Positions 1-64,000 of a stretch of 64,000 nucleotides of DNA are shown one piece after another; position 1 is the first letter of the stretch, and each line of letters opens with the position of its first letter. The notes beneath the pieces were generated by a model that searched no databases, was not told the DNA's origin, and worked only from the letters and a program-made list of their open reading frames with translations. The position numbers and the translations under genes were made by a program. Source of the DNA: Arthrobacter sp. QXT-31 (GTDB lineage Bacteria; Actinomycetota; Actinomycetes; Actinomycetales; Micrococcaceae). The stretch spans positions 3,410,001 to 3,474,000 of the forward strand of contig NZ_CP019304.1 of assembly GCF_001969265.1 (NCBI RefSeq). The letters run 5' to 3'.

Positions 1-1
1 C

Positions 2-1279
2 CTCGAAGCCGGCCAAGCGGTCGGTGCCGCCCTGCGCGAATGGGGCCACGTCCGGCTGTTCTCCACTTGGCAGTACAACCTCGACGCCGCCGCCGTCCGT
101 CTCCTGGAACGCGTCGGCTGGCAGGCACCCCGGCCCACCGCGCTGCCCTACGGATCGCAGATCGCCGCGGACTACCTCGAACCCCTGGCCGCCACACCCG
201 AACTCAAAGACCGGATCCGCACCGGGGTCCGGGTTGTTGCCGTCACCCGGCATGGCATGGACAAGGGCCGCAGCCTGGGCCGCGACGAGACTCCGTTCCT
301 CCTCCGGATACAGCACAGCAACGGCGACGTCACTGAAGTTCTGGCCCAGGCCGTCATCGACGCCTCCGGAACCTGGGCCACCCCGGCGCCCCTCGGTACC
401 TCCGGGCTGCCCGCCCCGGGGGAGGCCGAAGCCCGGACCGCCGGCTTGGTCACCGGACCCCTGCCCGACGTCACCAAGGACGGCTTCGCCGGCCGCCGCA
501 CCCTGGTCATCGGATCCGGGCATTCGGCCGCGAACATGGTCCTTGACCTGGCCCGCCTGGCTCGCACTCATCCCGGAACCGAGGTTCTTTGGGCCATTCG
601 CGCCGTAACGCCGGCGCGTGCCTACGGCGGCGGTGACGCCGACCAGCTGCCCGCCCGCGGGCAGCTCGGCGCCCGGCTCCGCACCGCCGTCGAAACCGGA
701 GCAGTACGGCTCCTGACCAGCTTCCAGACCAGCCGCCTCGAATCCGCCAGCAGCGGTGTGGTGACCGTCCACGCCGTCGATGGCCGCAGCGTCGAGGCTG
801 AGCGGATCATCGCCGCCACCGGGTTCCGGCCCGACCTGACCATCCTCTCCGAGCTGCGGCTGGACCTGGACCCCGCCGTCGATGCGCCCAAGGAGCTGGG
901 ACCGCTGATCGACCCGGACTTCCACAGCTGCGGCACCGTCCCGGCGCACGGTGCGAGGATCCTGGCCCAGCCGGAGAAAGACTTCTACCTTGCCGGCATG
1001 AAATCCTATGGCCGGGCGCCCACCTTCCTCATGGCCACCGGTTATGAACAGGTGCGCTCCATCGCCGCCGCCCTGGCCGGGGACACTGCAGCCGCGGACG
1101 CCGTCGAACTCGAACTCCCCGAAACCGGCGTCTGCTCCACAAACATCCCCGATCCCACAGGCTTCACGGAAGAACCCGCCGGGGACCCGCGCTGCGGAGG
1201 CTCGGATCCCGTCCCCGCCACGTTCGGATTTCCCAGCGGACTCCAGCACGGCCGTGTCGGAGAAACAGCCCTCCCGTGA
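2..1279 (+). CDS. NAD(P)/FAD-dependent oxidoreductase, 5' end cut by window
   Basis: The reading frame is open from the first bases of the window, so the start and the first dinucleotide-binding motif lie upstream; about 425 residues remain. A second Rossmann-type motif, GSGHSAANM, lies near residue 175 of the visible part. The C-terminal part has the usual flavoprotein ending, with a substrate-side segment DFYLAGMKSYGRAPTFLMATGYE followed by a helix. This layout (FAD motif outside the window, internal NADPH motif, C-terminal FAD-contacting segment) matches flavin-containing monooxygenase or thioredoxin-reductase-like oxidoreductases. Relatives in actinobacteria often sit in arsenic-resistance operons, but no ars gene is visible here, so that role is only a possibility. 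The family call is firm; the substrate is unknown. Confidence 0.75.
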   Translation, partial: LEAGQAVGAALREWGHVRLFSTWQYNLDAAAVRLLERVGWQAPRPTALPYGSQIAADYLEPLAATPELKDRIRTGVRVVAVTRHGMDKGRSLGRDETPFLLRIQHSNGDVTEVLAQAVIDASGTWATPAPLGTSGLPAPGEAEARTAGLVTGPLPDVTKDGFAGRRTLVIGSGHSAANMVLDLARLARTHPGTEVLWAIRAVTPARAYGGGDADQLPARGQLGARLRTAVETGAVRLLTSFQTSRLESASSGVVTVHAVDGRSVEAERIIAATGFRPDLTILSELRLDLDPAVDAPKELGPLIDPDFHSCGTVPAHGARILAQPEKDFYLAGMKSYGRAPTFLMATGYEQVRSIAAALAGDTAAADAVELELPETGVCSTNIPDPTGFTEEPAGDPRCGGSDPVPATFGFPSGLQHGRVGETALP

Positions 1280-1355
1280 CTCGGCAGGGCTCTCCCGGAG
1301 GGAATGGGCGTTCAACCCAGCCGGCATCGACGGCCACTGATCCGCTGCAGCGACC

Positions 1356-1595
1356 CTACTGCCTTTGAACTATGTCGTCCGCGACCCGGTGAAGATCCTG
1401 GGCCCAGCCGGTGGAACGGTTGCGTGTTCCCGAACCGGCCTCAAAGTTGGTGAGCGCTTCCGCTATGCGCTCCAAGGCCTCCGAGATGTTGGCCTTGACG
1501 GCTTCATAGCCTTCCTCCGAGCGGGGATCTGCCGAGGCTACCTTCAGCAGCTCCGCACCGGCCGCGATGATCAGTGAAGCCTCGTACTCGTTCAC
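1356..1595 (-). CDS. small hypothetical protein, 79 aa
   Basis: A GTG start at 1595 is preceded at 7 nt by GAGG, a good ribosome-binding site, and gives a 79-residue acidic, helical protein beginning VNEYEASLIIAAGAELL. The same frame stays open upstream to 1856, but that extension is Arg/Thr/Ser-rich, overlaps the P450 gene and looks like a shadow. The middle (AVKANISEALERIAEAL) predicts an amphipathic helix. It has no signal peptide or membrane segment. I do not recognise a family. It lies downstream of the P450 gene on the same strand, 91 nt after its stop, so co-transcription is possible. Confidence 0.55.
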   Translation of the reverse strand: MNEYEASLIIAAGAELLKVASADPRSEEGYEAVKANISEALERIAEALTNFEAGSGTRNRSTGWAQDLHRVADDIVQRQ

Positions 1596-1686
1596 ACTCG
1601 TACCTCGGATTTTCTTGGTGGTCGATGGTGCGCGATCTGCCTGCCAGCACAACTGTACATCCGCCTCCCGGTGTCCTGCCGGGAAC

Positions 1687-4600
1687 CTACGTGAAGATGT
1701 CCGCCACGTACCTGCCGTGCGTGCGCTCCACCTCGTCCATCCAGGCATCGGCGTCCGCTTCCGAAGCGCCCGTGGCCTCCTGGTAGATGCGCTCGCAGGT
1801 GTCGCGGACCTCCGGCGCCATGTTCTTCCCGTCGCCGCAGACGTACACCGTGGCACCCTGCCGCACCAGTTCCTTCACGTCCGCCCGGTCCGCCCAGAGC
1901 CGGTGCTGCACATACTTCTGCCCGTCGGACGGCGCCTTGGAGAACACCGGCCGCAGGTCCAGGTTGGCCTGCTCCGCCCAGGACTCGAGCTCGGCCCGGT
2001 AGAGGAAATCCGTGTCCGGCGCCCGGCACCCGAAGAACAGCAGGGACTTCGCCGGCCTGATGTCCTCCGCCTGCGCCCGCAGCGCCCGGTCCTGCACGAA
2101 CCCGCGGAACGGCGCCAGCCCGGTCCCGGCGCACACCATGATGACCGGCATCGCCAGGGACTCCGGCGGATGGAAGGCCGCGTTCGACGGCCGCACCGTC
2201 ACCGCCACCCGCGATCCCGGCCGCGCCTGGGCCAGGTACGTGGACGCCGCCCCCTCGAAGGTGCCGCGCCCGGACCACGCCGGGGCCTGCACGACGGCGA
2301 ACGTCAGGGTCGCGTGGTCAGGGCTCCAGAGCGGGGACGACGAGATCGAGTACCGCCGCGGGGTCAGCTGCGTGAGCAGCTGCAGGAACGTCGTGAGCGG
2401 CAGCTGGCACGACGGGTGCATCTCCAGCAAATCCAGCAGCGAAACCCTCTTGTCCACGATCTCGGCCGCATGCCGCTGCCGGTCCTGCGCCAGTGCATTG
2501 AGCTTCATGCGCTCCTCCATGTCCGTTGCCACCTCGGCCAGCTGTTCCAGCTGCGGCCGGGTGGCCGGCACCGCGAGTTCCACATAGCTGCTGAGCAGCT
2601 CGCCCACGGCCACGGGCGTGCCGGTGGGCAGGAACGTGTCCCCGTGCTCCATGGACAGCACCACGTGGGAGTCGTAGTCCAGGTTGAGGCGGGTGAGGGC
2701 CCGCTGCACCAGGTCCGCAGGGTTCAGCGGCAGCACGGCCAGGTAGTCGCCTGCCCGGTAGCCCATGCCCTCCGGCAGCGCGATCTCCACGTGCCGCTTG
2801 GACCGGGCGTCGGGCTTGGTCAGGTCCACCAGCTCCCGGTTGACGACGACGGTGCCCAGCGCCAGATCACCCTGCCGCAGCAGCGCGTCCCGGACGTTGC
2901 CCACGAACTGAACCTCCAGCTGCGGTTCGCCGGCGGGTGCGGTGGTCTTCTGCCCGAGGGCGCCGTCCACCGCAGGCCAGAACCCGGCGTACCACTCCTC
3001 GAAGTCGCCGAAGAAATCGCCCCGGGCGTTGGCCTCGCCGCGTTCGTAGACCCGCTCGGCGCCGGCCGCCTCGAGCCGCGCGTCGATGGCCTTGGGCACC
3101 TCCTGGTACGTCCGCGCCCAGTCCCGGTTGCCGTTGCCGAACACCGTGTACCGCACCCCGGCGAGGCTGCCCGGCGGCAGGCTTTCAGTCCAGGTCATGA
3201 AGCGCTTGGCGTTGTCCGGCGGCATCCCCTCGTAGGAGGAAGCGACGACGGCGACCAGCCCCACCGTGGGCAGCCCGCCGGCCGCCTCGTCCAGCGGTGC
3301 GATGGTGGGGCTGTAGCCCCGCCTCCCGGCGTCGTTCGCTATCCGCTGCGCAAAGTCACGGGACGTGCCCGCGTTCGACCCGTACAGCACCCGCACCGGG
3401 ACGCCGTTGGCGGCGGCCTTCGGCGCTTCCTGTTCCCTTGCTCCCGGCGCTGTGTCCGCCTGCCCTCTGTCTGCCTGCCCGACGGCGGCACTTGCCGCTG
3501 CGTCAATCCGGACGTCCCGCCGTCGGACATGTACGTAAAGCCCTTCGGGCTTCATGGTCAGGGTGTGCTTGATGTTCAGCTCATAGTTCGGGTCCGCGGC
3601 CGTGATGTCGAAGCGCTGCAGGGCCTTGGCCAGGAAGAGCATGGCCTCCTGCAGGGCAAACCCGCGGCCGATGCACGAGCGCTGCCCGTTGCCGAACGGC
3701 TTCCACGCGTTGGGCGGGATGGACTCGACGCGCTCGGGGGAGAAGCGGTCCGGGTTGAAGAGTTCGGCGTCCTCGCCCCAGGCCGCCTTGTCCCGGTGCA
3801 GCTTCGGGATCAGGACCATGAGGGGCTGGCCCTTCGCCACCTCGTACTTGCCGCCGATGACCGTGTCCTCGTAGGCCGCCACGTTGAACGCCGGGGCCGT
3901 GGGCCACAGCCGGAGCGACTCCTTGAGGATCTGGTCCAGGTACCCCAGCCGGGGCAGGTGCTCGAACCGGGCGGCTTCCGTGCCCAGCACCTCGTCAACG
4001 AGGGCCTGGGCCTTCCGCATGACCTCCGGATGCCGCAGCAGCTCGTACATCGTGAAGCTGAGCAGGCCGCTGGTGGTCTCGTGCCCGGCCACCAGGAAAG
4101 TGACCATCTGGTTGCGGACGTTGCTCTCCGGCAGGCGCTCGCCGGTCACCGGGTCCGCCGCGTTGAGCATGGTGTCCAGGATGTCCTCGCTGCCTTCCGG
4201 GCTGGGGTTGCGGCGCCGATCGCCGATGAGATGCTCGGCCACCTCGAGCATCAGCGCGTTGTCCTCCTCCAGCTGGTGCCGCTTGCGGATCATGAGCTTG
4301 TTCTGCACGGGCAGCCGGGTGGACCTGTCCCGGGACTCACTCAGGGCACGAACCATGGCCCCGATGAAGGGGTGCATCTCGTCGCGGTAGAGGCTGTTGA
4401 ACCGGTAGCTGAACGAGCACAGGGCAATGGTGTCCAGGGTCAGCCGGGTGGCGTTGTCCGAGAAGTCGATCCTCGCCGTCGGGCCCAGCCGCTCCCACTT
4501 GAGCAGCAGCTGCTCGAGGATGTCGTCCATGCCGGCGAACATCTGCGTCAGCGCCTTCGGGCCGAAGGCGGGCATCAGGATCCGGTGCGCCTTTTGCCAG

Positions 4601-4896
4601 TTGGGTTCCTCGGTCTCGGCGGTGAACAGGCCGTCCCCGATGAAATCCCGCACCTGGCGCAGGGAGATGCCGAGCACCTTGCCGAAGCGGGTTTCGTCGC
4701 AGATTTCGTTGACGAGCTCCTGGGACGAGACTGCGATCATGCTCCGGTTGAAAACCTGGATGCGGACGATGGGCCCGTACTGTTCCGCCACTTCGACCAG
4801 GCCAAGGATGCCCTTGCTGGAGTCGATGTCCGGCAGGTTGCCGACCAGCGGTTTTGCCGGCGGCTGGGGGATGGGGGCGGTGTTCGATGAAGTCAT
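1687..4896 (-). CDS. CYP102-type bifunctional cytochrome P450/NADPH-P450 reductase
   Basis: This is a self-sufficient fatty-acid-type hydroxylase of 1069 residues, close to the 1049 of P450 BM3, and cytosolic. The heme domain comes first: the I-helix motif AGHETTSG near residue 270, the K-helix ESLRLWPT, and the heme-Cys loop FGNGQRSCIGRG near residue 400. After a short linker, an FMN/flavodoxin domain starts at VLYGSNAGTS (about 485). The FAD/NADPH reductase domain follows, with RRYSISSSP (FAD), CAGTGLAPFRGF (NADPH) and VYVCGDGKNM near the C-terminus. The ATG at 4896 has AGGAGG ideally placed in 4902-4907. Bacterial relatives oxidise medium- and long-chain fatty acids at sub-terminal positions; that substrate is inferred from the family. 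No TetR/BM3R1-type regulator is adjacent. Confidence 0.95.
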   Translation of the reverse strand: MTSSNTAPIPQPPAKPLVGNLPDIDSSKGILGLVEVAEQYGPIVRIQVFNRSMIAVSSQELVNEICDETRFGKVLGISLRQVRDFIGDGLFTAETEEPNWQKAHRILMPAFGPKALTQMFAGMDDILEQLLLKWERLGPTARIDFSDNATRLTLDTIALCSFSYRFNSLYRDEMHPFIGAMVRALSESRDRSTRLPVQNKLMIRKRHQLEEDNALMLEVAEHLIGDRRRNPSPEGSEDILDTMLNAADPVTGERLPESNVRNQMVTFLVAGHETTSGLLSFTMYELLRHPEVMRKAQALVDEVLGTEAARFEHLPRLGYLDQILKESLRLWPTAPAFNVAAYEDTVIGGKYEVAKGQPLMVLIPKLHRDKAAWGEDAELFNPDRFSPERVESIPPNAWKPFGNGQRSCIGRGFALQEAMLFLAKALQRFDITAADPNYELNIKHTLTMKPEGLYVHVRRRDVRIDAAASAAVGQADRGQADTAPGAREQEAPKAAANGVPVRVLYGSNAGTSRDFAQRIANDAGRRGYSPTIAPLDEAAGGLPTVGLVAVVASSYEGMPPDNAKRFMTWTESLPPGSLAGVRYTVFGNGNRDWARTYQEVPKAIDARLEAAGAERVYERGEANARGDFFGDFEEWYAGFWPAVDGALGQKTTAPAGEPQLEVQFVGNVRDALLRQGDLALGTVVVNRELVDLTKPDARSKRHVEIALPEGMGYRAGDYLAVLPLNPADLVQRALTRLNLDYDSHVVLSMEHGDTFLPTGTPVAVGELLSSYVELAVPATRPQLEQLAEVATDMEERMKLNALAQDRQRHAAEIVDKRVSLLDLLEMHPSCQLPLTTFLQLLTQLTPRRYSISSSPLWSPDHATLTFAVVQAPAWSGRGTFEGAASTYLAQARPGSRVAVTVRPSNAAFHPPESLAMPVIMVCAGTGLAPFRGFVQDRALRAQAEDIRPAKSLLFFGCRAPDTDFLYRAELESWAEQANLDLRPVFSKAPSDGQKYVQHRLWADRADVKELVRQGATVYVCGDGKNMAPEVRDTCERIYQEATGASEADADAWMDEVERTHGRYVADIFT

Positions 4897-5343
4897 GGTG
4901 CCCTCCTAAGCGGTCTTCATTGACACTTGCCTGTGCTGGTTCTCTATTGCTTTTCGTTGCCGGGAGGGGGCGCCACGTTGTGCTCTTCTGTGAACGGGGC
5001 TGGCCGGGCGTCACGGGCCGGGCGCAGTACAGGATACTCCCGGGGGGTGCCGGCGACTACGGGTTATTTCTTTGGGGACGGGGTTGCGGGGTTCGGGGCG
5101 GGGCCGGGGTCCTAGCCGGGACTTCATGCCGGGGCCCTAACGTGCGACCGGCACATCGGGAAGCTCAACTTCCTGCGATGATTTACGCAATTCACCTACG
5201 GGATCGGTCAAGATTTTCCGAGCTTATCCACATAGGCGGCGATATCTGTTTCGCCGGCCTGCGCGGCGTGCTCCCATGGAACGAGCAGCCGCCATCCACC
5301 ACCATTCCGACAGCATCGGGTGGCCTTCACTGGGGAGAACCAA
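4897..5343. other. intergenic region between divergent P450 and M23 peptidase genes
   Basis: 447 nt. The left half carries the P450 ribosome-binding site and presumably its promoter. The right half (about 5160-5343) is less G-rich and is the likely leader of the peptidase gene. No convincing ORF is present. I looked for a c-di-AMP (ydaO) riboswitch because such elements control wall hydrolases in actinobacteria, but could not match its conserved segments. Confidence 0.5.
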
Positions 5344-6993
5344 TTGGCAAAGCATCTAGAACCTGCCGCTGACCGGACCACGCCAGCCGTCGACCGGCGC
5401 ATCCCGCAGGACCCGCGTCCTGCCGTCCTGAGCCGTGGCGTCCTGAGCCGTGCCGTCCGGGTCGGCGCGGGCACAGCGTTCCTGGCGGTCTACGCCGTTG
5501 GATTCCCGGGCACTGGCCCCGTTCTTTCGTCCGGGCAACTGCCCGCGGAGGTGGCTGCCGCCGTCTCCGTCAACGGGGCACTCGGATCCGGCGCCGTTGC
5601 CTCCGGCTCCGTTTCGGGCCCCTCCATTTCGGGCGCAAGCTCCGTCACGGCCTCCGGGAACGCGTTCCTGTCCTACAGCCAGACTCCCGTCTTCACCGTG
5701 GCACAGTCGGTGAACCAGCAACTCGACGTGCTCTCCACCAAGGTGCGGCGCCCGGCGGCCGGAACCCTGATGGCGCCGTTGGCCGTCCTGGTCCCCACCT
5801 CGCACTTTGGCCTCAGGACAAGTCCCATCACCGGCTCGGCGGGTGAGTTCCACTGGGGCCAGGATTTTGCTGCAGCCTGCGGCACCAACGTCTATGCAGC
5901 CGATGCCGGCGTGGTACGGACAGTGGGATGGCATCCGTGGGGCGGCGGCAACCGTGTGGAAATCGACCACGGCAACGGCCTGATCACCACCTACAACCAC
6001 CTCGAAGGCATCGGTGTGAAGAAGGGCCAGACCGTCCAGGTGGGGCAACTCATCGCCAAGGTCGGGACCACCGGCGCATCAACCGGATGCCACCTCCACT
6101 TCGAAACCATTCTTAACGGCAAACACGCGGACCCCGACAACTGGACCCTGCTGCGCCACCGTTCCGCCGGGCCGGTTCCCGGTGTGAAGATGACCGACTA
6201 CCGCAACGGCACCGCTTCGGGGACGCCGAGCTGGGCTATTCCGGTCGGCGTGAGTGCTCACAACAATGCGTCGGACGAAGGGCATGAAACGGCGGCCAGC
6301 GCTGTTGCCGCGGCGATCTATTGGCAGCCCGCCGCGTCCGTTTCCGCAGCCACGCCTTCAGATTGGCTGACCCCGCTGCCTGCCGCGAAGGTTGCCGCGC
6401 CCAAGCCTGCAAAGCCGGTTCCCGCCCCGAAGGTTGCCGCGCCCAAACCTGCAAAGCCGGCTCCCGCTCCGAAGGGCGCGCCGAAGGTGACCAAGCCGGC
6501 TCCGGCTCCGACGGTCACTGCGCCCAAGCCGACGAAACCGGCTCCGGCTCCTGCACCTGTTGTCGCCCCGGCCCCGGCCCCGGTTGTCGAGCCGGCTCCA
6601 GCACCGGCGCCGGTTGTCGCCCCGGCCCCGGCGCCGGTGGTCGCCCCGGCCCCGGTTGTCGATCCGGCTCCAGCACCGGCACCGGCACCTGCGCCAGCTC
6701 CCGCACCTGCTCCGGCCCCCGCTCCGGTTGTGGATCCGGTTCCGGCTCCCGCTCCGGCGCCAGCTCCGGCCCCGGCACCTGCTCCGATTGTGGATCCGGT
6801 TCCCGCACCGGCTCCGGTTCCCGCGCCGGCCCCTGCTCCTGCTCCGGCTCCCGTTGTCGACCCGGTTCCCGCTCCCGCGCCTGCTCCGGCGCCTGCGCCT
6901 GCACCGGCTCCGCAAGAAATCCAGGAACCGGCACCGGCCCCGGCAACCGAACCTGCCGCCGCCGCTGCAGCCCCCGCGGAGGCCACCAAGTAG
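5344..6993 (+). CDS. exported M23-family (LytM-like) peptidase with long Pro/Ala-rich tail
   Basis: Zinc endopeptidase that should cut peptidoglycan cross-bridges, or act as an inactive activator. The TTG start at 5344 is chosen because GGGGAG lies 6 nt upstream; a GTG at 5320 in the same frame lacks a site. A hydrophobic stretch ([17 protein letters not shown]) near residue 45 is a non-classical signal or anchor. The M23 domain spans about residues 150-260 and shows HWGQDF, the strand [15 protein letters not shown] and the metal motif CHLHFE, so the ligands look intact. From about residue 345 to the end the protein is almost entirely PAPAPVV-type repeats (roughly 200 residues), with KPAPAPK units first and pure PAPAP later. 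Such tails usually span the cell wall. It is monocistronic, with a hairpin terminator 41 nt downstream. Confidence 0.85.
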
Positions 6994-7034
6994 CCACAAC
7001 AAAATAGACCGCGCGGAGAGATCCGCGCATAAAA

Positions 7035-7087
7035 GGCAAGCGACGGCGATGAGTCCCTGGGAGGGGCTCATCGCCGTCTGGCTTGCC
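7035..7087 (+). terminator. hairpin terminator of the M23 peptidase gene
   Basis: Two nested perfect stems: GGCAAGC (7035-7041) with GCTTGCC (7081-7087), and ACGGCGATGAG (7043-7053) with CTCATCGCCGT (7067-7077). The loop is tccctgggagggg. There is no T tract, as is common in high-GC actinobacteria. Confidence 0.7.
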
Positions 7088-7181
7088 AGGGCCTCACAGT
7101 TCAGGTTTCCCGCTGCCTCATAATTTCCTGCTGCCTCATAAGGTGCCGTGCAGGACCAGATATAGGCTCGGATTCATTAAT

Positions 7182-7200
7182 GCGAATGATTATTGATAGC
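7182..7200 (+). promoter_or_regulatory. Fur/Zur-like metal box upstream of ABC operon
   Basis: GCGAATGATTATTGATAGC matches the classical 19-bp Fur box at 13 of 19 positions, including the uninterrupted core AATGATTAT, and resembles actinobacterial Zur boxes (core AATGATTTTCA). It lies 41 nt before the first gene of a peptide/nickel-family ABC operon, in an AT-rich patch of otherwise GC-rich DNA. Which metal regulator binds, if any, cannot be told from the sequence. Confidence 0.5.
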
Positions 7201-7240
7201 ATGAGGCGGTCCCGTAAGCCTTCCTAGAAATGACCCCACG

Positions 7241-8008
7241 ATGCCAACTCCCGCCCTGTCGGTAAGGAACCTCGCGCTTTCCCTCGGTGCCCGGGAGTTG
7301 GTGCAGCCGCTGACGTTCACCGTTGGTACAGGGGAGCGAGTGGCACTGCTTGGTGCATCCGGTTCCGGGAAGTCCCTGACAGCCTCAGCCCTGACTGGCA
7401 CTGTGCCGGAAGGAATCACCGCGAGCGGTGACGTAGCCTTTTCCACGACGGCCGGCACCCGGCCCGGTGCCGGTAGTGCTGCACTGATCAGGCAGGATCC
7501 GGCCAGTGCACTCAACCCGCTGGTTCCGGTGGGCAAGCAGGTGGCCATGCCGTTGCGCAGGTTCGGCCTTAGCCGGCGGGAAGCACAGGCGGAGGCCGGA
7601 CGGCTGCTGGTACGTGCTGGGATGGATGGAACCGACCGGATCCTGCCGCGATACACGGGGGAACTGTCCGGCGGGCAGCTTCAGCGGGTGTGCATCGCGC
7701 TTGCCCTTGCCTGCGGCAGCAACGTGCTGGTGGCCGATGAGCCGACCACCGCGCTGGATGCGGTCACCCAGCGCAAAGTTCTTGCCACCCTCCGCACCTT
7801 GGCGACTGAGGGCCGCAGCCTTGTCTTCATCACGCACGATCTGCCGGTGGCGGCGTCCCTGTGCACCAGGGCGCTGGTGATGTCGGCAGGCAGGATCGTC
7901 GAGGACGTTCCGATGCGCGAGCTGCTGGACAACCCGCAGCACCCGTATGCCCGGCGCTTGGTCGAGGCCGGAAGGCGGGCTTCACTGCCGCTGGCGGCGG
8001 CAGCGTGA
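7241..8008 (+). CDS. peptide/nickel-type ABC transporter ATPase (DppD/OppD-like)
   Basis: First ATPase of a metal-boxed importer; it powers uptake of a small peptide-like or metal-chelate substrate at the membrane. The 255 residues include Walker A GASGSGKS (about 34-41), a Q-loop, the signature LSGGQLQRV, Walker B VLVADEPTTALDA and the switch His in FITHDLP. The C-terminus has the DNPQHPYARRLVEAG segment, which is diagnostic of the oligopeptide/dipeptide/nickel subfamily. The ATG at 7241 has no strong ribosome-binding site. Its stop overlaps the GTG start of the next ATPase by 4 nt (GTGA), so the two are translationally coupled. The gene order here is ATPase, ATPase, binding protein, fused permease. 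Confidence 0.88.
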   Translation: MPTPALSVRNLALSLGARELVQPLTFTVGTGERVALLGASGSGKSLTASALTGTVPEGITASGDVAFSTTAGTRPGAGSAALIRQDPASALNPLVPVGKQVAMPLRRFGLSRREAQAEAGRLLVRAGMDGTDRILPRYTGELSGGQLQRVCIALALACGSNVLVADEPTTALDAVTQRKVLATLRTLATEGRSLVFITHDLPVAASLCTRALVMSAGRIVEDVPMRELLDNPQHPYARRLVEAGRRASLPLAAAA

Positions 8009-8919
8009 CTGGCGGCAGCGTGACTGGCAGCAGCACAACGGGCAGCAGCGTGAGCGACGCCCTCCGCGTCACCACCCGCACCGGAGGAACGAATGCCGGC
8101 GGCTCAACCGGCCGCCCCCCAACCTGCCCTCCCACGCCCGGCGACCTCACGGCGGACAGCCTCTCGTTCGCCTACCCGCCGCGGGGCTTTCTGCGAAAAT
8201 CTCCCGGGCACGCGCTTCAGGACATAACCCTCCGGCTCTCCCCGGGGAGCAGCACAGCCCTGGTGGGACGTTCCGGGTCCGGCAAGTCCACGCTGGTGCG
8301 CATCATGCTGGCGCTGACCAAGCCCTCCAGCGGCACGGTGTCCCTCGGTCCCCGTCCCGTTCAGCCGGGCTCCGCCAGGGCCCTCCGCTGGTACCGGCGG
8401 TCCGTGCAGTACGTTCCGCAAAACCCTGCCGGCAGCCTGGATCCGCGTATGACCGTGGCCCAGCTGCTCACTGAGCCGCTCCGGCAACTGCGGGTCGAGG
8501 GAAACCACCGGATGCTGGTGGCCCAGGCACTGGAGCGTGTGGAGGTGGCTGCAGCGCTGCTGGACCGCCGCCCGGGCGAGCTTTCCGGGGGCCAGAACCA
8601 GAGGGTCGCCGTGGCCCGCGCACTGGTTGCCTCACCTTCCTACCTGCTGGCCGACGAGCCCGTGAGTGGACTTGACCTGCCACTGCGGGACACCGTCCTG
8701 GCCCTGCTCGACAGCCTGGTCCGGCACGACGGCCTGGGACTGCTCCTGGTCACCCACGACCTTGCCACTGCAGCCAGGATGTGCGGCACCACTGCTGTCC
8801 TCGACGACGGCCGGATCGTGGAGCACGGTCCCACACACCAGGTTCTTAAGGATCCCCGGAATGAGGCCACGGCGGCCCTTCTCGAGGCATCGCCGGACCT
8901 GCTGCGCACTTACGCATAG
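8005..8919 (+). CDS. peptide/nickel-type ABC transporter ATPase (DppF/OppF-like)
   Basis: Second ATPase of the importer. The GTG at 8005 overlaps the upstream stop (GTGA) and gives 304 residues; the frame runs open further upstream inside the first ATPase, but coupling favours this start. GTG codons at 8020 and 8050 are alternatives, because the sequence gtgactggcrgcagc is duplicated here. Residues 1-35 are low-complexity Ser/Gly/Thr. Then come Walker A GRSGSGKST, signature LSGGQNQRV, Walker B YLLADEPVSGLD and switch VTHDL. The C-terminal oligopeptide-transporter extension is short. It forms a heterodimer with the preceding ATPase on the fused permease. Confidence 0.85.
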   Translation: MTGGSVTGSSTTGSSVSDALRVTTRTGGTNAGGSTGRPPTCPPTPGDLTADSLSFAYPPRGFLRKSPGHALQDITLRLSPGSSTALVGRSGSGKSTLVRIMLALTKPSSGTVSLGPRPVQPGSARALRWYRRSVQYVPQNPAGSLDPRMTVAQLLTEPLRQLRVEGNHRMLVAQALERVEVAAALLDRRPGELSGGQNQRVAVARALVASPSYLLADEPVSGLDLPLRDTVLALLDSLVRHDGLGLLLVTHDLATAARMCGTTAVLDDGRIVEHGPTHQVLKDPRNEATAALLEASPDLLRTYA

Positions 8920-8976
8920 CTCCGGCTCCCAGGGCGGGGGCCACTTTCATGATGAACAGAAGGAACAGGTACTACC

Positions 8977-10506
8977 GTGGCTAAACCGCGACTAAAAACA
9001 GGGGTAACCGCACTATTTTCTGTGCTGCTGGCAGCGGGTCTGGCCGGGTGCTTTCCCGCCGGCAACGAGAAGTCGGCAGGAACGGGTAATGACTCCGGAC
9101 GGGTCCGGCTTGCCATGCTCCTGCCGCCGCGGTCCGGTCTGTCACCGCTGAGCGACGACGCGTTCAAGCTATCCCGCTGGAAGACCGCCGAGACGCTGGT
9201 GGTGCTGGATGACCTGGGGGAGGCCCGGCCGGCACTGGCCACGGAGTGGCAGCAACTGGACTCCACGTCGTGGAAATTCTCCATGCGGCAGGGCGTCAAA
9301 TTCCACGACGGCACTGCCCTGACCTCCGCCGAGGCGGCAGCCTCCATCACCGCCGCTGCGCAGGCCAGCCCAAAGCCCAGGATTCTGGACGGCGTGGAGC
9401 TGAAGGCACAGGCTGAAGGGACCGCCGTCCTTATTAAAACGGCGACGCCGGACCCGCTGCTGCCCCAAAGGCTCTCCAGCCCCCAGTTGGCGGTGCTGTC
9501 CGCGGCGGCCTACAAGGAAGGCGGCGTGGTTGATCCCGTCAACGCCGGTACCGGCCCCTACCGCCTGGTGTCCGTGAACGGTACGTCCTCGGCCCGGCTG
9601 GACCGCTTCGACGGCTACTGGGGAGAGCCTGCCGGGGCTGCCGGCGTCGACGTGCAGTTCGTTCCGGACGGCACCGCGCGTGCAGCCGCCCTGCGGACCG
9701 GCGGCGCGGACATCGTCGAAGCCATTCCGGTGGGCCAGGTGGCCCAGGTTGACCCCGCCCTGGTGCACGAGGTGCCCATGCCCCGCACCAACACCCTGTA
9801 CCTCAACACCTCCTCCGGGCCCTTCGCCGATCCCGCCGTCCGTGCGGCCGCCCGCGAGGCGATCGACGCCGGAACCATCGTTGACCGGGTCTATGAAGGC
9901 CGGGCGGACAAGGCTTCCGGTCTGCTGGGCCCTGCCCTCCCGTGGGCGGCGGACGAACGCGGCAGCAGCAGCTACGCCGCCGCCCTAGCCAAGCGGGTTG
10001 CGGCCAAAGCCGTCAAGGGAACACCCATCCGGCTGGGGACCTTCACGGACCGGGCGGAGCTGCCCGAAGTTGCCGTGCAGCTGGAACAGCAGCTGGAGGC
10101 CGCCGGGTTCGCCGTGGAGCAGGATGTCCGCGAGTACCAGCACATCGAGGCGGACGCCCTGGCCGGCGCCTTCGACGCCTTCATCCTGTCCCGGGCCACG
10201 GTGCTGGATTCGGGCGACCCTGTGGCCTACCTCTACAGCGATTTCTCCTGCGCCGGCTCCTTCAACATCTCCCAGTTCTGCGACGCCGGCGTGGACCGCG
10301 CCCTCGCCAAGGCCGCCGCCATTCCCGCCGGGCCGGAACGCCGCGCCGCCATCGCCGCCGCGGAGAGCCTCATCCTGGCCCGCGATGCCGCCATCCCCCT
10401 GCTGCACGAACGCGTCATCCAGGGGGAATCCGCCCGGGTACGCGGGGTGGAGCGGGATCCGCGTGAACGCGCCCTGATCACCAGCAGCACGGGGATCTCC
10501 GGCTGA
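8977..10506 (+). CDS. ABC transporter substrate-binding lipoprotein, family 5 (peptide/nickel/metallophore type)
   Basis: The extracytoplasmic binding protein of the importer, 509 residues, with a GTG start preceded by AGAAGGAAC. The lipobox LLAAGLAGC gives lipid attachment at Cys near residue 28. The family-5 hallmarks are WKFSMRQGVKFHDGTAL and GTGPYRLV. It is clearly paralogous to the binding protein of the iron-boxed operon at 47-48.5 kb: both carry an ATEW-WxF-LR-GVKF-DG-AL block and a C-terminal DPxx-L--D-xC-GxxN-S-FC motif with two cysteines. The shared unusual FC motif suggests a related ligand. The Fur/Zur-like box upstream points to a metal or metal chelate rather than ordinary peptides, but this is inference. 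Confidence 0.85.
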   Translation: MAKPRLKTGVTALFSVLLAAGLAGCFPAGNEKSAGTGNDSGRVRLAMLLPPRSGLSPLSDDAFKLSRWKTAETLVVLDDLGEARPALATEWQQLDSTSWKFSMRQGVKFHDGTALTSAEAAASITAAAQASPKPRILDGVELKAQAEGTAVLIKTATPDPLLPQRLSSPQLAVLSAAAYKEGGVVDPVNAGTGPYRLVSVNGTSSARLDRFDGYWGEPAGAAGVDVQFVPDGTARAAALRTGGADIVEAIPVGQVAQVDPALVHEVPMPRTNTLYLNTSSGPFADPAVRAAAREAIDAGTIVDRVYEGRADKASGLLGPALPWAADERGSSSYAAALAKRVAAKAVKGTPIRLGTFTDRAELPEVAVQLEQQLEAAGFAVEQDVREYQHIEADALAGAFDAFILSRATVLDSGDPVAYLYSDFSCAGSFNISQFCDAGVDRALAKAAAIPAGPERRAAIAAAESLILARDAAIPLLHERVIQGESARVRGVERDPRERALITSSTGISG

Positions 10507-12310
10507 TGCCTGCCGGGGCCTTCCTGAAAATCACCGCGTCGCGGGTCATCGCCCTGCTGGCGCTGGCTGCGCTGGTGGGCTTGCTGCCGTGGCTTTCCGG
10601 CCGCGGGGCGGAGTACACCATTCTCCGAGCCCGGTACTCGGACCGGGAGCCGACGCCCGAGGCGCTGGCTGCCGTCCGCGCGGAACTCGGCCTCGAAGAG
10701 GGCCCCGGAACACTCCTGCTGGCCTGGATCCGGGGGTCTTCAGCGGAGACCTCGGCACCTCCTGGATCAGCAACACTCCCGTGGGGCCGGGCATTGCCGC
10801 CGCCCTGGGCGTTTCGGTCACGCTGATGGGGTTCGCCGTCGCCGTGGCCGTGCTGATTGCTTTGATGACCTGCATCCCGGCACTGGCGGACGGTGTCCGG
10901 GAGCGGCGCAGGCCTTCCTCCGGTGCGGTCTCTGCCGCGCTGACTGCGCTGCCCGAGTTCCTGCTGGCCGCCATGCTGCTGGTGGCGGGCAGCATCTGGC
11001 TGAACTGGTTCCCGCCCTTCGGCTGGACCGGGCCGGAGCACGCCGTGCTGCCGGCCCTCTCGCTGGGCATCCCGGCCGGCGGCCTGATGGGTCTGCTGCT
11101 CTCCGACGCACTCCGCGCCGCCTTCGGCGAAAGCTGGGTTGCCACTTGGCAGATGGCCGGCGCGCACCCTGCCCGGCTGGTGGCCGCGGTCCTGCGGCGC
11201 GCACTGCCGGCGGTGCTGCCGCAGGTGGGGCTGGTCCTGATCGGGCTGACCGGCGGCGCCGTGGCAGTTGAAAAGGTCTATGCCATCCCCGGCCTGGGCC
11301 GCGCCCTCCTGGGCGCCGCCAGCGCCCAGGACATTCCCGCCCTGCAGGCCGGCATGCTCGCGCTGATGGGCCTGGCGCTCGCCGTCGGAACATTGACGAC
11401 GGCGGTGCGTTACCTTTTGCTCGGCCCTGCGGTCCGCTTCGGCACGCTTCCCCTGCCGGTGCCTTCCCGGCGTCGGAACCGGAGGGCGTTGGCGGTGCCG
11501 GCTGGGGCAGCCGCCGCCCTGCTGCTGGTTGTAGCGGCAGGACTGCTGCGGGATCCGTACACCTCTGCCCATCCCAGGCTGGCGCCACCCGCGTGGTCGC
11601 TGCCTTTCGGGGCCGACGCCAGCGGCCGGGACCTGCTGGCCCGGGTGGGGCACGGCGCCGTCGCCACGCTGGGGACTGCGCTGCTGGTGGTGCTGGTCTG
11701 CCTGGTGGTGGGGATAGCCGTTGGCCTTTTCCCGCTGGCGGCGGCAGGGCCGGTGGAGGTCACCAACGCGGCGCCGCCCATCCTGGCAGGCCTGGTGGTC
11801 GCCGCGGTCACCGGACCTTCCCCGATGGGCGCCGCGCTGGCCGTTGCCGCCGTGAGCTGGGCGCCGCTGGCAGCCCACACGGCAGCGCTGGCCCAGGAAG
11901 CCCGCGCGCAACCCTATGTGCAGATCCTGCCAGTCCTCGGGGTGGGACGCGGACGCATCATGGTCCGCTACATCCTGCCGGCAGTGATCCGGCCGCTGGC
12001 CCGGCATGCCATGCTGCGGCTGCCCGGCATTGCTTTGGCCCTCGCCGCGCTCGGGTTCCTGGGCCTGGGCCCGCAGCAGCCTTCACCGGAGTGGGGCCTC
12101 GTCCTGGCCGAGGGCATTAATTATGTTGAGCGGGCACCGTGGGCCGTGCTGGGGCCGGCGTCGGCACTGGCGCTGGCGTCTGTACTTGCCGTCAGCCTCG
12201 CCGGTGCCGGGACGGGGACCCGCGCCGCCCGACCCCTGGCGTCCCGGGACTCCGACACCGTCCCTGCGATATCCCCGACCGCGGCGGGGGCGGAAATGCC
12301 CAAGGTCTGA
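10506..12310 (+). pseudogene. fused DppB-DppC-type ABC permease, frameshifted near its N-terminus
   Basis: The ATG at 10506 overlaps the binding-protein stop. The first frame encodes a typical DppB N-terminus: one membrane segment, then ALAAVRAELGLEEG and LLAWIRG. The homology continues in another frame with VFSGDLGTSWISN. The switch falls in a run of five G at 10732-10736; one extra G would restore a continuous protein of about 600 residues. The restored protein holds two complete permease units in series. A DppB-like unit runs to about residue 300 (EKVYAIPGLGRALL) and a DppC-like unit follows (SLPFGADASGRDLLARV and a final LGFLGLGPQQPSPEWG). It is either a genuine inactivation, phase variation, or a sequencing slip in the homopolymer. 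Confidence 0.75.
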
Positions 12311-12320
12311 TGCGTTACAT

Positions 12321-12350
12321 CGCGGCGCGCTGGCGAAGTTATGCGCCGCG
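12321..12350. terminator. hairpin between convergent genes
   Basis: CGCGGCGC (12321-12328) pairs with GCGCCGCG (12343-12350) around a 14-nt loop. It sits between the permease stop (12310) and the IclR gene stop (12365), so it could end both transcripts. It has no T tract. Confidence 0.45.
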
Positions 12351-12364
12351 GCGTGCAGGCGGGC

Positions 12365-13180
12365 CTATGCGCTGCGGCGCTCCCTGGGGGCCGCACCGCC
12401 CAGGCGCTGCGTGACCTCCCGGGCCGCGCTGGCGCAGGCTTCGCCGAGGCTTTGCAGGGTGTCGGGGGAGACCCGGAACTTGGGGGCGGGGATCAGGACG
12501 GCGGCCACGATGTTTCCGCGGTGGTCGTACACGGGGGCGGCGATGCCCACTTCCTCGATGGACGTCTCGCCGTAGTTGATGGCCCAGCCGCGCTCGCCGA
12601 CTTCCTCCAGCCGCTGCAGGTACGCCCCGACGGAGTGGTCATCGAGGCCGGGGAGGGTGATGGTGCCGCTGCGGAGCAGGGCGCCCACCCGCTCGGGCTG
12701 TTCTGCGGCGAGGAAGATCTGGACCGAGGCGCTGAGTGCGTCGCTGTACCGGGCGCCGAGCGGGGTGGTGTGCTTGACCTGCTGGCGGCTGGCGATCTGC
12801 TCCACGCACATGGACTCGCTGCCGTTCCACACCATGAGCGCGCTGGTTTCGCCGGTGCGTTCAGTCAGTTCCCGCAGCACCGGGTACGCCACGCGCCGTT
12901 CCTCGAGTTCTGCGAGCAGCGGTCCGGCCACCGCGATCAGGCCAAGCCCCAGGCGGAAGCGGCGGGTGTCCGGGTCCCGTTCCACCAGGTGCTCCTGCTC
13001 GAATGTGGCCAGGATCCGGGACACGGTGCTCTTGTGCAGGCCCACGCGGCTGGCGATTTCGGTGACGCCCAGCATGGGCTCGTCGGCGGTGAAGCTGCGC
13101 AGCACGGCGATGGCGTTGACGATCACCGAGGCGCCGCGGGCGTCGCCGTTGCCTGCCTCTGGGGAAACCGGGGGAGTCAT
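12365..13180 (-). CDS. IclR-family transcriptional regulator
   Basis: A DNA-binding regulator of 271 residues. The N-terminal winged helix-turn-helix is seen at AIAVLRSF...LGVTEIASRVGLHKSTVSRILATFEQEHLVERD (about 30-75). The C-terminal effector domain has the family features RFRLG, the central Cys-containing SMCVEQIAS and the late GIAAPVYDHRGNIVAAVLIPAP. ATG 13180 is used; GTG 13189, two codons up, is possible (AAAGAA lies before it). It is last in a same-strand set with creatinase and an MHS transporter and probably controls them, since IclR proteins commonly control catabolic genes beside them. The natural candidates for its operators are the GCAAC-N3-GTTGC palindromes upstream of the transporter. 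Confidence 0.88.
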   Translation of the reverse strand: MTPPVSPEAGNGDARGASVIVNAIAVLRSFTADEPMLGVTEIASRVGLHKSTVSRILATFEQEHLVERDPDTRRFRLGLGLIAVAGPLLAELEERRVAYPVLRELTERTGETSALMVWNGSESMCVEQIASRQQVKHTTPLGARYSDALSASVQIFLAAEQPERVGALLRSGTITLPGLDDHSVGAYLQRLEEVGERGWAINYGETSIEEVGIAAPVYDHRGNIVAAVLIPAPKFRVSPDTLQSLGEACASAAREVTQRLGGAAPRERRSA

Positions 13181-13325
13181 AGTGTTCACTATATTTCTTT
13201 GCACAGAAGGTGACGGGCACGCCCTCCCCGCCATCCGCCGTCGTACTTAACCCAACGCTGCTAAATTGCAGCCTTGCGTTCTCGGCGGGCGGGGGAGGGC
13301 ATGCCCTGTTGCTGGTTGGCCGGAT

Positions 13326-14582
13326 TTAGGCGCTGATGATGTTGTGCTCGGGGCCGAACGGGAACTTGGTGATGTTCTCCGCGCCGTCCTCGCCCACCAC
13401 CAGGATGTCGTGCTCGCGGTAGCCGCCGGCTCCGGGCTGGCCGTCCAGGACGGTGATCATCGGCTCCATGGAGACCACCATGCCCGGCTCGAGGACGGTC
13501 TCGATGTCCTCGCGCAGTTCGAGTCCGGCCTCGCGGCCGTAGTAGTGGCTGAGGACGCCGAAGGAGTGGCCGTAGCCGAAGGTGCGGTTGGCGAGCAGAC
13601 CGTGCGAAATGTAGATCTCGTTGAGCTCGGCGGCGATGTCCTTGCAGACCGCGCCGGGCTTGATGAGTTCCAGGCCGCGCCGGTGCACCTCGACGTTGAT
13701 GTTCCACAGTTCGAGCGAGCGGGCATCCGGTTCGCCGAAGAACAGCGTCCGCTCCAGGGCCGTGTAGTAGCCGGAGGTCATGGGGAAGCAGTTCAGGCTC
13801 AGGATGTCGTGCTCCTGGATCTTCCGGGTGGTGGCCCAGTTGTGCGCGCCGTCGGTGTTGATGCCGGACTGGAACCAGACCCAGGTGTCGCGGATCTCGG
13901 AGTTGGGGAAGGTGCGGGCGATCTCGTGCACCATGGCCTCGGTGCCGATCAGGGCCACCTCGTATTCCGTGATGCCGGCCTTGATGGCGTTGCGGATCGC
14001 CTCGCCGCCCAGGTCGCCGATCCGGGCGCCGTGCTTGATGACCTCGATTTCCTCGCCGGACTTGATCATGCGCTGGCGCATCGCCGCCTGCGCCACGTCC
14101 ACCAGGGTGGCGGACTCGAACGCGGCCTGGATCTTGTTGCGGTTGTCCAGCGGCAGGGAGTCGTCCTCGACGCCGAGCCGGCGGACGTTGATGCCGCGGG
14201 TGCGCAGCACCTCCTGGATCGCGTGGATGAAGTTGTCCCGGCGCCAGTCCGTGTACACCAGGTTCTCGCCGTAGCTGCGGCGCCAGGGCATGCCGGCGTC
14301 GATATTTGCGGTGACGGTGACCGTGTCCTCCTTGGTGACCACCATGGCGTACGAGCGGCCGAAGTAGGTGAACAGGAAGTCGGAGTAGTACTTGATCGAG
14401 TGGTAGCTGGTCAGGACGACGGCGTCCAGGTCCTTCTCGGCCATGATCCGGCGGAGGCCGGCGAGACGGCGCTCGAACTCGGCGTCGGAGAAGGTCAGGG
14501 CCACTTTCTCGCCGTTGTTGAGGACCTTCAGGCGCTCGAGCTTGGCGACGTCGTTTACGGCTTCGTTCTCGGTGGTGGTCAT
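13326..14582 (-). CDS. creatinase (creatine amidinohydrolase)
   Basis: Hydrolyses creatine to sarcosine and urea in the cytosol; it has the M24 pita-bread fold without bound metal. The 418 residues compare with 400-410 in characterised creatinases. Resemblance to Pseudomonas creatinase is high throughout, with recognisable blocks: TSYHSIKYYSDFLF (about 60), YTDWRRDNF, MRQRMIKSGEE, WFQSGINTDGAHN containing the catalytic His, the block HDILSLNCFPM, and near the end YGHSFGVLSHYYGREAGLELRED split over two conserved segments. The gene lies 36 nt downstream of an MHS-family transporter and 145 nt before the IclR gene on the same strand. Sarcosine oxidase and creatininase are not in the window, so the rest of the pathway must be elsewhere. 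Confidence 0.93.
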   Translation of the reverse strand: MTTTENEAVNDVAKLERLKVLNNGEKVALTFSDAEFERRLAGLRRIMAEKDLDAVVLTSYHSIKYYSDFLFTYFGRSYAMVVTKEDTVTVTANIDAGMPWRRSYGENLVYTDWRRDNFIHAIQEVLRTRGINVRRLGVEDDSLPLDNRNKIQAAFESATLVDVAQAAMRQRMIKSGEEIEVIKHGARIGDLGGEAIRNAIKAGITEYEVALIGTEAMVHEIARTFPNSEIRDTWVWFQSGINTDGAHNWATTRKIQEHDILSLNCFPMTSGYYTALERTLFFGEPDARSLELWNINVEVHRRGLELIKPGAVCKDIAAELNEIYISHGLLANRTFGYGHSFGVLSHYYGREAGLELREDIETVLEPGMVVSMEPMITVLDGQPGAGGYREHDILVVGEDGAENITKFPFGPEHNIISA

Positions 14583-14618
14583 GCTGCTCTTTCCTTTTCT
14601 TTTCTTGGGGTGGTGATG

Positions 14619-15998
14619 TCAGTGCTGCTGCAGGGGCTTCTTGGAAGTTTCCGCGGCGAACAGGACTGCGATGAGGGAAACCAGTGAGGCGGCCACGAGG
14701 TACCAGCCGGGGGCCAGCTTGTTGTGCGTGAGGCCGATGAGGAGGGTGGCCATGAACGGGGCGGTGCCGCCGAACAGGGCGTTGGAGACGTTGAAGCTGA
14801 CGGCGAAGCCGCTGTACCGGATCTTCGTGGGGAAGAGTTCGGCCAGGAAGCTGGGCAGCGTGCCGTCGTTGAGGGTGAGCATGCCGCCCAGGAGGATCTG
14901 GACCAGCACGATCACCAGGAAGTTGCCGGTGTCCAGGAGCATGAACGCCGGCACCGTCACCAGCATGAACAGCACGGACGCGGTGAGCAGCATGGTCTTG
15001 CGGCCGAACCGGTCCGAGGCCATGCCCGTCAGGAAGATGAAGCCGATGTAGCTCGCCAGCGCAATGGTGGTGGCCAGGAACGACTCACCCGCACCGAACC
15101 CCAGTTCCTCGCTGAGGTAGGTGGGCATGTAGCTGAGGATGACGTAGAAGCCGACGGCGTTCAGGAGCACCGCGCCGGTGGCAATGATGAGCTGCCTCCA
15201 GTTGTTCCGGAACATGTCCCTGGCGGGTGCCTTTGTTCCTTCCTTGTCATCGGCGAGGGCACGGAACGCGGGGGTGTCCTCGAGCTTGGTGCGGATGTAG
15301 CGGCCGATCAGGCCCATGGGTGCAGCCAGCAGGAACGGCAGCCGCCATCCCCATTCGTGCAGCTGGGCTTCGCTGAGTGTTGTGGTCAGCAGGGCGGCCA
15401 GGAGGGAGCCGAGGAGCAGGCCTGCGGCCGTGCTGGCGGGTACGACGGCGGCATAGAGTCCGCGCCTTCCCGCCGGTGCGTACTCCACCAGGAAGGCGGA
15501 GGCGCCGGCGTACTCGCCCGAGGCGGAGAATCCCTGGACCACGCGGACCAGCAGGAGCAGGACCGGCGCCAGGATGCCGATGGTCCCGTAGCCCGGGATC
15601 AGGGCAATGCAGAACGTGGCCACGGACATGATGACGATGGAAAGCGACAGTGCTTTCCGCCGGCCGAGCCGGTCGCCGATGTGGCCCCAGAAGAAGCCGC
15701 CCAGCGGACGGACGAAGAACGATATGGCGAAGACGCCGAAGGTCGCCAGGAGCGCCGTCTGCCGGTCTGCCTCCGGGAAGAAGACCGTGGAGATGACGCC
15801 GGCCAGGTAGCCGTAGACGGCGTAGTCGAACCATTCGACGAAGTTGCCGATGAAGCTCGCGGTGACCACCCGGCGTCGGGTGTCCTTGCTGACGTCGTCG
15901 CCGGTGTGGGGTGCTTTTTCGTTGACGGGGCCGGCCTGGCCGCTCAGCTGCGCTGCTGCTCCGGCCGCTTCGGAAAATTGGGATGTCGGGGGTTTCAT
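14619..15998 (-). CDS. MFS metabolite:H+ symporter (MHS/ProP family), probable creatine-related uptake
   Basis: A twelve-helix proton symporter of 459 residues. The ATG at 15998 is preceded by GGTGG; the frame is open further upstream but without a better start. MHS-family marks are present: FVEWFDYAVYGYLAGV near the N-terminus, GGFFWGHIGDRLGRRKALSLSI between helices 2 and 3, and GFSASGEYAGASAFLVEYAP after helix 4. MHS members carry betaine, proline, citrate or aromatic acids. Being the first gene of the creatinase set, it most plausibly imports creatine or a similar zwitterion; that is inference from position. Two matching palindromes lie upstream and may be its operators. Confidence 0.88.
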   Translation of the reverse strand: MKPPTSQFSEAAGAAAQLSGQAGPVNEKAPHTGDDVSKDTRRRVVTASFIGNFVEWFDYAVYGYLAGVISTVFFPEADRQTALLATFGVFAISFFVRPLGGFFWGHIGDRLGRRKALSLSIVIMSVATFCIALIPGYGTIGILAPVLLLLVRVVQGFSASGEYAGASAFLVEYAPAGRRGLYAAVVPASTAAGLLLGSLLAALLTTTLSEAQLHEWGWRLPFLLAAPMGLIGRYIRTKLEDTPAFRALADDKEGTKAPARDMFRNNWRQLIIATGAVLLNAVGFYVILSYMPTYLSEELGFGAGESFLATTIALASYIGFIFLTGMASDRFGRKTMLLTASVLFMLVTVPAFMLLDTGNFLVIVLVQILLGGMLTLNDGTLPSFLAELFPTKIRYSGFAVSFNVSNALFGGTAPFMATLLIGLTHNKLAPGWYLVAASLVSLIAVLFAAETSKKPLQQH

Positions 15999-16031
15999 GT
16001 GTCCACCAATGAAATCTCGGGTTGCTTTCAC

Positions 16032-16046
16032 TGCAACGCTGTTGCA
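16032..16046. promoter_or_regulatory. palindromic operator candidate, copy 1
   Basis: TGCAACGCTGTTGCA, a perfect 6-bp inverted repeat around a 3-bp centre, 34 nt upstream of the MHS transporter start. A second copy with the same half-sites and 3-bp spacer lies at 16167-16179. The position suits an operator for the neighbouring IclR regulator. Confidence 0.55.
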
Positions 16047-16166
16047 CCAGACTAGACGTGACGGCGCTCACCCGTCAATGGGTATTTTCTGGTTACTTCG
16101 GGGAAGAAGGTCGGCTTGGGGCGGGCGCGGTGCGCCGCGAGGGAAACTTGCTGGGTTGCCAGAGTT

Positions 16167-16179
16167 GCAACAATGTTGC
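16167..16179. promoter_or_regulatory. palindromic operator candidate, copy 2
   Basis: GCAACAATGTTGC, the same half-sites (GCAAC/GTTGC) and 3-bp spacing as the site at 16032-16046, in the same divergent intergenic region. The centres lie 134 bp apart, which could allow looping. Confidence 0.5.
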
Positions 16180-16202
16180 TCTCGGTGATGCATGGGGATG
16201 GG

Positions 16203-16395
16203 CCAAGACAAAACGCTCCCTCACTTTTCGTCGCCTTTTCCTGGACCGTTCCTCACCTTTCGTTGCCTTGTTCCGGACCCTTCCTCATCTGGCCGCACCG
16301 GGCTGGGGAGGCGATTGAGAAACGGCGGCGGGATCTGAGGAAGGGTCGAGGGAAAGGCGACAGGATATGAGGAGGCGTTGGCTGGCGACCGGACT
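16203..16395. repeat. head-to-head copies of the 32-nt intergenic repeat
   Basis: The left part holds reverse-oriented units (cgctccctcacttttcgtcg, then two diverged units). The right part holds forward units (gcgggatctgaggaagggtc, gcgacaggatatgaggaggc). They belong to the repeat family that forms arrays at 17076, 25155 and 26056. They occupy most of the divergent intergenic region 15999-16453 apart from the two palindromes. No gene is seen there. Confidence 0.65.
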
Positions 16396-16453
16396 AACGG
16401 GCTCGTCGACTGCGTTGTACTGAGGGACAGCCTCGATGAGCGGAGGGTGAATC

Positions 16454-17011
16454 ATGATGAAGATTGCGGTCGTCGTTGGCAGTACGCGTCCGCAGCGCCG
16501 CAGCCGGCAGGTTGCAGAGTGGGTGCTTTCCCGCGCAGTTGCCAGGGGCGGCGCGGACTTCGAGCTGCTCGACCTGGCGGACTACAACCTTCCGTTGCTG
16601 GACGAGCCCATGCCGCCGTCGATGGGTCAGTACTCGCACGAGCATACGAAGGTCTGGGCCGAGGCCATTGCGCGCTTCGACGGATTTGTCTTCGTGACGG
16701 CCGAATACAACCATTCAGTCCCGGGGGCGCTGAAGAATGCGCTGGACTACGTTTACGCGGAGTGGAACAACAAGGCCGCGGGGTTTGTCAGCTATGGAAG
16801 CGCCGGGGGAGTGCGGGCTGTTGAGAACCTCCGATTGATCACGGCTGAACTGCAAATGGCCGGCGTCCGAGCGCAGGTGGCGCTGCCTTTCGCAACAGAA
16901 TTCGAGAATTACACCGTCTTCACGCCGAGCGATGACGCTGAAGAGGCGTTGAAACCTCTGCTGGATCAGCTCATCTCCTGGTCCGCCGCACTTAAAACGC
17001 TCCGGACCTGA
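16454..17011 (+). CDS. NADPH-dependent FMN reductase family protein
   Basis: A flavodoxin-fold reductase of 185 residues that transfers electrons from NAD(P)H to FMN or to quinone/azo acceptors in the cytosol. The phosphate-binding loop GSTRPQRRSRQVAEWV lies at residues 9-24. The family motif TAEYNHSVPGALKNALDY is near residue 85 and GSAGGVRAVENLR follows. GGAGGG ends 6 nt before ATG 16454; a second Met follows at once. It stands alone between repeat arrays and is convergent with the amine oxidase gene. The exact substrate cannot be inferred. Confidence 0.9.
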   Translation: MMKIAVVVGSTRPQRRSRQVAEWVLSRAVARGGADFELLDLADYNLPLLDEPMPPSMGQYSHEHTKVWAEAIARFDGFVFVTAEYNHSVPGALKNALDYVYAEWNNKAAGFVSYGSAGGVRAVENLRLITAELQMAGVRAQVALPFATEFENYTVFTPSDDAEEALKPLLDQLISWSAALKTLRT

Positions 17012-17075
17012 CCGTGCCTTTGCCCGGGGGCTGGTGTCCGCTGCCCTTGCAAAGTGCGCGAGGGATTGGGAAGAA

Positions 17076-17305
17076 GCGGCAGGATCTGATGGAGCGTCGG
17101 GGTAGAAGCGGCAGGATCTGATGGAGCGTCGGGGTGGGGGCGGCAGGATCTGATGGGGCGTCGGGGTAGAAGCGGCAGGATCTGATGGGGCGTCCGGGGT
17201 GGGGGCGGCAGGATCTGATGGAGGGTCGGGGTAGGGGCGGCAGGATGTGACGGGGCGTTGGGGTGGGGGCGGCAGGATGTGACGGGGCGTTGGGGGTAAG
17301 GCGGC
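17076..17305 (+). repeat. tandem array, seven units of 32 nt
   Basis: Units begin with GCGGCAGGAT at 17076, 17108, 17140, 17172, 17205, 17237 and 17269, a spacing of 32, 32, 32, 33, 32 and 32 nt; a partial eighth begins at 17301. The core is GCGGCAGGATCTGATGG followed by a GCGTCGGGG-type end. It lies between the convergent stops of the FMN reductase and amine oxidase genes and fills nearly all of that 328-nt gap. Short ORFs through it are translation artefacts. Confidence 0.9.
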
Positions 17306-17339
17306 ATGGACCCAGACGAGGCCCATGCCGCCGTCGTGC

Positions 17340-18668
17340 CTAACTCGCGGGCTTCAGGGATGCCCGGATCAGCGAGGCAACGCGTTCTGCCTCGGTGTAG
17401 GCCCCGTGGGTGCCGGCGGTCTCTGACGTGTAGTCGCCGGCAAAGTGCAGCGACCCGATGGAACGCTGAAGCTCAGGCAGGGCTGCTGCCCGCTCCGGGC
17501 TGAGCAGGGCAAAGCAGTGCTGCCAGGTCTGGGCGTGCACGCCGAGGACCCGCCCGCGGAGCTGGGGTGCCACCGTGTACACGTCCTCCATCCACTGCGC
17601 GAGCCGTTCCTCGTCGTCGGCAAATCCCGGAAGGTAGCCCGAGGAATTTCCGTAGCAGGTCAACTGGAGGATGTTTGCCTTCAAGGTCTCTTCTGTGCCG
17701 CCGGGGACAGGGTTGATGATGGCGTCGAAGGGCATCCCGACGGTCACGATGAAGGCCCAGTCCTTGAACTCCGGGAGCCCTTCAATGTCTGCAACAATGT
17801 TCAGCGTAGTGCTGCCGGGGCTGGCCACGCGGTTGAGCGCCGTCGTCTTCCACTCGGGCAGGTCCTTGACGACGCCGGGAACCACGGGGGCGGGAACGGC
17901 CAGGACCACATGTTTGGCAGTGAGCGTGTGGTGGCCGCCGTCGTCCGTCACTGAAACCTGGTAGACGCCCTCCTCTTCGAGCAGGGTCACGTCCGTTACC
18001 TGCGTGTTGTAGCGGACCGTGCCCCCAGGCAGGCGCTGCAGAATGGCCCGCGGGATGGCCTGCATCCCCTCCAGCGCGAACAGGCGGTTGTCCTTCTCCC
18101 GCGCCAGGTAGCTGGCAAAATAGCGCAGCGCGTACTTGGCTGAAAGATTGGCCGGATCGCCGACGGCGCCGCCACGGATTGCGGTGGCAATAATGTCCCG
18201 GACAGCCGGCTGGAGGTCGCCGATCCGGTCGGCCACCGTCTCGCCGGAAAGTTTGTTGAGTTCGCCGGCTGTGGTCCTGTCATTGACGTAGTCCCGGTAC
18301 TCCGTGAGGGACGTATCAATGAACTTGATCAGCTCGGTTTTCTCAGAGTCCGTGAGGTTGAGGCCGGCCACAACATCCTCGTTGGCCGCCGCCACCACGG
18401 TTTTGCCGTTGACGTGGATGCCGTACGTTTCCGGGAGGAAAGGAACAGTCCTGATCCCCAGCTCATTCACGAGCTCCTCCGACTTCGTTCCCTTGTAAAC
18501 GAACATCGCGCCGGAATTGGCCGACGTTCCGGCGAGCTGCACCGTGTGTGACCGGCCGCCGATGTCATGGCCGGACTCCAGGATGAGGACGTCCAGCCCC
18601 GAGTCCCGCAGGTAGTACGCGGTGCCAAGTCCCGCGGCACCGCCACCAACAATTACTACGTCATGCAA
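17340..18668 (-). CDS. flavin-containing amine oxidase
   Basis: FAD-dependent oxidase (442 residues) that oxidises an amine to aldehyde or imine with release of peroxide. The N-terminal dinucleotide motif VVIVGGGAAGLGTAYYLRDS runs from about residue 4, with ESGHDIGGRS completing the FAD site. The C-terminal FAD-contacting block LHFAGDYTSETAGTHGAYTEAERVA sits in two parts near residue 410-435. No signal peptide is seen. It starts 20 nt after the universal stress protein gene and may share its transcript; further upstream on the same strand lies an amino acid-type ABC importer. The substrate amine is unknown. A putrescine- or monoamine-like compound would fit the neighbouring APC permease and dehydrogenase. 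Confidence 0.88.
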   Translation of the reverse strand: MHDVVIVGGGAAGLGTAYYLRDSGLDVLILESGHDIGGRSHTVQLAGTSANSGAMFVYKGTKSEELVNELGIRTVPFLPETYGIHVNGKTVVAAANEDVVAGLNLTDSEKTELIKFIDTSLTEYRDYVNDRTTAGELNKLSGETVADRIGDLQPAVRDIIATAIRGGAVGDPANLSAKYALRYFASYLAREKDNRLFALEGMQAIPRAILQRLPGGTVRYNTQVTDVTLLEEEGVYQVSVTDDGGHHTLTAKHVVLAVPAPVVPGVVKDLPEWKTTALNRVASPGSTTLNIVADIEGLPEFKDWAFIVTVGMPFDAIINPVPGGTEETLKANILQLTCYGNSSGYLPGFADDEERLAQWMEDVYTVAPQLRGRVLGVHAQTWQHCFALLSPERAAALPELQRSIGSLHFAGDYTSETAGTHGAYTEAERVASLIRASLKPAS

Positions 18669-18688
18669 TCTGGGCTCCTCGTGAAAAA

Positions 18689-19114
18689 TCAGTCGTCGTA
18701 AGTGTTGGCAATGTAGACGTCGCAGGTCGCGCTGTGAGCCACGCTGTTAGCCACGCTGCCCAGGACGCGTCCAATGCCCCGCATCCGGCGGTTGCCCACC
18801 ACGATGAGGCGGGCCTCTTTGCTCAGTGCTTCCCTGATCAGGGCATCGGCCGGCCGGCCGGAGGCGGCAGCGTAGGTGATCTTGATGTCCCCGCCGAGGG
18901 TGTCAGCCACGGATCTGGCGACGTGTTCGGCCTTGTCGGCGTCCGAGACGAGCCATTTGCTGCTGCCCGTGCCGAAGACGTCCGAGCGGTCGCTGTCAAA
19001 GGCCGACACCACATGAAGGGTCGCGCCAAGTGCTGTGGCGAGGTCTCTTGCAGCCTCCGCTGCCTTTCTGGCCGTGGCGCTGCCATCGACTCCTACAACT
19101 ACGGTTCCGCTCAT
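18689..19114 (-). CDS. universal stress protein (UspA family)
   Basis: A single-domain Usp of 141 residues. The N-terminal strand VVVGVDGSATARKA and the ATP-binding pattern VVGNRRMRGIGRVLGSVANSVAHSA (G-2x-G-9x-GS type, in two parts near residue 105-130) indicate an ATP-binding member. The start decision comes from the ribosome-binding site: AAGGAG lies 7 nt before ATG 19114 but directly against ATG 19120, so the inner ATG is preferred. Usp proteins help survival in stress or hypoxia. Its place between a binding-protein gene and an amine oxidase suggests the operon responds to stress or starvation, but this is not shown. Confidence 0.88.
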   Translation of the reverse strand: MSGTVVVGVDGSATARKAAEAARDLATALGATLHVVSAFDSDRSDVFGTGSSKWLVSDADKAEHVARSVADTLGGDIKITYAAASGRPADALIREALSKEARLIVVGNRRMRGIGRVLGSVANSVAHSATCDVYIANTYDD

Positions 19115-19186
19115 GTGCATGCTCCTTTGCTTGCTTTGAAACCCGAAAAAATGGGCGCAACTTCGGCGCCTATAAAACGTCATCAG

Positions 19187-19217
19187 GGCGGCGCCGGACA
19201 GGACATCCGGCGCCGCC
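19187..19217 (-). terminator. intrinsic terminator after the binding-protein gene
   Basis: GGCGGCGCCGGA (19187-19198) pairs perfectly with TCCGGCGCCGCC (19206-19217), loop 7 nt. On the minus strand it is followed by CTGATGACGTTTTATAG. It lies 19 nt after the binding-protein stop, so most ABC transcripts should end before the usp gene. Confidence 0.75.
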
Positions 19218-19236
19218 TATAGAGGGAGAACTCCCG

Positions 19237-20103
19237 TTAGAGTTCGGTGGGTGCGCCGGGCTCGCCGACGGAGGCGTCCACTCCGTACTTCTCGAGGAGC
19301 TTCTTGATGGTTCCGTTGTCGCGGAGTGTCTTGATGTCCTCGTCCAGCGCCTTGCCCAGGGCCTCGTTGTCGAGGCTGGACGGCAACATGACCTGGCCGA
19401 CAGCGGCGAACTGTGGGACCTTCGGGTTCGGCTTAACGTCGACCACCTTGGCGCCCTCGATGGGGGCGTCTTTGAGCCGGTAGTTTGCGGATGCGGAGGA
19501 TGCCACGAGCGCGTCGATGCGTCCGGCCTTGAGATCGGCGTAGATGGATTCGTCGTCCTGGTAGATCTTGAACTTGTCTCCGAGCCACTTCTGCATGCTG
19601 TCGTTCCAGAGGTTGCCGGCGACCGAACCGACCACGTGGCCCTCGAGATCATCGCTGGTGAGGCCCTTCGTCGAAACGATCCCCTGCGGATCGTTCCACA
19701 GCGGTGTGCTCATGTAGACGATCTTGGTCCGTTCCTTGGTGCGCAGCCAGTTTCCCGAGCCGATATCAACGCGCTTTGACTGCACTGACGGGATCACCGC
19801 TCCGGCACCGCCTGAAGTGCTCACCGTGACTTTGAGGCATTCGAGCTTGGCGATCTCGTTGATCAGGTCGCCCTCCATGCCGGTGACATTTTCACCTTCC
19901 AGGATCGTGGCGGGTGCGTAGTCGTAGCTGGCGACGGTGAGCTCGCCGTCGGTAATGGTTTTGAGGTCACTGTGTGCCGGTTTGCAGTCGGAGGCGACGC
20001 TGCTGGTTTCGCTGCCGCCGCAGGCGCTGAGGGAGATCGCGAGCAGGCCGGCGGCGCTGCCGGCTGAAAGTGCGCGCACAAGGGTACGGGGATTCCGTGA
20101 CAT
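19237..20103 (-). CDS. polar amino acid-type ABC transporter substrate-binding lipoprotein (family 3)
   Basis: 288 residues; AAGGA precedes ATG 20103. The lipoprotein signal ends in LLAISLSACGG with Cys near residue 28. The family-3 (amino acid/opine) pattern is seen in ITDGELTVASYDYAPATILEG, GMEGDLINEIAKLECLKV, the ligand-binding Arg region NWLRTKERTKIVYMS and the hinge DLEGHVVGSVAGN. It receives a small amine or amino acid outside the membrane for the two permeases encoded upstream. It is the last gene of the ATPase, permease, permease, binding-protein operon and is followed by a strong terminator. The ligand is unknown; nearby amine oxidase and dehydrogenase genes suggest an amine. Confidence 0.88.
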   Translation of the reverse strand: MSRNPRTLVRALSAGSAAGLLAISLSACGGSETSSVASDCKPAHSDLKTITDGELTVASYDYAPATILEGENVTGMEGDLINEIAKLECLKVTVSTSGGAGAVIPSVQSKRVDIGSGNWLRTKERTKIVYMSTPLWNDPQGIVSTKGLTSDDLEGHVVGSVAGNLWNDSMQKWLGDKFKIYQDDESIYADLKAGRIDALVASSASANYRLKDAPIEGAKVVDVKPNPKVPQFAAVGQVMLPSSLDNEALGKALDEDIKTLRDNGTIKKLLEKYGVDASVGEPGAPTEL

Positions 20104-20159
20104 GGTTTTCCTTTGTTGTGTGGTGTGGGCGGTTTGCCCGGGATAAGTGGAGCGGAGGC

Positions 20160-20822
20160 TTAGTTGCGTTGCAGGTGGCGTCCGAGGCGTTGTTCCAGCA
20201 CCCGGATGAGGCCGAGGAAGACGAGGGTGAGGGATCCGTAGATCACTGCGGTGAGGGTGTAGACGCTGAGGTATTCGAAGGTGATGGATCCGATTTCGAA
20301 GGCTTTGGACATCAGTTCGGGCACGGCGATCACGAAGGCGAGGGCGCTGCCTTGGAAGACGAGGACGGCGAGTCCGGCCAGGGGCGGGGTGGAGATCCTT
20401 AGTGCCTGGGGCAGGATGATGAGCCGGAACCCGGTCCAGCCGCGCAGCCCGGAGGTGAGGGCTGCTTCTTTCTGGCCCAGGGGTACGGAGGCTATTCCGG
20501 CGCGGAAGTATTCGGAGGCGTAGGCGCCGGTGTTCCAGGTCAGCGCGATGATCGCGGTGGTGAGGGAGGTCAGGGTGATGCCGGCGTCGGGGAGGCTGAA
20601 GTAGAGCAGGTAGAGCAGGACCAGGGCGGGCAGTCCGCGGCCGATCTCGACGAACAGGAATGAGATCCATTGCAGGGGCGCGAGTTTGGAGGCGGCCATG
20701 ACGGCGAAGAGCAGGCCGAGGGGGAAGCCGAAGAGCAGCGAGAGCCCGGTGAGCTGGAGGCTGACCAGGAGTCCGGGGGTGAGGTTGGGCAGCCAGGAAA
20801 GCCATTGGGTGAGGAGTTCCAT
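20160..20822 (-). CDS. amino acid ABC transporter permease, second subunit
   Basis: A polytopic membrane protein (220 residues) of the His/Glu/opine permease family, with about five helices. The coupling motif region is EAALTSGLRGWTGFRLIILPQALR. ATG 20822 is chosen because GGAG lies 7 nt upstream; GTG 20825 overlaps it and is only 4 nt from GGAG. The start overlaps the stop of the previous permease, so translation is coupled. It pairs with the permease encoded at 20822-21469 to form the channel. Confidence 0.9.
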   Translation of the reverse strand: MELLTQWLSWLPNLTPGLLVSLQLTGLSLLFGFPLGLLFAVMAASKLAPLQWISFLFVEIGRGLPALVLLYLLYFSLPDAGITLTSLTTAIIALTWNTGAYASEYFRAGIASVPLGQKEAALTSGLRGWTGFRLIILPQALRISTPPLAGLAVLVFQGSALAFVIAVPELMSKAFEIGSITFEYLSVYTLTAVIYGSLTLVFLGLIRVLEQRLGRHLQRN

Positions 20823-21469
20823 CACGCGACTCCGATCTTTCGGCGCAGGGTGAGGTCGACCCGGCGTGAGATGAGGGCGACGACGAGGCTGATGACGATG
20901 TAGAGGACCCCGGCGACGACGAAGGAGAGGAGGCCTTCGTGGGTTTGTTTGGCGGCCTGCTGGGCGTAGTAGGTGATTTCCCGGACGCCGATGGTGGAGG
21001 CCAGGGCGGAGTCTTTCAGGAGTCCGATGCCGTAGGTGGCGATCGCGGGCAGCGCTACGCGGAACGCCTGCGGGGTGATGATGTGCCCCACGGTGGTGAC
21101 GGTGGACAGTCCGAGGGCGTGGGCGGCCTCGCGCTGGCCGTCGGGGATGGACAGCAGCCCGGAGCGGTAGATTTCGGCCATGAACGCGGAGGCGATGATG
21201 GAGAACCCGATGATCGCAGCCTGGATCGTGCTCAGCCGCAGGGAGTACTGGGGCAGGCCGAAGTAGATCAGGAACAGCCAGGTGATCGGCGGGATGACCC
21301 GCACGATGTTGATGTAGAGGGTCGCGGCCGCGCGGATGATGGCGATGGGGGAGCGGGCGGCGCCGACCAGGACCAGGCCGATGAGCCCGCCGATCAGGAG
21401 CGAGGCGCCGGTGACGTAGAGGGTGAGTCCGACGCCGCGGGCGATCGCTGGCAGCAGTTCTGCAATCAT
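20822..21469 (-). CDS. amino acid ABC transporter permease, first subunit
   Basis: 215 residues, about five membrane helices, with the family coupling segment REAAHALGLSTVTTVGHIITPQAFR and a characteristic FNIVRVIPP-like stretch (YINIVRVIPPITWLFLIYFGLP). ATG 21469 lies 8 nt beyond the ATPase stop. The stop codon overlaps the next permease start. It is one half of the heterodimeric channel for the family-3 binding protein of this operon. Confidence 0.9.
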   Translation of the reverse strand: MIAELLPAIARGVGLTLYVTGASLLIGGLIGLVLVGAARSPIAIIRAAATLYINIVRVIPPITWLFLIYFGLPQYSLRLSTIQAAIIGFSIIASAFMAEIYRSGLLSIPDGQREAAHALGLSTVTTVGHIITPQAFRVALPAIATYGIGLLKDSALASTIGVREITYYAQQAAKQTHEGLLSFVVAGVLYIVISLVVALISRRVDLTLRRKIGVA

Positions 21470-21477
21470 GACCGGGC

Positions 21478-22269
21478 TCACCGGTCCAGAACGGCTTTGA
21501 GGAACTGCCGGGTGCGTTCGTTCTGCGGGTCCGACATGACCTGTTCGCTCGGGCCGATCTCCAGGACGCCGCCGTTGCCCATGACCATGATCCGGTCCGA
21601 GACGTCCCGGGCGAAGTGCATTTCGTGGGTGACGACGAGCATGGTCATGCCCTCGTCGGCGAGGTCGCGCATGACGGCGAGGACTTCCAGGCCGATTTCC
21701 GGGTCCAGGGCCGAGGTGGGTTCGTCGAAGAGCATGACCTTTGGTGAGAGTGCCAGGGCGCGGGCGATGGCGATGCGCTGCTGCTGCCCGCCGGAGAGGC
21801 GGGCCGGGTAGGCCTTGGCCTTGTCCGGCAGGCCGACATGCTTGAGTAGCCGGTTCGCGGTCTCTTCGGCCTGTTCCTTGCTGGCCCCGAGGACCTTGCG
21901 CTGGGGCAGGGTGATGTTCTCCATCACGGTCAGGTGCGGGAACAGGTTGAAGCTTTGGAAGACCATGCCGGTGACGCGGCGGAGGTGGTCCAGGCTGGCC
22001 TTGTCCGGCAGCTTCCCGCCGGCCACAACCCGGGCACCGCCGATTTCGATCGTGCCCTCGGTCGGTGTTTCCAGGTAATTCAGGCACCGCAGGAACGTGC
22101 TCTTGCCCGCCCCGGACGGGCCGATGATCGAGACCACCTCGCCCTCGTTCATCGCCAGATCCACATCCGACAGCACACGGGCTGCGCCGTAACTCTTGCC
22201 AAGCCCGGAGACCACGACCTCGCCAGAAAGCGCGATCGGGGAAGCTTTTGTGCCAAAACTGAAGCTCAT
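21478..22269 (-). CDS. amino acid ABC transporter ATPase
   Basis: 263 residues. Walker A GPSGAGKST (about 50), Q-loop VFQSFNLFPHLTVMENI, signature LSGGQQQRIAIARAL, Walker B VMLFDEPTSALDPE and switch VVTHEMHFA are all intact and match the GlnQ/HisP subfamily. The start MSFSFGTKAS at 22269 has AAGGA 8 nt upstream; the frame stays open further upstream but without a site. It is the first gene of the operon, divergent from the dehydrogenase gene, and lies behind an unusual AT-rich region. Confidence 0.92.
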   Translation of the reverse strand: MSFSFGTKASPIALSGEVVVSGLGKSYGAARVLSDVDLAMNEGEVVSIIGPSGAGKSTFLRCLNYLETPTEGTIEIGGARVVAGGKLPDKASLDHLRRVTGMVFQSFNLFPHLTVMENITLPQRKVLGASKEQAEETANRLLKHVGLPDKAKAYPARLSGGQQQRIAIARALALSPKVMLFDEPTSALDPEIGLEVLAVMRDLADEGMTMLVVTHEMHFARDVSDRIMVMGNGGVLEIGPSEQVMSDPQNERTRQFLKAVLDR

Positions 22270-22609
22270 CCTTTGGTTCCTTTGGATAGCGGGACTTCCT
22301 TGTCCCGGAGGTCGTTCCGTTGCGATGCCGTGCCCTGCAGCAGCGGCACCCTTGGGCCACGGCTCCAGTCGCACCTCGCTTGCGATGTATGAAGTAGATC
22401 ACAGCTTCCGACATATAAGCAATACTTTAGGAATATATCTTTTAAGCTCTGCAGTCCACGGTTGCAAGCAACTGAAGCAAAAAAACATTTAAAACTAAAA
22501 TCTATTGCTCAGCCCATGTGACCTCCATTACAGTAGAGGAAATCCCGGCTCGTGACACGCATCACGCCGGCCCATCACACCCCACGCAAAACTCCCACGG
22601 AGGAACAAG
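22270..22609. promoter_or_regulatory. AT-rich divergent promoter region
   Basis: 340 nt between the ABC operon (minus) and the dehydrogenase gene (plus). Positions about 22400-22515 are far richer in A+T than any other stretch of the window (for example aatactttaggaatatatct), which suits a strong or regulated divergent promoter. A palindrome, GTTGCAAGCAAC, sits inside it at 22461-22472. No ORF is seen. Confidence 0.6.
22461..22472. promoter_or_regulatory. palindromic operator candidate in divergent promoter
   Basis: GTTGCAAGCAAC is a perfect 5+2+5 inverted repeat at the centre of the AT-rich region. It uses the same pentamers (GTTGC, GCAAC) as the sites upstream of the creatine transporter but in the opposite order. 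Confidence 0.45.
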
Positions 22610-23377
22610 ATGAATGCTCTGACCCTGACCGGCCAGGTTGCCCTGGTGACCGGAGCCGGCCACGGCATCGGCCGCGCCAGCGCCCTGGCGCTGGCGGAGG
22701 CCGGCGCCTTGGTGGTGGCCTCGGACATGGACTTTGCGCGCGCCGCCGAAACCGAGCAGCTGATCAAAGACGCGGGCCACAAAGGTGTGGCGGCAGTTGC
22801 TGACGTGACCGACGAAAAGGCGATGGCCGCCGTCGTCGATGACATTGTCCGGACCCACGGCCGGCTGGACGTTGTCCACGCCAACGCGGGCGTGCTCATG
22901 GCGGGAACCGCCCTGACCCAGACCCTCGACGAGTGGGACAAGACCTTCCAGGTCAACGTGCGCGGCACATTCCTCACGGTGCGGGCGGTGCTTCCGCAGA
23001 TGATCAAGCAGAAGTCGGGCGCGATCATCATCACGGCGTCCGTTTCCGGCCTGATCGGGGAGCCGGACCTCGTTGCCTACAACACGTCCAAGGGCGCGCT
23101 GGTGAACCTCACCCGGCAGCTCGCCGTTGAGTACGCCAAGGACGGAATCCGCGTCAACGGCGTGTGCCCCGGATGGATCGAAACAGGCTTCAATGACCCC
23201 GTGCTCGGCCACCTGGACACGGAAGAACTCGATCAGCTCGTCGGAACGCAGGTACCTCTGGGACGCCAGGGTACACCGGAGGATATCGCCCCCTCGGTGG
23301 TGTTCCTCGCGTCGGACTGGGCCCGGTACATCACCGGGCAGCTCCTGCCCATCGACGGCGGCCTGACGTCAATGTAG
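22610..23377 (+). CDS. SDR-family oxidoreductase
   Basis: A classical short-chain dehydrogenase of 255 residues that interconverts an alcohol and a carbonyl with NAD(P). The cofactor motif VTGAGHGIG is at 14-22, NAG is near 89, the catalytic Ser in ITASVSG near 141, and Tyr/Lys in YNTSK near 155-159, followed by the typical RVNGVCPGWIETGF. The C-terminus ITGQLLPIDGGLTSM is standard. GGAGG lies 7 nt before the ATG. It is followed 52 nt later by an APC permease, likely in one operon. An acidic residue after the second strand (SDMDF) favours NAD over NADP. Confidence 0.92.
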   Translation: MNALTLTGQVALVTGAGHGIGRASALALAEAGALVVASDMDFARAAETEQLIKDAGHKGVAAVADVTDEKAMAAVVDDIVRTHGRLDVVHANAGVLMAGTALTQTLDEWDKTFQVNVRGTFLTVRAVLPQMIKQKSGAIIITASVSGLIGEPDLVAYNTSKGALVNLTRQLAVEYAKDGIRVNGVCPGWIETGFNDPVLGHLDTEELDQLVGTQVPLGRQGTPEDIAPSVVFLASDWARYITGQLLPIDGGLTSM

Positions 23378-23429
23378 ACGCCGGCCCTCCCGTCCCAACC
23401 ATCGGCTCAAGACCCAAGGACTTATTGCC

Positions 23430-25085
23430 ATGTCTGTCACCAAACCACAACGGTCCGACGACGAACTCCTCGCCAACCTCGGCTACAAGCCCGAACTGAA
23501 GCGTTCGTGGTCCGGCTTTTCCAACTTCGCCATCTCCTTCTCTGTCATCTCGATCCTCAGCGGCCCGTTCATCAGCTTCTTCATCGGATGGAACAACGGC
23601 GGCCCGGCGGCCATCAGCTGGGGCTGGCCCATCGTCTGTGCCCTCATCCTCGTGGTGGGCCTGTGCATGGGCGAACTTGTCTCCGCGATGCCCACCTCCG
23701 GCGGCATGTACTACTGGGCGGCCAAGCTTGGCAGCCTGCGCTCCAGCTACTTCACCGGCTGGCTGGACTTCCTGGGCCTGCTGGCCATCGTCGCCGCCGT
23801 GTCCTATGGCTGCGCCACCTTCATCGACGTGACCCTTTCGTCGTTCAGCTCGGCCTGGGCCGAAGGGTACTCACTGTCCCGGGTGTTCCTGATCTTCATC
23901 GCCGTGCTGGTGGTGGTCACGATCCTCTCGATCTTCTCCAGCCACCTGCTGGCCATCTTCAACAACATCTCCGTGTGGTGGCACGTCATCGGCACCGCGG
24001 CAATCATCGCCATCATCATCTTCGTGCCGGAACGCCACGCCAGCATGGCCGACGTGTTCAGCCAGCGGATCAACAACACCGGATGGTTCGACGGTGCCAC
24101 TACCGGCATGGGATTCATCTTCCTTGTGCTCCCGCTCGCCGTGATCCTGCCGCAGTTCACCGTCACCGGCTACGACGCCTCCTGCCACATGTCCGAGGAA
24201 ACCAAGGGCGCCTCCAACTCCGCCGCCAACGGCATCTGGCAGGCCATCCTCTACTCGGCAATCGGCGGCTGGATCCTGCTGCTGGGCATCCTCTTCGCCG
24301 TGCAGGACGCCGACGCCGTCACCGCAAGCGGCGGCAGCGTGGTCACCGTGCTCAACCAGGCACTGAGCGGCCCGTGGGTCAGCACCGTGCTGGTGATCTC
24401 CACCGTGGGCCAGTGCTTCTGCGCCATGGCCTGCATGACCTCCACCACCCGCATGCTGTTCGCCTTCAGCCGGGACGGCGCGGTGCCCGGCGCCCGCATC
24501 TGGCCCCGCCTCAACAAGAGCGGTGTTCCGCTGTACAGTGTAGCCCTGGTTGCCGGCCTGGCGATCCTCCTGGCCCTGCCCGCCCTCGTGGAGGTGGATA
24601 TCAACGGCGCCCCCGTGCCGGTGGCCTTCAACGCGGTAGTCTCCATCGGCGTCGTCGGCCTGTACTTGGCCTTCGCTATCCCGATCTACCAGCGCCTCCG
24701 CAAGGGCTCCGCCTTCGAGCGCGGCTCCTGGCACCTGGGCCGGAACTACAAGTGGCTGGGCACCATCGCCGTCGTGGAGATCGCACTGACCACGGTGATC
24801 GCCCTCCTGCCGACCTCCCCGCTCGGAGCTCCGTGGAACCCCGACTTCGAGTGGAAGTACTTCAACTACACACCGCTGGTGGTCGGCGGAACCCTGCTGG
24901 TGCTGTGGCTGGCCTGGCAGCTCCGGGTCAGGCACACCTACACCGGCCCGCGCCACACCGTGGACCTGCCCAACGGACTCACCTCGGCCGACGAGCTGGA
25001 GATCGAGTACGAGGAGCACCACCCCGGCCACCACCACGCGGTCCACGGCAGCCACGAGAAGTCCGACGCCAACCACCGCGCGTAA
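23430..25085 (+). CDS. APC-family amino acid/amine permease
   Basis: 551 residues, about twelve helices, of the APC superfamily branch that includes GABA, choline and polyamine carriers. The start LGYKPELKRSWSGFSNFAISFS is typical of that branch, with PTSGGMYYWAA marking helices 2-3 and a GYDASCHMSEETKGAS loop (split over two conserved pieces) that is its signature. The C-terminal tail is unusually His-rich (HHPGHHHAVHG, about residues 528-540), perhaps metal-binding or merely disordered. It is translated after the SDR gene and probably imports the compound that the SDR and amine oxidase act on; this is inference. Confidence 0.88.
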   Translation: MSVTKPQRSDDELLANLGYKPELKRSWSGFSNFAISFSVISILSGPFISFFIGWNNGGPAAISWGWPIVCALILVVGLCMGELVSAMPTSGGMYYWAAKLGSLRSSYFTGWLDFLGLLAIVAAVSYGCATFIDVTLSSFSSAWAEGYSLSRVFLIFIAVLVVVTILSIFSSHLLAIFNNISVWWHVIGTAAIIAIIIFVPERHASMADVFSQRINNTGWFDGATTGMGFIFLVLPLAVILPQFTVTGYDASCHMSEETKGASNSAANGIWQAILYSAIGGWILLLGILFAVQDADAVTASGGSVVTVLNQALSGPWVSTVLVISTVGQCFCAMACMTSTTRMLFAFSRDGAVPGARIWPRLNKSGVPLYSVALVAGLAILLALPALVEVDINGAPVPVAFNAVVSIGVVGLYLAFAIPIYQRLRKGSAFERGSWHLGRNYKWLGTIAVVEIALTTVIALLPTSPLGAPWNPDFEWKYFNYTPLVVGGTLLVLWLAWQLRVRHTYTGPRHTVDLPNGLTSADELEIEYEEHHPGHHHAVHGSHEKSDANHRA

Positions 25086-25122
25086 CTCACAGTTCAATAC
25101 GTAACTAACAGTTCAATACGGA

Positions 25123-25151
25123 GGGCCTGGCTGCGCTGAGCAGCCGGGCCC
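25123..25151 (+). terminator. hairpin terminator after the APC permease gene
   Basis: GGGCC and GGCTGC pair with GCAGCC and GGCCC across a GCTGA loop, with one opposed T/G. It sits 38 nt after the permease stop, next to a short direct repeat (gttcaatacgtaact / gttcaatacg). Confidence 0.6.
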
Positions 25152-25154
25152 TTC

Positions 25155-25308
25155 CGACGCTCCATCACTTCCTGCCACTTTCCCTCGGACGCTCTATCAC
25201 TCCCTGCCGTTTTCCCTCGGACGCTCTATCACTCCCTGCCGGATTCCCCCGACGCGTCCTCACGTCCCGCTGCCTCCAGCTAAACGCTTCCTCAGATCCC
25301 GCCGTCGT
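25155..25308 (-). repeat. tandem array of the 32-nt repeat, reverse orientation
   Basis: CCTGCC of successive units lies at about 25171, 25203 and 25235 (period 32), with diverged units at 25250-25308. On the minus strand the units read GGCAGGGAGTGATAGAGCG, the same core as the arrays at 17076 and 26056. The array lies between convergent genes. Confidence 0.85.
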
Positions 25309-25313
25309 TCTGT

Positions 25314-26009
25314 CTATGGCGTAAGCGGACCACGGATGACGCGCAAGGCGAGCTCAGTGTCGCCGTCGATCGCGGCGGTGTTCGACAGGTTGGAGCGGCC
25401 CCAAAGGCCGAAGTACATGTCCCGTGGGGTTGCGCTGACCTCCGCTTTGACGTCCCCGGATCCGACGGTCCAGGCCGTGCCGTGGGGGATGCGGAAGGTC
25501 ACGGCCTTTCCGGGGTCCGGCATCCGCTGTAGCCGGATCTGCCGCGGGGCGACCATTGTTAGGGCCTCGTCGATGCCGTCCAGCAGGAAGTCCTCTGGGA
25601 ACTCCGGTTCCCGTTGCCCTGACGCCTGGTGGGCGTCGAGAAGGTGGATGGCGTGCTCGTGCGCCTGCCGGCGAAGCCAAAAACCCGCAGTGCGCGGGGG
25701 AGGTCCGAAGTTCCAACACGGGGCCGTCGGGTCCAGCGAGGTCATCGTGGCAAGGAAATCAGGCGCTCCTTCGAGGAACCAGCTCGCCGCTCCTGCTGTG
25801 GGCGGGGCCGGTGCCTCAACATGCTTGCCGGTGCGGACCACGGCGGCAGCCCATCGTTCGATGGAGCCGACATGCCCAAAAAGCTCATCGAGCGTCCAAC
25901 CCGGACAGGCCGGAACGGAGCGGGCCAGTGTGCCCTCCGACTGGCGGGCAAGCTCTTCGAGTGATCCGAGGCAGTGCGTGAGTTCGGCCAGGTAGCGTTC
26001 GGGCAGCAT
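25314..26009 (-). CDS. maleylpyruvate isomerase/DinB-fold, mycothiol-dependent-enzyme family protein
   Basis: 231 residues. The N-terminal four-helix domain carries the conserved PGWTLDELFGHVGSIERWA (in two blocks, residues 35-55) and the metal-ligand-like REAQHEHAIHLLDA type segment, here RRQAHEHAIHLLDA near 128. The C-terminal half is a sterol-carrier-like sheet domain typical of the TIGR03083 family. Such proteins are restricted to actinobacteria and some use mycothiol with a zinc ion; the reaction of most is unknown. It is monocistronic between two repeat arrays. Confidence 0.82.
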   Translation of the reverse strand: MLPERYLAELTHCLGSLEELARQSEGTLARSVPACPGWTLDELFGHVGSIERWAAAVVRTGKHVEAPAPPTAGAASWFLEGAPDFLATMTSLDPTAPCWNFGPPPRTAGFWLRRQAHEHAIHLLDAHQASGQREPEFPEDFLLDGIDEALTMVAPRQIRLQRMPDPGKAVTFRIPHGTAWTVGSGDVKAEVSATPRDMYFGLWGRSNLSNTAAIDGDTELALRVIRGPLTP

Positions 26010-26055
26010 GGGTCGAGCATATCCAGTCCGGTAGTGCGGAAGCGTTCGGTCCCAA

Positions 26056-26275
26056 GCGGCGGGATGTGAGGAAGGGTCCGCCTGGCGGCGGGAGGTGATG
26101 GAGCGTTGGGGAAAAGGCGGCGGGAGGTGATGGAGCGTTGGGGAAAAGGCGGCAGGAGGTGATAGAGGGTCGGGGGAAAGCGGCAGGAGGTGATAGAGGG
26201 TCGGGGGAAAGGCGGCGGGAGGTGATAGAGGGTCGGGGGAAAGGCGGCAGGAAGTGAGAGAGGGTCGTATGTAGG
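26056..26275 (+). repeat. tandem array, seven units of about 32 nt
   Basis: GCGGCRGGA occurs at 26056, 26085, 26117, 26149, 26180, 26212 and 26244 (spacings 29, 32, 32, 31, 32, 32). The core is GCGGCAGGAGGTGATAGAG followed by GGTCGGGGGAAA. It fills the gap between the start of the isomerase-family gene and the end of the PucR gene. Confidence 0.9.
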
Positions 26276-26276
26276 G

Positions 26277-27869
26277 CTAGGGGAGTCGGGCCAGGCGGGT
26301 GGCCAGGTGCAGGCTCGCGAGGCGGCCGGTTCCGCGGGGGTCGCCGCCGCAGAGGTCGAAGATGCGCTGCAGCCGGTGGTACATCGACTGCCGTTCCAGG
26401 TGCAGCTCGCGGGCAGCCTGGGCCGTGTTGCAGCCGGAGTCCAGCCATACGGTCAGGGTGTGCAGCAACTGCGAGTTCCGCTGCTCGTCGTGCTCGAGGA
26501 CCGGGCCGAGCGTTCGGCGGACGTAATCGCGGCGGGCAGCGGCGTCGAGGCTCTCGGCTGCCAGGCGCTCGACACCAAATGCCTCCGCATCCAGGACATG
26601 CCGGGAGCGGCCGGCCCGCGGCGCCAGATCCAGCGTCCGCCGCGCTTCCGCCATCGACCACGCCGCCTCGCCGATGCCCTGCCCCAGAGGTCCGATGGCG
26701 ACCGCGGAACCTTCCGGGACCTCGAGGGACCCCAGCGCCTCGAGCAGCGATGCCCGTGCGGACCGTGTTCCCTCGCGCGGGAGGCCGGCCAACGCGATGA
26801 GCTCCAGCTTGTCGGCATAGCTCGCGGCATGCGGAACCGCCCCCGCAAGGACTGCGTCCAGCGCGGGACGCAGCCGGCCCGAGGCGGCGGAACGGATCAT
26901 GACGGCGGCCACCGGACCGTCGACGGCGAACCCCGCCGCCGCCCCCAGCTGCTCGAGCCGCCACGGCTGGGCCCCGGAATGGACGGCTCGCATCAGCTCA
27001 GCGCCCGCCAGTTCCTTCAGGCCCGGCGGCATCCGCTGCAACAGCGCCAGGCCGAGGATGTCGACGGACCGTTCGCCCGCCACCCGGACGAACGCCGGGT
27101 CGACGCCCTCAGTCAGCTCAAGTTCGAGGCGGGCAGCCAGCACACCACGGACCGGAACGTCGACCGCCGTCGTACTCACTGCCCCGGGGCTAACTCCCGC
27201 CAAACCTTCGGTGCCAAGACCGCCGTCGGAATTTCCGCCGTCGGAAGCGCCGCCACTGCCGCCAGCGCCGCCGCCGCCCCCGCCGCCAGCGCCGCCGCTG
27301 CCGGAGGAACCAACACCGGCGCTGCCCAGCGTCACTCCCGCCGGCGACACCAGGCGCACCCCGGTTCCGGTCTGCCCGGCGAGCACGGCGAGCACCTCGT
27401 CCAGCCCGCCGCCGTGGGCGAGTTCGGCGGCCATGGCGTGGCTGATCTCATCCCCGCGCTGCAGCAGCTCCACGGACTGGCCCACCAGGATCGAGTTGAT
27501 CTCCTGCATGATGCCCACGAAGGGTGCCACTTTGCGGAGCTCGAACAGCGGCAGGCCGTTGGACTCGGCCGCCACCAGCATCAACTCCGGGATGTCAGGC
27601 AGCACCGGCCCCGTCTCGATCGCAACAGCCGCCACGCCGCGCCCGGCCAGCTCGCGCACGTAGTCCACGCGCCGCTGGTCCGAAGCGGTGGCCAGGGCCT
27701 GCCCGCCGCTGAGGAGAAGCTCACCGCCGCGCAGCAAGGGAGCGATATCCAGGACCTCGCTGGAGTGCACCCACCGCACCTGCCGCCCGGCCACGGCAGA
27801 GCCCGCCGCGCGGAGGAGCGGATCGGCCGCCTGGACGCTGCGGTGCTTCAAAACGTCTTCGAGGAACAC
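26277..27869 (-). CDS. PucR-family transcriptional regulator
   Basis: 530 residues from GTG 27869 (AAGG 6 nt upstream). The N-terminal PucR domain (MFLEDVLKHRSVQAADPLL and the ELLLSGGQAL strand) spans about 1-125. The C-terminal helix-turn-helix lies at LHTLTVWLDSGCNTAQAARELHLERQSMYHRLQRI, in the last 70 residues. Between them, about residues 185-220, is a Gly/Ser insert with a run of seven Gly, not usual in the family. PucR regulators activate purine, amino acid or hydantoin catabolism. It diverges from an NCS1 permease gene 133 nt away and very likely controls it. Confidence 0.9.
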   Translation of the reverse strand: MFLEDVLKHRSVQAADPLLRAAGSAVAGRQVRWVHSSEVLDIAPLLRGGELLLSGGQALATASDQRRVDYVRELAGRGVAAVAIETGPVLPDIPELMLVAAESNGLPLFELRKVAPFVGIMQEINSILVGQSVELLQRGDEISHAMAAELAHGGGLDEVLAVLAGQTGTGVRLVSPAGVTLGSAGVGSSGSGGAGGGGGGGAGGSGGASDGGNSDGGLGTEGLAGVSPGAVSTTAVDVPVRGVLAARLELELTEGVDPAFVRVAGERSVDILGLALLQRMPPGLKELAGAELMRAVHSGAQPWRLEQLGAAAGFAVDGPVAAVMIRSAASGRLRPALDAVLAGAVPHAASYADKLELIALAGLPREGTRSARASLLEALGSLEVPEGSAVAIGPLGQGIGEAAWSMAEARRTLDLAPRAGRSRHVLDAEAFGVERLAAESLDAAARRDYVRRTLGPVLEHDEQRNSQLLHTLTVWLDSGCNTAQAARELHLERQSMYHRLQRIFDLCGGDPRGTGRLASLHLATRLARLP

Positions 27870-28002
27870 TGACCTTACACTCCGTCATAGGCAAGAGGAT
27901 TCTGCTAGACAGATCGTACCTTGTTGCTGTGATGGAGCCCACATACGCTTAATTCATCCCTTCTTCACGGAGGCTCTTCTTCCTCACACGGAGGCTTTTC
28001 CG

Positions 28003-29535
28003 ATGCACAATTCCTCAACACCGCAGTCCGGGCCCGCAACGGAGCAGGCCGAGGACTTCGAAGCCTGGCTCCAGCCCATTCCGGAAACCGCGCGCACCCG
28101 CAAGGTGTCCGGCCAGTTCTGGATCTGGGCCGGCGCAAACCTCGCCCCGATCAACTGGGTCCTCGGCGCCCTGGGCATCAACCTCGGCCTTGGCTTTGCC
28201 GACACCGTCACCGTTCTGGTCCTGGGCAACCTGATCGGCATGCTGCTCTTTGGCTGCTTCGTCCTGCTGGGCCAAAAGACCGGGGCCACCGGCATGGTCC
28301 TGGCCCGCGCCGCCTTCGGCCGCCGCGGCAACTACCTTCCGGCCGCCATCCAGGCCCTGCTGGTGGTGGGCTGGTGCGCCGTCAACACCTGGATCATCCT
28401 CGACCTGGTCATGGCGCTCTTCGGCACCCTCGGCTGGGTGGACCCACAGGCCCACAACTACGCCTGGAAGATCGGCGTGGCCACGTTCATCATGGCCGCC
28501 CAGGTTGCCATCGCATGGTTCGGCTACAAGGCGATCGCCGCCTTCGAAAAATGGACCGTGCCGCCCACCATCATCATCCTGGTGGTCATGTCCGCCGTCG
28601 CCTGGTTCGGCCTCAAGATCGACTGGACCTACGCCGGCCCCGCGGGCAACATCCTCGAAGGCTCCGAACGGATCGCCGCCATGAGCGCCGTGATGACCGC
28701 CATCGGCATCGGCTGGGGCATCACCTGGTTCACCTACGCCGCCGACTACTCCCGCTTCGTCAGCACCACCGTCCCCAAGAAAAAGGTCTACCTCGCCTCC
28801 GTCCTGGGCCAGTTCATCCCGGTGGTCTGGCTGGGTGTCCTCGGCGCAAGCCTCGCCACCAACAGCGGCGAAATCGATCCCGGCAAGCTCATCGTCCAGA
28901 ACTTCGGTGCCCTGGCGCTGCCCGTGCTCCTGATGGTGCTCCACGGCCCCATCGCCACCAACATCCTCAACATCTACACGTTCTCGGTGGCCACGCAGGC
29001 GCTCGACATCACCATCAGCCGCCGGAAACTCAACCTGTTCGTCGGCGTTTTCTCACTCATCGCCGTCATCTACTTCATCTTCCAGGAGGACTTCGCCGCC
29101 GTGCTGGACGCCTGGCTCATCGGCCTGGTGGCGTGGGTGGCAGCCTGGGGCGGCGTGATGCTGGTGCACTTCTTCTGGCTGGAGCGGCGCTGGCCCGGCA
29201 ACGTGGAACGGCTGTTCGACGGCGTCGGCACCCGCCGCCTGCCCGTGGTCAACTGGGCCGGCGTGACCTCGCTGCTCGCCGGGATCTTCGCCACCTGGCT
29301 GTTCATGTACGGGCTGGTCCCGGTGATGCAGGGGCCCATCGCGGTTGCCCTGGGCGGCTGGGACCTCTCCTGGCTGGCCGGCGGACTCACCAGCGCCGGG
29401 GTGTATGCGGTGCTTGGCCCCCGTCTGCACCGGCAGTACGTGACGGTGACGCCCGACGGCGGCACTGCAGCCGTTGCTGTCAGCGCACCTGCCGCCGGGC
29501 AGGCACCCCAGCCCGTTCCCGCCGTCGACCTCTAA
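28003..29535 (+). CDS. NCS1-family nucleobase/hydantoin:cation symporter
   Basis: 510 residues, about twelve helices, inner membrane. The start ATG 28003 has GGAGG upstream; the upstream extension of the frame is in the PucR promoter. The cytosine/purine permease pattern is visible: QFWIWAGANLAPINWVLGALGINLGLG (helix 1, in pieces), VWFGLKIDWTYAG, and TWFTYAADYSRFV for the substrate-binding helix. NCS1 proteins carry cytosine, purines, allantoin or hydantoins. It is co-directional with the hydrolase gene 31 nt downstream, making a transporter-enzyme pair under a divergent PucR regulator. Confidence 0.9.
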   Translation: MHNSSTPQSGPATEQAEDFEAWLQPIPETARTRKVSGQFWIWAGANLAPINWVLGALGINLGLGFADTVTVLVLGNLIGMLLFGCFVLLGQKTGATGMVLARAAFGRRGNYLPAAIQALLVVGWCAVNTWIILDLVMALFGTLGWVDPQAHNYAWKIGVATFIMAAQVAIAWFGYKAIAAFEKWTVPPTIIILVVMSAVAWFGLKIDWTYAGPAGNILEGSERIAAMSAVMTAIGIGWGITWFTYAADYSRFVSTTVPKKKVYLASVLGQFIPVVWLGVLGASLATNSGEIDPGKLIVQNFGALALPVLLMVLHGPIATNILNIYTFSVATQALDITISRRKLNLFVGVFSLIAVIYFIFQEDFAAVLDAWLIGLVAWVAAWGGVMLVHFFWLERRWPGNVERLFDGVGTRRLPVVNWAGVTSLLAGIFATWLFMYGLVPVMQGPIAVALGGWDLSWLAGGLTSAGVYAVLGPRLHRQYVTVTPDGGTAAVAVSAPAAGQAPQPVPAVDL

Positions 29536-29566
29536 CCACTCCCTTACTACGAAAGGAACCCACGGC

Positions 29567-30526
29567 ATGAGCCCCAGCGCCTTCCCGGATTCCCAGCACC
29601 CCATCACCTGGCCCGCCAGCTACACCGCCGCCGCATCCTTCACCTTCGATGTCGATGCCGAATCCTGCGTCATCGCGCACGACCCCGCCAGCACCCGGCG
29701 GATGTCGCTGATGAGCCACCAGTCGTACGGGCCCAGGGTTGCGGTGCCGCGGCTGCTGCAGATCCTGGCGCGGCAGGAGGTCCGTGGGACGTTCTTCATC
29801 CCCGGGTTCACCGCGGAAAGCTACCCGGACGTCGTGCGGCAGATCGTCGACGGCGGCCACGAGGTTGCGCACCACGGCTACCTGCACGAGCCGATGCAGG
29901 GGATCGACGCCGTGACGGAGGCCTCCTATATTGACCGCGGGCTCGAGGCGCTGGAGAAGGTCGCCGGGATCCGGCCGGTGGGGTACCGGGCGCCGTGGTG
30001 GGAACTGAACTGGCACTCGCCGGCGCTCCTCGCAGACCGCGGTTTCCTCTACGATTCCAGCCTGCTCGACGGCGACGCGCCGTACCGGATGTCGGTCTCG
30101 CAGGATCCTTCCTCCGGGGATACCCGCGACATCGTGGAGATCCCCGTGGACTGGACGCTCGACGACTGGGAGCAGTACGCCTTCTACCCGGGAGTCACCG
30201 GCAGCGGCGTGATCGAAAGCCCGGCCAAGGTGCTGGAGATGTGGACACTCGAGGCGCAGGCACACCATGCGCAGGGAAGCTGCTTCGTGCTCACCAACCA
30301 CCCGTTCATCTCGGGCCGGCCCTCCAAGGCAGTGGCCCTGGAGCAGCTCATCGAGCGGGTCAAGGGCATGGACGGCATGTGGGTGACGACGCTGGAGCAG
30401 ATCGCGGAGCATACTGCGGCGACTGTTGCCGACGTCCACACCCACGCCCGGATCGAGGTGCCTGTTGCTCCCGGTTTCGGAGCCCGCTTCAAGCCGGGGC
30501 AGGTGCAGGTACCCGCGCTGGGGTAG
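29567..30526 (+). CDS. polysaccharide-deacetylase-fold hydrolase (PuuE allantoinase/cyclic imidase-like)
   Basis: A metal-dependent NodB-fold hydrolase of 319 residues without a signal peptide. FTFDVDAES holds the catalytic Asp (about residue 25); GGHEVAHHGYLHE holds the His pair near 105-112; YRAPWWELNW is motif 3. The lack of a signal and the company of a nucleobase-type symporter and PucR argue against a wall polysaccharide substrate and for ring opening of allantoin, a hydantoin or a cyclic imide, as known for cytosolic members of this superfamily. GAAAGGAA lies upstream of ATG 29567. The exact substrate is unresolved. Confidence 0.82.
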   Translation: MSPSAFPDSQHPITWPASYTAAASFTFDVDAESCVIAHDPASTRRMSLMSHQSYGPRVAVPRLLQILARQEVRGTFFIPGFTAESYPDVVRQIVDGGHEVAHHGYLHEPMQGIDAVTEASYIDRGLEALEKVAGIRPVGYRAPWWELNWHSPALLADRGFLYDSSLLDGDAPYRMSVSQDPSSGDTRDIVEIPVDWTLDDWEQYAFYPGVTGSGVIESPAKVLEMWTLEAQAHHAQGSCFVLTNHPFISGRPSKAVALEQLIERVKGMDGMWVTTLEQIAEHTAATVADVHTHARIEVPVAPGFGARFKPGQVQVPALG

Positions 30527-30551
30527 CCCGGCAGGGCTCGGGGCGAAGCTG

Positions 30552-30608
30552 AGCGCGAACGGACACTTGTGGCCCTTCACACGAGGGCCACAAGTGTCCG
30601 TTCGCGCT
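30552..30608. repeat. perfect 25-bp palindrome, 7-nt loop
   Basis: Arms 30552-30576 and 30584-30608 are exactly complementary (core GCGAACGGACACTTGTGG), loop TCACACG. It lies 26 nt after the hydrolase stop and may terminate transcription, though its length and perfection exceed normal terminators. It is of the same build as the hairpins at 46756, 53465 and 58212 but of different sequence. Confidence 0.85.
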
Positions 30609-30835
30609 TGGTGGTTCCCTGGTGCCGGGCGCGGATGCTTGGCCCGCGCGCGGTGCTGCCTGGCCCCGCGCCGCATTGCCGGAAAGGGCCGCATTGCCGG
30701 AAAGGGCCGCCTGGAAGCATTTTGGGCGGCCACTTTTGGTAATTGGTGGAGAGCGAGCGGCCATTTTTGGTAATCCGCCAACGACGGAGGCTCGGCAAGG
30801 GCGGCGTTAAGCACGGACCGCGGCCTGAGGGCAAT

Positions 30836-30877
30836 GAAAAAGCCGCCCTGCGGTGTTGGGGGCCATCGCAGGACGGC
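30836..30877 (-). terminator. intrinsic terminator, minus strand
   Basis: GCCGCCCTGCG (30842-30852) pairs with CGCAGGACGGC (30867-30877) with one mismatch. On the minus strand the stem is followed by TTTTTCATT, a proper T tract. It is the best intrinsic terminator for the CsbD transcript or for an unseen small RNA between 30880 and 31048. Confidence 0.6.
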
Positions 30878-30996
30878 ATGAATTCAAAGGTACTGTCCCG
30901 GTCTTCGCCACAAAAGAGTTTCCACCCGCGGCGCAGAAATTTTAACGTTTTCTTTACGCCTGCCCTCGTCTGGCGCGCTGAGGGCAGAACACGCGG

Positions 30997-31031
30997 CGGG
31001 GCCCTGTCCGCTCTTACCGGACAGGGCCCCG
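30997..31031. terminator. hairpin directly after csbD-like gene
   Basis: CGGGGCCCTGTCCG (30997-31010) pairs perfectly with CGGACAGGGCCCCG (31018-31031) around CTCTTAC. It lies 17 nt past the CsbD stop on the minus strand. It has no T tract. Confidence 0.6.
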
Positions 31032-31048
31032 AGCTCTAAAGCTGGACC

Positions 31049-31225
31049 TTAGTGCCTCCTGAAGGCGTCCTTGATCTTTTCGCCGGCCTGCTTGAGGTCG
31101 GCCCTGATGTGGCGGGCCCTGCCTTCGGACCGGAGCCGCTCATCTCCGGTCGCGCGGCCGGCTGCTTCCTTGCTTCTGCCGTGGAGTTTTTCGGCGGCGT
31201 TGTGGATCTTGTCACCCAAACCCAT
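31049..31225 (-). CDS. CsbD-family stress protein
   Basis: A small hydrophilic protein of 58 residues, MGLGDKIHNAAEKLHGRSKEAAG at its N-terminus in two conserved blocks, then DERLRSEGRARHIRADLKQAGEKIKDAF. This is the CsbD pattern of a single helical domain, about 60 residues in the family. AGGAGGT lies 5 nt before ATG 31225 and fixes the start; the longer frame to 31333 is not used. CsbD proteins are induced by general stress in many bacteria and their molecular role is unknown. Confidence 0.88.
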   Translation of the reverse strand: MGLGDKIHNAAEKLHGRSKEAAGRATGDERLRSEGRARHIRADLKQAGEKIKDAFRRH

Positions 31226-31347
31226 CGTGACCTCCTGTTCGGGAAGGCCGGGGCGGCCTGATGCCGCGGCGGCCACTTTCAGTCTATCGACGGCGGGCCC
31301 GGGCAGCCATGCTCTCCTTCCGGTCCGCGGCATTACAGGGTGGGCGC

Positions 31348-32820
31348 TTACTTGTGAGCTTCGGCCACGTCCGCTTTTGGTTCCGGAGAATAACGACGAC
31401 GGCGCCTGGCTTCACCTATCACCGCGTCCAGGAGGAGGAAGGCGAGGAGGCTCCAGCCAAGGAGCGGCAGGAACATGCCCACGAGGACCATCGCCGTGAT
31501 CGCGGCCAGGACGCCTGCCCAGTGTCCGCGGACGAAGGCTCCCCGCGGCGCCGGCCGGCCCACGGCCCAGGCGCTGCCGCGGGTGGGGCGGCGCTTCCAC
31601 CACATCACGTAGCCCCACACCACCATGGCGGCCAGTCCTGCGGCCACGGCGAGCAGGACGAGCTGGTTGGGCAGGCCGAAGAGCAGGCCCATGTGCGCCG
31701 CGATGGCCCAGCGGGTCAGCTTCGCCGCCAGTCCGAAATCCTTGAAGTCGGCGCGGCTGGTGACCTTCTCGGAATCCGGGTCGATGGCAACTGCGCTGGC
31801 GGTGGCCGGCCATTCCCGGCCTGCCTCGGTCACGGTCCAGGCCGTGCCGGCCTTTGCGGGCGGCTTGATGTCCACCATGGGGGCCGTGATGATGTCCGCC
31901 CGGGCGATCCGCTCGACGGTGTCGTAGGTTGCCGGGTCCGCTGCCGCGCCGGTCGGTGCCGACCCTGAACCGTGCCCGGCGTGGTCACCGGCCGGTGCGG
32001 ACGCCTCCCCATTCAGTGACGTGGAGACAGTGGGGGTGAGCCAGCCGAGGCTGGTGCGGACCTTGGTGATGTTCTCGCCCGCGCTGGCGGACCAGGTGAG
32101 GCCGGAGGCGGACAGGAACAGGAAGGCGGCGAGCAGGACGGTGCCCGTGGTGCCGTGGAGCCACACCATCCTCGCCCGGCCGGAAGCGGGGCGGGCCTTC
32201 GGAGACGATATTCGGCGTCGGCGGATCCTGCCGATCCACAGACCCAGCCCGCCGAGCGCGACAACCCAGAGCCAGGACGCAGCCAGTTCACTGTAGATCC
32301 GGCCGGGCTCACCGAGGTTCAGGGAGCGGTGGAGGTTGGAGATCCAGGTGCGCGTGGGGAGCGACCCGCTGCTGCCATAGGTGGTGAGGTCTCCGCGGAT
32401 TTCGCCCGTGCCGGGATGCACAAAGACGGTCCTGTATTCGGATTCACCCAGCGTAGGGTCGGCGAAGAGCACGCGGGTGGTGTCCTCGGAGCCGGGCGCC
32501 GGGCGGACGGCAATGGGCGTAGCGCCGCCGGCGGAATCCATCGCCGTCTTCACCTGTGCGGAGAGCGGCAGAGGGTGGGCGACCGCCGGAACGCGCAGCT
32601 CCTTGGCGTGGACGGCCTGTTCCAGTGCCGGGGTGATGGCGTAGAGGCCGCCGCTGACCGCGGCGACGAAAAGGAAGGGACCGGCGAGAATGCCAGCGTA
32701 GAAGTGCAGCCGGAGCAGGAAGGCGCGGAACCATCCGCGGCCGTCCGGTCCGTTGCCGGCGGGGGCAGCCTCCGGCGGTGATGGTTGCCTGGACTTTTGG
32801 GGGTTGGCTAATAGGGTCAT
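31348..32820 (-). CDS. PepSY-associated transmembrane protein
   Basis: 490 residues, four to five membrane segments. The first helix, FLLRLHFYAGILAGPFLFVAAVSGGLY, carries the family HFYAG signature; a PepSY-like extracytoplasmic part follows (TVFVHPGTGEIRGDL). The second cluster has NLHRSLNLGEPGR and SWLWVVALGGLGLWIG; later WLHGTTG and AIAAHMGLLFGLPNQ supply conserved His residues typical of heme- or metal-linked membrane reductases of this family. Such proteins often sit with copper or iron uptake genes. Here YcnI and another membrane protein follow on the same strand. The C-terminus is cytoplasmic and basic. Confidence 0.85.
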   Translation of the reverse strand: MTLLANPQKSRQPSPPEAAPAGNGPDGRGWFRAFLLRLHFYAGILAGPFLFVAAVSGGLYAITPALEQAVHAKELRVPAVAHPLPLSAQVKTAMDSAGGATPIAVRPAPGSEDTTRVLFADPTLGESEYRTVFVHPGTGEIRGDLTTYGSSGSLPTRTWISNLHRSLNLGEPGRIYSELAASWLWVVALGGLGLWIGRIRRRRISSPKARPASGRARMVWLHGTTGTVLLAAFLFLSASGLTWSASAGENITKVRTSLGWLTPTVSTSLNGEASAPAGDHAGHGSGSAPTGAAADPATYDTVERIARADIITAPMVDIKPPAKAGTAWTVTEAGREWPATASAVAIDPDSEKVTSRADFKDFGLAAKLTRWAIAAHMGLLFGLPNQLVLLAVAAGLAAMVVWGYVMWWKRRPTRGSAWAVGRPAPRGAFVRGHWAGVLAAITAMVLVGMFLPLLGWSLLAFLLLDAVIGEARRRRRYSPEPKADVAEAHK

Positions 32821-33115
32821 GGTCTTGTCTTTCGAGGACTGGTGGCGCTGCGGACGTGCGCGTGGGGACCACTAAGGGACCGGCTTAAACGGCCGGGTTG
32901 AGGGCAGCACGGCGCACGGAACCGGCTGTGCATATCGACGGCGTGGGGCCCCGAAGGCGGGCAGCCCGGAATTGGGCACAGCGCATTTGGGCAGCGCGAA
33001 GCGTTTGTGGGTAGCGCACAGGAACCTCCCGCCCGGTCAGCCGGGTGAGGGGCTCAGTGCGTAAAAGAAGTACGCGGCGCCCGGGCCGGTTGCCAGCCCA
33101 GGCGCCGCGTCGCTG
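32821..33115. other. intergenic region between PepSY and YcnI genes
   Basis: 295 nt holding the promoter side of the PepSY gene and a strong hairpin at 33073-33109. I see no ORF or recognisable operator in it. Confidence 0.4.
33073..33109 (-). terminator. intrinsic terminator of the ycnI gene
   Basis: CGCGGCGCC (33073-33081) pairs with GGCGCCGCG (33101-33109), with an inner GGGC/GCCC stem. On the minus strand it is followed by GTACTTCTTTTACGC. It starts 7 nt past the stop codon. Confidence 0.7.
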
Positions 33116-33901
33116 CTAGCTGTTGCCGCGGCTGGCGCGTGTGCGTGCCAGCGCCGTCACGCCGGCTGCGAGGCCGATGAGTCCGGCGGCGAGTCCGATC
33201 CATCCTGCGGTGTCGCCGCCGGAGGAGGAATCCGACGACGCCGGCGCCACTGCGGAAGCCTGCGTGGCGGTGGGGGCGGCAGCTCCGTGGCCGTCGTCTT
33301 CAGCTGCCGTGGTGACGAACGTCGGTGCCGGGCGGGACTCCTTCGCCTCTGCGGCAGGCGTTTCCGAGGCGCCCGCGGAGGACGTTGCCGACGCGTGGCC
33401 GTGGTCGGCAGCCGCATCGGCCCAGTTAACGGTGGTCCCGTCCGTGTAGCCCTGGGCCGCCGGCAGGGTCACCGTGGTCCCGGCAGCGGGGAGGCGGCCG
33501 ACCGACAGGGTGAAGGTCTGGAACTCGTTCTGCCCGATCTGGTGCGCAGCGTCGGCAGTCCAGACCACGCTGGTGGGTGCCTTGGTCACGGTGGCCCCGT
33601 TCACCTCGACCGGTTTGGGCAGGGTGCCGGTAATGATCTTGGCCTTCCAGCCGTCCATGGGCTTGACCGAAACCGACGTCAGCGGGGTGTCGGTGGGCAG
33701 TTTCACTTCGAGGCGGTTGGTCTTGGCGGTCTCGGACTCGTTGGGAACGCTGAACGTCAGCTTGGTGAAACCGCCCTCAGCGGTGGCGGAGGGGTCGACA
33801 GTGACGTGGGCGGAGGCGGCGGCCGCGCCGGCGGCCAGGAATCCGGCCGTCAGCGTGGCGGCAGCGGCGGTCTTGAGGGTACGGCGAAGCGAGGTATTCA
33901 T
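33116..33901 (-). CDS. YcnI-family (DUF1775) exported copper-associated protein
   Basis: 261 residues. The signal peptide ends in GAAAASAHVTVDP, so the mature protein begins with His, the residue that YcnI proteins use to bind Cu(II). The DUF1775 domain spans about 35-175 (KLTFSVPNESETAKTNRLEVKLP, in pieces, and WTADAAHQIGQNEFQTFTLSVG). A Ser/Pro/Ala linker follows, then a C-terminal membrane anchor AGWIGLAAGLIGLAAGVTALA and a basic tail. It should act outside the membrane in copper delivery. It is preceded by an unknown membrane protein gene and followed by a PepSY gene on the same strand. Confidence 0.9.
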   Translation of the reverse strand: MNTSLRRTLKTAAAATLTAGFLAAGAAAASAHVTVDPSATAEGGFTKLTFSVPNESETAKTNRLEVKLPTDTPLTSVSVKPMDGWKAKIITGTLPKPVEVNGATVTKAPTSVVWTADAAHQIGQNEFQTFTLSVGRLPAAGTTVTLPAAQGYTDGTTVNWADAAADHGHASATSSAGASETPAAEAKESRPAPTFVTTAAEDDGHGAAAPTATQASAVAPASSDSSSGGDTAGWIGLAAGLIGLAAGVTALARTRASRGNS

Positions 33902-34083
33902 GGCAGGTGCGCCTTTCACAGGTTCAATTTCACAGGTATGAGGGGTCAGGAATGGCAGGCCGGTGGGCCTGTCCGGGAAGCGGAAGAACCGCCGTCGGAA
34001 GTTCCTGCCCTGCGTGAAAAGGGGCCTGTGCAAAAGGTGCCCTGGTGAAAGGGCCCTTGCGTGAAAGGTGAAAGGAACTGTCT

Positions 34084-34698
34084 CTAGGCGGCGGCTGCGG
34101 GCAGCGGCGGGCCGCGGCGGGACGGCAGGCGTACCGAATGGTGCCGGGGCGGAAGCAGCACGGCCGCGAAATGCGGGCGCGGAACGCGGACCGGAACGAT
34201 GACGGCCGGCTCGGGGTTCCAAAACAGCGGGCCCAGCCAGTCGGCCAGTGCACCGAGGGCCCGCTCGCCGCGGGCGAGGAGCAACGCCGTGACCAGGGTG
34301 GCGACGGCGTGGGCGGCGAACATGGGCCCGTCGGGCACAGACCCGTGGGCCGGGGCGGCCAGCATCAGCGCTTCGGGATTCAGCGCGGCCGAGGCGTGTC
34401 CGGCGTGTTCGGAGAGCAGCGCCGGGGAAGCGGCTGGAGGAGCTCCTGCGGACATGGCGTCAAACGCCCAGTGAAGCCAGACCTGTCCGCCGCCTATCAG
34501 CCCGGTCAGAACCGGCAGCGACAGCTTGAAGCGTGTCAGGGCCGCGACCGGAACCATGGTCACGGCGCACAAGGCCGCGAGGATTGCGGGCGTGGGCAGT
34601 TGGCCTCCGCCGGCCAGGTGCCCTCCGGCGGCCAAGCCCAGGATGATGGATCCGATCAGCCCGGAGCGGAACAGGCGGAACGAAGCATGCGGCTTCAC
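34084..34698 (-). CDS. hypothetical multi-pass membrane protein, ycnI neighbour
   Basis: 204 residues from GTG 34698, which has AAAGGA upstream. Four hydrophobic segments are seen: SGLIGSIILGLAAGGHLAGG, PTPAILAALCAVTMVPVAAL, LPVLTGLIGGGQVWLHWAF and MFAAHAVATLVTALLLARG. His residues sit at helix ends and in a loop (LLSEHAGHASA, PAHGSVPDG), and the tail contains PPRHHSVRLPSRR. I do not recognise a family. Position 182 nt upstream of ycnI, together with the His-rich loops, suggests a copper-related role, but no motif proves it. Confidence 0.7.
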   Translation of the reverse strand: MKPHASFRLFRSGLIGSIILGLAAGGHLAGGGQLPTPAILAALCAVTMVPVAALTRFKLSLPVLTGLIGGGQVWLHWAFDAMSAGAPPAASPALLSEHAGHASAALNPEALMLAAPAHGSVPDGPMFAAHAVATLVTALLLARGERALGALADWLGPLFWNPEPAVIVPVRVPRPHFAAVLLPPRHHSVRLPSRRGPPLPAAAA

Positions 34699-34982
34699 GG
34701 GCTGTCCTTTCTCCTGGCGACGACGTTGGCACAACAGTGGAATCCACTTCCGGTAATGATATGACGCGGATCACACGGCCGGGCGTTTATGACGTATTTC
34801 GGTTCCCATTCTGCCCGATTCCTGGTGCCCCTTTTCCGTATTTCCCGGATCGCGTCCCGAAGTGCGCTCACGGGCGCAACCGGTAACAGCGCAGACACAT
34901 GGCAGGACCCAACCCGAAACGTTTTAGAAAACATCGTGGGGCAGGCTGGTGCCATCAACATTCCAATGGAGGGGGATCGGAC

Positions 34983-35369
34983 GTGAACGAAGACATGGGC
35001 CTTGAAGTGCGGTCCAGCGCCGAGCTGGCGGTAGGGGACGTGGTGGAGGCGTGGCACCGCGGACGGCTGGCGCACAGCGGGACTGTGAGCAGCACCTTCC
35101 GGGACATCGACCTCTTCTGGATCATCGACGCCCGGACCGGCGCGCGGCGGCTGCTGGACCTTGAGCAGCTCAGCGTGCGGCGGGTGCCGGCCGCGAAAGC
35201 GGCAGGCGCCGTCGGGCATTCCACGGGGGCGCGTTCCACAGGTGCAGGGAAACTGAAGTCCGACGCCGGGAACCCGGCTTACGCCGTCGGCAAGCCTGCC
35301 CGGCGGCGCAGGAAGCCGGCCACCAGCCTGGCCCAGTTGGTGTTTATCGAGGCGCCGGCCACCCGCTAA
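34983..35369 (+). CDS. hypothetical basic protein, 128 aa
   Basis: GTG 34983 follows GGAGGGG at 8 nt. The first 65 residues form a compact acidic domain, ELAVGDVVEAWHRGRLAHSG then DLFWIIDARTGARRLLDLEQL, that looks like a small beta-barrel (SH3/Tudor-like strands). The second half is basic and disordered, ending in KPARRRRKPATSLAQLVFIEA. No known family is recognised. An acidic fold with a basic tail could bind nucleic acid, which is speculation. It is divergent from the membrane protein gene at 34698 and convergent with the KtrA gene. Confidence 0.7.
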   Translation: MNEDMGLEVRSSAELAVGDVVEAWHRGRLAHSGTVSSTFRDIDLFWIIDARTGARRLLDLEQLSVRRVPAAKAAGAVGHSTGARSTGAGKLKSDAGNPAYAVGKPARRRRKPATSLAQLVFIEAPATR

Positions 35370-35384
35370 AAGGCCGGGACACGG

Positions 35385-36077
35385 TCACTGCATGTTGCTG
35401 AAGCGCTCCGCCTGCGTCTTGCTGCCCTGCACAATGATCTGGTCCTCCTCGTACAGGACGGTCTGCGCCGTGGTGTGGCCCCAGATCCCGCCGGGGCGCT
35501 TGACCGCCACGATGGTGATGCCGTACTTGTCGCGCAGGCCCAGGACGCCGAGCGGCCGGTCGCAGGCCTCGGCGGGCGGGCTGGTGCGGATCATGACGAA
35601 GTCGTCCTCGAACTCGACGTAGTCCAGCAGCGAGCCGCGGACCAGGTGGGCCACGCGTTTGCCCATGTCGTGCTCGGGGCGGATCACGTGGTCCACGCCG
35701 AGCTGGTTGAGGATCTCGGCGTGCGGCTCGCTGATGGCCTTGGCCCAGATCTGCGGCTTCTTGAAGGTGAGCAGGCGCGACGTCGTCAGGATGCTTGCCT
35801 CGATGTCCGTGCCGATGCCCACCACGGCGCGGTCGAACTCGTGGACGGAGAGCTGGCGCAGCACCTCCTCCTTGGTGGAATCGGCGCGGACCACGTGGGT
35901 GAGGCGGCCGTTGTAGGACTGGACGGTGTCCTCGTTGGCGTCGATGCCGAGCACCTCGGTGCCCTGCGCCTCGAGCTCCAGCGCCAGGGCGCCGCCGAAA
36001 CGGCCCAGTCCGATGACCACCACCGTGTCCGCCTGACCCGCGGCTTCGGGTGAACGGGAAAAGAGGTTCTTAGCCAA
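35385..36077 (-). CDS. KtrA/TrkA-type potassium uptake regulatory subunit
   Basis: A cytosolic gating subunit of 230 residues. The N-terminal RCK domain has the nucleotide loop VVVIGLGRFGGALALEL (about 19-35) with acidic GIDAN after strand 2, as in NAD(H)/ATP-binding RCK_N domains. The C-terminal RCK_C domain spans about 145-225 (GITIVAVKRPGG, QIIVQG). It overlaps the channel subunit gene by 8 nt (36070-36077), so both are made together. RCK_C domains of this type can bind c-di-AMP. Confidence 0.92.
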   Translation of the reverse strand: MAKNLFSRSPEAAGQADTVVVIGLGRFGGALALELEAQGTEVLGIDANEDTVQSYNGRLTHVVRADSTKEEVLRQLSVHEFDRAVVGIGTDIEASILTTSRLLTFKKPQIWAKAISEPHAEILNQLGVDHVIRPEHDMGKRVAHLVRGSLLDYVEFEDDFVMIRTSPPAEACDRPLGVLGLRDKYGITIVAVKRPGGIWGHTTAQTVLYEEDQIIVQGSKTQAERFSNMQ

Positions 36078-37461
36078 TGAGGGGCCTTTCCTTCGGGTAT
36101 TCGTAGAGAAGCGGGCGTTCGCGCAGGGCCAGTGCGGCGCCGAGCGTCACCGGGCCGAGGCGGCCGACGAACATCAGCAGGATCAGCACCACCTGGCCGG
36201 CCGGCGGCATGGAGGCGGTGATGCCGGTGGACAGCCCCACGGTGGCGAACGCGGAGATGACCTCGAACAGGATCCGCTGCTGCCCGAAATCGGTGATGAG
36301 CATGAGGAACATCGTGGAGCCGACCACCAGCGCGATCGCGAGCAGCACCACGGTGATGGCCTGCCGGTGCACGGCACGGGAGAGGCGCTTGCCGAAAATG
36401 TTCACCGCGGTGCCGCCCTGCAGTTCGGTCAGCAGGATGAAGAACAGCACGCCGAAGGTGGTGATTTTCAGGCCGCCTGCAGTGCCGGCGGGGCCGCCGC
36501 CGATGAACATCAGGATGTCCATGCCCAGCCAGGACACCTCGTGCATCTGCCCGATGTCGATGCTGTTGAACCCGGCCGTGCGCGTGATGACGGACTGGAA
36601 GAAGCCGGCCAGAATTCGCTCGCCGGGCTTGAGTGCGCCGAGCGTGGCGGGGTTGGACCATTCGACGGCGGTAAGGAAGACGGTGCCGGCGGTGAGAAGG
36701 ACGGCGGTGCCCACCAGGACCAGCTTGGTGTTCATGCTCCAGTGGATGGGCCGCTGGTACTGCCGCCGCAGCTCGAACAGCACCGGAAAGCCCAGGCCGC
36801 CGATGATCACCGCGGCCGCGATGGGCAGGCAGATCCAGGGATCGCCGGCGAAACCGATGAGGTTGTCCGTGTGCAGCGCGAACCCGGCGTTGTTGAACGA
36901 GGACACGGAATGGAAGACGCCGTGCCACAGCGCCCGCCCGGGCTCGTAGCCGTACCCCGCGACGAGCCTGGCGGCCAGGATCCCCGCCAGCACAATCTCC
37001 ACGGTGAGGCTGATGGTCAGCACGCCGAGCAGGACGCGGCGCACGTCGCCGAAACCCGTGCTCTTGATCTCCGCGGCCGTTGAGAGCCGTGACCGCAGGC
37101 CCAGCCGGCGGGCCAGGAGCACACCGAGCAGCGTGCCGAAGGACATGACCCCGAACCCGCCGATCTGGATCAGGGCCATGATCACCACCTTGCCGAAGCC
37201 GCTCCAGTACACCGGGGTGTCGACCGTGACCAGTCCCGTGACGCACACCGAGGATGTGGAGGTGAACAGGGCGTCGAGGAAGGGCGCACCCTCCGGCCCG
37301 TTCCGCGCGATGGGCAGCATGAGCAAGCCCGTTCCGACGGCGACGGCGGCGGCGAAGCCGAGCACGATCACCTGCGCCGGATGCTGGGGTGCAAAGACGT
37401 TGAGGATGCGCGGGAAGACCGTGCCGGTAGGCCGGGCCTTCTGGGCAGGAATGTCGCGCAT
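36070..37461 (-). CDS. KtrB/TrkH-type potassium transporter membrane subunit
   Basis: 463 residues from ATG 37461; GTG 37470, three codons up, is an alternative with GGTGG 4 nt before it. Four pseudo-repeats each have a selectivity-filter segment: TSTSSVCVTGLV, SVSSFNNAGFAL, TRTAGFNSIDIG and AFATVGLSTGI are all visible in the correct order, each with the conserved filter Gly. It forms the K+ (or Na+-coupled K+) pathway and is gated by the RCK subunit encoded next. About ten membrane segments. Confidence 0.92.
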   Translation of the reverse strand: MRDIPAQKARPTGTVFPRILNVFAPQHPAQVIVLGFAAAVAVGTGLLMLPIARNGPEGAPFLDALFTSTSSVCVTGLVTVDTPVYWSGFGKVVIMALIQIGGFGVMSFGTLLGVLLARRLGLRSRLSTAAEIKSTGFGDVRRVLLGVLTISLTVEIVLAGILAARLVAGYGYEPGRALWHGVFHSVSSFNNAGFALHTDNLIGFAGDPWICLPIAAAVIIGGLGFPVLFELRRQYQRPIHWSMNTKLVLVGTAVLLTAGTVFLTAVEWSNPATLGALKPGERILAGFFQSVITRTAGFNSIDIGQMHEVSWLGMDILMFIGGGPAGTAGGLKITTFGVLFFILLTELQGGTAVNIFGKRLSRAVHRQAITVVLLAIALVVGSTMFLMLITDFGQQRILFEVISAFATVGLSTGITASMPPAGQVVLILLMFVGRLGPVTLGAALALRERPLLYEYPKERPLIG

Positions 37462-37654
37462 AGGCGTCACGCTACCACCGCGAAATTCCCTGCGGCCCGG
37501 TGTGAAGGACGAGGCGTTAAGAAAGCGTTAAGATCCCCGGTTTTCGCAATTTTCGGATTCCGGCCGGTGCTACGCTCCCGTGGTCATCAGCAAACTGCCC
37601 ATGTGAATCGAAGGACCCCGTGGCCACCTCAAGCACGCAAGGCCGTGTCCCGCC

Positions 37655-37747
37655 ATGCTGACCCAAAACGCCCCGCTGCTGTGGCTGATCCTCGGGATCG
37701 GCGCAACCGGCTACATGATCTACCGGCTCATCAGAGCAACCAAGTAG
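37655..37747 (+). CDS. very small membrane protein, 30 aa
   Basis: ATG 37655 opens a 30-codon frame that reads [10 protein letters not shown] then [20 protein letters not shown]: a single membrane helix and a basic end. A 13-bp perfect terminator begins 2 nt after its stop, which argues for a dedicated short transcript. A good ribosome-binding site (GAAGGA) precedes instead a GTG at 37620 whose 13-codon frame stops at TGA 37659-37661, overlapping this ATG, so translation may be coupled through a leader peptide. It resembles KdpF or small transporter subunits in size and shape. Its neighbours, KtrB (divergent) and a large APC transporter (downstream), support a transporter accessory role. Confidence 0.5.
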
Positions 37748-37749
37748 CC

Positions 37750-37786
37750 CCCGCCGTCGGACGCCCTCCCGTGGTCCGACGGCGGG
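37750..37786 (+). terminator. strong terminator after the 30-aa gene
   Basis: CCCGCCGTCGGAC (37750-37762) pairs perfectly with GTCCGACGGCGGG (37774-37786), loop 11 nt. It isolates the small gene from the APC transporter downstream. Confidence 0.75.
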
Positions 37787-37794
37787 TCCCCGAC

Positions 37795-37885
37795 CCTTCC
37801 TCACCTTTCGCCCCCTGTTCCCCGACCCTTCCTCACCTTTCGCCGCCTGGTGCCCGATCCTTCCTCACGTGCCGGCGCCCGATCC
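37795..37885 (-). repeat. 32-nt repeat array, reverse orientation
   Basis: CCTCAC recurs at 37799, 37831 and 37863, an exact 32-nt period, in the minus orientation of the family seen at 17076 and 26056. It lies directly before the APC transporter gene and ends 22 nt before its start. Confidence 0.8.
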
Positions 37886-37907
37886 CCGAAATCCAGAAAG
37901 ACATTTC

Positions 37908-39890
37908 ATGACCGCACCAGCCCAATATTCCGTTCCGGCCAGCGTGCCCAACCCCGAGCGGGAAAGCGGCCCCGGCGGCGCGTTTACGCGGTGGCTGCTG
38001 GAGCACAAGGTGCACCAGCCGGTGGGGCCGGAATCGGCGGAAGGCACCGGGCACCAGCAGAGCTGGTGGAAGGTCATGTGCCTGACCGGCGTGGACTACT
38101 TCTCCACGCTGTCCTATCTGCCCGGCATCGCCGCGCTCGCCGCCGGTGCGCTGTCGCCGCTGGCCACGCTGCTGATCGTGGCCCTGACCCTGCTGGGCAT
38201 GCTGCCGATGTACCGCCGCGTGGCGCATGAGAGCCCGCACGGGCAGGGCTCCGTGGCCATGCTCGAGAACCTGCTGCCGTTCTGGCGCGGCAAGGTGTTT
38301 GTGCTGGTGCTGCTCGGGTTCGTGGCGACGTCGTGGATCATCACCATCACCCTCTCCGCGGCCGACGCCACCGTGCACCTGCTGGAGAACCCGTACCTGC
38401 CGCCGTTACTGGAAGGCCAGGCCGTCCCCATTACCGTGGTGATGCTGCTGATCCTGGGCGGGGTGTTCCTGCTGGGCTTCTCCGAGGCCGTGGCCGTCGC
38501 CATTCCGCTGGTGGGCGTCTTTCTGCTGCTGAACGCCGTCATCATCGGCACCGGAATTTACGACGCCGTCACTCAGCCGGGTGCCGTGGCTGCCTGGATC
38601 GCTGCACTCGGTTCATTTGGCGGCGGCTTGGGCAACATTGCCGGGCCTGCCATCCTCGCGTTCCCGCTGCTGGTGCTGGGCCTTTCCGGCTTCGAAACCG
38701 GCGTGAGCATGATGCCCCTGGTGGCCGCGTCCGGCTCCACGCCGGAGGAGACGCTCCGCAACCGGATCCGCAACACGCGCAAGCTCCTGACGGCGGCGGC
38801 CGTGGTCATGAGCGTCTACCTGGTCGGCAGCAGCTTCGTCACCACCGTGCTGATCCCGGCCGAGGCGTTCCAGGAGGGCGGTGAAGCGAACGGCCGTGCG
38901 CTCGCATACCTGGCACATGAACGGCTCGGCAACGGCTTCGGGTCCGTGTACGACATCAGCAGCATCCTGATCCTGTGGTTCGCCGGCGCGTCCGCAATGG
39001 CCGGGCTCATCAATATCGTGCCCCGGTACCTGCCCTCCTACGGCATGGCCCCCGACTGGTCCCGGGCCGTGCGCCCCGTGGTCCTGGTGTACACGGCCAT
39101 CAGCATCCTCATCACCATCGGCTTCAACGCGGACGTCAACGCCCAGGCCGGCGCGTACGCAACCGGGATCCTGGCCATGATGGTCTCCGGCGCGGTGGCT
39201 GTGAGCATTTCCGCCGCCCGCCAGAAGAAGCGCAGGGCCGCCGTCGGGTTCACCGTCCTGACGCTCGTGATGCTCTACGCGCTGATGGAGAACGTGATCG
39301 AGAAACCCGACGGCCTGGCGATCTCCGGATTCTTCATCCTGGGCATCGTGGTGGTGTCGCTGGTGTCCCGGGTCTCGCGCACCACTGAGCTGCGGGTGGA
39401 CCGGATCGAGTTCGATGAGACCGCGCGTCGCTTCATCACGGACACGATTGACTACGACGGGCGCATCAACATCATCGCCAACCGCCCGCAGGCCAGGGAC
39501 GCGAAGGAGTACGCGCAGAAGGAGGCCGCGCAACGGGAAAACAACCCCGTCCCCGGCACGGCTGACGTGATGTTCCTGGAGATCGACATCACGGACCCGT
39601 CGGGCTTCAGCGATGTGCTTACCGTGCGTGGCGTCGAGGTGGCCGGGCACCGGGTCCTCCGCGCGAACAGCCCGGCCGCGCCCAACGCCATCGCCGCGAT
39701 CCTGCTGGCACTGCACGATGCCACGGGAGTCCGCCCGCACGCGTACTTCGAGTGGGCCGAGGGCAACCCGCTGGCCCACCTGATGCGCTACCTGCTCCTG
39801 GGCCGCGGCGACACCGCCCCCGTGGTCCGGGAGATCATCCGCGAAAACGAGCCCGACCCCGCCCGGCGCCCGGGCATCCACGTCGGCTAG
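37908..39890 (+). CDS. large APC-superfamily transporter with C-terminal cytoplasmic domain
   Basis: 660 residues. ATG 37908 follows AGAAAG; the frame continues into the repeat array upstream and is not used. After about 45 hydrophilic residues, the block [28 protein letters not shown] (in two pieces) opens the membrane domain of about twelve helices to residue 505. About 155 residues then form a soluble mixed domain ([27 protein letters not shown]). This layout resembles KimA-type APC potassium importers as well as actinobacterial amino acid transporters. The KtrAB genes next door make a potassium role worth considering, but the substrate cannot be read from the sequence. Confidence 0.8.
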
Positions 39891-39954
39891 CCCGGCTACG
39901 CGTTGCCGTTGCCCGAGTCCTCCCGCTGATCGGGCCTGCCGATATTCAGGGCGG

Positions 39955-40130
39955 AAACGCTCTCTCACTTTTCGTCGGGTTTTACTGGACGCTCTCTCAC
40001 CTCCAAAACGCGGGTGAGAGAGCGTTTGGAATGAGGCGACAGGATCTGACAGAGCGTTGGGAAATTGGCGACGGGATCTGAGGACGCGTTGGGGATTAGG
40101 CGACAGGATCTGAGGGAGCGTTGGGGTGGC
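39955..40130. repeat. 32-nt repeat array, head-to-head
   Basis: Reverse units at 39955-40010 (cgctctctcac twice, 32 nt apart) face forward units with GCGAC at 40036, 40068 and 40100, period 32. The two facing halves share the complementary [19 protein letters not shown] sequence and could form a cruciform. It fills most of the 384-nt gap between two plus-strand genes; nothing else is seen there. Confidence 0.8.
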
Positions 40131-40274
40131 GGCTCAAGACATGTCCTGTTCACCGGAGCGTCAGCAGCTGGTGGGCAAGCGTTAGTTGCCGGCGGGCAGG
40201 GTGGTGGGGCACGCCGTCGGACATTCCCAACCGGGAAGCGCGGGTGCATCCCAACCGCACTGAAGGAGAACCCT

Positions 40275-41123
40275 GTGCTGCTCAAAAGCACCGTCACTGC
40301 CCTCGTCGCCCTCACGGCGCTCGCCGGAATCGCCACCCCGTCCGCCGCGGCGCCGGATGCCGCCGTCACACTGGGGGAGCCGCATCCCGCAGCGCATGCG
40401 CACAACGACTACGAACACGACCGCCCGCTGCTGGATGCGCTGGAACACGGTTTCACCAGCGCGGAAGCGGACGTCTGGCTGGTGGAGGGCGAGCTGCGCG
40501 CGGCTCACGACCTCGAGGATGCTCGCGCCGGCGTCACCCTCGAAAGCCTCTATCTGGACCCGCTGGACCAGCTCGTGCGGCAGCAGGGCCACAGCGTCTA
40601 CCCGGGCTGGGACGGCAGCCTGCAGTTGCTTATCGACATCAAGAGCGACGGCGAAACGACCTATGCGGCCATCGAGAAGGAACTCGCCGAGCACCCGGAG
40701 CTCATGACGCGTTATGCCAACGGCAAGGTGTCGGCCGGCCCGGTGACCGCCGTCATCAGCGGCAACCGGCCGCTCGCCACGATGCAGGCTGCGGACAAGA
40801 GGTTCGGTTTCTACGACGGCCGGTCGGCTGATCTGGCTTCGGGGAAACCTACCGCGCTGATGCCGCTGGTCAGCGACAACTGGACCAAGCTGTTCACGTG
40901 GCAGGGTGTCGGGCCGATGCCTGAGGCTGAGCGGGCCAAGCTGCGCGCTTACGTGGAAACGGCCCACGCCAAGGGGTACCGGGTGCGGTTCTGGGCGACG
41001 CCGGACCAGGCAGGGCCGGCCCGCGACGCACTGTGGGCCGAGCTGCTCGATGCCGGCATCGACCACATCAACACTGACGACCTTCCCGCGCTGGATACAT
41101 TTCTGAGCGGGCGCGGGGAGTAG
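40275..41123 (+). CDS. exported PI-PLC/glycerophosphodiester phosphodiesterase-superfamily protein
   Basis: 282 residues from GTG 40275, with AAGGAG 6 nt upstream. The signal peptide (LLKSTVTALVALTALAGIATPSAAA) is cleaved near residue 27. The TIM-barrel pattern of the PLC-like phosphodiesterases is visible: AHAHNDYEHDRPLLDALEHG with a catalytic His, EADVWL with metal-ligand Glu/Asp, and ELRAAHDLED with the second His. Near the C-terminus come RFWATPDQ and INTDDL, as in GDPD enzymes. It should act on phosphodiesters outside the cell, perhaps for phosphate scavenging. The exact substrate is unknown. Confidence 0.82.
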   Translation: MLLKSTVTALVALTALAGIATPSAAAPDAAVTLGEPHPAAHAHNDYEHDRPLLDALEHGFTSAEADVWLVEGELRAAHDLEDARAGVTLESLYLDPLDQLVRQQGHSVYPGWDGSLQLLIDIKSDGETTYAAIEKELAEHPELMTRYANGKVSAGPVTAVISGNRPLATMQAADKRFGFYDGRSADLASGKPTALMPLVSDNWTKLFTWQGVGPMPEAERAKLRAYVETAHAKGYRVRFWATPDQAGPARDALWAELLDAGIDHINTDDLPALDTFLSGRGE

Positions 41124-41186
41124 CCTGCTTCCTTCGAAAGGTGGGGAGGGTCCGGAAGAAGGCGGCGAGGGTGAGGAAGGGTCCAG

Positions 41187-41855
41187 TCAGGATGAGCGTG
41201 CCGGGGAGGCCGTGACCACCACGTTCTTGCCCCAGGGGTCCTCGGTGTAGCAGCTGATCAGGACCAGCCGGTTGGGCACGACGTTCCAGATATCGCTGTC
41301 CTTAAGCGTGTTCTTGTCGTGCGTCGTGACGGAGTCGATGGTGTACGTCAGCGTCCCCTTTGCCGTCGTCACGGTGACTTCCTTGCCCGCGAGCGACTCG
41401 TCGCTGAGCCGGTTGAAGGGCGCATCCCGGCCGTCCCAGCTGTGACCCACGATGTACGTCGTGTTCGTCGAGCCGGCTCCGGGCATGCCGTAATTGGTCA
41501 GCCAGTATGCGTCAACCGTGAGCGGGGGAACGAGCGACCCGGACGACATCTCTTCCGCGCTGGGAGTCAGCGGCAGAACCCGGACGTCCAGCCCTGCCGC
41601 CATGATCGCCACCGCGGTGGGCGCAGCTACGGCTGCCGGACGCGCAGGTTTGCGGACCGCGCCGGTGCTCTGGGTTGCCACCGCCGAGGCGGTGGCTGAG
41701 GGCACGACGGCGGTGCTGCCGCCGTCGTTTGGGGGGACAGCGTTCGACGGCGCCAGGAAGAGAGCCGCTGCCAGACCCGCCGTGGCTACGGCAGGCACGG
41801 CAAGCCAGCGCCGGCTGGGCCGGCGCCGGCTGGCCGTGGTTTGCGACTCCAACAA
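41187..41855 (-). CDS. class F sortase
   Basis: A cysteine transpeptidase of 222 residues that anchors surface proteins. A TTG start at 41855 has AAGG 6 nt upstream. A single N-terminal membrane segment (RWLAVPAVATAGLAAALFLAP) is followed by an Ala/Pro linker. The catalytic domain has His in TYIVGHSWDG and Cys in LVLISCYTED near the end; the Arg usually close after Cys is not obvious, and PNRLVLISCY offers one before it. It lies 21 nt downstream of a gene for a likely wall-associated substrate, as often seen for class F enzymes of actinobacteria. Confidence 0.85.
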   Translation of the reverse strand: MLESQTTASRRRPSRRWLAVPAVATAGLAAALFLAPSNAVPPNDGGSTAVVPSATASAVATQSTGAVRKPARPAAVAAPTAVAIMAAGLDVRVLPLTPSAEEMSSGSLVPPLTVDAYWLTNYGMPGAGSTNTTYIVGHSWDGRDAPFNRLSDESLAGKEVTVTTAKGTLTYTIDSVTTHDKNTLKDSDIWNVVPNRLVLISCYTEDPWGKNVVVTASPARSS

Positions 41856-41876
41856 CTGATGCCTTAGTGCTGGTGC

Positions 41877-42800
41877 CTAGTTGCGGCCGCGTTCCAGGCG
41901 GCGCATCCGCAGGGCGATGGCGGCAGGCACGGAGATGCCGGCCGCGAGCAGGGCGGCGAGCAGCGCCAAGCCGGGGTGGCCGCCTGGCTCAGTCTCGGCC
42001 GCGGTCTGCACATTCAGGCCCTTGTTGGTCGCCACCGTGGCGGTGCCGACCCCTGCTCCGGGGGTGGTGCCGACCCCTGTGGGAGCGGCGGTGACAGGGT
42101 TGGCGACTGCCGGCGTCGTGCCTCCCGGCGTCGTGGTGTCCGGCACCGTCACGGGCGGCGTAACAACCGGGTCCACTCCGACAGAGTCCGGATTGCATGC
42201 TGCGAGGAACGCTTCAAAGAGCCCCGCAAGGCTGGCTGCGGAGCCTTCGTCCAGCGAGACGGCGGCGAGTTCCTGTTCGAAGGCGGCGACGGCGGTGTCG
42301 AAGGCGTCCTTGACGTCAAGGAACTCCTGCGAAGTCCAGGCGGCGTCATACTCCGCCTGGCGGAGCTCCAAAGCGTCCCGGGATTCGCCGCGTGCATCAT
42401 CTGCTGCGTCGTAGGCAGCCTGCGCCGCTGCGATGGCTTCTGGATCGCCGGACGTCTGGGCCTCTACGAGCGCATCTTCGGCGGCGTCCTTGGCGGCCTC
42501 GTCCGCGGCGAGCTGGGCCTCGGCGGCCGTCAGAGCAGCGCCGGGCCCGTCCTCGATAGCCTGCTGCGCCGCCACGTATGCCGCCTCGGCGGAGGCAGCG
42601 ACCTCCGCGAGGGCGTCGAGGCGAGCAATGCTTTCCTCGGTGATTCCGGCGGCTGCGAGCGCGGCCTCGAACTGGACGGAAGCCTGCTGGCAGGCGGCGT
42701 CACCGGGCGCTGCGATGGCTGTCGGAGCCCCGATGAAGAGCCCGCCGGCGAAAACAGCTGCTGACGAGCCAGCGGCGACCCATTTGGATACAGCGGTCAT
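41877..42800 (-). CDS. secreted coiled-coil surface protein, probable sortase substrate
   Basis: 307 residues; GAGGGG precedes ATG 42800. The signal peptide ends in GAPTAIAAPG. Residues about 35-175 are an Ala/Glu/Asp-rich helical coiled coil with one Cys at each end (ACQQA, FLAACNPD), which could form a disulphide. A Pro/Thr/Val stalk follows (PPVTVPDTTTPGGTTPAV), then a C-terminal sorting-type signal: TEPGGHPG, a hydrophobic helix LALLAALLAAGISVPAAIAL and a basic RMRRLERGR tail. No LPXTG is present; the motif before the helix may be the class F recognition site. The sortase gene lies 21 nt downstream in the same operon. Confidence 0.8.
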   Translation of the reverse strand: MTAVSKWVAAGSSAAVFAGGLFIGAPTAIAAPGDAACQQASVQFEAALAAAGITEESIARLDALAEVAASAEAAYVAAQQAIEDGPGAALTAAEAQLAADEAAKDAAEDALVEAQTSGDPEAIAAAQAAYDAADDARGESRDALELRQAEYDAAWTSQEFLDVKDAFDTAVAAFEQELAAVSLDEGSAASLAGLFEAFLAACNPDSVGVDPVVTPPVTVPDTTTPGGTTPAVANPVTAAPTGVGTTPGAGVGTATVATNKGLNVQTAAETEPGGHPGLALLAALLAAGISVPAAIALRMRRLERGRN

Positions 42801-43097
42801 AGTTTGTGTCCCCTCAAACACGAAGCGGCCGCCGGGGCCGTCCCCGGCGGTTTCAGCGCGCGGTAGAGCGGCTCTTGGCGGTTTGCTCCGAAACATTTCC
42901 GGGTGGACCAGGCAGGGACGCTCGTACTGCTGATCTCCGGAGTAAGACGGCGAGACCTCAGGTTTACCCTGAACGCCGCCCGAAAGATCGCTGTGGAGCT
43001 AAAAATACCTATCGATGCCCGTTGTGGCAAACGTCACGAAGGGTTTGGGGGGAGGCGGCAGGAGGTGAGGGAGCGTTGGTTCAGGCCGGACAGAGGG
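42801..43097. other. intergenic region with one copy of the 32-nt repeat
   Basis: 297 nt. It contains the promoter side of the surface-protein gene and, near 43048-43080, one forward repeat unit (gcggcaggaggtgagggagc). No ORF is supported. Confidence 0.5.
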
Positions 43098-45263
43098 CTA
43101 CTCCAACCAAGCGGCCTGCAGGTCGTGGGCCACGGACAGGTTGGGCTCTGGCTGGGTCAGGTCGCGGGCGCGCAGGACGGCCATGGATTTCGCGGCCACC
43201 TTCAGCACCGAGCCGGCGTCGATGGGTCCGCGGTCCACTCCTGTTCCGGCGGTGTTGACCACCATGTCCCAGGCCTCGGCGAACTCGCCGGCCGGGAGCG
43301 TGAACTTGATGTCGTCGTCGTGCGCGTTGAAATACAGCAGGAAGTTCACGTCCGTGATGCGGCGGCCGCGGTCGTCGCGGCCCTGGATGCCGTCGCCGTT
43401 GAGGAACACGCCGATGGTCCGGCCGAAGCCGCGGCCCCAGTCCTCGGGCAGCATTTCGATGCCCGCTTCGTTGAGCCAGACGATATCCGGCAGCTTCTCG
43501 CCCTTGCCGCGGCGCACCGGCCTGCCGTCGAAGAAGGTGCTGCGCCGGAACGTGGGGTGCTGGGCGCGCAGCCGGTTCACCGCGGCCGTGAAGTCCATGA
43601 GCGGCATGTCCAGGGTGTCCCAGTTGATCCAGCTGAGCTTCGAATCCTGGCAGTAGACATTGTTGTTGCCGTGCTGCGTGCGGCCCAGTTCGTCGCCGTG
43701 CGTGATCATCGGCACGCCCTGCGAGAGCAGCATGGTGGCGATGAAGTTCCGCTGCTGCCGTGCCCGGAGCGCCAGGATCTTCGGATCCAACGTCGCGCCC
43801 TCCACGCCGCAGTTCCACGAGCGGTTGTGCGATTCGCCGTCGCGGTTGCCTTCGCCGTTGGCCTCGTTGTGCTTCTCGTTGTACGAAACCAGGTCGCGCA
43901 GCGTGAAGCCGTCGTGCGCCGTGACGAAGTTGATGGAGGCGACGGGACGGCGCCCCGACCGCTCGTACAGGTCCGCGGAACCGGTCAGCCGCGACGCGAA
44001 CTCGCCGAGCGTGGCAGGCTCGCCGCGCCAGAAGTCGCGAACGGTGTCCCGGTACTTGCCGTTCCATTCCGTCCACTGCGGCGGGAAGTTGCCCACCTGG
44101 TACCCGCCGGGCCCGACGTCCCACGGCTCTGCGATCAGTTTCACCTGCGACACGATCGGGTCCTGCTGCACCAGTTCAAAGAACGTGGACAGCCGGTCGA
44201 CGTCGTAAAACTCCCGGGCCAAAGCAGCGGCGAGGTCGAAGCGGAACCCGTCCACATGCATCTCGGTGACCCAGTACCGGAGCGAATCCATGAGCAGCTG
44301 CAGGGAGTGCGGGTGCCGCACGTTCAGGGTGTTGCCGGTGCCGGTGTAGTCCACGTAGTACTGTTTGTCGTCCTCCAGTAGGCGGTAGTACGCGGCGTTG
44401 TCGATGCCCCTGAAGCTCATGGTGGGCCCCAGATGGTTCCCTTCCGCCGTGTGGTTGTAGACGACGTCGAGAATCACCTCGATCCCCGCGCGGTGCAGGG
44501 TGCGGACCATCGCCTTGAAGTCCTGCACCTGCTGGCCCATCTGGCCGATCGAGCTGTACGTGTTCTGCGGCGCGAAAAACCCGATGGTGTTGTAGCCCCA
44601 GTAGTTGCTCAGCCCCTTCTCCTGCAGGGTCCCGTCGTTGACGAACTGGTGCACCGGCATCAGTTCGATCGCCGTGACCCCCAGCCGCTGCAGGTGCGCA
44701 ATGACGGCAGGATGCGCAACGCCGGCAAAGGTGCCGCGCTGCTCTTTGGGCACCTCGGGGTGCAGCTCGGTGAGCCCCTTGACGTGCGCCTCGTAAATGA
44801 CGGAGCGGTGGTAGGGAATCTTGGGCGGCCGGTCACCTGCCCAGTCGAAGAACGGGTTGATCACCACGCCGAGCATGGTGTGCGGGGCGGAGTCCTGGTT
44901 GTTGCGGGACGAGGGGTCGCCGAAGTTGTAGGAGAACATCGCCTGGTGCCAGTGCACCTGCCCGGCGACGGCCTTGGCGTACGGGTCCAGAAGGAGCTTG
45001 TTGGGGTTGCAGCGCTGGCCCCGGGCGGGATCGTAGGGCCCGTGGACGCGGTAGCCGTACTTCTGCCCTGGCTGGATCTGGGGCAGGTAGCAGTGCCACA
45101 CATACCCGTCCGCCTCGAGGAGTTCCACGCGCGTTTCGGTGCTGTTCCCGGCTATCAAACACAGCTCGACGGCGGTGGCCGCCTCGCTGAAGAGCGCGAA
45201 GTTTGTCCCCATCCCGTCAAAGGTCGCACCCAGTGGATAAGCGCTGCCCGGCCAGACTTCCAT
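43098..45263 (-). CDS. glgX: glycogen debranching enzyme GlgX
   Basis: A GH13 isoamylase-type enzyme of 721 residues that cleaves alpha-1,6 branches of glycogen in the cytosol. AGGAG lies 6 nt before ATG 45263; GTG 45269 is too close to it. The N-terminal CBM48 domain begins [18 protein letters not shown]. The catalytic barrel shows [10 protein letters not shown], the nucleophile in GFRFDLAA, the acid Glu in [15 protein letters not shown], and the third Asp in [17 protein letters not shown]. The loop [13 protein letters not shown] is typical of GlgX/TreX. It stands alone on its strand. Confidence 0.95.
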
Positions 45264-45479
45264 GATCACTCCTGCGGCTGTTCAGTTATTCCGAACCATA
45301 GTCGATGTCCAATGGGGTCCGCGCGCCTCGCCCTGACTTACAAGGCTAAGCACACTTATTAATTTGGCCAAGGCCCGTTGGGCAGCAGGAGGCGATGTTT
45401 ATCAAATTGTTTGTGTTTCGAGATTCCCGGAGCCCGCGTCACAGCTGCGCGCGCCGCGCCCGCACCTAGGATGAAGGGG

Positions 45480-46696
45480 ATGACTCCGCCGCCAGACAGC
45501 CCGCCGCCCTTCAGCCTCCGCGGCATCGCTGTTCCGGCCTTCGGCCCCGCCCTCCTGTTCAGCGTGGGCCAGGGCGCGATCCTGCCGGTGGTGGCGCTGT
45601 CCGCCCGCGAACTGGGCGCGTCCGTTGCCGTGGCCGCCCTGATCGTCACCCTGATGGGGCTGGGCTCGTGGTTTTTCAACCTGCCGGCGTCCATGATCAC
45701 CCTGAAGTTCGGTGAACGCTGGTCCATCGTGGGCGCGGCCGCCGCCGGTGCCCTGGCCCTGCTGGCGGCCGGACTGTCCTTGGTGATTGGCAACGGACTC
45801 TGGCTGCTCGCGGTGGCGATGGCCGTCGTCGGGATGTCCGCCGCGGTCTTCAGCCTGGCGCGGCAGAAGTACCTCACCGAAGCCGTGCCGGTGGAATTCC
45901 GTGCCCGTGCCCTGTCCACGCTGGGCGGCGTGAGTCGGATCGGCACGTTCATCGGCCCGTTCATCGGCGCCGCGGCCATGGCCCTGGTTGGCATCAGCGG
46001 CGCGTACTGGGTGGGCGTGGCCGGCATGGCCGCCGCCGCGCTGCTGGCCGTGAACGTCCGCGACCTCGTGGCGGTGGACGGCCCCTCCACGCAGGCCGGT
46101 CCGGAGCCTACCCTGCGCGGCGTGGCCGTCTCGCATGCCGGCGTCTTCCTGACTGCCGGCGTGGGCATCCTGCTGCTCAGTGCCCTGCGCGCCTCCCGCC
46201 AGGTGGTGATCCCGCTGGGCCGACCACCTGGGCCTGGACCCCACGCACGCTTCATTGGTGTACGGACTTTCCGGGGCGATCGACATGCTGGTCTTCTACC
46301 CGGCGGGCAAGGTGATGGACCGGCGCGGCCGGCAGTGGGTGGCCATCCCGTCCACGCTGATCATGGGCTTGGCGCTCGTGCTGATCCCACTCACGGCCGG
46401 GTTCACCGGCCTGCTGCTGGCGGCCCTGCTGATCGGCTTCGGCAACGGAATCAGCTCCGGCCTGGTGATGACCCTCGGCGCGGACTTCTCGCCCAGCCGC
46501 GGCCGCGGGCAGTTTCTGGGCCTCTGGCGCTTCATGGCCGACGCCGGCTCCACCGGCGGACCCTGTCCTCCTCTCCGTGGTGACGGCTGCGGCCTCCCTC
46601 GGCGCCGGGGTGACGGCCACAGGAGTACTGGGGTTCGCAGCGGCAGGTGTGTTCGCCGTCGTACTTCCCAGACTCAGGCACCGGCGCAACTACTGA
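45480..46696 (+). pseudogene. MFS transporter with two frameshifts
   Basis: A major-facilitator protein of about 405 residues is readable across three frames. Frame 1 runs from the ATG near 45480 (or 45471) to RQVVIPL at about 46215. A 2-nt loss (expected ctgtgggcc, found ctgggcc near 46214) shifts the homology to ADHLGLDPTHASLVYGLSGA. A 1-nt gain in the CCC at 46561-46563 shifts it again to PVLLSVVTAAASLGAG, and it ends in LRHRRNY at the TGA 46694-46696. Helical content is preserved, so the decay is recent or the indels are sequencing errors. A normal MFS would export drugs or metabolites. Confidence 0.8.
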
Positions 46697-46755
46697 CGCC
46701 CGCCGCACCCAACTGGCGCCCTCCCCGCACACCCAACTGGCGCCCGCCCCGCACA

Positions 46756-46821
46756 CCCAACTGACTCGCAGTTGTTGTCGTTTCCAGCCCTCAAAGCGAC
46801 AACAACTGCGAGTCAGTTGGG
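46756..46821. repeat. long hairpin, family P copy 1
   Basis: Arms 46756-46780 and 46797-46821 are perfectly complementary over 25 bp (core CTGACTCGCAGTTGTTGTCG) with a 16-nt loop. Two truncated tandem fragments (cacccaactggcgccc) lead into it from 46703. It sits after the MFS pseudogene and before the iron box. The same sequence recurs at 53465 and 58212. Confidence 0.9.
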
Positions 46822-46874
46822 CCAAGAGCGCTGATATATTACGACGGCCGAGGGGGCGGTTTTGGGAGCGGGAG

Positions 46875-46893
46875 TTAGGTTAGCCTAAACTCA
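46875..46893 (+). promoter_or_regulatory. DtxR/IdeR iron box
   Basis: TTAGGTTAGCCTAAACTCA matches the 19-bp DtxR consensus at 16 positions, with an intact left half and core. It lies 71 nt before the TTG start of the binding-protein gene. It predicts repression of the downstream five-gene operon when iron is sufficient. Confidence 0.8.
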
Positions 46894-46964
46894 GCGTGGC
46901 CCTTTCGGCCGTCCGCTCTTGCGCCTGCCGCGCTGCGCAGGCAAATCAATCTAGGTGGTACCCG

Positions 46965-48506
46965 TTGCGCTCTTCCTTCCCGCTGTCCGTGTCCTTGGGG
47001 CTCGCGGCGCTTCTTTCCCTGTCTGCTTGTGGCTTCAGCGGCGAAGCCAGTAAAACCGGCCAGGCGGCCGATCCGAACCAGCGGATCGTCGTGGACAACT
47101 TCCGTGCCCCCGTGGCGGACTGGGCGCTGGAGAGCGACGCCGCCTACATCCTCTCCCTGTCCGGCTGCCTCGAAACCCTGACGCGCTACGACGAGACGCA
47201 GGGCAAGATCGTGCCTTCGCTCGCCACCGAGTGGAAGCAGGTCTCCGACCTCGAGTGGGACTTCACCCTCCGCGAAGGCGTCAAGTTCCAGGACGGCGCC
47301 GCACTCGACGCCAAGGCCGTGGTGACCTCCCTGCAGAACGTGCTCGACGCCGATGTCCCGGCCCGCGCGTTCAGCCCCAAGGTGGTCAAGGCCGTCAAGG
47401 CCATCGACGAGAACACCGTCCGCGTGACCGCGCCCACCGAGAGCCCGCTGGTTCCCTACCGGCTGGCGAGCGTCAACACCGGCGTCCTGTCGCCGGCCGC
47501 CTTCAAGGGTGCGAACGTGGATCCGTTCGGCCACTGCACCGGCCCGTTCAAGCCCGTGTCAGAGAAGCCGAAGCAGTCCTTGACCCTGGACCGCAACGAG
47601 GACTACTGGGGCGGGGACGTGCAGCTTGCCGGCGCCGAGATCCGATTCATCGCCGACGGCGCCACCCGCACCGCACAGGTGCAGACCGGCGAAGCGGACG
47701 TGTCCCTGTCCATCCCGGTGTCGGGCCTGGCTGCGCTGGAGTCGGATTCCAACGTGAAGCTGCTCAAGGCGGATTCGCCGCGGACCGCGACGCTGTACAT
47801 GAACAACGGACGGGCCCCGTTCGACGACGTTGACTTCCGCAAGGCGGTCCGGTCGGCACTGGACCTGGACGCCCTCGCGGCCAGCGTCTACGAGGGTGCG
47901 GCCATCCCGGCCACCGGTCCTTTCGCCCCTTCGGAGCCGTGGGCCATCAAGGATGCCGGGGCGCCGAAGCAGGACGTGGAGGCCGCCAAGAAGCTGCTCG
48001 CCTCCGCCGGCTACACTGCCGGCCGGCCGCTGGAGATTGTCGCCATCGTGGAGCGCGCCGAGTTCGCTGACGTGGCCACGGTCATCCAGGAGAACCTGAA
48101 GGCCGTGGGCGTTCCGGTGAAGATCACCACCAAGGAGTACGCCGCGGTGGAACCGGACCTGCTGTCCGGCAATTACGACATGGTGCTGAGCCAGCGCAAC
48201 CGCCTGATCGACATCGCCGATCCCATCGGCTTCCTCACCGCGGACTACACCTGCGACGGCACCTACAACCTCAGCCACTTCTGCAATGCCGAGTACGACA
48301 AGAAGATCACGCAGGCCGCCACAACCGCCGACAGCCAGGAGCGTTACCGGCTGTACGCCGAGGCCGGGCAGATCCTCCAGGACCAGGCCGTGAACGTGTG
48401 GCTCGTCAATGAACAGGCCATCGACGCCGTTCGCACCGACCTGCAGGGCCACGTCCAGGACCCGCTGGCCAGGTACGTGCTCCGGGCCGAGTCGGCCAAG
48501 CCCTGA
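46965..48506 (+). CDS. ABC transporter substrate-binding lipoprotein, family 5, iron-boxed
   Basis: 513 residues. The TTG at 46965 has AGGTGG 6 nt upstream and gives a proper lipoprotein signal, LRSSFPLSVSLGLAALLSLSAC, with Cys near residue 22; the upstream extension to 46896 would begin beside the iron box. Family-5 features include LATEWKQVSDLEWDFTLREGVKFQDGAAL (in two blocks) and CTGPFKPV. It shares with the 8977 protein the C-terminal DP-GFLTADYTC then YNLSHFCNAEYD pattern with paired cysteines. The likely ligand is a metal chelate, as in CntA-type proteins, judged from the iron box and operon order; this is inference. Confidence 0.86.
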   Translation: MRSSFPLSVSLGLAALLSLSACGFSGEASKTGQAADPNQRIVVDNFRAPVADWALESDAAYILSLSGCLETLTRYDETQGKIVPSLATEWKQVSDLEWDFTLREGVKFQDGAALDAKAVVTSLQNVLDADVPARAFSPKVVKAVKAIDENTVRVTAPTESPLVPYRLASVNTGVLSPAAFKGANVDPFGHCTGPFKPVSEKPKQSLTLDRNEDYWGGDVQLAGAEIRFIADGATRTAQVQTGEADVSLSIPVSGLAALESDSNVKLLKADSPRTATLYMNNGRAPFDDVDFRKAVRSALDLDALAASVYEGAAIPATGPFAPSEPWAIKDAGAPKQDVEAAKKLLASAGYTAGRPLEIVAIVERAEFADVATVIQENLKAVGVPVKITTKEYAAVEPDLLSGNYDMVLSQRNRLIDIADPIGFLTADYTCDGTYNLSHFCNAEYDKKITQAATTADSQERYRLYAEAGQILQDQAVNVWLVNEQAIDAVRTDLQGHVQDPLARYVLRAESAKP

Positions 48507-48549
48507 CCGTGACGTTCCCGTACCACGGACCCCGAGAACAGGGTCCGGC

Positions 48550-49491
48550 ATGATGCTGTTCCTCGCCAGAAGAGCGGCGGCCCTGGTGGCCGCCGTTCTT
48601 CTGGCGTCTTTCGTGGTGTTCCTCATCCCGTACGTCACCCCGGGCGACCCGGTGCGGAAGATCATCCGTTCCCGGGTGGCCGGCGACGCCATCGATGACT
48701 CCGCCGTCGAGTCGGTAGCTCTCCAGCTGGGACTGCAGGATCCGCTGTGGACGCAGTACCTGCGCTGGCTGGGCCGGTTCCTCAGCGGCGACATGGGCCT
48801 GTCCTACACCAGCCGGACACCCGTTGCGGAGCAGGTGCTGCCCGCGCTGTGGGTCACGCTCAGCCTGGTGGTCATGGCACTGGCCGCGGCCGCCCTTATT
48901 GCTGCCGTCCTCGGCGTCACCGCCGCCCTGAACGAGGGGCGCGCAGCGGACAAGGCCATCACCGCGGTTTCCCAGGCGTTCATCGCGATGCCAGAGTACT
49001 GGCTCGCGCCGATGCTGGTGCTGGTCTTCGCGCTGAAGCTGTCCGTGCTTCCTTCCGCCGGTTGGGAAGGCCCGACGTCGGCAGTTCTACCCGTGGCGGT
49101 CCTCGCCTTGCGTCCGGCGAGCCATTTCATCACCGCCGTCCGCGACGGCATGCTCGACGCCCTGGGCGCGGACCACGTTACCGCCGCGCGGGGGAGGGGC
49201 CTCAGCCACGTGCAGACCCTCCGGAAGCACGTGATCCCGAACGGGCTGCTGCCGCTCACCACCCTGGCCGCCGTGTGGTTCGCCGGCCTGCTGGGCGGCT
49301 CGGTCATTATCGAGGTTATTTTCGCCATCCCCGGGATGGGACGGCTCCTGTTCGACGGCGTCCTGAACAACGACATTCCGCTCGCCCAGGGAGGCGTGGT
49401 GGTGGTCGTCGGACTGGCCGTCCTGCTCACCACGGCCGCGGACCTGGTCCACGGCCTCCTCAACCCCCAGGTCAGGATGCGGCATGCGTAA
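48550..49491 (+). CDS. ABC transporter permease, DppB/CntB-like
   Basis: 313 residues, six helices. The N-terminus MMLFLARRAAALVAAVLLASFVVFLIPYVTPGDPV is typical of DppB proteins, followed by LQLGLQDPLWTQYLRWLGRFLSGDMGLSY and the coupling helix region TAARGRGLSHVQTLRKHVIPN, then EVIFAIPGMGRLLFDGVLNNDIPLAQG, all in the usual order (each seen in parts). It starts 43 nt after the binding-protein stop and overlaps the second permease gene by 8 nt. It forms half of the import channel. Confidence 0.92.
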   Translation: MMLFLARRAAALVAAVLLASFVVFLIPYVTPGDPVRKIIRSRVAGDAIDDSAVESVALQLGLQDPLWTQYLRWLGRFLSGDMGLSYTSRTPVAEQVLPALWVTLSLVVMALAAAALIAAVLGVTAALNEGRAADKAITAVSQAFIAMPEYWLAPMLVLVFALKLSVLPSAGWEGPTSAVLPVAVLALRPASHFITAVRDGMLDALGADHVTAARGRGLSHVQTLRKHVIPNGLLPLTTLAAVWFAGLLGGSVIIEVIFAIPGMGRLLFDGVLNNDIPLAQGGVVVVVGLAVLLTTAADLVHGLLNPQVRMRHA

Positions 49492-50329
49492 CCTTCCCCT
49501 GCATATCCGGATCGCCGTCATCATCCTGGCCGTCGTCGTGCTGTCCGTGGCCCTGGCCGACTGGATCGCACCCTATCCGCCCGCCGGGCAGGACCTTGCC
49601 TCCAGGCTGGCCGCCCCCAGCGGAACCCACTGGCTGGGCACCGACCACCTGGGCCGCGACACCCTCAGCCGGCTCCTCGACGGCGGACGGTTCTCGCTGA
49701 CCATCGCCGCCCTCGCCACCGTGCTCACCGCCGTCATCGGCACGGCCATCGGCGTGCTCAGCGCCCGGCGGCGGGGCTGGCTGGATGAGTTCTTCACCCG
49801 CACCAACGACATCCTGCTGGCCATGCCGGAGATGGTGGTGGCGCTGTTCCTGGTCGCCGCGCTCGGCGCAGGCTACCCCTCGCTGCTGCTGGCCCTGACG
49901 GTGACCGGCTGGACGCCCTTCGCACGGCTCGCCCGGGCGCTGGCATACGACGTCTCCGCCCGCGGCTTCATCGAGGCGGCCCGCGTGCTGGGCTGCACGC
50001 CCTGGTTCACGGTGCGGCGCCACATCCTGCCGCACCTCGCCGGTCCGCTCATGGGCCAGGCCACGCTCCGGTTCGGCCAGTTCCTGATCAGCGTCGGCGC
50101 CTTGTCCTACTTGGGCCTGGGGGTGCAGCCTCCGCAGTCGGACTGGGGCTCCATGCTCGCCGCGGCCCAGCCGTACGCCGTGAGGTCACCGATGACCATC
50201 CTGGCGCCCGGCCTGGTGATCTTCGCCGTCGCGCTGTGCGTCACGCTCATCGGCCAGCACCTGGCACGCATGTCCAGCAGCCGGCTGCTGCTCGCGTCCG
50301 CCCCCGCACCGGAGGTCACCCATGCCTGA
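49484..50329 (+). CDS. ABC transporter permease, DppC/CntC-like
   Basis: 281 residues, six helices. The family marks are GTHWLGTDHLGRDTLSRLLDGGRFSL after the first helix (conserved in DppC/NikC), the coupling segment AARVLGCTPWFTVRRHILPH and LSYLGLGVQPPQSDWGSML near the end, each read in parts. The start overlaps the previous gene by 8 nt and the end overlaps the ATPase gene by 8 nt, so the whole block is translated as one unit. Confidence 0.92.
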   Translation: MRNLPLHIRIAVIILAVVVLSVALADWIAPYPPAGQDLASRLAAPSGTHWLGTDHLGRDTLSRLLDGGRFSLTIAALATVLTAVIGTAIGVLSARRRGWLDEFFTRTNDILLAMPEMVVALFLVAALGAGYPSLLLALTVTGWTPFARLARALAYDVSARGFIEAARVLGCTPWFTVRRHILPHLAGPLMGQATLRFGQFLISVGALSYLGLGVQPPQSDWGSMLAAAQPYAVRSPMTILAPGLVIFAVALCVTLIGQHLARMSSSRLLLASAPAPEVTHA

Positions 50330-52076
50330 CGGCCTGCTCATCGAGGACCTGCACCTCAGTGTCCGGACGCCCTCGGCGCCGTCGGCACGGCCGGTGCTTT
50401 CCGGCGTCGGCCTCTCCGTGGCACCCGGCGAGTTTGTTGCCCTGGTGGGGGCTTCCGGAAGCGGCAAGACCATGACCGCGCTGTCCGTCCTGGGACTGCT
50501 GCCGCCGCAGATCCACGTGGAGTCCGGGGCCGTCAGCCTGGGCGGGACTGACCTGCTCGGGGTGAGCGGCAGCGAGCTCAACCGGCTGCGCGGCGGCCGG
50601 ATTGGGATGCTGTACCAGCAGCCCAAACGGATGTTCAACCCGCGCATGACCATTGGCAGCCACCTGGCCGAACCGCTGAAGCTGCACCGCCAGCTGCGCG
50701 GACGCCAAGCCAGGGCGCAGGCCCTGGAACTGCTCGGCGGCGTCGGATTCGACGATCCGGCACGCGTTGCCAGGTCGTACCCGCACCAGCTCTCGGGCGG
50801 CATGGCGCAGCGGGCCATGCTGGCTGTGGCGATGGCCGGGCAGCCGGAGCTGCTGCTCGCCGACGAGCCGACATCCGCGCTGGACAAGGTGCTGGAGCGG
50901 CAGATCCTGGAACTGATCGACACCCAGCGGCGCCGGCACGGGCTCGGGGTTCTCTACATCACCCACGACCTTGCCACCGTGTCCGCGTTCGCTGACCGGG
51001 TGGTGGTGATGGACGCCGGCCGGGTCCAGGAAGAGGGCCCGGCCCGGACCGTCCTCGGCGCGCCCCGGACCGCGTGCGCCCGGGAGCTGCTCGAAGCGTG
51101 CGCCCTTACCCGCCGCCGCATTGAGGCGGCCGGGGAGGCTCGTGGTGCCGCACCTGCCCGCGACGTCCTGGCGCTGGACAGCGTCACCAAGCGGTTCGGC
51201 GGCGACGGGCGCGGCGCCCGGCCCGCCCTGGCGGACGTCTCCCTTGGCCTCCGGGAAGGCGAGATCCTCGGCGTCCTGGGCCAGTCGGGCTCCGGGAAGA
51301 GCACCCTGGCCCGACTCCTGGTGGAGGTCGAGGCCCCGGACCGCGGCACCATTAGCCGGACGCTGCCCTCGGGGTACGGAAAGCACGACGGCGGTGGTGC
51401 CGGGTCCGGCGCCCGCCGCACCCAGGTGCAGCTCGTCTTCCAGGAACCGCACGACGCCTTCGATCCGCGGATGAAACTGTTCGCCAGCCTGGAGGCCCCG
51501 CTGCTGCGGCAGCGGACCCTCAACCCGGACGGGCGCCGGGAGCTCATCCACCAGGCCGTCCAGGACGTGGAGCTGGAACCCGGACTGCTGGAGCGGTACC
51601 CGAGCCAGTGTTCGGGAGGGCAGCTGCAACGGCTCACCATCGCCCGCGCGCTGCTGCTGGACCCGGACGTGCTTATCTGCGACGAGGCGACGTCGGCGCT
51701 GGACGCCGTGACGCAGCGCAAGGTCCTCGACCTGCTGCTGCGCCTGCACCGGGAGCGCCGGCTGTCGCTGATCATGATCTCCCACGACATGAATGTCATC
51801 CGGTACATGAGCCACCGGGTGGCCGTGCTGTACCGGGGAGCCCTGGTGGAACTGGCGCCCACCGCCGACTTCTTCGCCAGCCCCCAGCACGCACACAGCA
51901 AGGAGCTGGTGGCTGCCGCCCTCGTCCAGCCGGCGGCCTGCACGGCTCCGGTGGCCTGCGGCGACCTGGCGGCCTGCGTTCACCGGGCGGCGGTCATTGC
52001 CTTGCGCGCCCCCGTCACCGGTGCGGCGGATGTGCCCGTCCGCACCCTGGAACTCATCGGCACTCCGGACGAATAA
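50322..52076 (+). CDS. fused double ABC ATPase (DppD-DppF type)
   Basis: 584 residues with two complete nucleotide-binding domains. Domain 1 has GASGSGKT (about 46), LSGGMAQRA and LLLADEPTSALDK with THDLATVS. Domain 2, after about residue 280, has GQSGSGKS, CSGGQLQRL and VLICDEATSALDA with SHDMNV. Both sites look intact. The C-terminal tail carries several Cys/His (ACTAPVACGDLAACVH) near 545-560, an unusual feature. In the first metal-boxed operon the permeases are fused and the ATPases separate; here it is the reverse. It energises the importer encoded by this operon. Confidence 0.92.
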   Translation: MPDGLLIEDLHLSVRTPSAPSARPVLSGVGLSVAPGEFVALVGASGSGKTMTALSVLGLLPPQIHVESGAVSLGGTDLLGVSGSELNRLRGGRIGMLYQQPKRMFNPRMTIGSHLAEPLKLHRQLRGRQARAQALELLGGVGFDDPARVARSYPHQLSGGMAQRAMLAVAMAGQPELLLADEPTSALDKVLERQILELIDTQRRRHGLGVLYITHDLATVSAFADRVVVMDAGRVQEEGPARTVLGAPRTACARELLEACALTRRRIEAAGEARGAAPARDVLALDSVTKRFGGDGRGARPALADVSLGLREGEILGVLGQSGSGKSTLARLLVEVEAPDRGTISRTLPSGYGKHDGGGAGSGARRTQVQLVFQEPHDAFDPRMKLFASLEAPLLRQRTLNPDGRRELIHQAVQDVELEPGLLERYPSQCSGGQLQRLTIARALLLDPDVLICDEATSALDAVTQRKVLDLLLRLHRERRLSLIMISHDMNVIRYMSHRVAVLYRGALVELAPTADFFASPQHAHSKELVAAALVQPAACTAPVACGDLAACVHRAAVIALRAPVTGAADVPVRTLELIGTPDE

Positions 52077-52091
52077 GGATCCACCTGACCC

Positions 52092-53474
52092 ATGCCGTAC
52101 CTGCCCGAAACACGCATCCTGCTTGGCACCCAACTGGTGTTCAACGTGGGCTTCTACGCGGTCATTCCCTTCCTGGCCGGCGCCATGGGCGGGGATTTCG
52201 GGCTGGACGCCGCCGCCGTCGGACTTGTCCTGGGTGCCCGCACGTTCAGCCAGCAGGGCATGTTCCTGTTCGGCGGCCTGCTGGCCGACCGGTGGGGTGC
52301 CCGGCGGGCGATCCTGACCGGCTGCCTGGTCCGCATCGCCGGGTACGCTACCCTGGCGGCAGCTTCGGATTTCACGCTGTTCCTCCTCGGCGCCGTGCTG
52401 ACAGGTGCGGGAGGTGCGCTGTTCTCTCCGGCGCTGGAGTCCCGGTTGTCCCATGCCGACCGTGCTGAACACACCGACGAACGGGGTCCGGGCAAGGGCC
52501 GGCGCTCGGTGTTCGTCTGGCTGGCGATCACGGGGGAGATGGGCGCCCTTGCCGGCCCGCTGCTGGGGGCTGCCCTGCTCGGATGGGGCTTTGACGCGGC
52601 GCTGGCGGCGGGAATCGTAGTCTTCGTTGCCGTGACCGTGCTGCTGTGGTTCCGGCTCCCCGTGGCTCCGGGGGCTGTTTCGGCGGGAGCGCCGAAGACA
52701 TCGGGTGCAGGGAAACAGGAAGCCGCACCGGCCCATTCCAACGGCGCGCTCGGATGCCTGAAGAACCGGCGCTTCGTGGCGTTCTGCCTCCTGGCCAGCA
52801 CCAACATGGTGGCCTACAACCAGATGTATTTCGCGTTCCCGCTTGAGCTGGAGCGGCGGGGCCTGGACGCCTCGTGGCTGGCAATGCTCTTCCTGCTCGC
52901 CTCCGTGCTGACGTTGCTCCTGCAGCTGCCGGTGGCCGCGGCCGGCCAGCGGCTGGGGCCGGGACGGACCATGTCGGCCGGCTTCCTGCTCGTGGGGGCT
53001 GCCCTGGCGGCGGCCGCCGTGACGTCCGTGGATGCCGGATCCGTCCCGGCGGAAGCTTCCGGTTCTGCGCCGGGCGTTTCCTCCCCGGTCGTTTCCGTGG
53101 CACTGATGGCGGGCATCGTCGGCGCGCTGATCCTGGGCCACATGCTCCTCACGCCCACCATCCTGTCGCTGATCCCGCGGTTCATCCCGGCAAAGGGGCC
53201 GGCGTCGGGCCGTGGCGCCTACTACGGACTGTCCGCAACGTGCGGCGGCGTGGCCGTGCTGGCGGGAAATGCGGTGCTGGGGTGGCTGCTGGATCTGACC
53301 GGGCGTCACCACTGGTGGCCGGGTACACCCTGGCTGCCGATGATCGGGCTCGCGGTGCTGGCCGCGCTCACGCTGCCGCGGCTGCTGCAGGGACTGCACC
53401 GCGGCACCACCCAAGGTTCGGCGGCCGCAGCTCCCGAGGCTACAGCTCCCGAGGCGCGGGCCCGGCCCAACTGA
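52092..53474 (+). CDS. MFS transporter, last gene of the iron-boxed operon
   Basis: 460 residues, about twelve helices. The motif between helices 2 and 3 reads GGLLADRWGARRAI, as in drug:H+ exporters of the MFS. It lies 15 nt after the double ATPase gene, so it belongs to the operon. Staphylococcal-type metallophore loci place the MFS exporter CntE at the same position after the importer genes, so this protein may export a metallophore. Alternatively it imports or exports an unrelated substrate. The stop codon falls inside a 30-bp-arm hairpin. Confidence 0.85.
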   Translation: MPYLPETRILLGTQLVFNVGFYAVIPFLAGAMGGDFGLDAAAVGLVLGARTFSQQGMFLFGGLLADRWGARRAILTGCLVRIAGYATLAAASDFTLFLLGAVLTGAGGALFSPALESRLSHADRAEHTDERGPGKGRRSVFVWLAITGEMGALAGPLLGAALLGWGFDAALAAGIVVFVAVTVLLWFRLPVAPGAVSAGAPKTSGAGKQEAAPAHSNGALGCLKNRRFVAFCLLASTNMVAYNQMYFAFPLELERRGLDASWLAMLFLLASVLTLLLQLPVAAAGQRLGPGRTMSAGFLLVGAALAAAAVTSVDAGSVPAEASGSAPGVSSPVVSVALMAGIVGALILGHMLLTPTILSLIPRFIPAKGPASGRGAYYGLSATCGGVAVLAGNAVLGWLLDLTGRHHWWPGTPWLPMIGLAVLAALTLPRLLQGLHRGTTQGSAAAAPEATAPEARARPN

Positions 53475-53532
53475 CTCGCAGTTGTTGTCGTTTTGAGGGC
53501 TGAAAACGACAACAACTGCGAGTCAGTTGGGC
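53465..53532. repeat. long hairpin, family P copy 2
   Basis: Perfect 30-bp arms, 53465-53494 and 53503-53532, with an 8-nt loop (gagggctg). The core is identical to the copy at 46756. It includes the last codons and stop of the MFS gene and probably terminates both convergent transcripts. Confidence 0.92.
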
Positions 53533-53548
53533 AAGGGCGAGCGTCCTG

Positions 53549-54229
53549 TCAGTAGCCGTACCAGCGGCGGAGGGTGCTGTTGACGAGGCCGATCAGCACG
53601 GCCGTCCACCAGCACGCCTGTGAGATGCTGAGCGCGATCAGCAGCCGGTTTCGCAGCCGGCGCGCCAGTTCAGTGAAGCGTGTTTCCGGCGGGAGAGCGA
53701 ACATCCTGTGCATGGCCGGGGCGATGCTCAGCCCGTTCAGCATCAGGACAAGCACGCAGACGAGCTTGATGACGGTCACCGGGTTGGTGAGGTCGGGCTT
53801 GATGAGGGCTCCGGAGACCAGCAGCAGTGCCAGCCCGCCCCAGATCAGCGGCTTGGCTGCAGCCTCGAGCTTGGGCGATTCGTGCATTTGCACCTTGCCC
53901 ATGAGCCACAGCAGGCCGAGCCAGTCGACAACGAGGATGGTGCCGAAGGACAGCACCAGGGCGAGAATGTGGACGGCGAGCCCGATACGGTGCAGCTCCG
54001 GGCCGCAGTCCACGAAGTGCCCCACCAGCAGGGAGGCAACCCAGCCGGCGGTGCAGAGAATGCCGAGCAGGAACAGCCGGATGGTCTGCTTGAGGGTGAA
54101 GGTACGGATGCGGTTGTCCCGCCTGCGCCGGAATGGGCCGGAAGGGCGCTTGGAGCCAGGCTGGGGCACGGGGGTGGTTGCGGTTGAGGTTTCAGGGCGG
54201 GTCAAGGTGGTGCGGGTGTCGGCGATCAT
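53549..54229 (-). CDS. hypothetical membrane protein
   Basis: 226 residues; AAAGG precedes ATG 54229. After a basic cytoplasmic N-terminus of about 45 residues come five hydrophobic segments: IRLFLLGILCTAGWVASLLV, IGLAVHILALVLSFGTILVVDWLGLLWLM, PLIWGGLALLLVSGAL, VTVIKLVCVLVLMLNGLSIAP and LLIALSISQACWWTAVLIGLV, read in parts. The single VGHFVDCGPELH and a conserved-looking AVHILAL with His inside the membrane suggest possible heme or metal contact. I do not recognise a family. It is the only minus-strand gene before the exported acidic protein 338 nt upstream. Confidence 0.75.
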   Translation of the reverse strand: MIADTRTTLTRPETSTATTPVPQPGSKRPSGPFRRRRDNRIRTFTLKQTIRLFLLGILCTAGWVASLLVGHFVDCGPELHRIGLAVHILALVLSFGTILVVDWLGLLWLMGKVQMHESPKLEAAAKPLIWGGLALLLVSGALIKPDLTNPVTVIKLVCVLVLMLNGLSIAPAMHRMFALPPETRFTELARRLRNRLLIALSISQACWWTAVLIGLVNSTLRRWYGY

Positions 54230-54566
54230 AAATGCCGGCCTTTCATCACTGTTGTGCTCCCCTGAGAATGGTGCCGGGAGCGGGCTGGCCGGGACGTTCC
54301 GGACAGCAGGGAATTGCTGGGCTCGATTTGGGGATTTAAGGGTGCCGGGAGTGTCAGACGCGCTGCGGCGCAGGCGAGTTTCGGTCTACCTAAATGAATA
54401 CGATACAGGTTGATTTCCGAATTAAGCAAAGAAAATTTCTCACTCTTCGGCGCGTCGGCTGGAAATTTAACCCTACGTTCAGGTAATGCGCACAATGCGA
54501 TTAGGGCCGCAGACAACTGCAGAGGGCGCTGCCGCAGAGCGTTTATGCTCCGAGGTAATTTTCGTT

Positions 54567-55115
54567 TCAGTCGTCGGAACCGTGGCCGCCGCTGTCGTCG
54601 TCCGGTTCAGCTGCCTTGCGCTGTCCGCCCTTGTCATCGCCCGGTTCCGGGACCGTGCGCAGGCCACCTTTGTCGTCCTCCGGCTGGACAACGACGGCGG
54701 CACCACCGGCGGCGGGCCGGGAACCGGTGGTGCCGGTCGGCTGGGAGCCGGCGGGACCGGCGTCGTTCTTTTCCCCAACAGTGCCGCCTTTACCGTCACC
54801 GGGCACGGGCAACGGTGCCTTTTGCCGGCCGCCGTTATCGTCGTCATTGCGGTCCCAGGTTTCCGGCGGCACAGCCGTCTTCCTCGTGGCGGGAGCCGTG
54901 CCGCCGCCGGCGGACGCCGCATCCGGCGTCGCCTTAGCGCTGGCGGCGACGGCCGGGGTCGGGGTCCTGCCCGAGCTGTCCGGCAGGAGAATGCTGTTTG
55001 CGTTGCCGGTGCCTGCCGGCGTGGTGTTCAGCACCTGCGTGTTGACGGCGAGGGCAGCGGAACCGGTCACGAAGACGCCTGCCACGGCCAGCGAGAGGGC
55101 TGCTCGGGTTTTCAT
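54567..55115 (-). CDS. exported acidic, disordered protein (module copy 1)
   Basis: 182 residues; GGAG lies 6 nt before ATG 55115. The signal peptide MKTRAALSLAVAGVFVTGSAALA is cleaved near 23. The mature protein is Pro/Gly/Asp-rich and low complexity, with repeated DDKGG and similar units (DDDNGG, GDGKGG, DDKGG twice, DDDSGG) spaced 15-25 residues. Such acidic repeats can bind Ca2+, which is speculation. It lies 58 nt downstream of a small cytoplasmic protein gene that has a paralogue at 60211; that paralogue also sits next to an exported acidic protein. No known family is recognised. Confidence 0.75.
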   Translation of the reverse strand: MKTRAALSLAVAGVFVTGSAALAVNTQVLNTTPAGTGNANSILLPDSSGRTPTPAVAASAKATPDAASAGGGTAPATRKTAVPPETWDRNDDDNGGRQKAPLPVPGDGKGGTVGEKNDAGPAGSQPTGTTGSRPAAGGAAVVVQPEDDKGGLRTVPEPGDDKGGQRKAAEPDDDSGGHGSDD

Positions 55116-55173
55116 GGTGCACTCCAGGGGGTGTCGGAAATGATCGGGTGCAGGGCCCGGGCCGGGGCGGCAG

Positions 55174-55497
55174 TCACGTGCCGTCCTGGATCTCATGCAA
55201 ATGCGCCAGCATCGCCTGTTCCGGGTGGCCGGGATGTTCGGAGATGTGCCTGAGCAGCGACAGCCGGATCTCGGGATTCAGGTCGTCGTCGCCGAGGATT
55301 TCACCGATGAGCCGCATCAGTTGGCGGTGCAGTATTCCGCCCTGTGGCGCGTGTTGGGGTCCGCGCTGTGGGGTGTGCCCGGCAGCGGGGGCGGCGGGGA
55401 GTGCAGCGGATCGGCCGGCCGGATGGCTGGCGGGCCACCGCTCCGGCGTGGGTGGCTGCCAGTGGCTGCCGCCTGGTGAATACGGGTCCGGGCTCAT
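55174..55497 (-). CDS. small PGHPEQA-motif protein (module copy 1)
   Basis: 107 residues; GAAGG precedes ATG 55497. The N-terminal 50 residues are Pro-rich and disordered. The last 55 form a helical domain with LHRQLMRLIGEIL, then EIRLSLLRHISEHPGHPEQAMLAHL. The protein at 60211-60528 has the same domain (LHQQVLDIIHNVL ... EVRRRLLRHLAENPGHPEQALLDHL), so the two are paralogues. There is no signal peptide or membrane segment. I know no function for it. It is the first gene of a pair with the exported acidic protein. Confidence 0.75.
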   Translation of the reverse strand: MSPDPYSPGGSHWQPPTPERWPASHPAGRSAALPAAPAAGHTPQRGPQHAPQGGILHRQLMRLIGEILGDDDLNPEIRLSLLRHISEHPGHPEQAMLAHLHEIQDGT

Positions 55498-55916
55498 TTT
55501 ATTTACCTTCCACCTTCGCCGCCCCGCGGGCCCTTCCGGCTGCGCTGAGACCGGCGGCGTTGCCGGCAATCCCCGTTGGCAGGAGGATGTGCCGTCTGAC
55601 GGTATTGTTCGTCGGCGCCATGGTGGATTGCCGGTGAACCTTGGACTGCGGATCCCCCCGCTGCCGGGTGTGGCGGCAGTGCGCGGCTCCGGGATGGAAA
55701 CCGGAAGCTGGGGGTCCGGGTTCTCCAAGGTCTAACGGGATTTTCCGAGGAACGGTTGGCACGATCTTTCTATCTGGTCCGCCGCCACAGCCGCGAGTGG
55801 CGGTTCAGCCAGTTCGCCGGCCCGGCATCGCACCCCCCTGACATGCCGGGCCGGCAACCCCCAGGCCCTTGGAGCACCCGACTGATCACCAGGCCTTCAA
55901 TAGGTGGAAGGAACGG
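55498..55916. other. intergenic region
   Basis: 419 nt between the small-protein gene start and the aminotransferase end. It holds a terminator (55816-55855) and presumably the promoter of the small-protein pair. A TTG-started plus-strand frame from 55756 runs into the antisense of the aminotransferase and is not supported. Confidence 0.45.
55816..55855 (-). terminator. terminator of the methyltransferase-aminotransferase transcript
   Basis: GCCGGCCCGGCAT (55816-55828) pairs perfectly with ATGCCGGGCCGGC (55843-55855), loop 14 nt. It lies 61 nt past the aminotransferase stop on the minus strand. Confidence 0.7.
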
Positions 55917-57206
55917 TCAGGGCAGCTTCCTCGGGCTGGCGGGAACGATGGGGATCAGCCCGGTCGGCAGCTTGATCTCGGCGTCCTCGGGCCGGTCCTG
56001 TCCCGCACGTTCGATGGCCGCCCGGAAGTGGGGCAGGCTCCGTTCCACCATGTCCTCGCTGGCCGTGAGGGATATCCGGAAGAACCCCGGTGTTTCGAAC
56101 AGGACGCCCGGGAGCACAAAGACGTCCTCCTGGCTGAGGGCCTCGGTGAAGGCCTCGTCGTCCTGGATGGGGGAATGGACGAACAGGTAAAAGGTGCCTT
56201 CGGCGGGCCGGAGCCGGTATCCCATGCCGCCCAGCTCCTGGACCATGCGGTCCCGCTTTTGTTGCAGCTGGCCGACGTCGATAGTGAACGTCTCCAGCCG
56301 CGGGAGCGCATACTGCAGCACCGCGTTGGGGTAGATCCAGCCCATGGCCAACTGCATCGCCTCGATGGCGGTGCCGAGCTCCTTGCGGTCCGGCATGCTC
56401 GGCGGCAGTGCCAGGTACCCGATCCGCTCGCCCGGCGACAGGTGCGTCTTACCGTAGGAGTAGGCCAGCAACGTGTAGGGATAGAACTCCGCCGGGCTGT
56501 GGAAGCGGGCGCCGTCGAAGACGATCCTGTTGTACGGCTCATCGGACACCAGGTAGATCCGCCGGCCTATCCGCTCCGACGCGTCGTCGAGGAGCGCGGC
56601 CAGCTGGCGGAGGAGCTCGGGCGGGTAGATCCTTCCGGTCGGGTTGTTTGGCGAATTGATGATGACCACGCGGGTCCGCTGCGTGATGGCCGCTTCGATG
56701 GCGGCCAGATCGAGGTCGAAGGTTTCGAGGTCGATGCTGACCTTGACCGGGACCAGTCCTGCCTCGACGGCGAGCGGCTCGTAGAGGAACCAGGGCGGCA
56801 GGCTGTAGATGACCTCGTCGCCCGGATCGGTGACTGATTTCAGTGCCAGGGCGATGGCGGTGAAGCCTCCGGTGGTAAGGTACAGGTCCTCGGCTTCGAA
56901 CGGGACCTTCAATAACCGGCTCAGGGAATCTGCCGCCGCCTCCCGGGCGTCCACCTCGTTGGTCTTGTACGCGAACCACTGGTCATTGTGCGGGTGGAGC
57001 GCGTCCCGGAGGGCATCAACGTAGGCGTCCTGCGGCATCTGGTGCGGGTTGCCCAAGGTGAAGTCGCAGACGCCGGGCAGATGCTTGCGGCGGGCGTAGG
57101 TGGAATGGTTCAGGTGTTCCGAGATCCTCCGGAACGAGGGAATGCCGGCCACCTCAAGGGCGCGGCGCGATGCGGGTGAGCCGGCGGCGGCGGGGGAGTC
57201 CGTCAC
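55917..57206 (-). CDS. pyridoxal-phosphate aminotransferase, class I/II
   Basis: 429 residues from GTG 57206, which overlaps the methyltransferase stop by 4 nt (GTGA). The fold-type I marks are TTGGFTAIALAL (cofactor phosphate loop), NSPNNPTGRIYPP (Asn/Pro), VSDEPYNRIVF (Asp/Tyr) and the lysine block YSYGKTHLSPGERIGYLALP. The substrate Arg appears in PGFFRISLTAS near the end. It transfers an amino group between an amino acid and a keto acid in the cytosol; the amino acid is not evident. Its translational coupling to a methyltransferase suggests a joint task, perhaps making or altering a small metabolite. Confidence 0.9.
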   Translation of the reverse strand: MTDSPAAAGSPASRRALEVAGIPSFRRISEHLNHSTYARRKHLPGVCDFTLGNPHQMPQDAYVDALRDALHPHNDQWFAYKTNEVDAREAAADSLSRLLKVPFEAEDLYLTTGGFTAIALALKSVTDPGDEVIYSLPPWFLYEPLAVEAGLVPVKVSIDLETFDLDLAAIEAAITQRTRVVIINSPNNPTGRIYPPELLRQLAALLDDASERIGRRIYLVSDEPYNRIVFDGARFHSPAEFYPYTLLAYSYGKTHLSPGERIGYLALPPSMPDRKELGTAIEAMQLAMGWIYPNAVLQYALPRLETFTIDVGQLQQKRDRMVQELGGMGYRLRPAEGTFYLFVHSPIQDDEAFTEALSQEDVFVLPGVLFETPGFFRISLTASEDMVERSLPHFRAAIERAGQDRPEDAEIKLPTGLIPIVPASPRKLP

Positions 57207-58060
57207 AGCCCGGTTTCCTGGGGCTTGGCATTGGTCTTCGCCGTGAGCAGCAGGTACTCCCACTCCATCTGCGCCGGCGTATCACCGTGGGCTTCGATGT
57301 ACGTGCCGGCGAGCTCCGTGAGGGCCTCGTCCAGGGCCTTGGCCTTCTCGTCGTCACCGGACAGCGACTTGTACAGGGAGATGGTGGGGCCGTAGTGCGA
57401 CTTGAAATAGCGCACGAAGTCTTCAGGGTGGCGGAAACTCGTGATGGCCACGGTCCGCTTCTGCGCCCGGATGTCGTCCAGGCGGTCGCCGAACAGCTTG
57501 CGGACATGGTCTTCGCTGCCCCACAGCGGTGCGGGCTGCGCGCCGGGCGGTGGCGGCGGAGCGAAGGGCTTCATGGTGGCGAACATCTGCCCGATGAAAC
57601 CCTCCGGTGTCCAGTGCAGCAGCCCCACGGTTCCGCCCGGCCTGCAGACGCGCACCATTTCGTCGGCGCTCGCCTGGTGGTGCGGGGCGAACATGGCGCC
57701 GAGGCAGGACATGACGACGTCGAACTCGCCGTCCGCGAAGGGGAGGTTCTCGACGTCGGCCTCCACCCATTCGAGCTCAACGCCGCGGTCGGCAGCCTGC
57801 CGCCGGCCGGCGTCGAACATCTCCGGGGTGAGATCGCTGGCGACAACCCGGGCACCCATCATGGCCGCGGGGACGGCCGCGTTGCCGGCACCTGCGCCCA
57901 CGTCCAGGACGCGCTGGCGCGGCTTAATGTTGCAGGCCTCCACCAGGATGGCGCCCAGATCCGCGATGAGCTCGCTGGCGAGGGCAGGATAGTCACCCTG
58001 CGCCCACATCGCCCGGTGTTTTTCCTTCAGGGCTTTGTCCGCCCCGTCCTGGTCGTTCAT
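57203..58060 (-). CDS. class I SAM-dependent methyltransferase
   Basis: 285 residues from ATG 58060, with AGAGG upstream. SAM motif I is VLDVGAGAGNAAV (about 65-77), followed by acidic motif II (VVASDLTPEMF), VEADVENLPFADGEFDVV (motif III, read in parts) and the MSCLGAMFAPHHQ region. It matches the UbiE/methyltransferase-11 family that methylates small molecules. The gene overlaps the aminotransferase gene by 4 nt. The target is unknown. Confidence 0.9.
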   Translation of the reverse strand: MNDQDGADKALKEKHRAMWAQGDYPALASELIADLGAILVEACNIKPRQRVLDVGAGAGNAAVPAAMMGARVVASDLTPEMFDAGRRQAADRGVELEWVEADVENLPFADGEFDVVMSCLGAMFAPHHQASADEMVRVCRPGGTVGLLHWTPEGFIGQMFATMKPFAPPPPPGAQPAPLWGSEDHVRKLFGDRLDDIRAQKRTVAITSFRHPEDFVRYFKSHYGPTISLYKSLSGDDEKAKALDEALTELAGTYIEAHGDTPAQMEWEYLLLTAKTNAKPQETGL

Positions 58061-58211
58061 GTCCGCGCACCTCTGCTTTCGCAGGCTCAGTTGCAGCACA
58101 CTGCCGGGTCAGTGGAGGCTGGCCCAGTGAGGCTGTGGCAGTGGAGGCTGTGGTGCGACTTATTGTGGGCTTCACGGCTGGGCTTGTAAAGGTCGCCGGC
58201 GCAACCGCGGG

Positions 58212-58279
58212 ACCCAACTGACTGGCAGTAGTTGTCGTTTTGACGCCTGAAAACGACAACAAATGCGAGTCAGTTGGGT
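58212..58279. repeat. long hairpin, family P copy 3 (degenerate)
   Basis: Arms 58212-58241 and 58250-58279 match family P (AACTGACT...GTTGTCGTTTT) but differ from each other at three positions, so this copy has decayed. The loop is gacgcctg. Just upstream, 58110-58160 holds direct repeats of cagtggaggctg. It lies between the PAP2 gene end and the methyltransferase gene start. Confidence 0.85.
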
Positions 58280-58312
58280 GGTAACGCAGGGAGGGGAGGG
58301 TGGCGCCTTCCG

Positions 58313-59269
58313 TCAGTCCCGCCGTCGGACGGCATACGCGAACAGGGACGTCGTGGCCACGGTAGCCAGGTACCCTGCGATCACGATCAGCGAGATGCCC
58401 GCCCAGAAGTAGTTGGTGGTGCTGGCTTCCTGGCCGATGCCCGGGGCGATCATGACCAGCGAATACACGGACACCGCAGCCGAAGCCAGCCCGAGCACCG
58501 CGGGCAGCCCGATCCACAGCCGCGCCGATCCCCAGTGGCCGTCGAAGCCGTCCCAGACGTTCCACTCACGGCCGTCGTTGCGGAGGATCAGCCAGCCCGC
58601 GGGAATCGTGAAGCAGCCCACCACGAGGAACGCCGCCACCACATCCGCCGGCCGGTGCCACTGGTTCACGAGTGTGGACATGCCCGAGGCGATGGCGAAC
58701 GTGCCGCCCACAAAGCCAGCCAGCGGGCGCCACCGCGGGGACGCCATCAGGAACACGGCCGCCGCCGCGGACGCCGCCAGGGTGGTGTGTCCGGACGGCA
58801 GCGAATTCAGCTCCAGGGTCTCCACGCCGCGGTCCGGCCGCACCGGCAGCAGGGCCTTGAGCACCTGCGTGGCGATGTTCGCCGCGATGCACGCCGTGAC
58901 CGCTATCCCCGCGTCCCGCCAGCGGCGGTGGATCACCGTCACCAGAAGGACGACGACGGCGGCCATCACCAGGGAGATGGTGGGCAGCCAATCCAGGAAG
59001 CGGGTGGTCACCTTGCCCGCCGGCCCGTGGATTTCCACCGCCTCAACGAGGGCCGACTCGTCGATGAACTGGCCCGTCGTGGTGCGGACGAAGTAGTAGT
59101 AGGTGGCCGCGAGGCCCGTGGCGCAGGCCAAGGTGGCCACAGCAAACAGGAAGCCGGTGCCCGCTGCGAGGCGCATCCGGCCGGCTGACGGCTGGCGGCC
59201 CGGCTTCTGACGGCCCTGCTGCTGGCGGCCTTGCTTCTTACGGCGGGGGTCCCTGAGCTGGAAAGTCAT
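58313..59269 (-). CDS. PAP2-family membrane phosphatase
   Basis: 318 residues. A basic N-terminal tail has repeated QGRQ/PGRQ units. Six membrane helices follow. The three phosphatase motifs are present: KALLPVRP (about residue 137), PSGHT (about 158) and, after a 45-residue gap, SGMSTLVNQWHRPADV with the catalytic His and Asp. The enzyme removes phosphate from a lipid phosphate such as undecaprenyl pyrophosphate or phosphatidate on the outer face of the membrane. No ribosome-binding site is obvious before ATG 59269. It is monocistronic. Confidence 0.9.
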   Translation of the reverse strand: MTFQLRDPRRKKQGRQQQGRQKPGRQPSAGRMRLAAGTGFLFAVATLACATGLAATYYYFVRTTTGQFIDESALVEAVEIHGPAGKVTTRFLDWLPTISLVMAAVVVLLVTVIHRRWRDAGIAVTACIAANIATQVLKALLPVRPDRGVETLELNSLPSGHTTLAASAAAAVFLMASPRWRPLAGFVGGTFAIASGMSTLVNQWHRPADVVAAFLVVGCFTIPAGWLILRNDGREWNVWDGFDGHWGSARLWIGLPAVLGLASAAVSVYSLVMIAPGIGQEASTTNYFWAGISLIVIAGYLATVATTSLFAYAVRRRD

Positions 59270-59428
59270 CGTTACAAGCGTGTCACAGTTTGCTGGGAGG
59301 CGCCTGACCGGCGGGTGGGTGCCGCCCGTTTCCGGGCACCCTCGTCAAGGCGGCGCGGCTCTCGACACTCTCGCACACTCGACGGCGGGCCCCTCGACAC
59401 GGCTGTGCCGCACGATTACGTTGGGGCC

Positions 59429-59587
59429 ATGAGCGAAAACCCAGACAAGCCCCGCGCCGACCGCGATGAGCCCGCTCGCGAAGAAACCGACCTGAGCACC
59501 AAGCTGGACCCGGATTTCATCCCGCAGCAGGGCGAAACTCCTGAAGCGGAGCGCGCCCGGGAGCACCCCGAGGAAACCGGGAGCTGA
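59429..59587 (+). CDS. small acidic hypothetical protein, 52 aa
   Basis: ATG 59429 gives a highly charged, disordered protein: MSENPDKPRADRDEPAREE, then KLDPDFIPQQGETPEAERAREHPEETGS. The ribosome-binding site is weak. Similar short acidic proteins are common in Arthrobacter-type genomes, but I know no function. Codon use is normal for the window, which supports a real gene. Confidence 0.55.
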   Translation: MSENPDKPRADRDEPAREETDLSTKLDPDFIPQQGETPEAERAREHPEETGS

Positions 59588-59670
59588 CGACCCGCCGGCG
59601 CTAACGACCCCGCCGCTGCTATGAACAGCGGTGGCTAAGAACAGGGCCGGCCGGAGGCTAAAGTTGGTGC

Positions 59671-60063
59671 ATGGGCGGTCTCGTGGATGCACTTGGCCCC
59701 ATCCTGGAACTAATGACGTGGGTGGGCTTCCTCCCCGGCGTGCCGTTGCTCGTGTGGGGGCTGATTATCGAACGGCGCCGCTGCGCCTGGACCAAGACCA
59801 CGGGTGAGGTTTACACCGCCGGCGGCTTTACCGGTTTCCGCTGGACCGACCAGGAAAACGTGCCGCGCCAGACCCTCGTCGATTCCGACGTGGCACGGGG
59901 GCTAGTGGCCGGAACCCAGGTGGAGCTCCATTACGACCTCTGCCACCCTTCACGGTGGGGCCTGAAGCCGCCCAAGCACGACAACCTCATTCTGATCCTC
60001 GGCTGGATCCTCACCGGCGTAGGCGTCCTGAGCTTCATCGGGGGATTTGTGGTGCTGCTCTGA
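59671..60063 (+). CDS. DUF3592-like membrane protein
   Basis: 130 residues with two membrane helices: LMTWVGFLPGVPLLVWGLII near the N-terminus and LILILGWILTGVGVLSFIGGFVVLL at the C-terminus. Between them is a soluble sheet domain (TTGEVYTAGGFTGF, VELHYDLCHPSRW). The layout, with the beta domain between two helices and a LVAGTQVELHYDL-type strand, is that of DUF3592 proteins. The function of the family is unknown. Confidence 0.75.
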   Translation: MGGLVDALGPILELMTWVGFLPGVPLLVWGLIIERRRCAWTKTTGEVYTAGGFTGFRWTDQENVPRQTLVDSDVARGLVAGTQVELHYDLCHPSRWGLKPPKHDNLILILGWILTGVGVLSFIGGFVVLL

Positions 60064-60210
60064 GGCTCCTGCCTCTTTTGTAAACCGCACCGGGCCGGCT
60101 GCTTGGGCCACCCAGCCTGGCCGGACATGCATCGGGTACCCGTGCCGCGGCGGGTACCCGGTCTGTGGGGCAGCCGGAGCTGCCGTATTTGTCTCTCATG
60201 TGTTCGTCCG

Positions 60211-60528
60211 TTAGGCGTGCGGTTCGGCTGCTGCAGCCCGCTCGCCGCGCGGGGGACGCCCGCCGCGCCGGTTCCTGTCGCGCAGGTGGTCCAGCAGCGC
60301 CTGTTCGGGATGCCCGGGGTTCTCCGCCAAGTGGCGCAGGAGCCGGCGCCGCACCTCGGAGCGCGGATCGGCGGTGGAGAGCACGTTGTGGATGATGTCC
60401 AGGACCTGTTGATGCAGCTCCGAGTCGTCCACCATCACGGTGGTCGGCTGGCCGTAGGGTGAGTCGACCGTGGAGCCCCACCGGTCCGGCGGAATGGGCT
60501 CGTACAGATCGCGGAATTCGGTGTGCAT
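60211..60528 (-). CDS. small PGHPEQA-motif protein (module copy 2)
   Basis: 105 residues; AAGGAG is 6 nt before ATG 60528. The helical domain LHQQVLDIIHNVL ... EVRRRLLRHLAENPGHPEQALLDHL is a clear paralogue of the 55174 protein; its N-terminus (EFRDLYEPIPPDRWG) and basic Arg-rich C-terminus differ. It lies 55 nt downstream of an exported acidic protein gene and two more genes upstream is a two-component system, all on the same strand. The hairpin-rich stretch 60130-60165 (repeated cgggtaccc) may end the transcript. Confidence 0.78.
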   Translation of the reverse strand: MHTEFRDLYEPIPPDRWGSTVDSPYGQPTTVMVDDSELHQQVLDIIHNVLSTADPRSEVRRRLLRHLAENPGHPEQALLDHLRDRNRRGGRPPRGERAAAAEPHA

Positions 60529-60583
60529 CACTGACTCCTTATTGCGGTGGGAAACTGCTTCTTCGGGTTGCCGCCGCGTGCGT

Positions 60584-61081
60584 TTATTCATTGCTGCTGC
60601 CACTCCTGCCGCTGGTGCCGGAGGGGCCGCTGGTGCCGTCGAGCCGGTCCGGGGACGTTGGGCCCGAGGACGTTGAATCGTCAGTGGGTTCCACTGCCGG
60701 CGAAGTGACCTGGCCCGGTTCCACAAGCTCGACGCCGGTGACCTCGCTGGAATCCACGTCAGCATCCGGGTCGTCGGGAGCCAACCCGGTCTCCGCCGGG
60801 TCGGTTGGCTTGGTGGAGCGGGGCGAGGAGGTGGCAGGGTCCAGCGGCGCCCATTTCCGCGCCGGTGATGTGGTCCTGGGCGTCGCCGTGGGATCGGTAA
60901 GCCTCGACAGTCGCGGGTCCTCAGTGAAGCCCTCGATGTTGAAGACCGGATCGCGGGGGTCCGGTTCACGAACAATTACGCCGGCTTCCTGATCTGTCGG
61001 AGCCCCGATGACGGCCTGCGCCCAGACGGTGATGCTGGCGAGTCCCACCAGCGGAACGCTCAGCAACAACCACCTCTTCAT
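60584..61081 (-). CDS. exported acidic, disordered protein (module copy 2)
   Basis: 165 residues; GGAGG lies 12 nt before ATG 61081. The signal peptide or anchor MKRWLLLSVPLVGLASITVWAQA is followed by a short conserved-looking part (VREPDPRDPVFNIEGFTEDPRL) and a long Ser/Thr/Pro/Asp-rich disordered tail. It differs in sequence from the 54567 protein but has the same build and the same kind of neighbour. Lying between the response regulator and the small PGHPEQA protein, it may be an output or a sensed partner of the histidine kinase; nothing in the sequence proves this. Confidence 0.75.
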   Translation of the reverse strand: MKRWLLLSVPLVGLASITVWAQAVIGAPTDQEAGVIVREPDPRDPVFNIEGFTEDPRLSRLTDPTATPRTTSPARKWAPLDPATSSPRSTKPTDPAETGLAPDDPDADVDSSEVTGVELVEPGQVTSPAVEPTDDSTSSGPTSPDRLDGTSGPSGTSGRSGSSNE

Positions 61082-61209
61082 CGGCCTGCCACACCTCCTT
61101 CGTGCTTCAACTTTGGAGGGTGAAGGTGAGGCACGGATGAGACGTGGATGAGAGTCTTCTCATGCACCGTCGGGCTGGTTGCAGCCAGTGAGCCTATGAG
61201 CCGGCGGAC

Positions 61210-61944
61210 CTATATTGAATGGTCCTCGGCAACATCCGCGGTGCCGGATGGATCATCCGGGGCCGTCGTGGAGGGGCCGGGCAAACACACGAGGCGGTAA
61301 CCCACGCCGCGGACCGTCTGGATGCGCTCCTGGCCGAGCTTGTGCCGCAGGTACCTGACGTACACGTCCACCACATTGGAGGAGCCTTCGAAGTGGTAGC
61401 CCCACACCCTGCTCAGGAGCTGCTCGCGGCTGAGCACCTTGCCGGCGTTCTCCATGAACGTCCGGGCCATGACGAATTCCCGCGCGGACAGGTCGATCAC
61501 ATGGCCGCCGATCTCGGCGGTGCGCAGGTTGACGTCGAGCGACAGGTCGCCGCAGACGAGCGTCGGGGCGGAAGCCACCGCCTGCGCGCCCCGGAGCCGC
61601 AGCTTGATGCGGGAGAGGAGTTCCTCGAACCGGAACGGCTTGGTCATGTAGTCGTCCGCGCCGCCCTCGAGCGCTGCCACCGTGCTTTCGAGGCTGTCCG
61701 CTGCCGTGAGGATGATCACCGGAATCGTGGAGCGCATGTCGCGGAGGTTCTTGAGCACGGTGAGGCCGTCCATCCTCGGCATGCCGATGTCCAGGATGAG
61801 GAGGTCGAACTCCCCGGATGTGGCGTAGTCCAGTGCCTTCACCCCGTCCGAGACCTGGGTGGTGGTATAGCCGGCCGCCGTAAGGCCTTTGGTGAGGAAA
61901 GCCGCAATGCGGGGCTCGTCGTCGGCGATCAGGATCCGGGTCAA
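61210..61944 (-). CDS. OmpR-family response regulator
   Basis: 244 residues. The receiver domain has the acidic pair DD at 8-9, the phospho-acceptor Asp52 in LLILDIGMPRMDG, Thr in ILTAADS and Lys in MTKPF. The C-terminal winged helix shows the typical DLSAREFVMARTFMENAGKVLSREQLLSRVWGYHFEGSSNVVDVYVRYLRHKLG (in parts). It overlaps the kinase gene by 4 nt. It should bind promoter DNA when phosphorylated; the adjacent exported protein gene, 128 nt downstream, is a likely target. Confidence 0.95.
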   Translation of the reverse strand: MTRILIADDEPRIAAFLTKGLTAAGYTTTQVSDGVKALDYATSGEFDLLILDIGMPRMDGLTVLKNLRDMRSTIPVIILTAADSLESTVAALEGGADDYMTKPFRFEELLSRIKLRLRGAQAVASAPTLVCGDLSLDVNLRTAEIGGHVIDLSAREFVMARTFMENAGKVLSREQLLSRVWGYHFEGSSNVVDVYVRYLRHKLGQERIQTVRGVGYRLVCLPGPSTTAPDDPSGTADVAEDHSI

Positions 61945-63638
61945 GAGGTACCTCCCGCCCGGGTGGCCAGTTCAATGCCCGACGCCGGTCCCGCCGGCTT
62001 TGGTTTGCCGCCTCCCGTGCCCGCTCCCTTATGCCGCGGTCCCTTGGCGGCGTGGCCCCTAGCGGCACGGAGGTCAGCACTGCTGCCGCTCCGGCCGGCG
62101 CTGTCTGCCGCGGCTGAATCATCCGCCTCGCTGTCCGCCTGCCGTCCCCCGGCCGGGATCCGGAGCACGAAGCGGCTGCCCTTGCCCACCTCCGATTCCA
62201 GCAGCACCGTGCCGCCATGCGCCTCGGCGATGGCCTTCACGATCGACAGCCCCAGTCCGGAGCCCTCCGAGGTCTCCGCGTTGCTGCCCTTGCCAAAGCG
62301 TTCGAAGATGCGCTCATGGTCGCCGGCGGGGATCCCGGTGCCGGTATCCGACACCCAGATCTCCAGCACCCTGGATACCGGGTTTCCCAGCTCCCGCACA
62401 ACTACCGCCCGACCGCCCTGGGAGGCGCCGCCGTCGTCCTCCATCCACGCCCCGCCAACGGAAATGCGGTCCGACTCGGACGTGTGCTTGACGGCGTTGG
62501 CGGCGAGCTGCTCCAGTGCCTGGGTAAGCCTGCGGCGATCGGCGCGGATCAGGCCCCCGGGCCTGGCGTCCAGGTGCCACTGGCGCTCGCCGAGGACGCG
62601 GACCCGGTTCAGGACGTCCTCCAGAAGGTCGTCCGCCTCCACCCAGTCAGGCGTCACGAAGTCCGGCCGGCCGCTGCGGGCAAGGATCAGGAGGTCATCC
62701 ACGAGTACCTGCATCCGGTCCAGCTCGTCCAGGAGCAGCATGCGGGTCTGGTCGACGTCGTCGGGATCCCCTGCGCGGAGCAGTTCCAGGTAGCCGCGGA
62801 TGATCGTCATGGGAGTACGCAACTCATGGCTGGCATCGTGGACGAAACGGCTCTGGTTGTCGAAGCCGGACTCAAGCCGCTCGAGCATGCGGTTGAAGTT
62901 CATGGCGAGCTGGGCTACGTCATCAGTGCTGTCGGGCACCTCAACCCGTTTGGTCAGGTCCTCATAAGTCGTGGCCTCAGTGGCTTCGCGGAGCCGCCGG
63001 ACGGGACGCATCAAACGGCCGGTGACCAGGTAACCGACCAGACCGGTCAGCGCGAGCGTCCCCATGGAGGCCAGGGCAAACGTCCACATCGAGGCGAAAA
63101 CCTCGGAGCGCTGGGCGCCAATCTCGCTCGAGGCAATCAGCAGGCCCTGGTCCTGGCGGCCGCCGGCCAGGGACACTGCAGTAATGGCCAGCCGGACCTG
63201 CCGGCCGTCCAGTTCAATGTCCCGCATCACGGTCTCGCCCGGGACGCTCCAGTCCCAGACATGGTCGGTGACGGCCTCGGTGTTGAGGTTGGTGGGCTGT
63301 TTGGCTTTGGGAAGGATGACGATGCCGCCGCGGATGATGGTCATCACGGACTCGTAACCGCCCGGAGCCCCATTGCGCAGGTAGGTCGCAAAGAGCTCGT
63401 GCAGGGAGGAGTAGCCCGCGCCAAAGTTGTTCGGCGAGCCCAGCCGTGCCAGCACGTCCAGGTTGTCCCGGGGCAGCAGCAGTTCAGAGTTCACCCGGTC
63501 GTTGAGGCTCTTCAGCTGGGCGGCATGGGTGGCGGCGCCGGCCACAAAGAGGCCTACGGCCATGAAGACGAGCAGCGTGGCCAGCAGCCGGAAGCGGACG
63601 GAATGGATTTCCGTGCGCAGTGCGCCGGCCGTATTCAT
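61941..63638 (-). CDS. sensor histidine kinase
   Basis: 565 residues from ATG 63638. Helix 1 (LLATLLVFMAVGLFVAGAAT) and helix 2 (FALASMGTLALTGLVGYLVTG) enclose a roughly 150-residue extracytoplasmic sensor. A HAMP domain follows, then the H-box FVHDASHELRTPMTIIRGYLELL with the phospho-His, an N-box (QLAANAVKH), G1 (VSDTGTGIP), an F-box and G2 (GSGLGLSIVKAIAEAHGG). The C-terminal 70 residues are a basic Ala/Gly-rich extension beyond the catalytic domain. The signal is unknown. The overlap with the regulator gene makes a two-gene unit. Confidence 0.95.
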   Translation of the reverse strand: MNTAGALRTEIHSVRFRLLATLLVFMAVGLFVAGAATHAAQLKSLNDRVNSELLLPRDNLDVLARLGSPNNFGAGYSSLHELFATYLRNGAPGGYESVMTIIRGGIVILPKAKQPTNLNTEAVTDHVWDWSVPGETVMRDIELDGRQVRLAITAVSLAGGRQDQGLLIASSEIGAQRSEVFASMWTFALASMGTLALTGLVGYLVTGRLMRPVRRLREATEATTYEDLTKRVEVPDSTDDVAQLAMNFNRMLERLESGFDNQSRFVHDASHELRTPMTIIRGYLELLRAGDPDDVDQTRMLLLDELDRMQVLVDDLLILARSGRPDFVTPDWVEADDLLEDVLNRVRVLGERQWHLDARPGGLIRADRRRLTQALEQLAANAVKHTSESDRISVGGAWMEDDGGASQGGRAVVVRELGNPVSRVLEIWVSDTGTGIPAGDHERIFERFGKGSNAETSEGSGLGLSIVKAIAEAHGGTVLLESEVGKGSRFVLRIPAGGRQADSEADDSAAADSAGRSGSSADLRAARGHAAKGPRHKGAGTGGGKPKPAGPASGIELATRAGGTS

Positions 63639-64000
63639 GGGTCTACCCGGCCTCTTCTGGTATGTGACGCGCGTAACACAACACACGCCAGGGCCAGCCC
63701 GGCAGAAATTTTTTGAAATCCGGGGCGGCCAGCAAAGACGCACATCGCCGAGTACTCGGAGTACTTGGTTGTACCCGGCCCGGCCATAGGACGCGTCATT
63801 GGATCACCCATTTCATGCTGGCTCGGCGGTCCTCCGGGGACGAGGATCGCAGTAGTACCGCTCTAACTGCAGTAATACGACTGTAGCCCCGGGTTCTTGG
63901 GAAAAACTTGGTGCTGTTGGACCCCACCGCCGTTGTTCGCGCCGGTTCGAGGGGAGCCGCGGGCCACCCCAACCGCGTGGTGCCCGGTCTATGCAAAAGC
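63639..64000. other. upstream region of the two-component system, window end
   Basis: 362 nt. It contains short direct repeats (gagtactcggagtact near 63753; gcagtagtac/gcagtaatac near 63850 and 63870), which are plausible regulator sites for the divergent or downstream genes. No gene is supported; a 66-codon minus-strand frame at 63796-63996 looks like chance. Confidence 0.4.

Follow-up and report, generated by a model that had tools for sequence, protein, structure and literature searches.

The question raised by this locus is what a compact transport operon behind a putative iron-regulator box might carry, and in particular whether it is an opine-metallophore locus of the staphylopine (cnt) kind. 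It comprises five forward-strand genes of the window (the whole 64,000-nt stretch of Arthrobacter sp. QXT-31 DNA that was analyzed): an SBP_bac_5 lipoprotein, putatively a binding protein of metal-chelate type (46965..48506; TTG start, lipobox LSAC); ABC permeases of the DppB/NikB (48550..49491) and DppC/NikC (49484..50329) types; a fused double ATPase of the DppD+DppF or NikD+NikE type (50322..52076), its two ABC_tran stretches lying in a single protein; and an MFS transporter (52092..53474), a candidate exporter. All exceed their Pfam cut-offs (SBP_bac_5, BPD_transp_1 twice, ABC_tran twice, and MFS_1), and the lipoprotein, two permeases, and two ATPase domains are those of an SBP_bac_5 importer of the Dpp/Nik type; source annotations call such proteins peptide/nickel transporters. 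The sequence-only reading had described five tandem genes, overlapping or closely spaced, and this holds: 43 bp separate the first two, the next two junctions overlap by 8 bp each, and 15 bp precede the MFS gene.

The start of the binding-protein gene is placed at 46965, not at the GTG at 46896 given in the open reading frame list, because relatives conserve both a ribosome-binding site and a start there: aligned with 12 relatives, the region keeps the start (TTG here) and, in 11 of the 12, the site [TC]AGGTGG (L010 deviates). A 67-nt palindrome was considered as a special operon boundary and rejected, since there is a third copy near 58213 and just three of 64 loci contain the palindrome (L007, L009, and L039; L077-L080 served as palindrome controls and tree rows, L079 yielding no usable row).

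A second conserved island in the same alignment, 90 nt upstream of the start, is the DtxR/IdeR-type box TTAGGTTAGCCTAAACTCA (46875..46893, + strand). It differs from TTAGGTTAGCCTAACCTAA at two positions when read on the + strand (17/19) and at three on the - strand (16/19), the latter being the match claimed earlier. It is the only site in the window with three or fewer mismatches to TTAGGTTAGCCTAACCTAA; 100 shuffles gave none, and the 5.04-Mb genome has four. Of the 64 Micrococcaceae loci fetched, 63 have a box with at most 5 mismatches ahead of the orthologous lipoprotein gene: the best match per locus, between about -150 and +20, has 2-5 mismatches in these and 7 in the other (L048). As a control, 397 regions ahead of other script-called genes from these loci gave no match better than 6 mismatches (0/397 at 5 or fewer); 1280 first-order shuffles gave seven with 5 mismatches and none with fewer. 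The 64 loci share kinship, and so do not represent 64 independent events. An IdeR/DtxR homologue is encoded in the genome. Another DtxR-like site occurs at L071.

Of the proposal that this is a cnt-like, iron-boxed ABC-plus-MFS operon, the boxed Dpp/Nik-type importer and the co-directional MFS gene stand; sequence comparison lends no support to placing it in the cnt (staphylopine) kind. The gene order (SBP, permease, permease, ATPases, MFS) is that of S. aureus CntABCDF-CntE and of bacillopaline-type clusters, and metal-starvation control, predicted here from the box, is a further likeness. However, cntD and cntF are separate genes in cnt loci, while the window ATPase is fused, and none of the Cnt models is reached: on the binding protein the CntA model (NF047575) scores 106.8 bits against a cut-off of 800, and CntC (163.1/440), CntD (342/380), and CntF (344.2/385) also fall below theirs, each of the last two scores spanning two matched stretches of the fused protein. 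The best NCBIfam model for the MFS protein is MdtH, at 93.4 bits (cut-off 469), from a model list without a Cnt exporter. For a CntL-like (nicotianamine-synthase-like) gene, a check suggested earlier, a PF03059 profile search of the genome gave no match, while a Methanosarcina control was positive. The opine dehydrogenase (CntM) profile PF10100 likewise had no match in the genome, though none in a positive-control genome either; in 396 genomes of the phylum it gave no match above cut-off and one weak match below, again without a working positive control. A nicotianamine-type opine made by the cell itself is most likely not the chelator.

The binding protein is nearer to NikA than to CntA. Its best NCBIfam model is Opp5A_nikA, at 245.7 bits (cut-off 600), missing the NikA equivalog level (TIGR02294 gives 148.5 against 393); the fused ATPase scores 387.1 bits with the NikD model (cut-off 318.7) and 348.7 with NikE (332.55), but either figure spans two matched stretches and so does not settle the type. 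A first structure model of the binding protein, built from close relatives only, was rejected (pLDDT 45); a wider alignment gave 87.7. In a Foldseek search with the model, S. aureus NikA (Opp5A), a Ni-histidine-type SBP, ranks first, making it the nearest solved structure by fold, and CntA ranks 43rd. The VIA-align and Foldseek rows for NikA-, Dpp-, and other SBP_bac_5 proteins are tightly clustered and do not fix the ligand, and the absence of CntA from the 50 VIA rows shown excludes nothing. The window operon differs from S. aureus NikA in that low model score and in the DtxR box in front. It shares permease types with E. coli DppABCDF, and in the alignment D416 of the binding protein corresponds to DppA D436, and C430/C440 to C450/C463 (DppA pocket numbering is from the title of entry 8z1z and the alignment, and the residues' roles are in part presumed). 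Identity to the E. coli system is low, however (24%), and the metal-regulator box and MFS neighbor set the window operon apart from it. D416 is not conserved in E. coli NikA; the D416/R364 pocket is DppA-like, as expected of a peptide binder, and this counts against a metal-chelate ligand.

The closest known case, likened by published description, is the C. diphtheriae dip2162-dip2165 (nikA2) operon, likewise a four-gene SBP-permease-permease-ATPase importer; it is DtxR-regulated, and also zinc/Zur-regulated, and dip2125-2128 is a second, Zur-regulated copy (accessible parts of PMC6711530 and PMC13001254). In the box before its SBP gene, the window operon resembles this kind of DtxR-regulated importer, and the C. 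diphtheriae pair resembles the iron-type/Zur-type pair in the window. Unlike the window operon, dip2162-2165 is divergent from the NRPS/PKS genes sidAB (PMC6711530, in part), and those parts of its descriptions mention no MFS gene (PMC6711530, PMC13001254).

By sequence, the binding protein is assigned to a distinct actinobacterial clade. Beyond the 64 loci, 33 homologous non-window places were fetched, the limit being E <= 3.5e-66: L144 is a close relative with a DtxR box, L112 and L113 go with the iron branch, and 30 fall in a sister branch, where the Corynebacterium sp. protein P0238 also groups in the tree. The published Zur (zinc) box precedes the transporter genes in 13 of these 30 loci, often with the same MFS gene. 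At one mismatch or fewer there are 14 such matches in the 13 loci (two of them at L134; those at L131 and L140 precede a GNAT gene, which itself precedes the transporter genes), with five elsewhere and three in a shuffled set of 609 kb. The window contains one operon per branch. The paralogous one (7241-12310, + strand) encodes a first ATPase (7241..8008); a second (7861..8919; a tblastn match to the fused ATPase, its frame opening within the first, its start uncertain); an SBP_bac_5 lipoprotein sharing 33% identity with the iron-type protein (8977..10506); and a fused permease with two BPD_transp_1 stretches (10589..12310). The Zur-like site TGCGAATGATTATTG (7181..7195, + strand), 60 bp upstream, is off the published pattern at 3 of 11 specified positions. 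Relatives have better matches in the same place, by a comparison that took in all but one of 14 non-window places (the one omitted is at the end of a contig) and in which 2-mismatch matches also occur elsewhere in several loci. Since the other branch of the clade is Zur-boxed, the chelator class can probably carry both iron and zinc.

The MFS gene is found in 18 of 149 family genomes, and the clade binding protein in all 18; from this tight co-occurrence with the importer, we infer that the MFS protein may be an exporter. Nearby linkage is looser: 35 of the 64 loci have no MFS gene near (5 further loci are truncated), and 11 Glutamicibacter-type loci have it 5′ of the box, where the search found no separate box for it. 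With the MFS gene so often absent or 5′ of the box, the link between the exporter and iron control is not constant.

On balance, we think it probable that the operon encodes an importer, repressed by iron, that takes up an amino-acid-like chelator loaded with metal, and that the exporter is linked to it. At low iron an IdeR/DtxR repressor would leave the box at 46875-46893, as the conserved box and the repressor gene suggest, and the operon would be transcribed. To judge by their families, the lipoprotein would work outside the membrane, picking up metal bound to a small amino-acid-like chelator, and the permease pair with the fused ATPase would carry the complex inward. The metal would then be set free in the cell, and the MFS protein, given its co-occurrence with the importer, might expel the emptied chelator, or one made elsewhere in the genome.

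Desferrioxamine-type genes were found in none of 97 homologous loci. An NRPS gene is nearby in one (L029), 2.3 kb from the importer on the opposite strand and lacking its own DtxR box; it may link importer to synthesis. Other synthesis classes were judged by eye from representatives of 33 neighbor groups (19 + 14), the neighbors being called by a home-made GC-frame script that merged or missed some (1138 genes in 607 groups; 544 in 346). With one exception the examined neighbors are unlike carrier-synthesis genes, so the carrier may well be made elsewhere. A bolder version, which we hold only tentatively and rather doubt, is a "borrow and return" module: the ABC importer takes in foreign chelators, the cell strips the metal, and the co-inherited MFS protein returns the empty chelator. 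If true, it would be widespread in actinobacteria, without synthesis genes of its own and with the chelator reused for another round, and its copies would be specialized by regulator swap, DtxR for iron and Zur for zinc, both in the window. The NRPS gene near L029 weakens it.

The main competitor from outside metal transport is an importer under iron control whose substrate is a nutrient (an amino-acid derivative, an amine, or a peptide) and which might supply a flavin-dependent amine oxidase pathway. Besides the DppA-like pocket, it draws on the distant L112 (SBP 49% identical), where HAD and FAD-oxidase genes lie between SBP and permeases with an ALDH gene behind, and on six of the 64 loci, where the operon has five such catabolic genes no more than 11 kb away. 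However, a search around the 64 loci did not find the set near most of them, and this genome's own lies about 2.5 Mb away, beside genes of what appears to be another amino-acid ABC transporter and without a DtxR box; the set was rejected as a general operon partner. The clade's DtxR and Zur control would also go unexplained, and we consider a nutrient importer unlikely. Heme uptake of the DppA/HbpA kind would suit iron control, and heme binding is known for some SBP_bac_5 proteins (7ofw, SapA with heme, is among the structure-search rows), but it accounts for neither the sister-branch Zur boxes nor the MFS gene and seems very improbable.

A true opine (cnt-like) or other self-made metallophore, its synthesis genes elsewhere in the genome, would fit the importer-plus-MFS order, the single NRPS neighbor in 97 loci, and the NRPS/PKS genes beside the C. 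diphtheriae operon (PMC6711530, in part); actinobacterial CntM clusters do exist, 10 of 24 having a dipeptide-type besides a FecCD-type importer (PMC7438024, in part). Against it stand the nicotianamine synthase and Cnt model results, the PF10100 searches with the reservation on their control, and the lack of desferrioxamine-type genes in the 97 loci, which make it improbable. More improbable still is import of the organism's own desferrioxamine-type siderophore, exported by the MFS protein. Ferrioxamine is not usually bound by proteins of the SBP_bac_5 class, a Zur-boxed sister branch would be odd for a hydroxamate, and the genome already has a FecB-type binding protein, permease, ATPase, and SIP with a DtxR box (L074). 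On the other side, IucA/IucC, lysine monooxygenase, and decarboxylase genes adjoin one another in the genome (L073), and the S. coelicolor DFO locus is described as lacking an exporter, a DmdR1-controlled MFS protein being suggested (PMC12161575, in part).

Within the open-licence literature, no paper on this Arthrobacter operon was recognized, and the iron catalogue of Arthrobacter arilaitensis gives only ISVH-family and YbtPQ-type importers in the part available (PMC2991359). An actinobacterial transporter clade with DtxR or Zur boxes points to an overlooked route of metal acquisition in soil bacteria, and the pairing of import and export genes, mostly without recognizable synthesis genes beside them, makes chelator piracy with recycling a testable idea.

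The window (G000:C1:3410001-3474000) is part of a single 5.04-Mb contig. An importer and an MFS gene preceded by a DtxR-like box, as proposed in the sequence-only reading, were all located on the + strand from 46875: a DtxR-type 19-mer (46875-46893); an SBP_bac_5 binding lipoprotein (SBP; 46965-48506), whose closest named protein is 94% identical and from Arthrobacter globiformis; two Dpp/Nik-type permeases (48550-49491 and 49484-50329); a fused double ATPase (50322-52076); and the MFS protein (52092-53474). Of its 19 positions, 17 agree with the canonical box; 100 shuffles of the window gave no match, and the whole genome has 4 DtxR-type sites with 3 mismatches or fewer.

The box is also conserved. 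In 63 of 64 named loci encoding relatives of the lipoprotein, all under Micrococcaceae genus titles, the best box match in the region from about -150 to +20 of the SBP start has 2-5 mismatches; 397 upstream regions taken from other genes of these loci contain no match with fewer than 6. It is found about 50-105 nt 5′ of the start in these relatives, and when the window is aligned to 12 of them the box and the ribosome-binding site stand out as conserved islands amid dissimilar DNA. A repressor candidate is available: among five genomic matches to the DtxR-family domain PF02742, one (L149) is a full-length IdeR/DtxR homologue. Six further DtxR-type sites were found in the genome using two patterns. 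One is at L071; the other five have these gene contexts: one near a binding protein resembling those for Fe3+ (L001); one flanked by genes for a FecB-type binding protein and a permease, next to a SIP gene (L074); two 5′ of a ferritin-like gene (L003/L069); and one (L004, 1501-1519) directly 5′ of a penicillin-amidase gene. This last is of the same class as desG of desferrioxamine producers, which is described as being under the iron regulator DmdR1 (PMC12161575). Predicted iron control of the operon is well supported at the level of sequence.

The tie between importer and MFS gene is strong. Of 149 family genomes, each scored for no more than 11 candidates, 18 contain an MFS match at E≤1e-40, and all 18 also have an SBP of this clade; it is present in 14 of 16 genomes with the iron-type SBP vs. 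4 of 133 without. Its position varies: in the 64 loci it is downstream in 11 (including L012, with short matching pieces only, and L060, in which no permease and ATPase genes were found), upstream in 13, and not near in 35, the stretch being too short in 5. In the 11 upstream same-strand cases the box lies between the MFS and SBP genes and none was found before the MFS gene, so that iron control shared with the MFS gene is not general. The MFS protein is presumably an exporter. A second MFS gene directly 5′ of the operon (45378-46764) is in two frames, vs. a single 415-aa frame in relatives, which points to either a disrupted copy or an assembly error.

A 67-nt intergenic palindrome occurs three times in the window (46756-46822, 53466-53532, and about 58213-58278), the first two copies flanking the operon. 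It likewise flanks the operon in L009 (9831 and 16538), lies shortly after the ATPase gene in L007 (15129; no MFS match was found there), and is present in L039 (205).

The window holds a paralogous operon at 7241-12310 (two ATPases, SBP, and fused permease; 7181-12310 with its Zur-like site), 37 kb from the iron-boxed one and of the same transporter clade; the two SBPs share 33% identity. The Zur-like site, TGCGAATGATTATTG at 7181, deviates from the pattern at 3 of 11 positions, and occupies the place where a relative (L168) has TGAGAATGATTATGG. Among 13 family loci of this second type, a Zur-pattern site is found at the operon start in 4 with ≤1 mismatch and in 11 with ≤2, and the MFS gene in 8. 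In its regulation, a pair in Corynebacterium diphtheriae is similar: iron/DtxR and zinc repress dip2162-2165, and Zur controls dip2125-2128 (PMC6711530, PMC13001254).

A search of 394 class genomes gave matches at E≤1e-40 in 80, and each of the 33 places outside the window that scored E≤3.5e-66 was retrieved in a 20-kb stretch; 23 of these stretches contain an MFS gene with 36-47% identity to that of the window, on the same strand in 21. Of the 63 rows in a quick maximum-likelihood tree, 58 group together as a clade (support 99) that excludes DppA and NikA of E. coli as well as three further SBPs of the window's genome. One branch (support 98) holds the DtxR-boxed Micrococcaceae proteins with L112 and L113, both long branches of unsure placement; its sister (support 91) has 37 rows, including 30 fetched loci and the window's second SBP. 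The published Zur pattern tGaNNatSatNNtCa (PMC5472717) occurs with ≤1 mismatch 5′ of the transporter genes in 13 of the 30; 5 further matches are located elsewhere, and 609 kb of shuffled sequence gave 3. Seven loci (L121, L122, L131, L132, L135, L139, and L140) have a gene for a GNAT-like acetyltransferase (about 180 aa, judged by eye) directly 5′ of the SBP gene; the Zur-pattern sites of L131 and L140 precede it.

As to what is transported, staphylopine-type (cnt) loci were the original comparison. The layout does resemble theirs, but the subunits score short of the Cnt models, and in a Foldseek search with the SBP CntA ranks 43rd vs. first for S. aureus NikA. No nicotianamine-synthase-like gene had been seen in the window, and none was found genome-wide by a family search with a working control. 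Opine dehydrogenase (PF10100) gave no match in the genome and none above cut-off in 396 phylum genomes, although no control genome gave a signal either. Membership in the cnt systems is not claimed here.

The nearest structure to the SBP model (pLDDT 87.7) is NikA of S. aureus, for which one entry contains nickel, histidine, and a thiazolidine dicarboxylate. D416 of the SBP does not vary across 56 sequences covering both types and aligns with D436 of DppA, while R364 is one column off DppA R383; both DppA residues are listed as altered in the title of entry 8z1z. E. coli NikA lacks the corresponding aspartate. These residues suggest that one end of the ligand is amino-acid-like. Catabolic genes occur near some importers: genes for HAD, DAO-family FAD oxidase, and aldehyde, tartrate, and 2-hydroxyacid dehydrogenases lie within 11 kb of the importer in 6 of 64 loci, and in L112 HAD and DAO-family FAD oxidase genes are between SBP and permeases. 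Such a set might reflect either a ligand with a secondary amine or simply an older role that the transporter had in nutrient uptake. In the window's genome it is at L153, adjoining apparent amino-acid-type ABC transporter genes (by eye), and no DtxR box was found there. The loci in which a gene set for a FAD-dependent amine oxidase pathway adjoins the importer operon or lies within it are L112 (SBP and next 8 kb), L017, L021, L023, L024, L027, and L031.

Whether a chelator might be made beside its importer was approached through neighboring genes, called by a simple script in the 64 and the 33 class-wide loci; inspected representatives of 19 and 14 groups, respectively, were mostly metabolic genes. 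When IucA/IucC, lysine monooxygenase, and decarboxylase from the window's genome were used as tblastn queries, none had a match in these 97 loci. One result argues against a synthesis-free module: in L029 (Arthrobacter sp. cf158) an NRPS gene (2-7666) lies on the opposite strand 2.3 kb from the iron-type SBP gene, separated from it by two other genes. It encodes Condensation and AMP-binding domains in at least 2,555 residues, continues past the fetched stretch, and has no DtxR box of its own; nothing comparable was found for these domains elsewhere in the loci, apart from one weak AMP-binding match in L063. Its placement echoes that of the C. diphtheriae NRPS/PKS genes sidAB, described as divergent beside dip2162 (PMC6711530). 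The window's genome itself has desferrioxamine-type synthesis genes (L073), and a separate FecB-type importer too (L074).

Sequence comparison shows the box and that it is conserved, a repressor gene, the type of transporter, the MFS linkage, and the Zur-boxed sister branch. In the scheme proposed here, iron would repress the operon, the importer would take up a metal chelate, and the MFS protein would send the empty chelator out again. Most economically, the operon can be read as encoding an iron-starvation importer for a chelator of the metal-amino-acid type and an exporter linked to it, the chelator being either borrowed or self-made.
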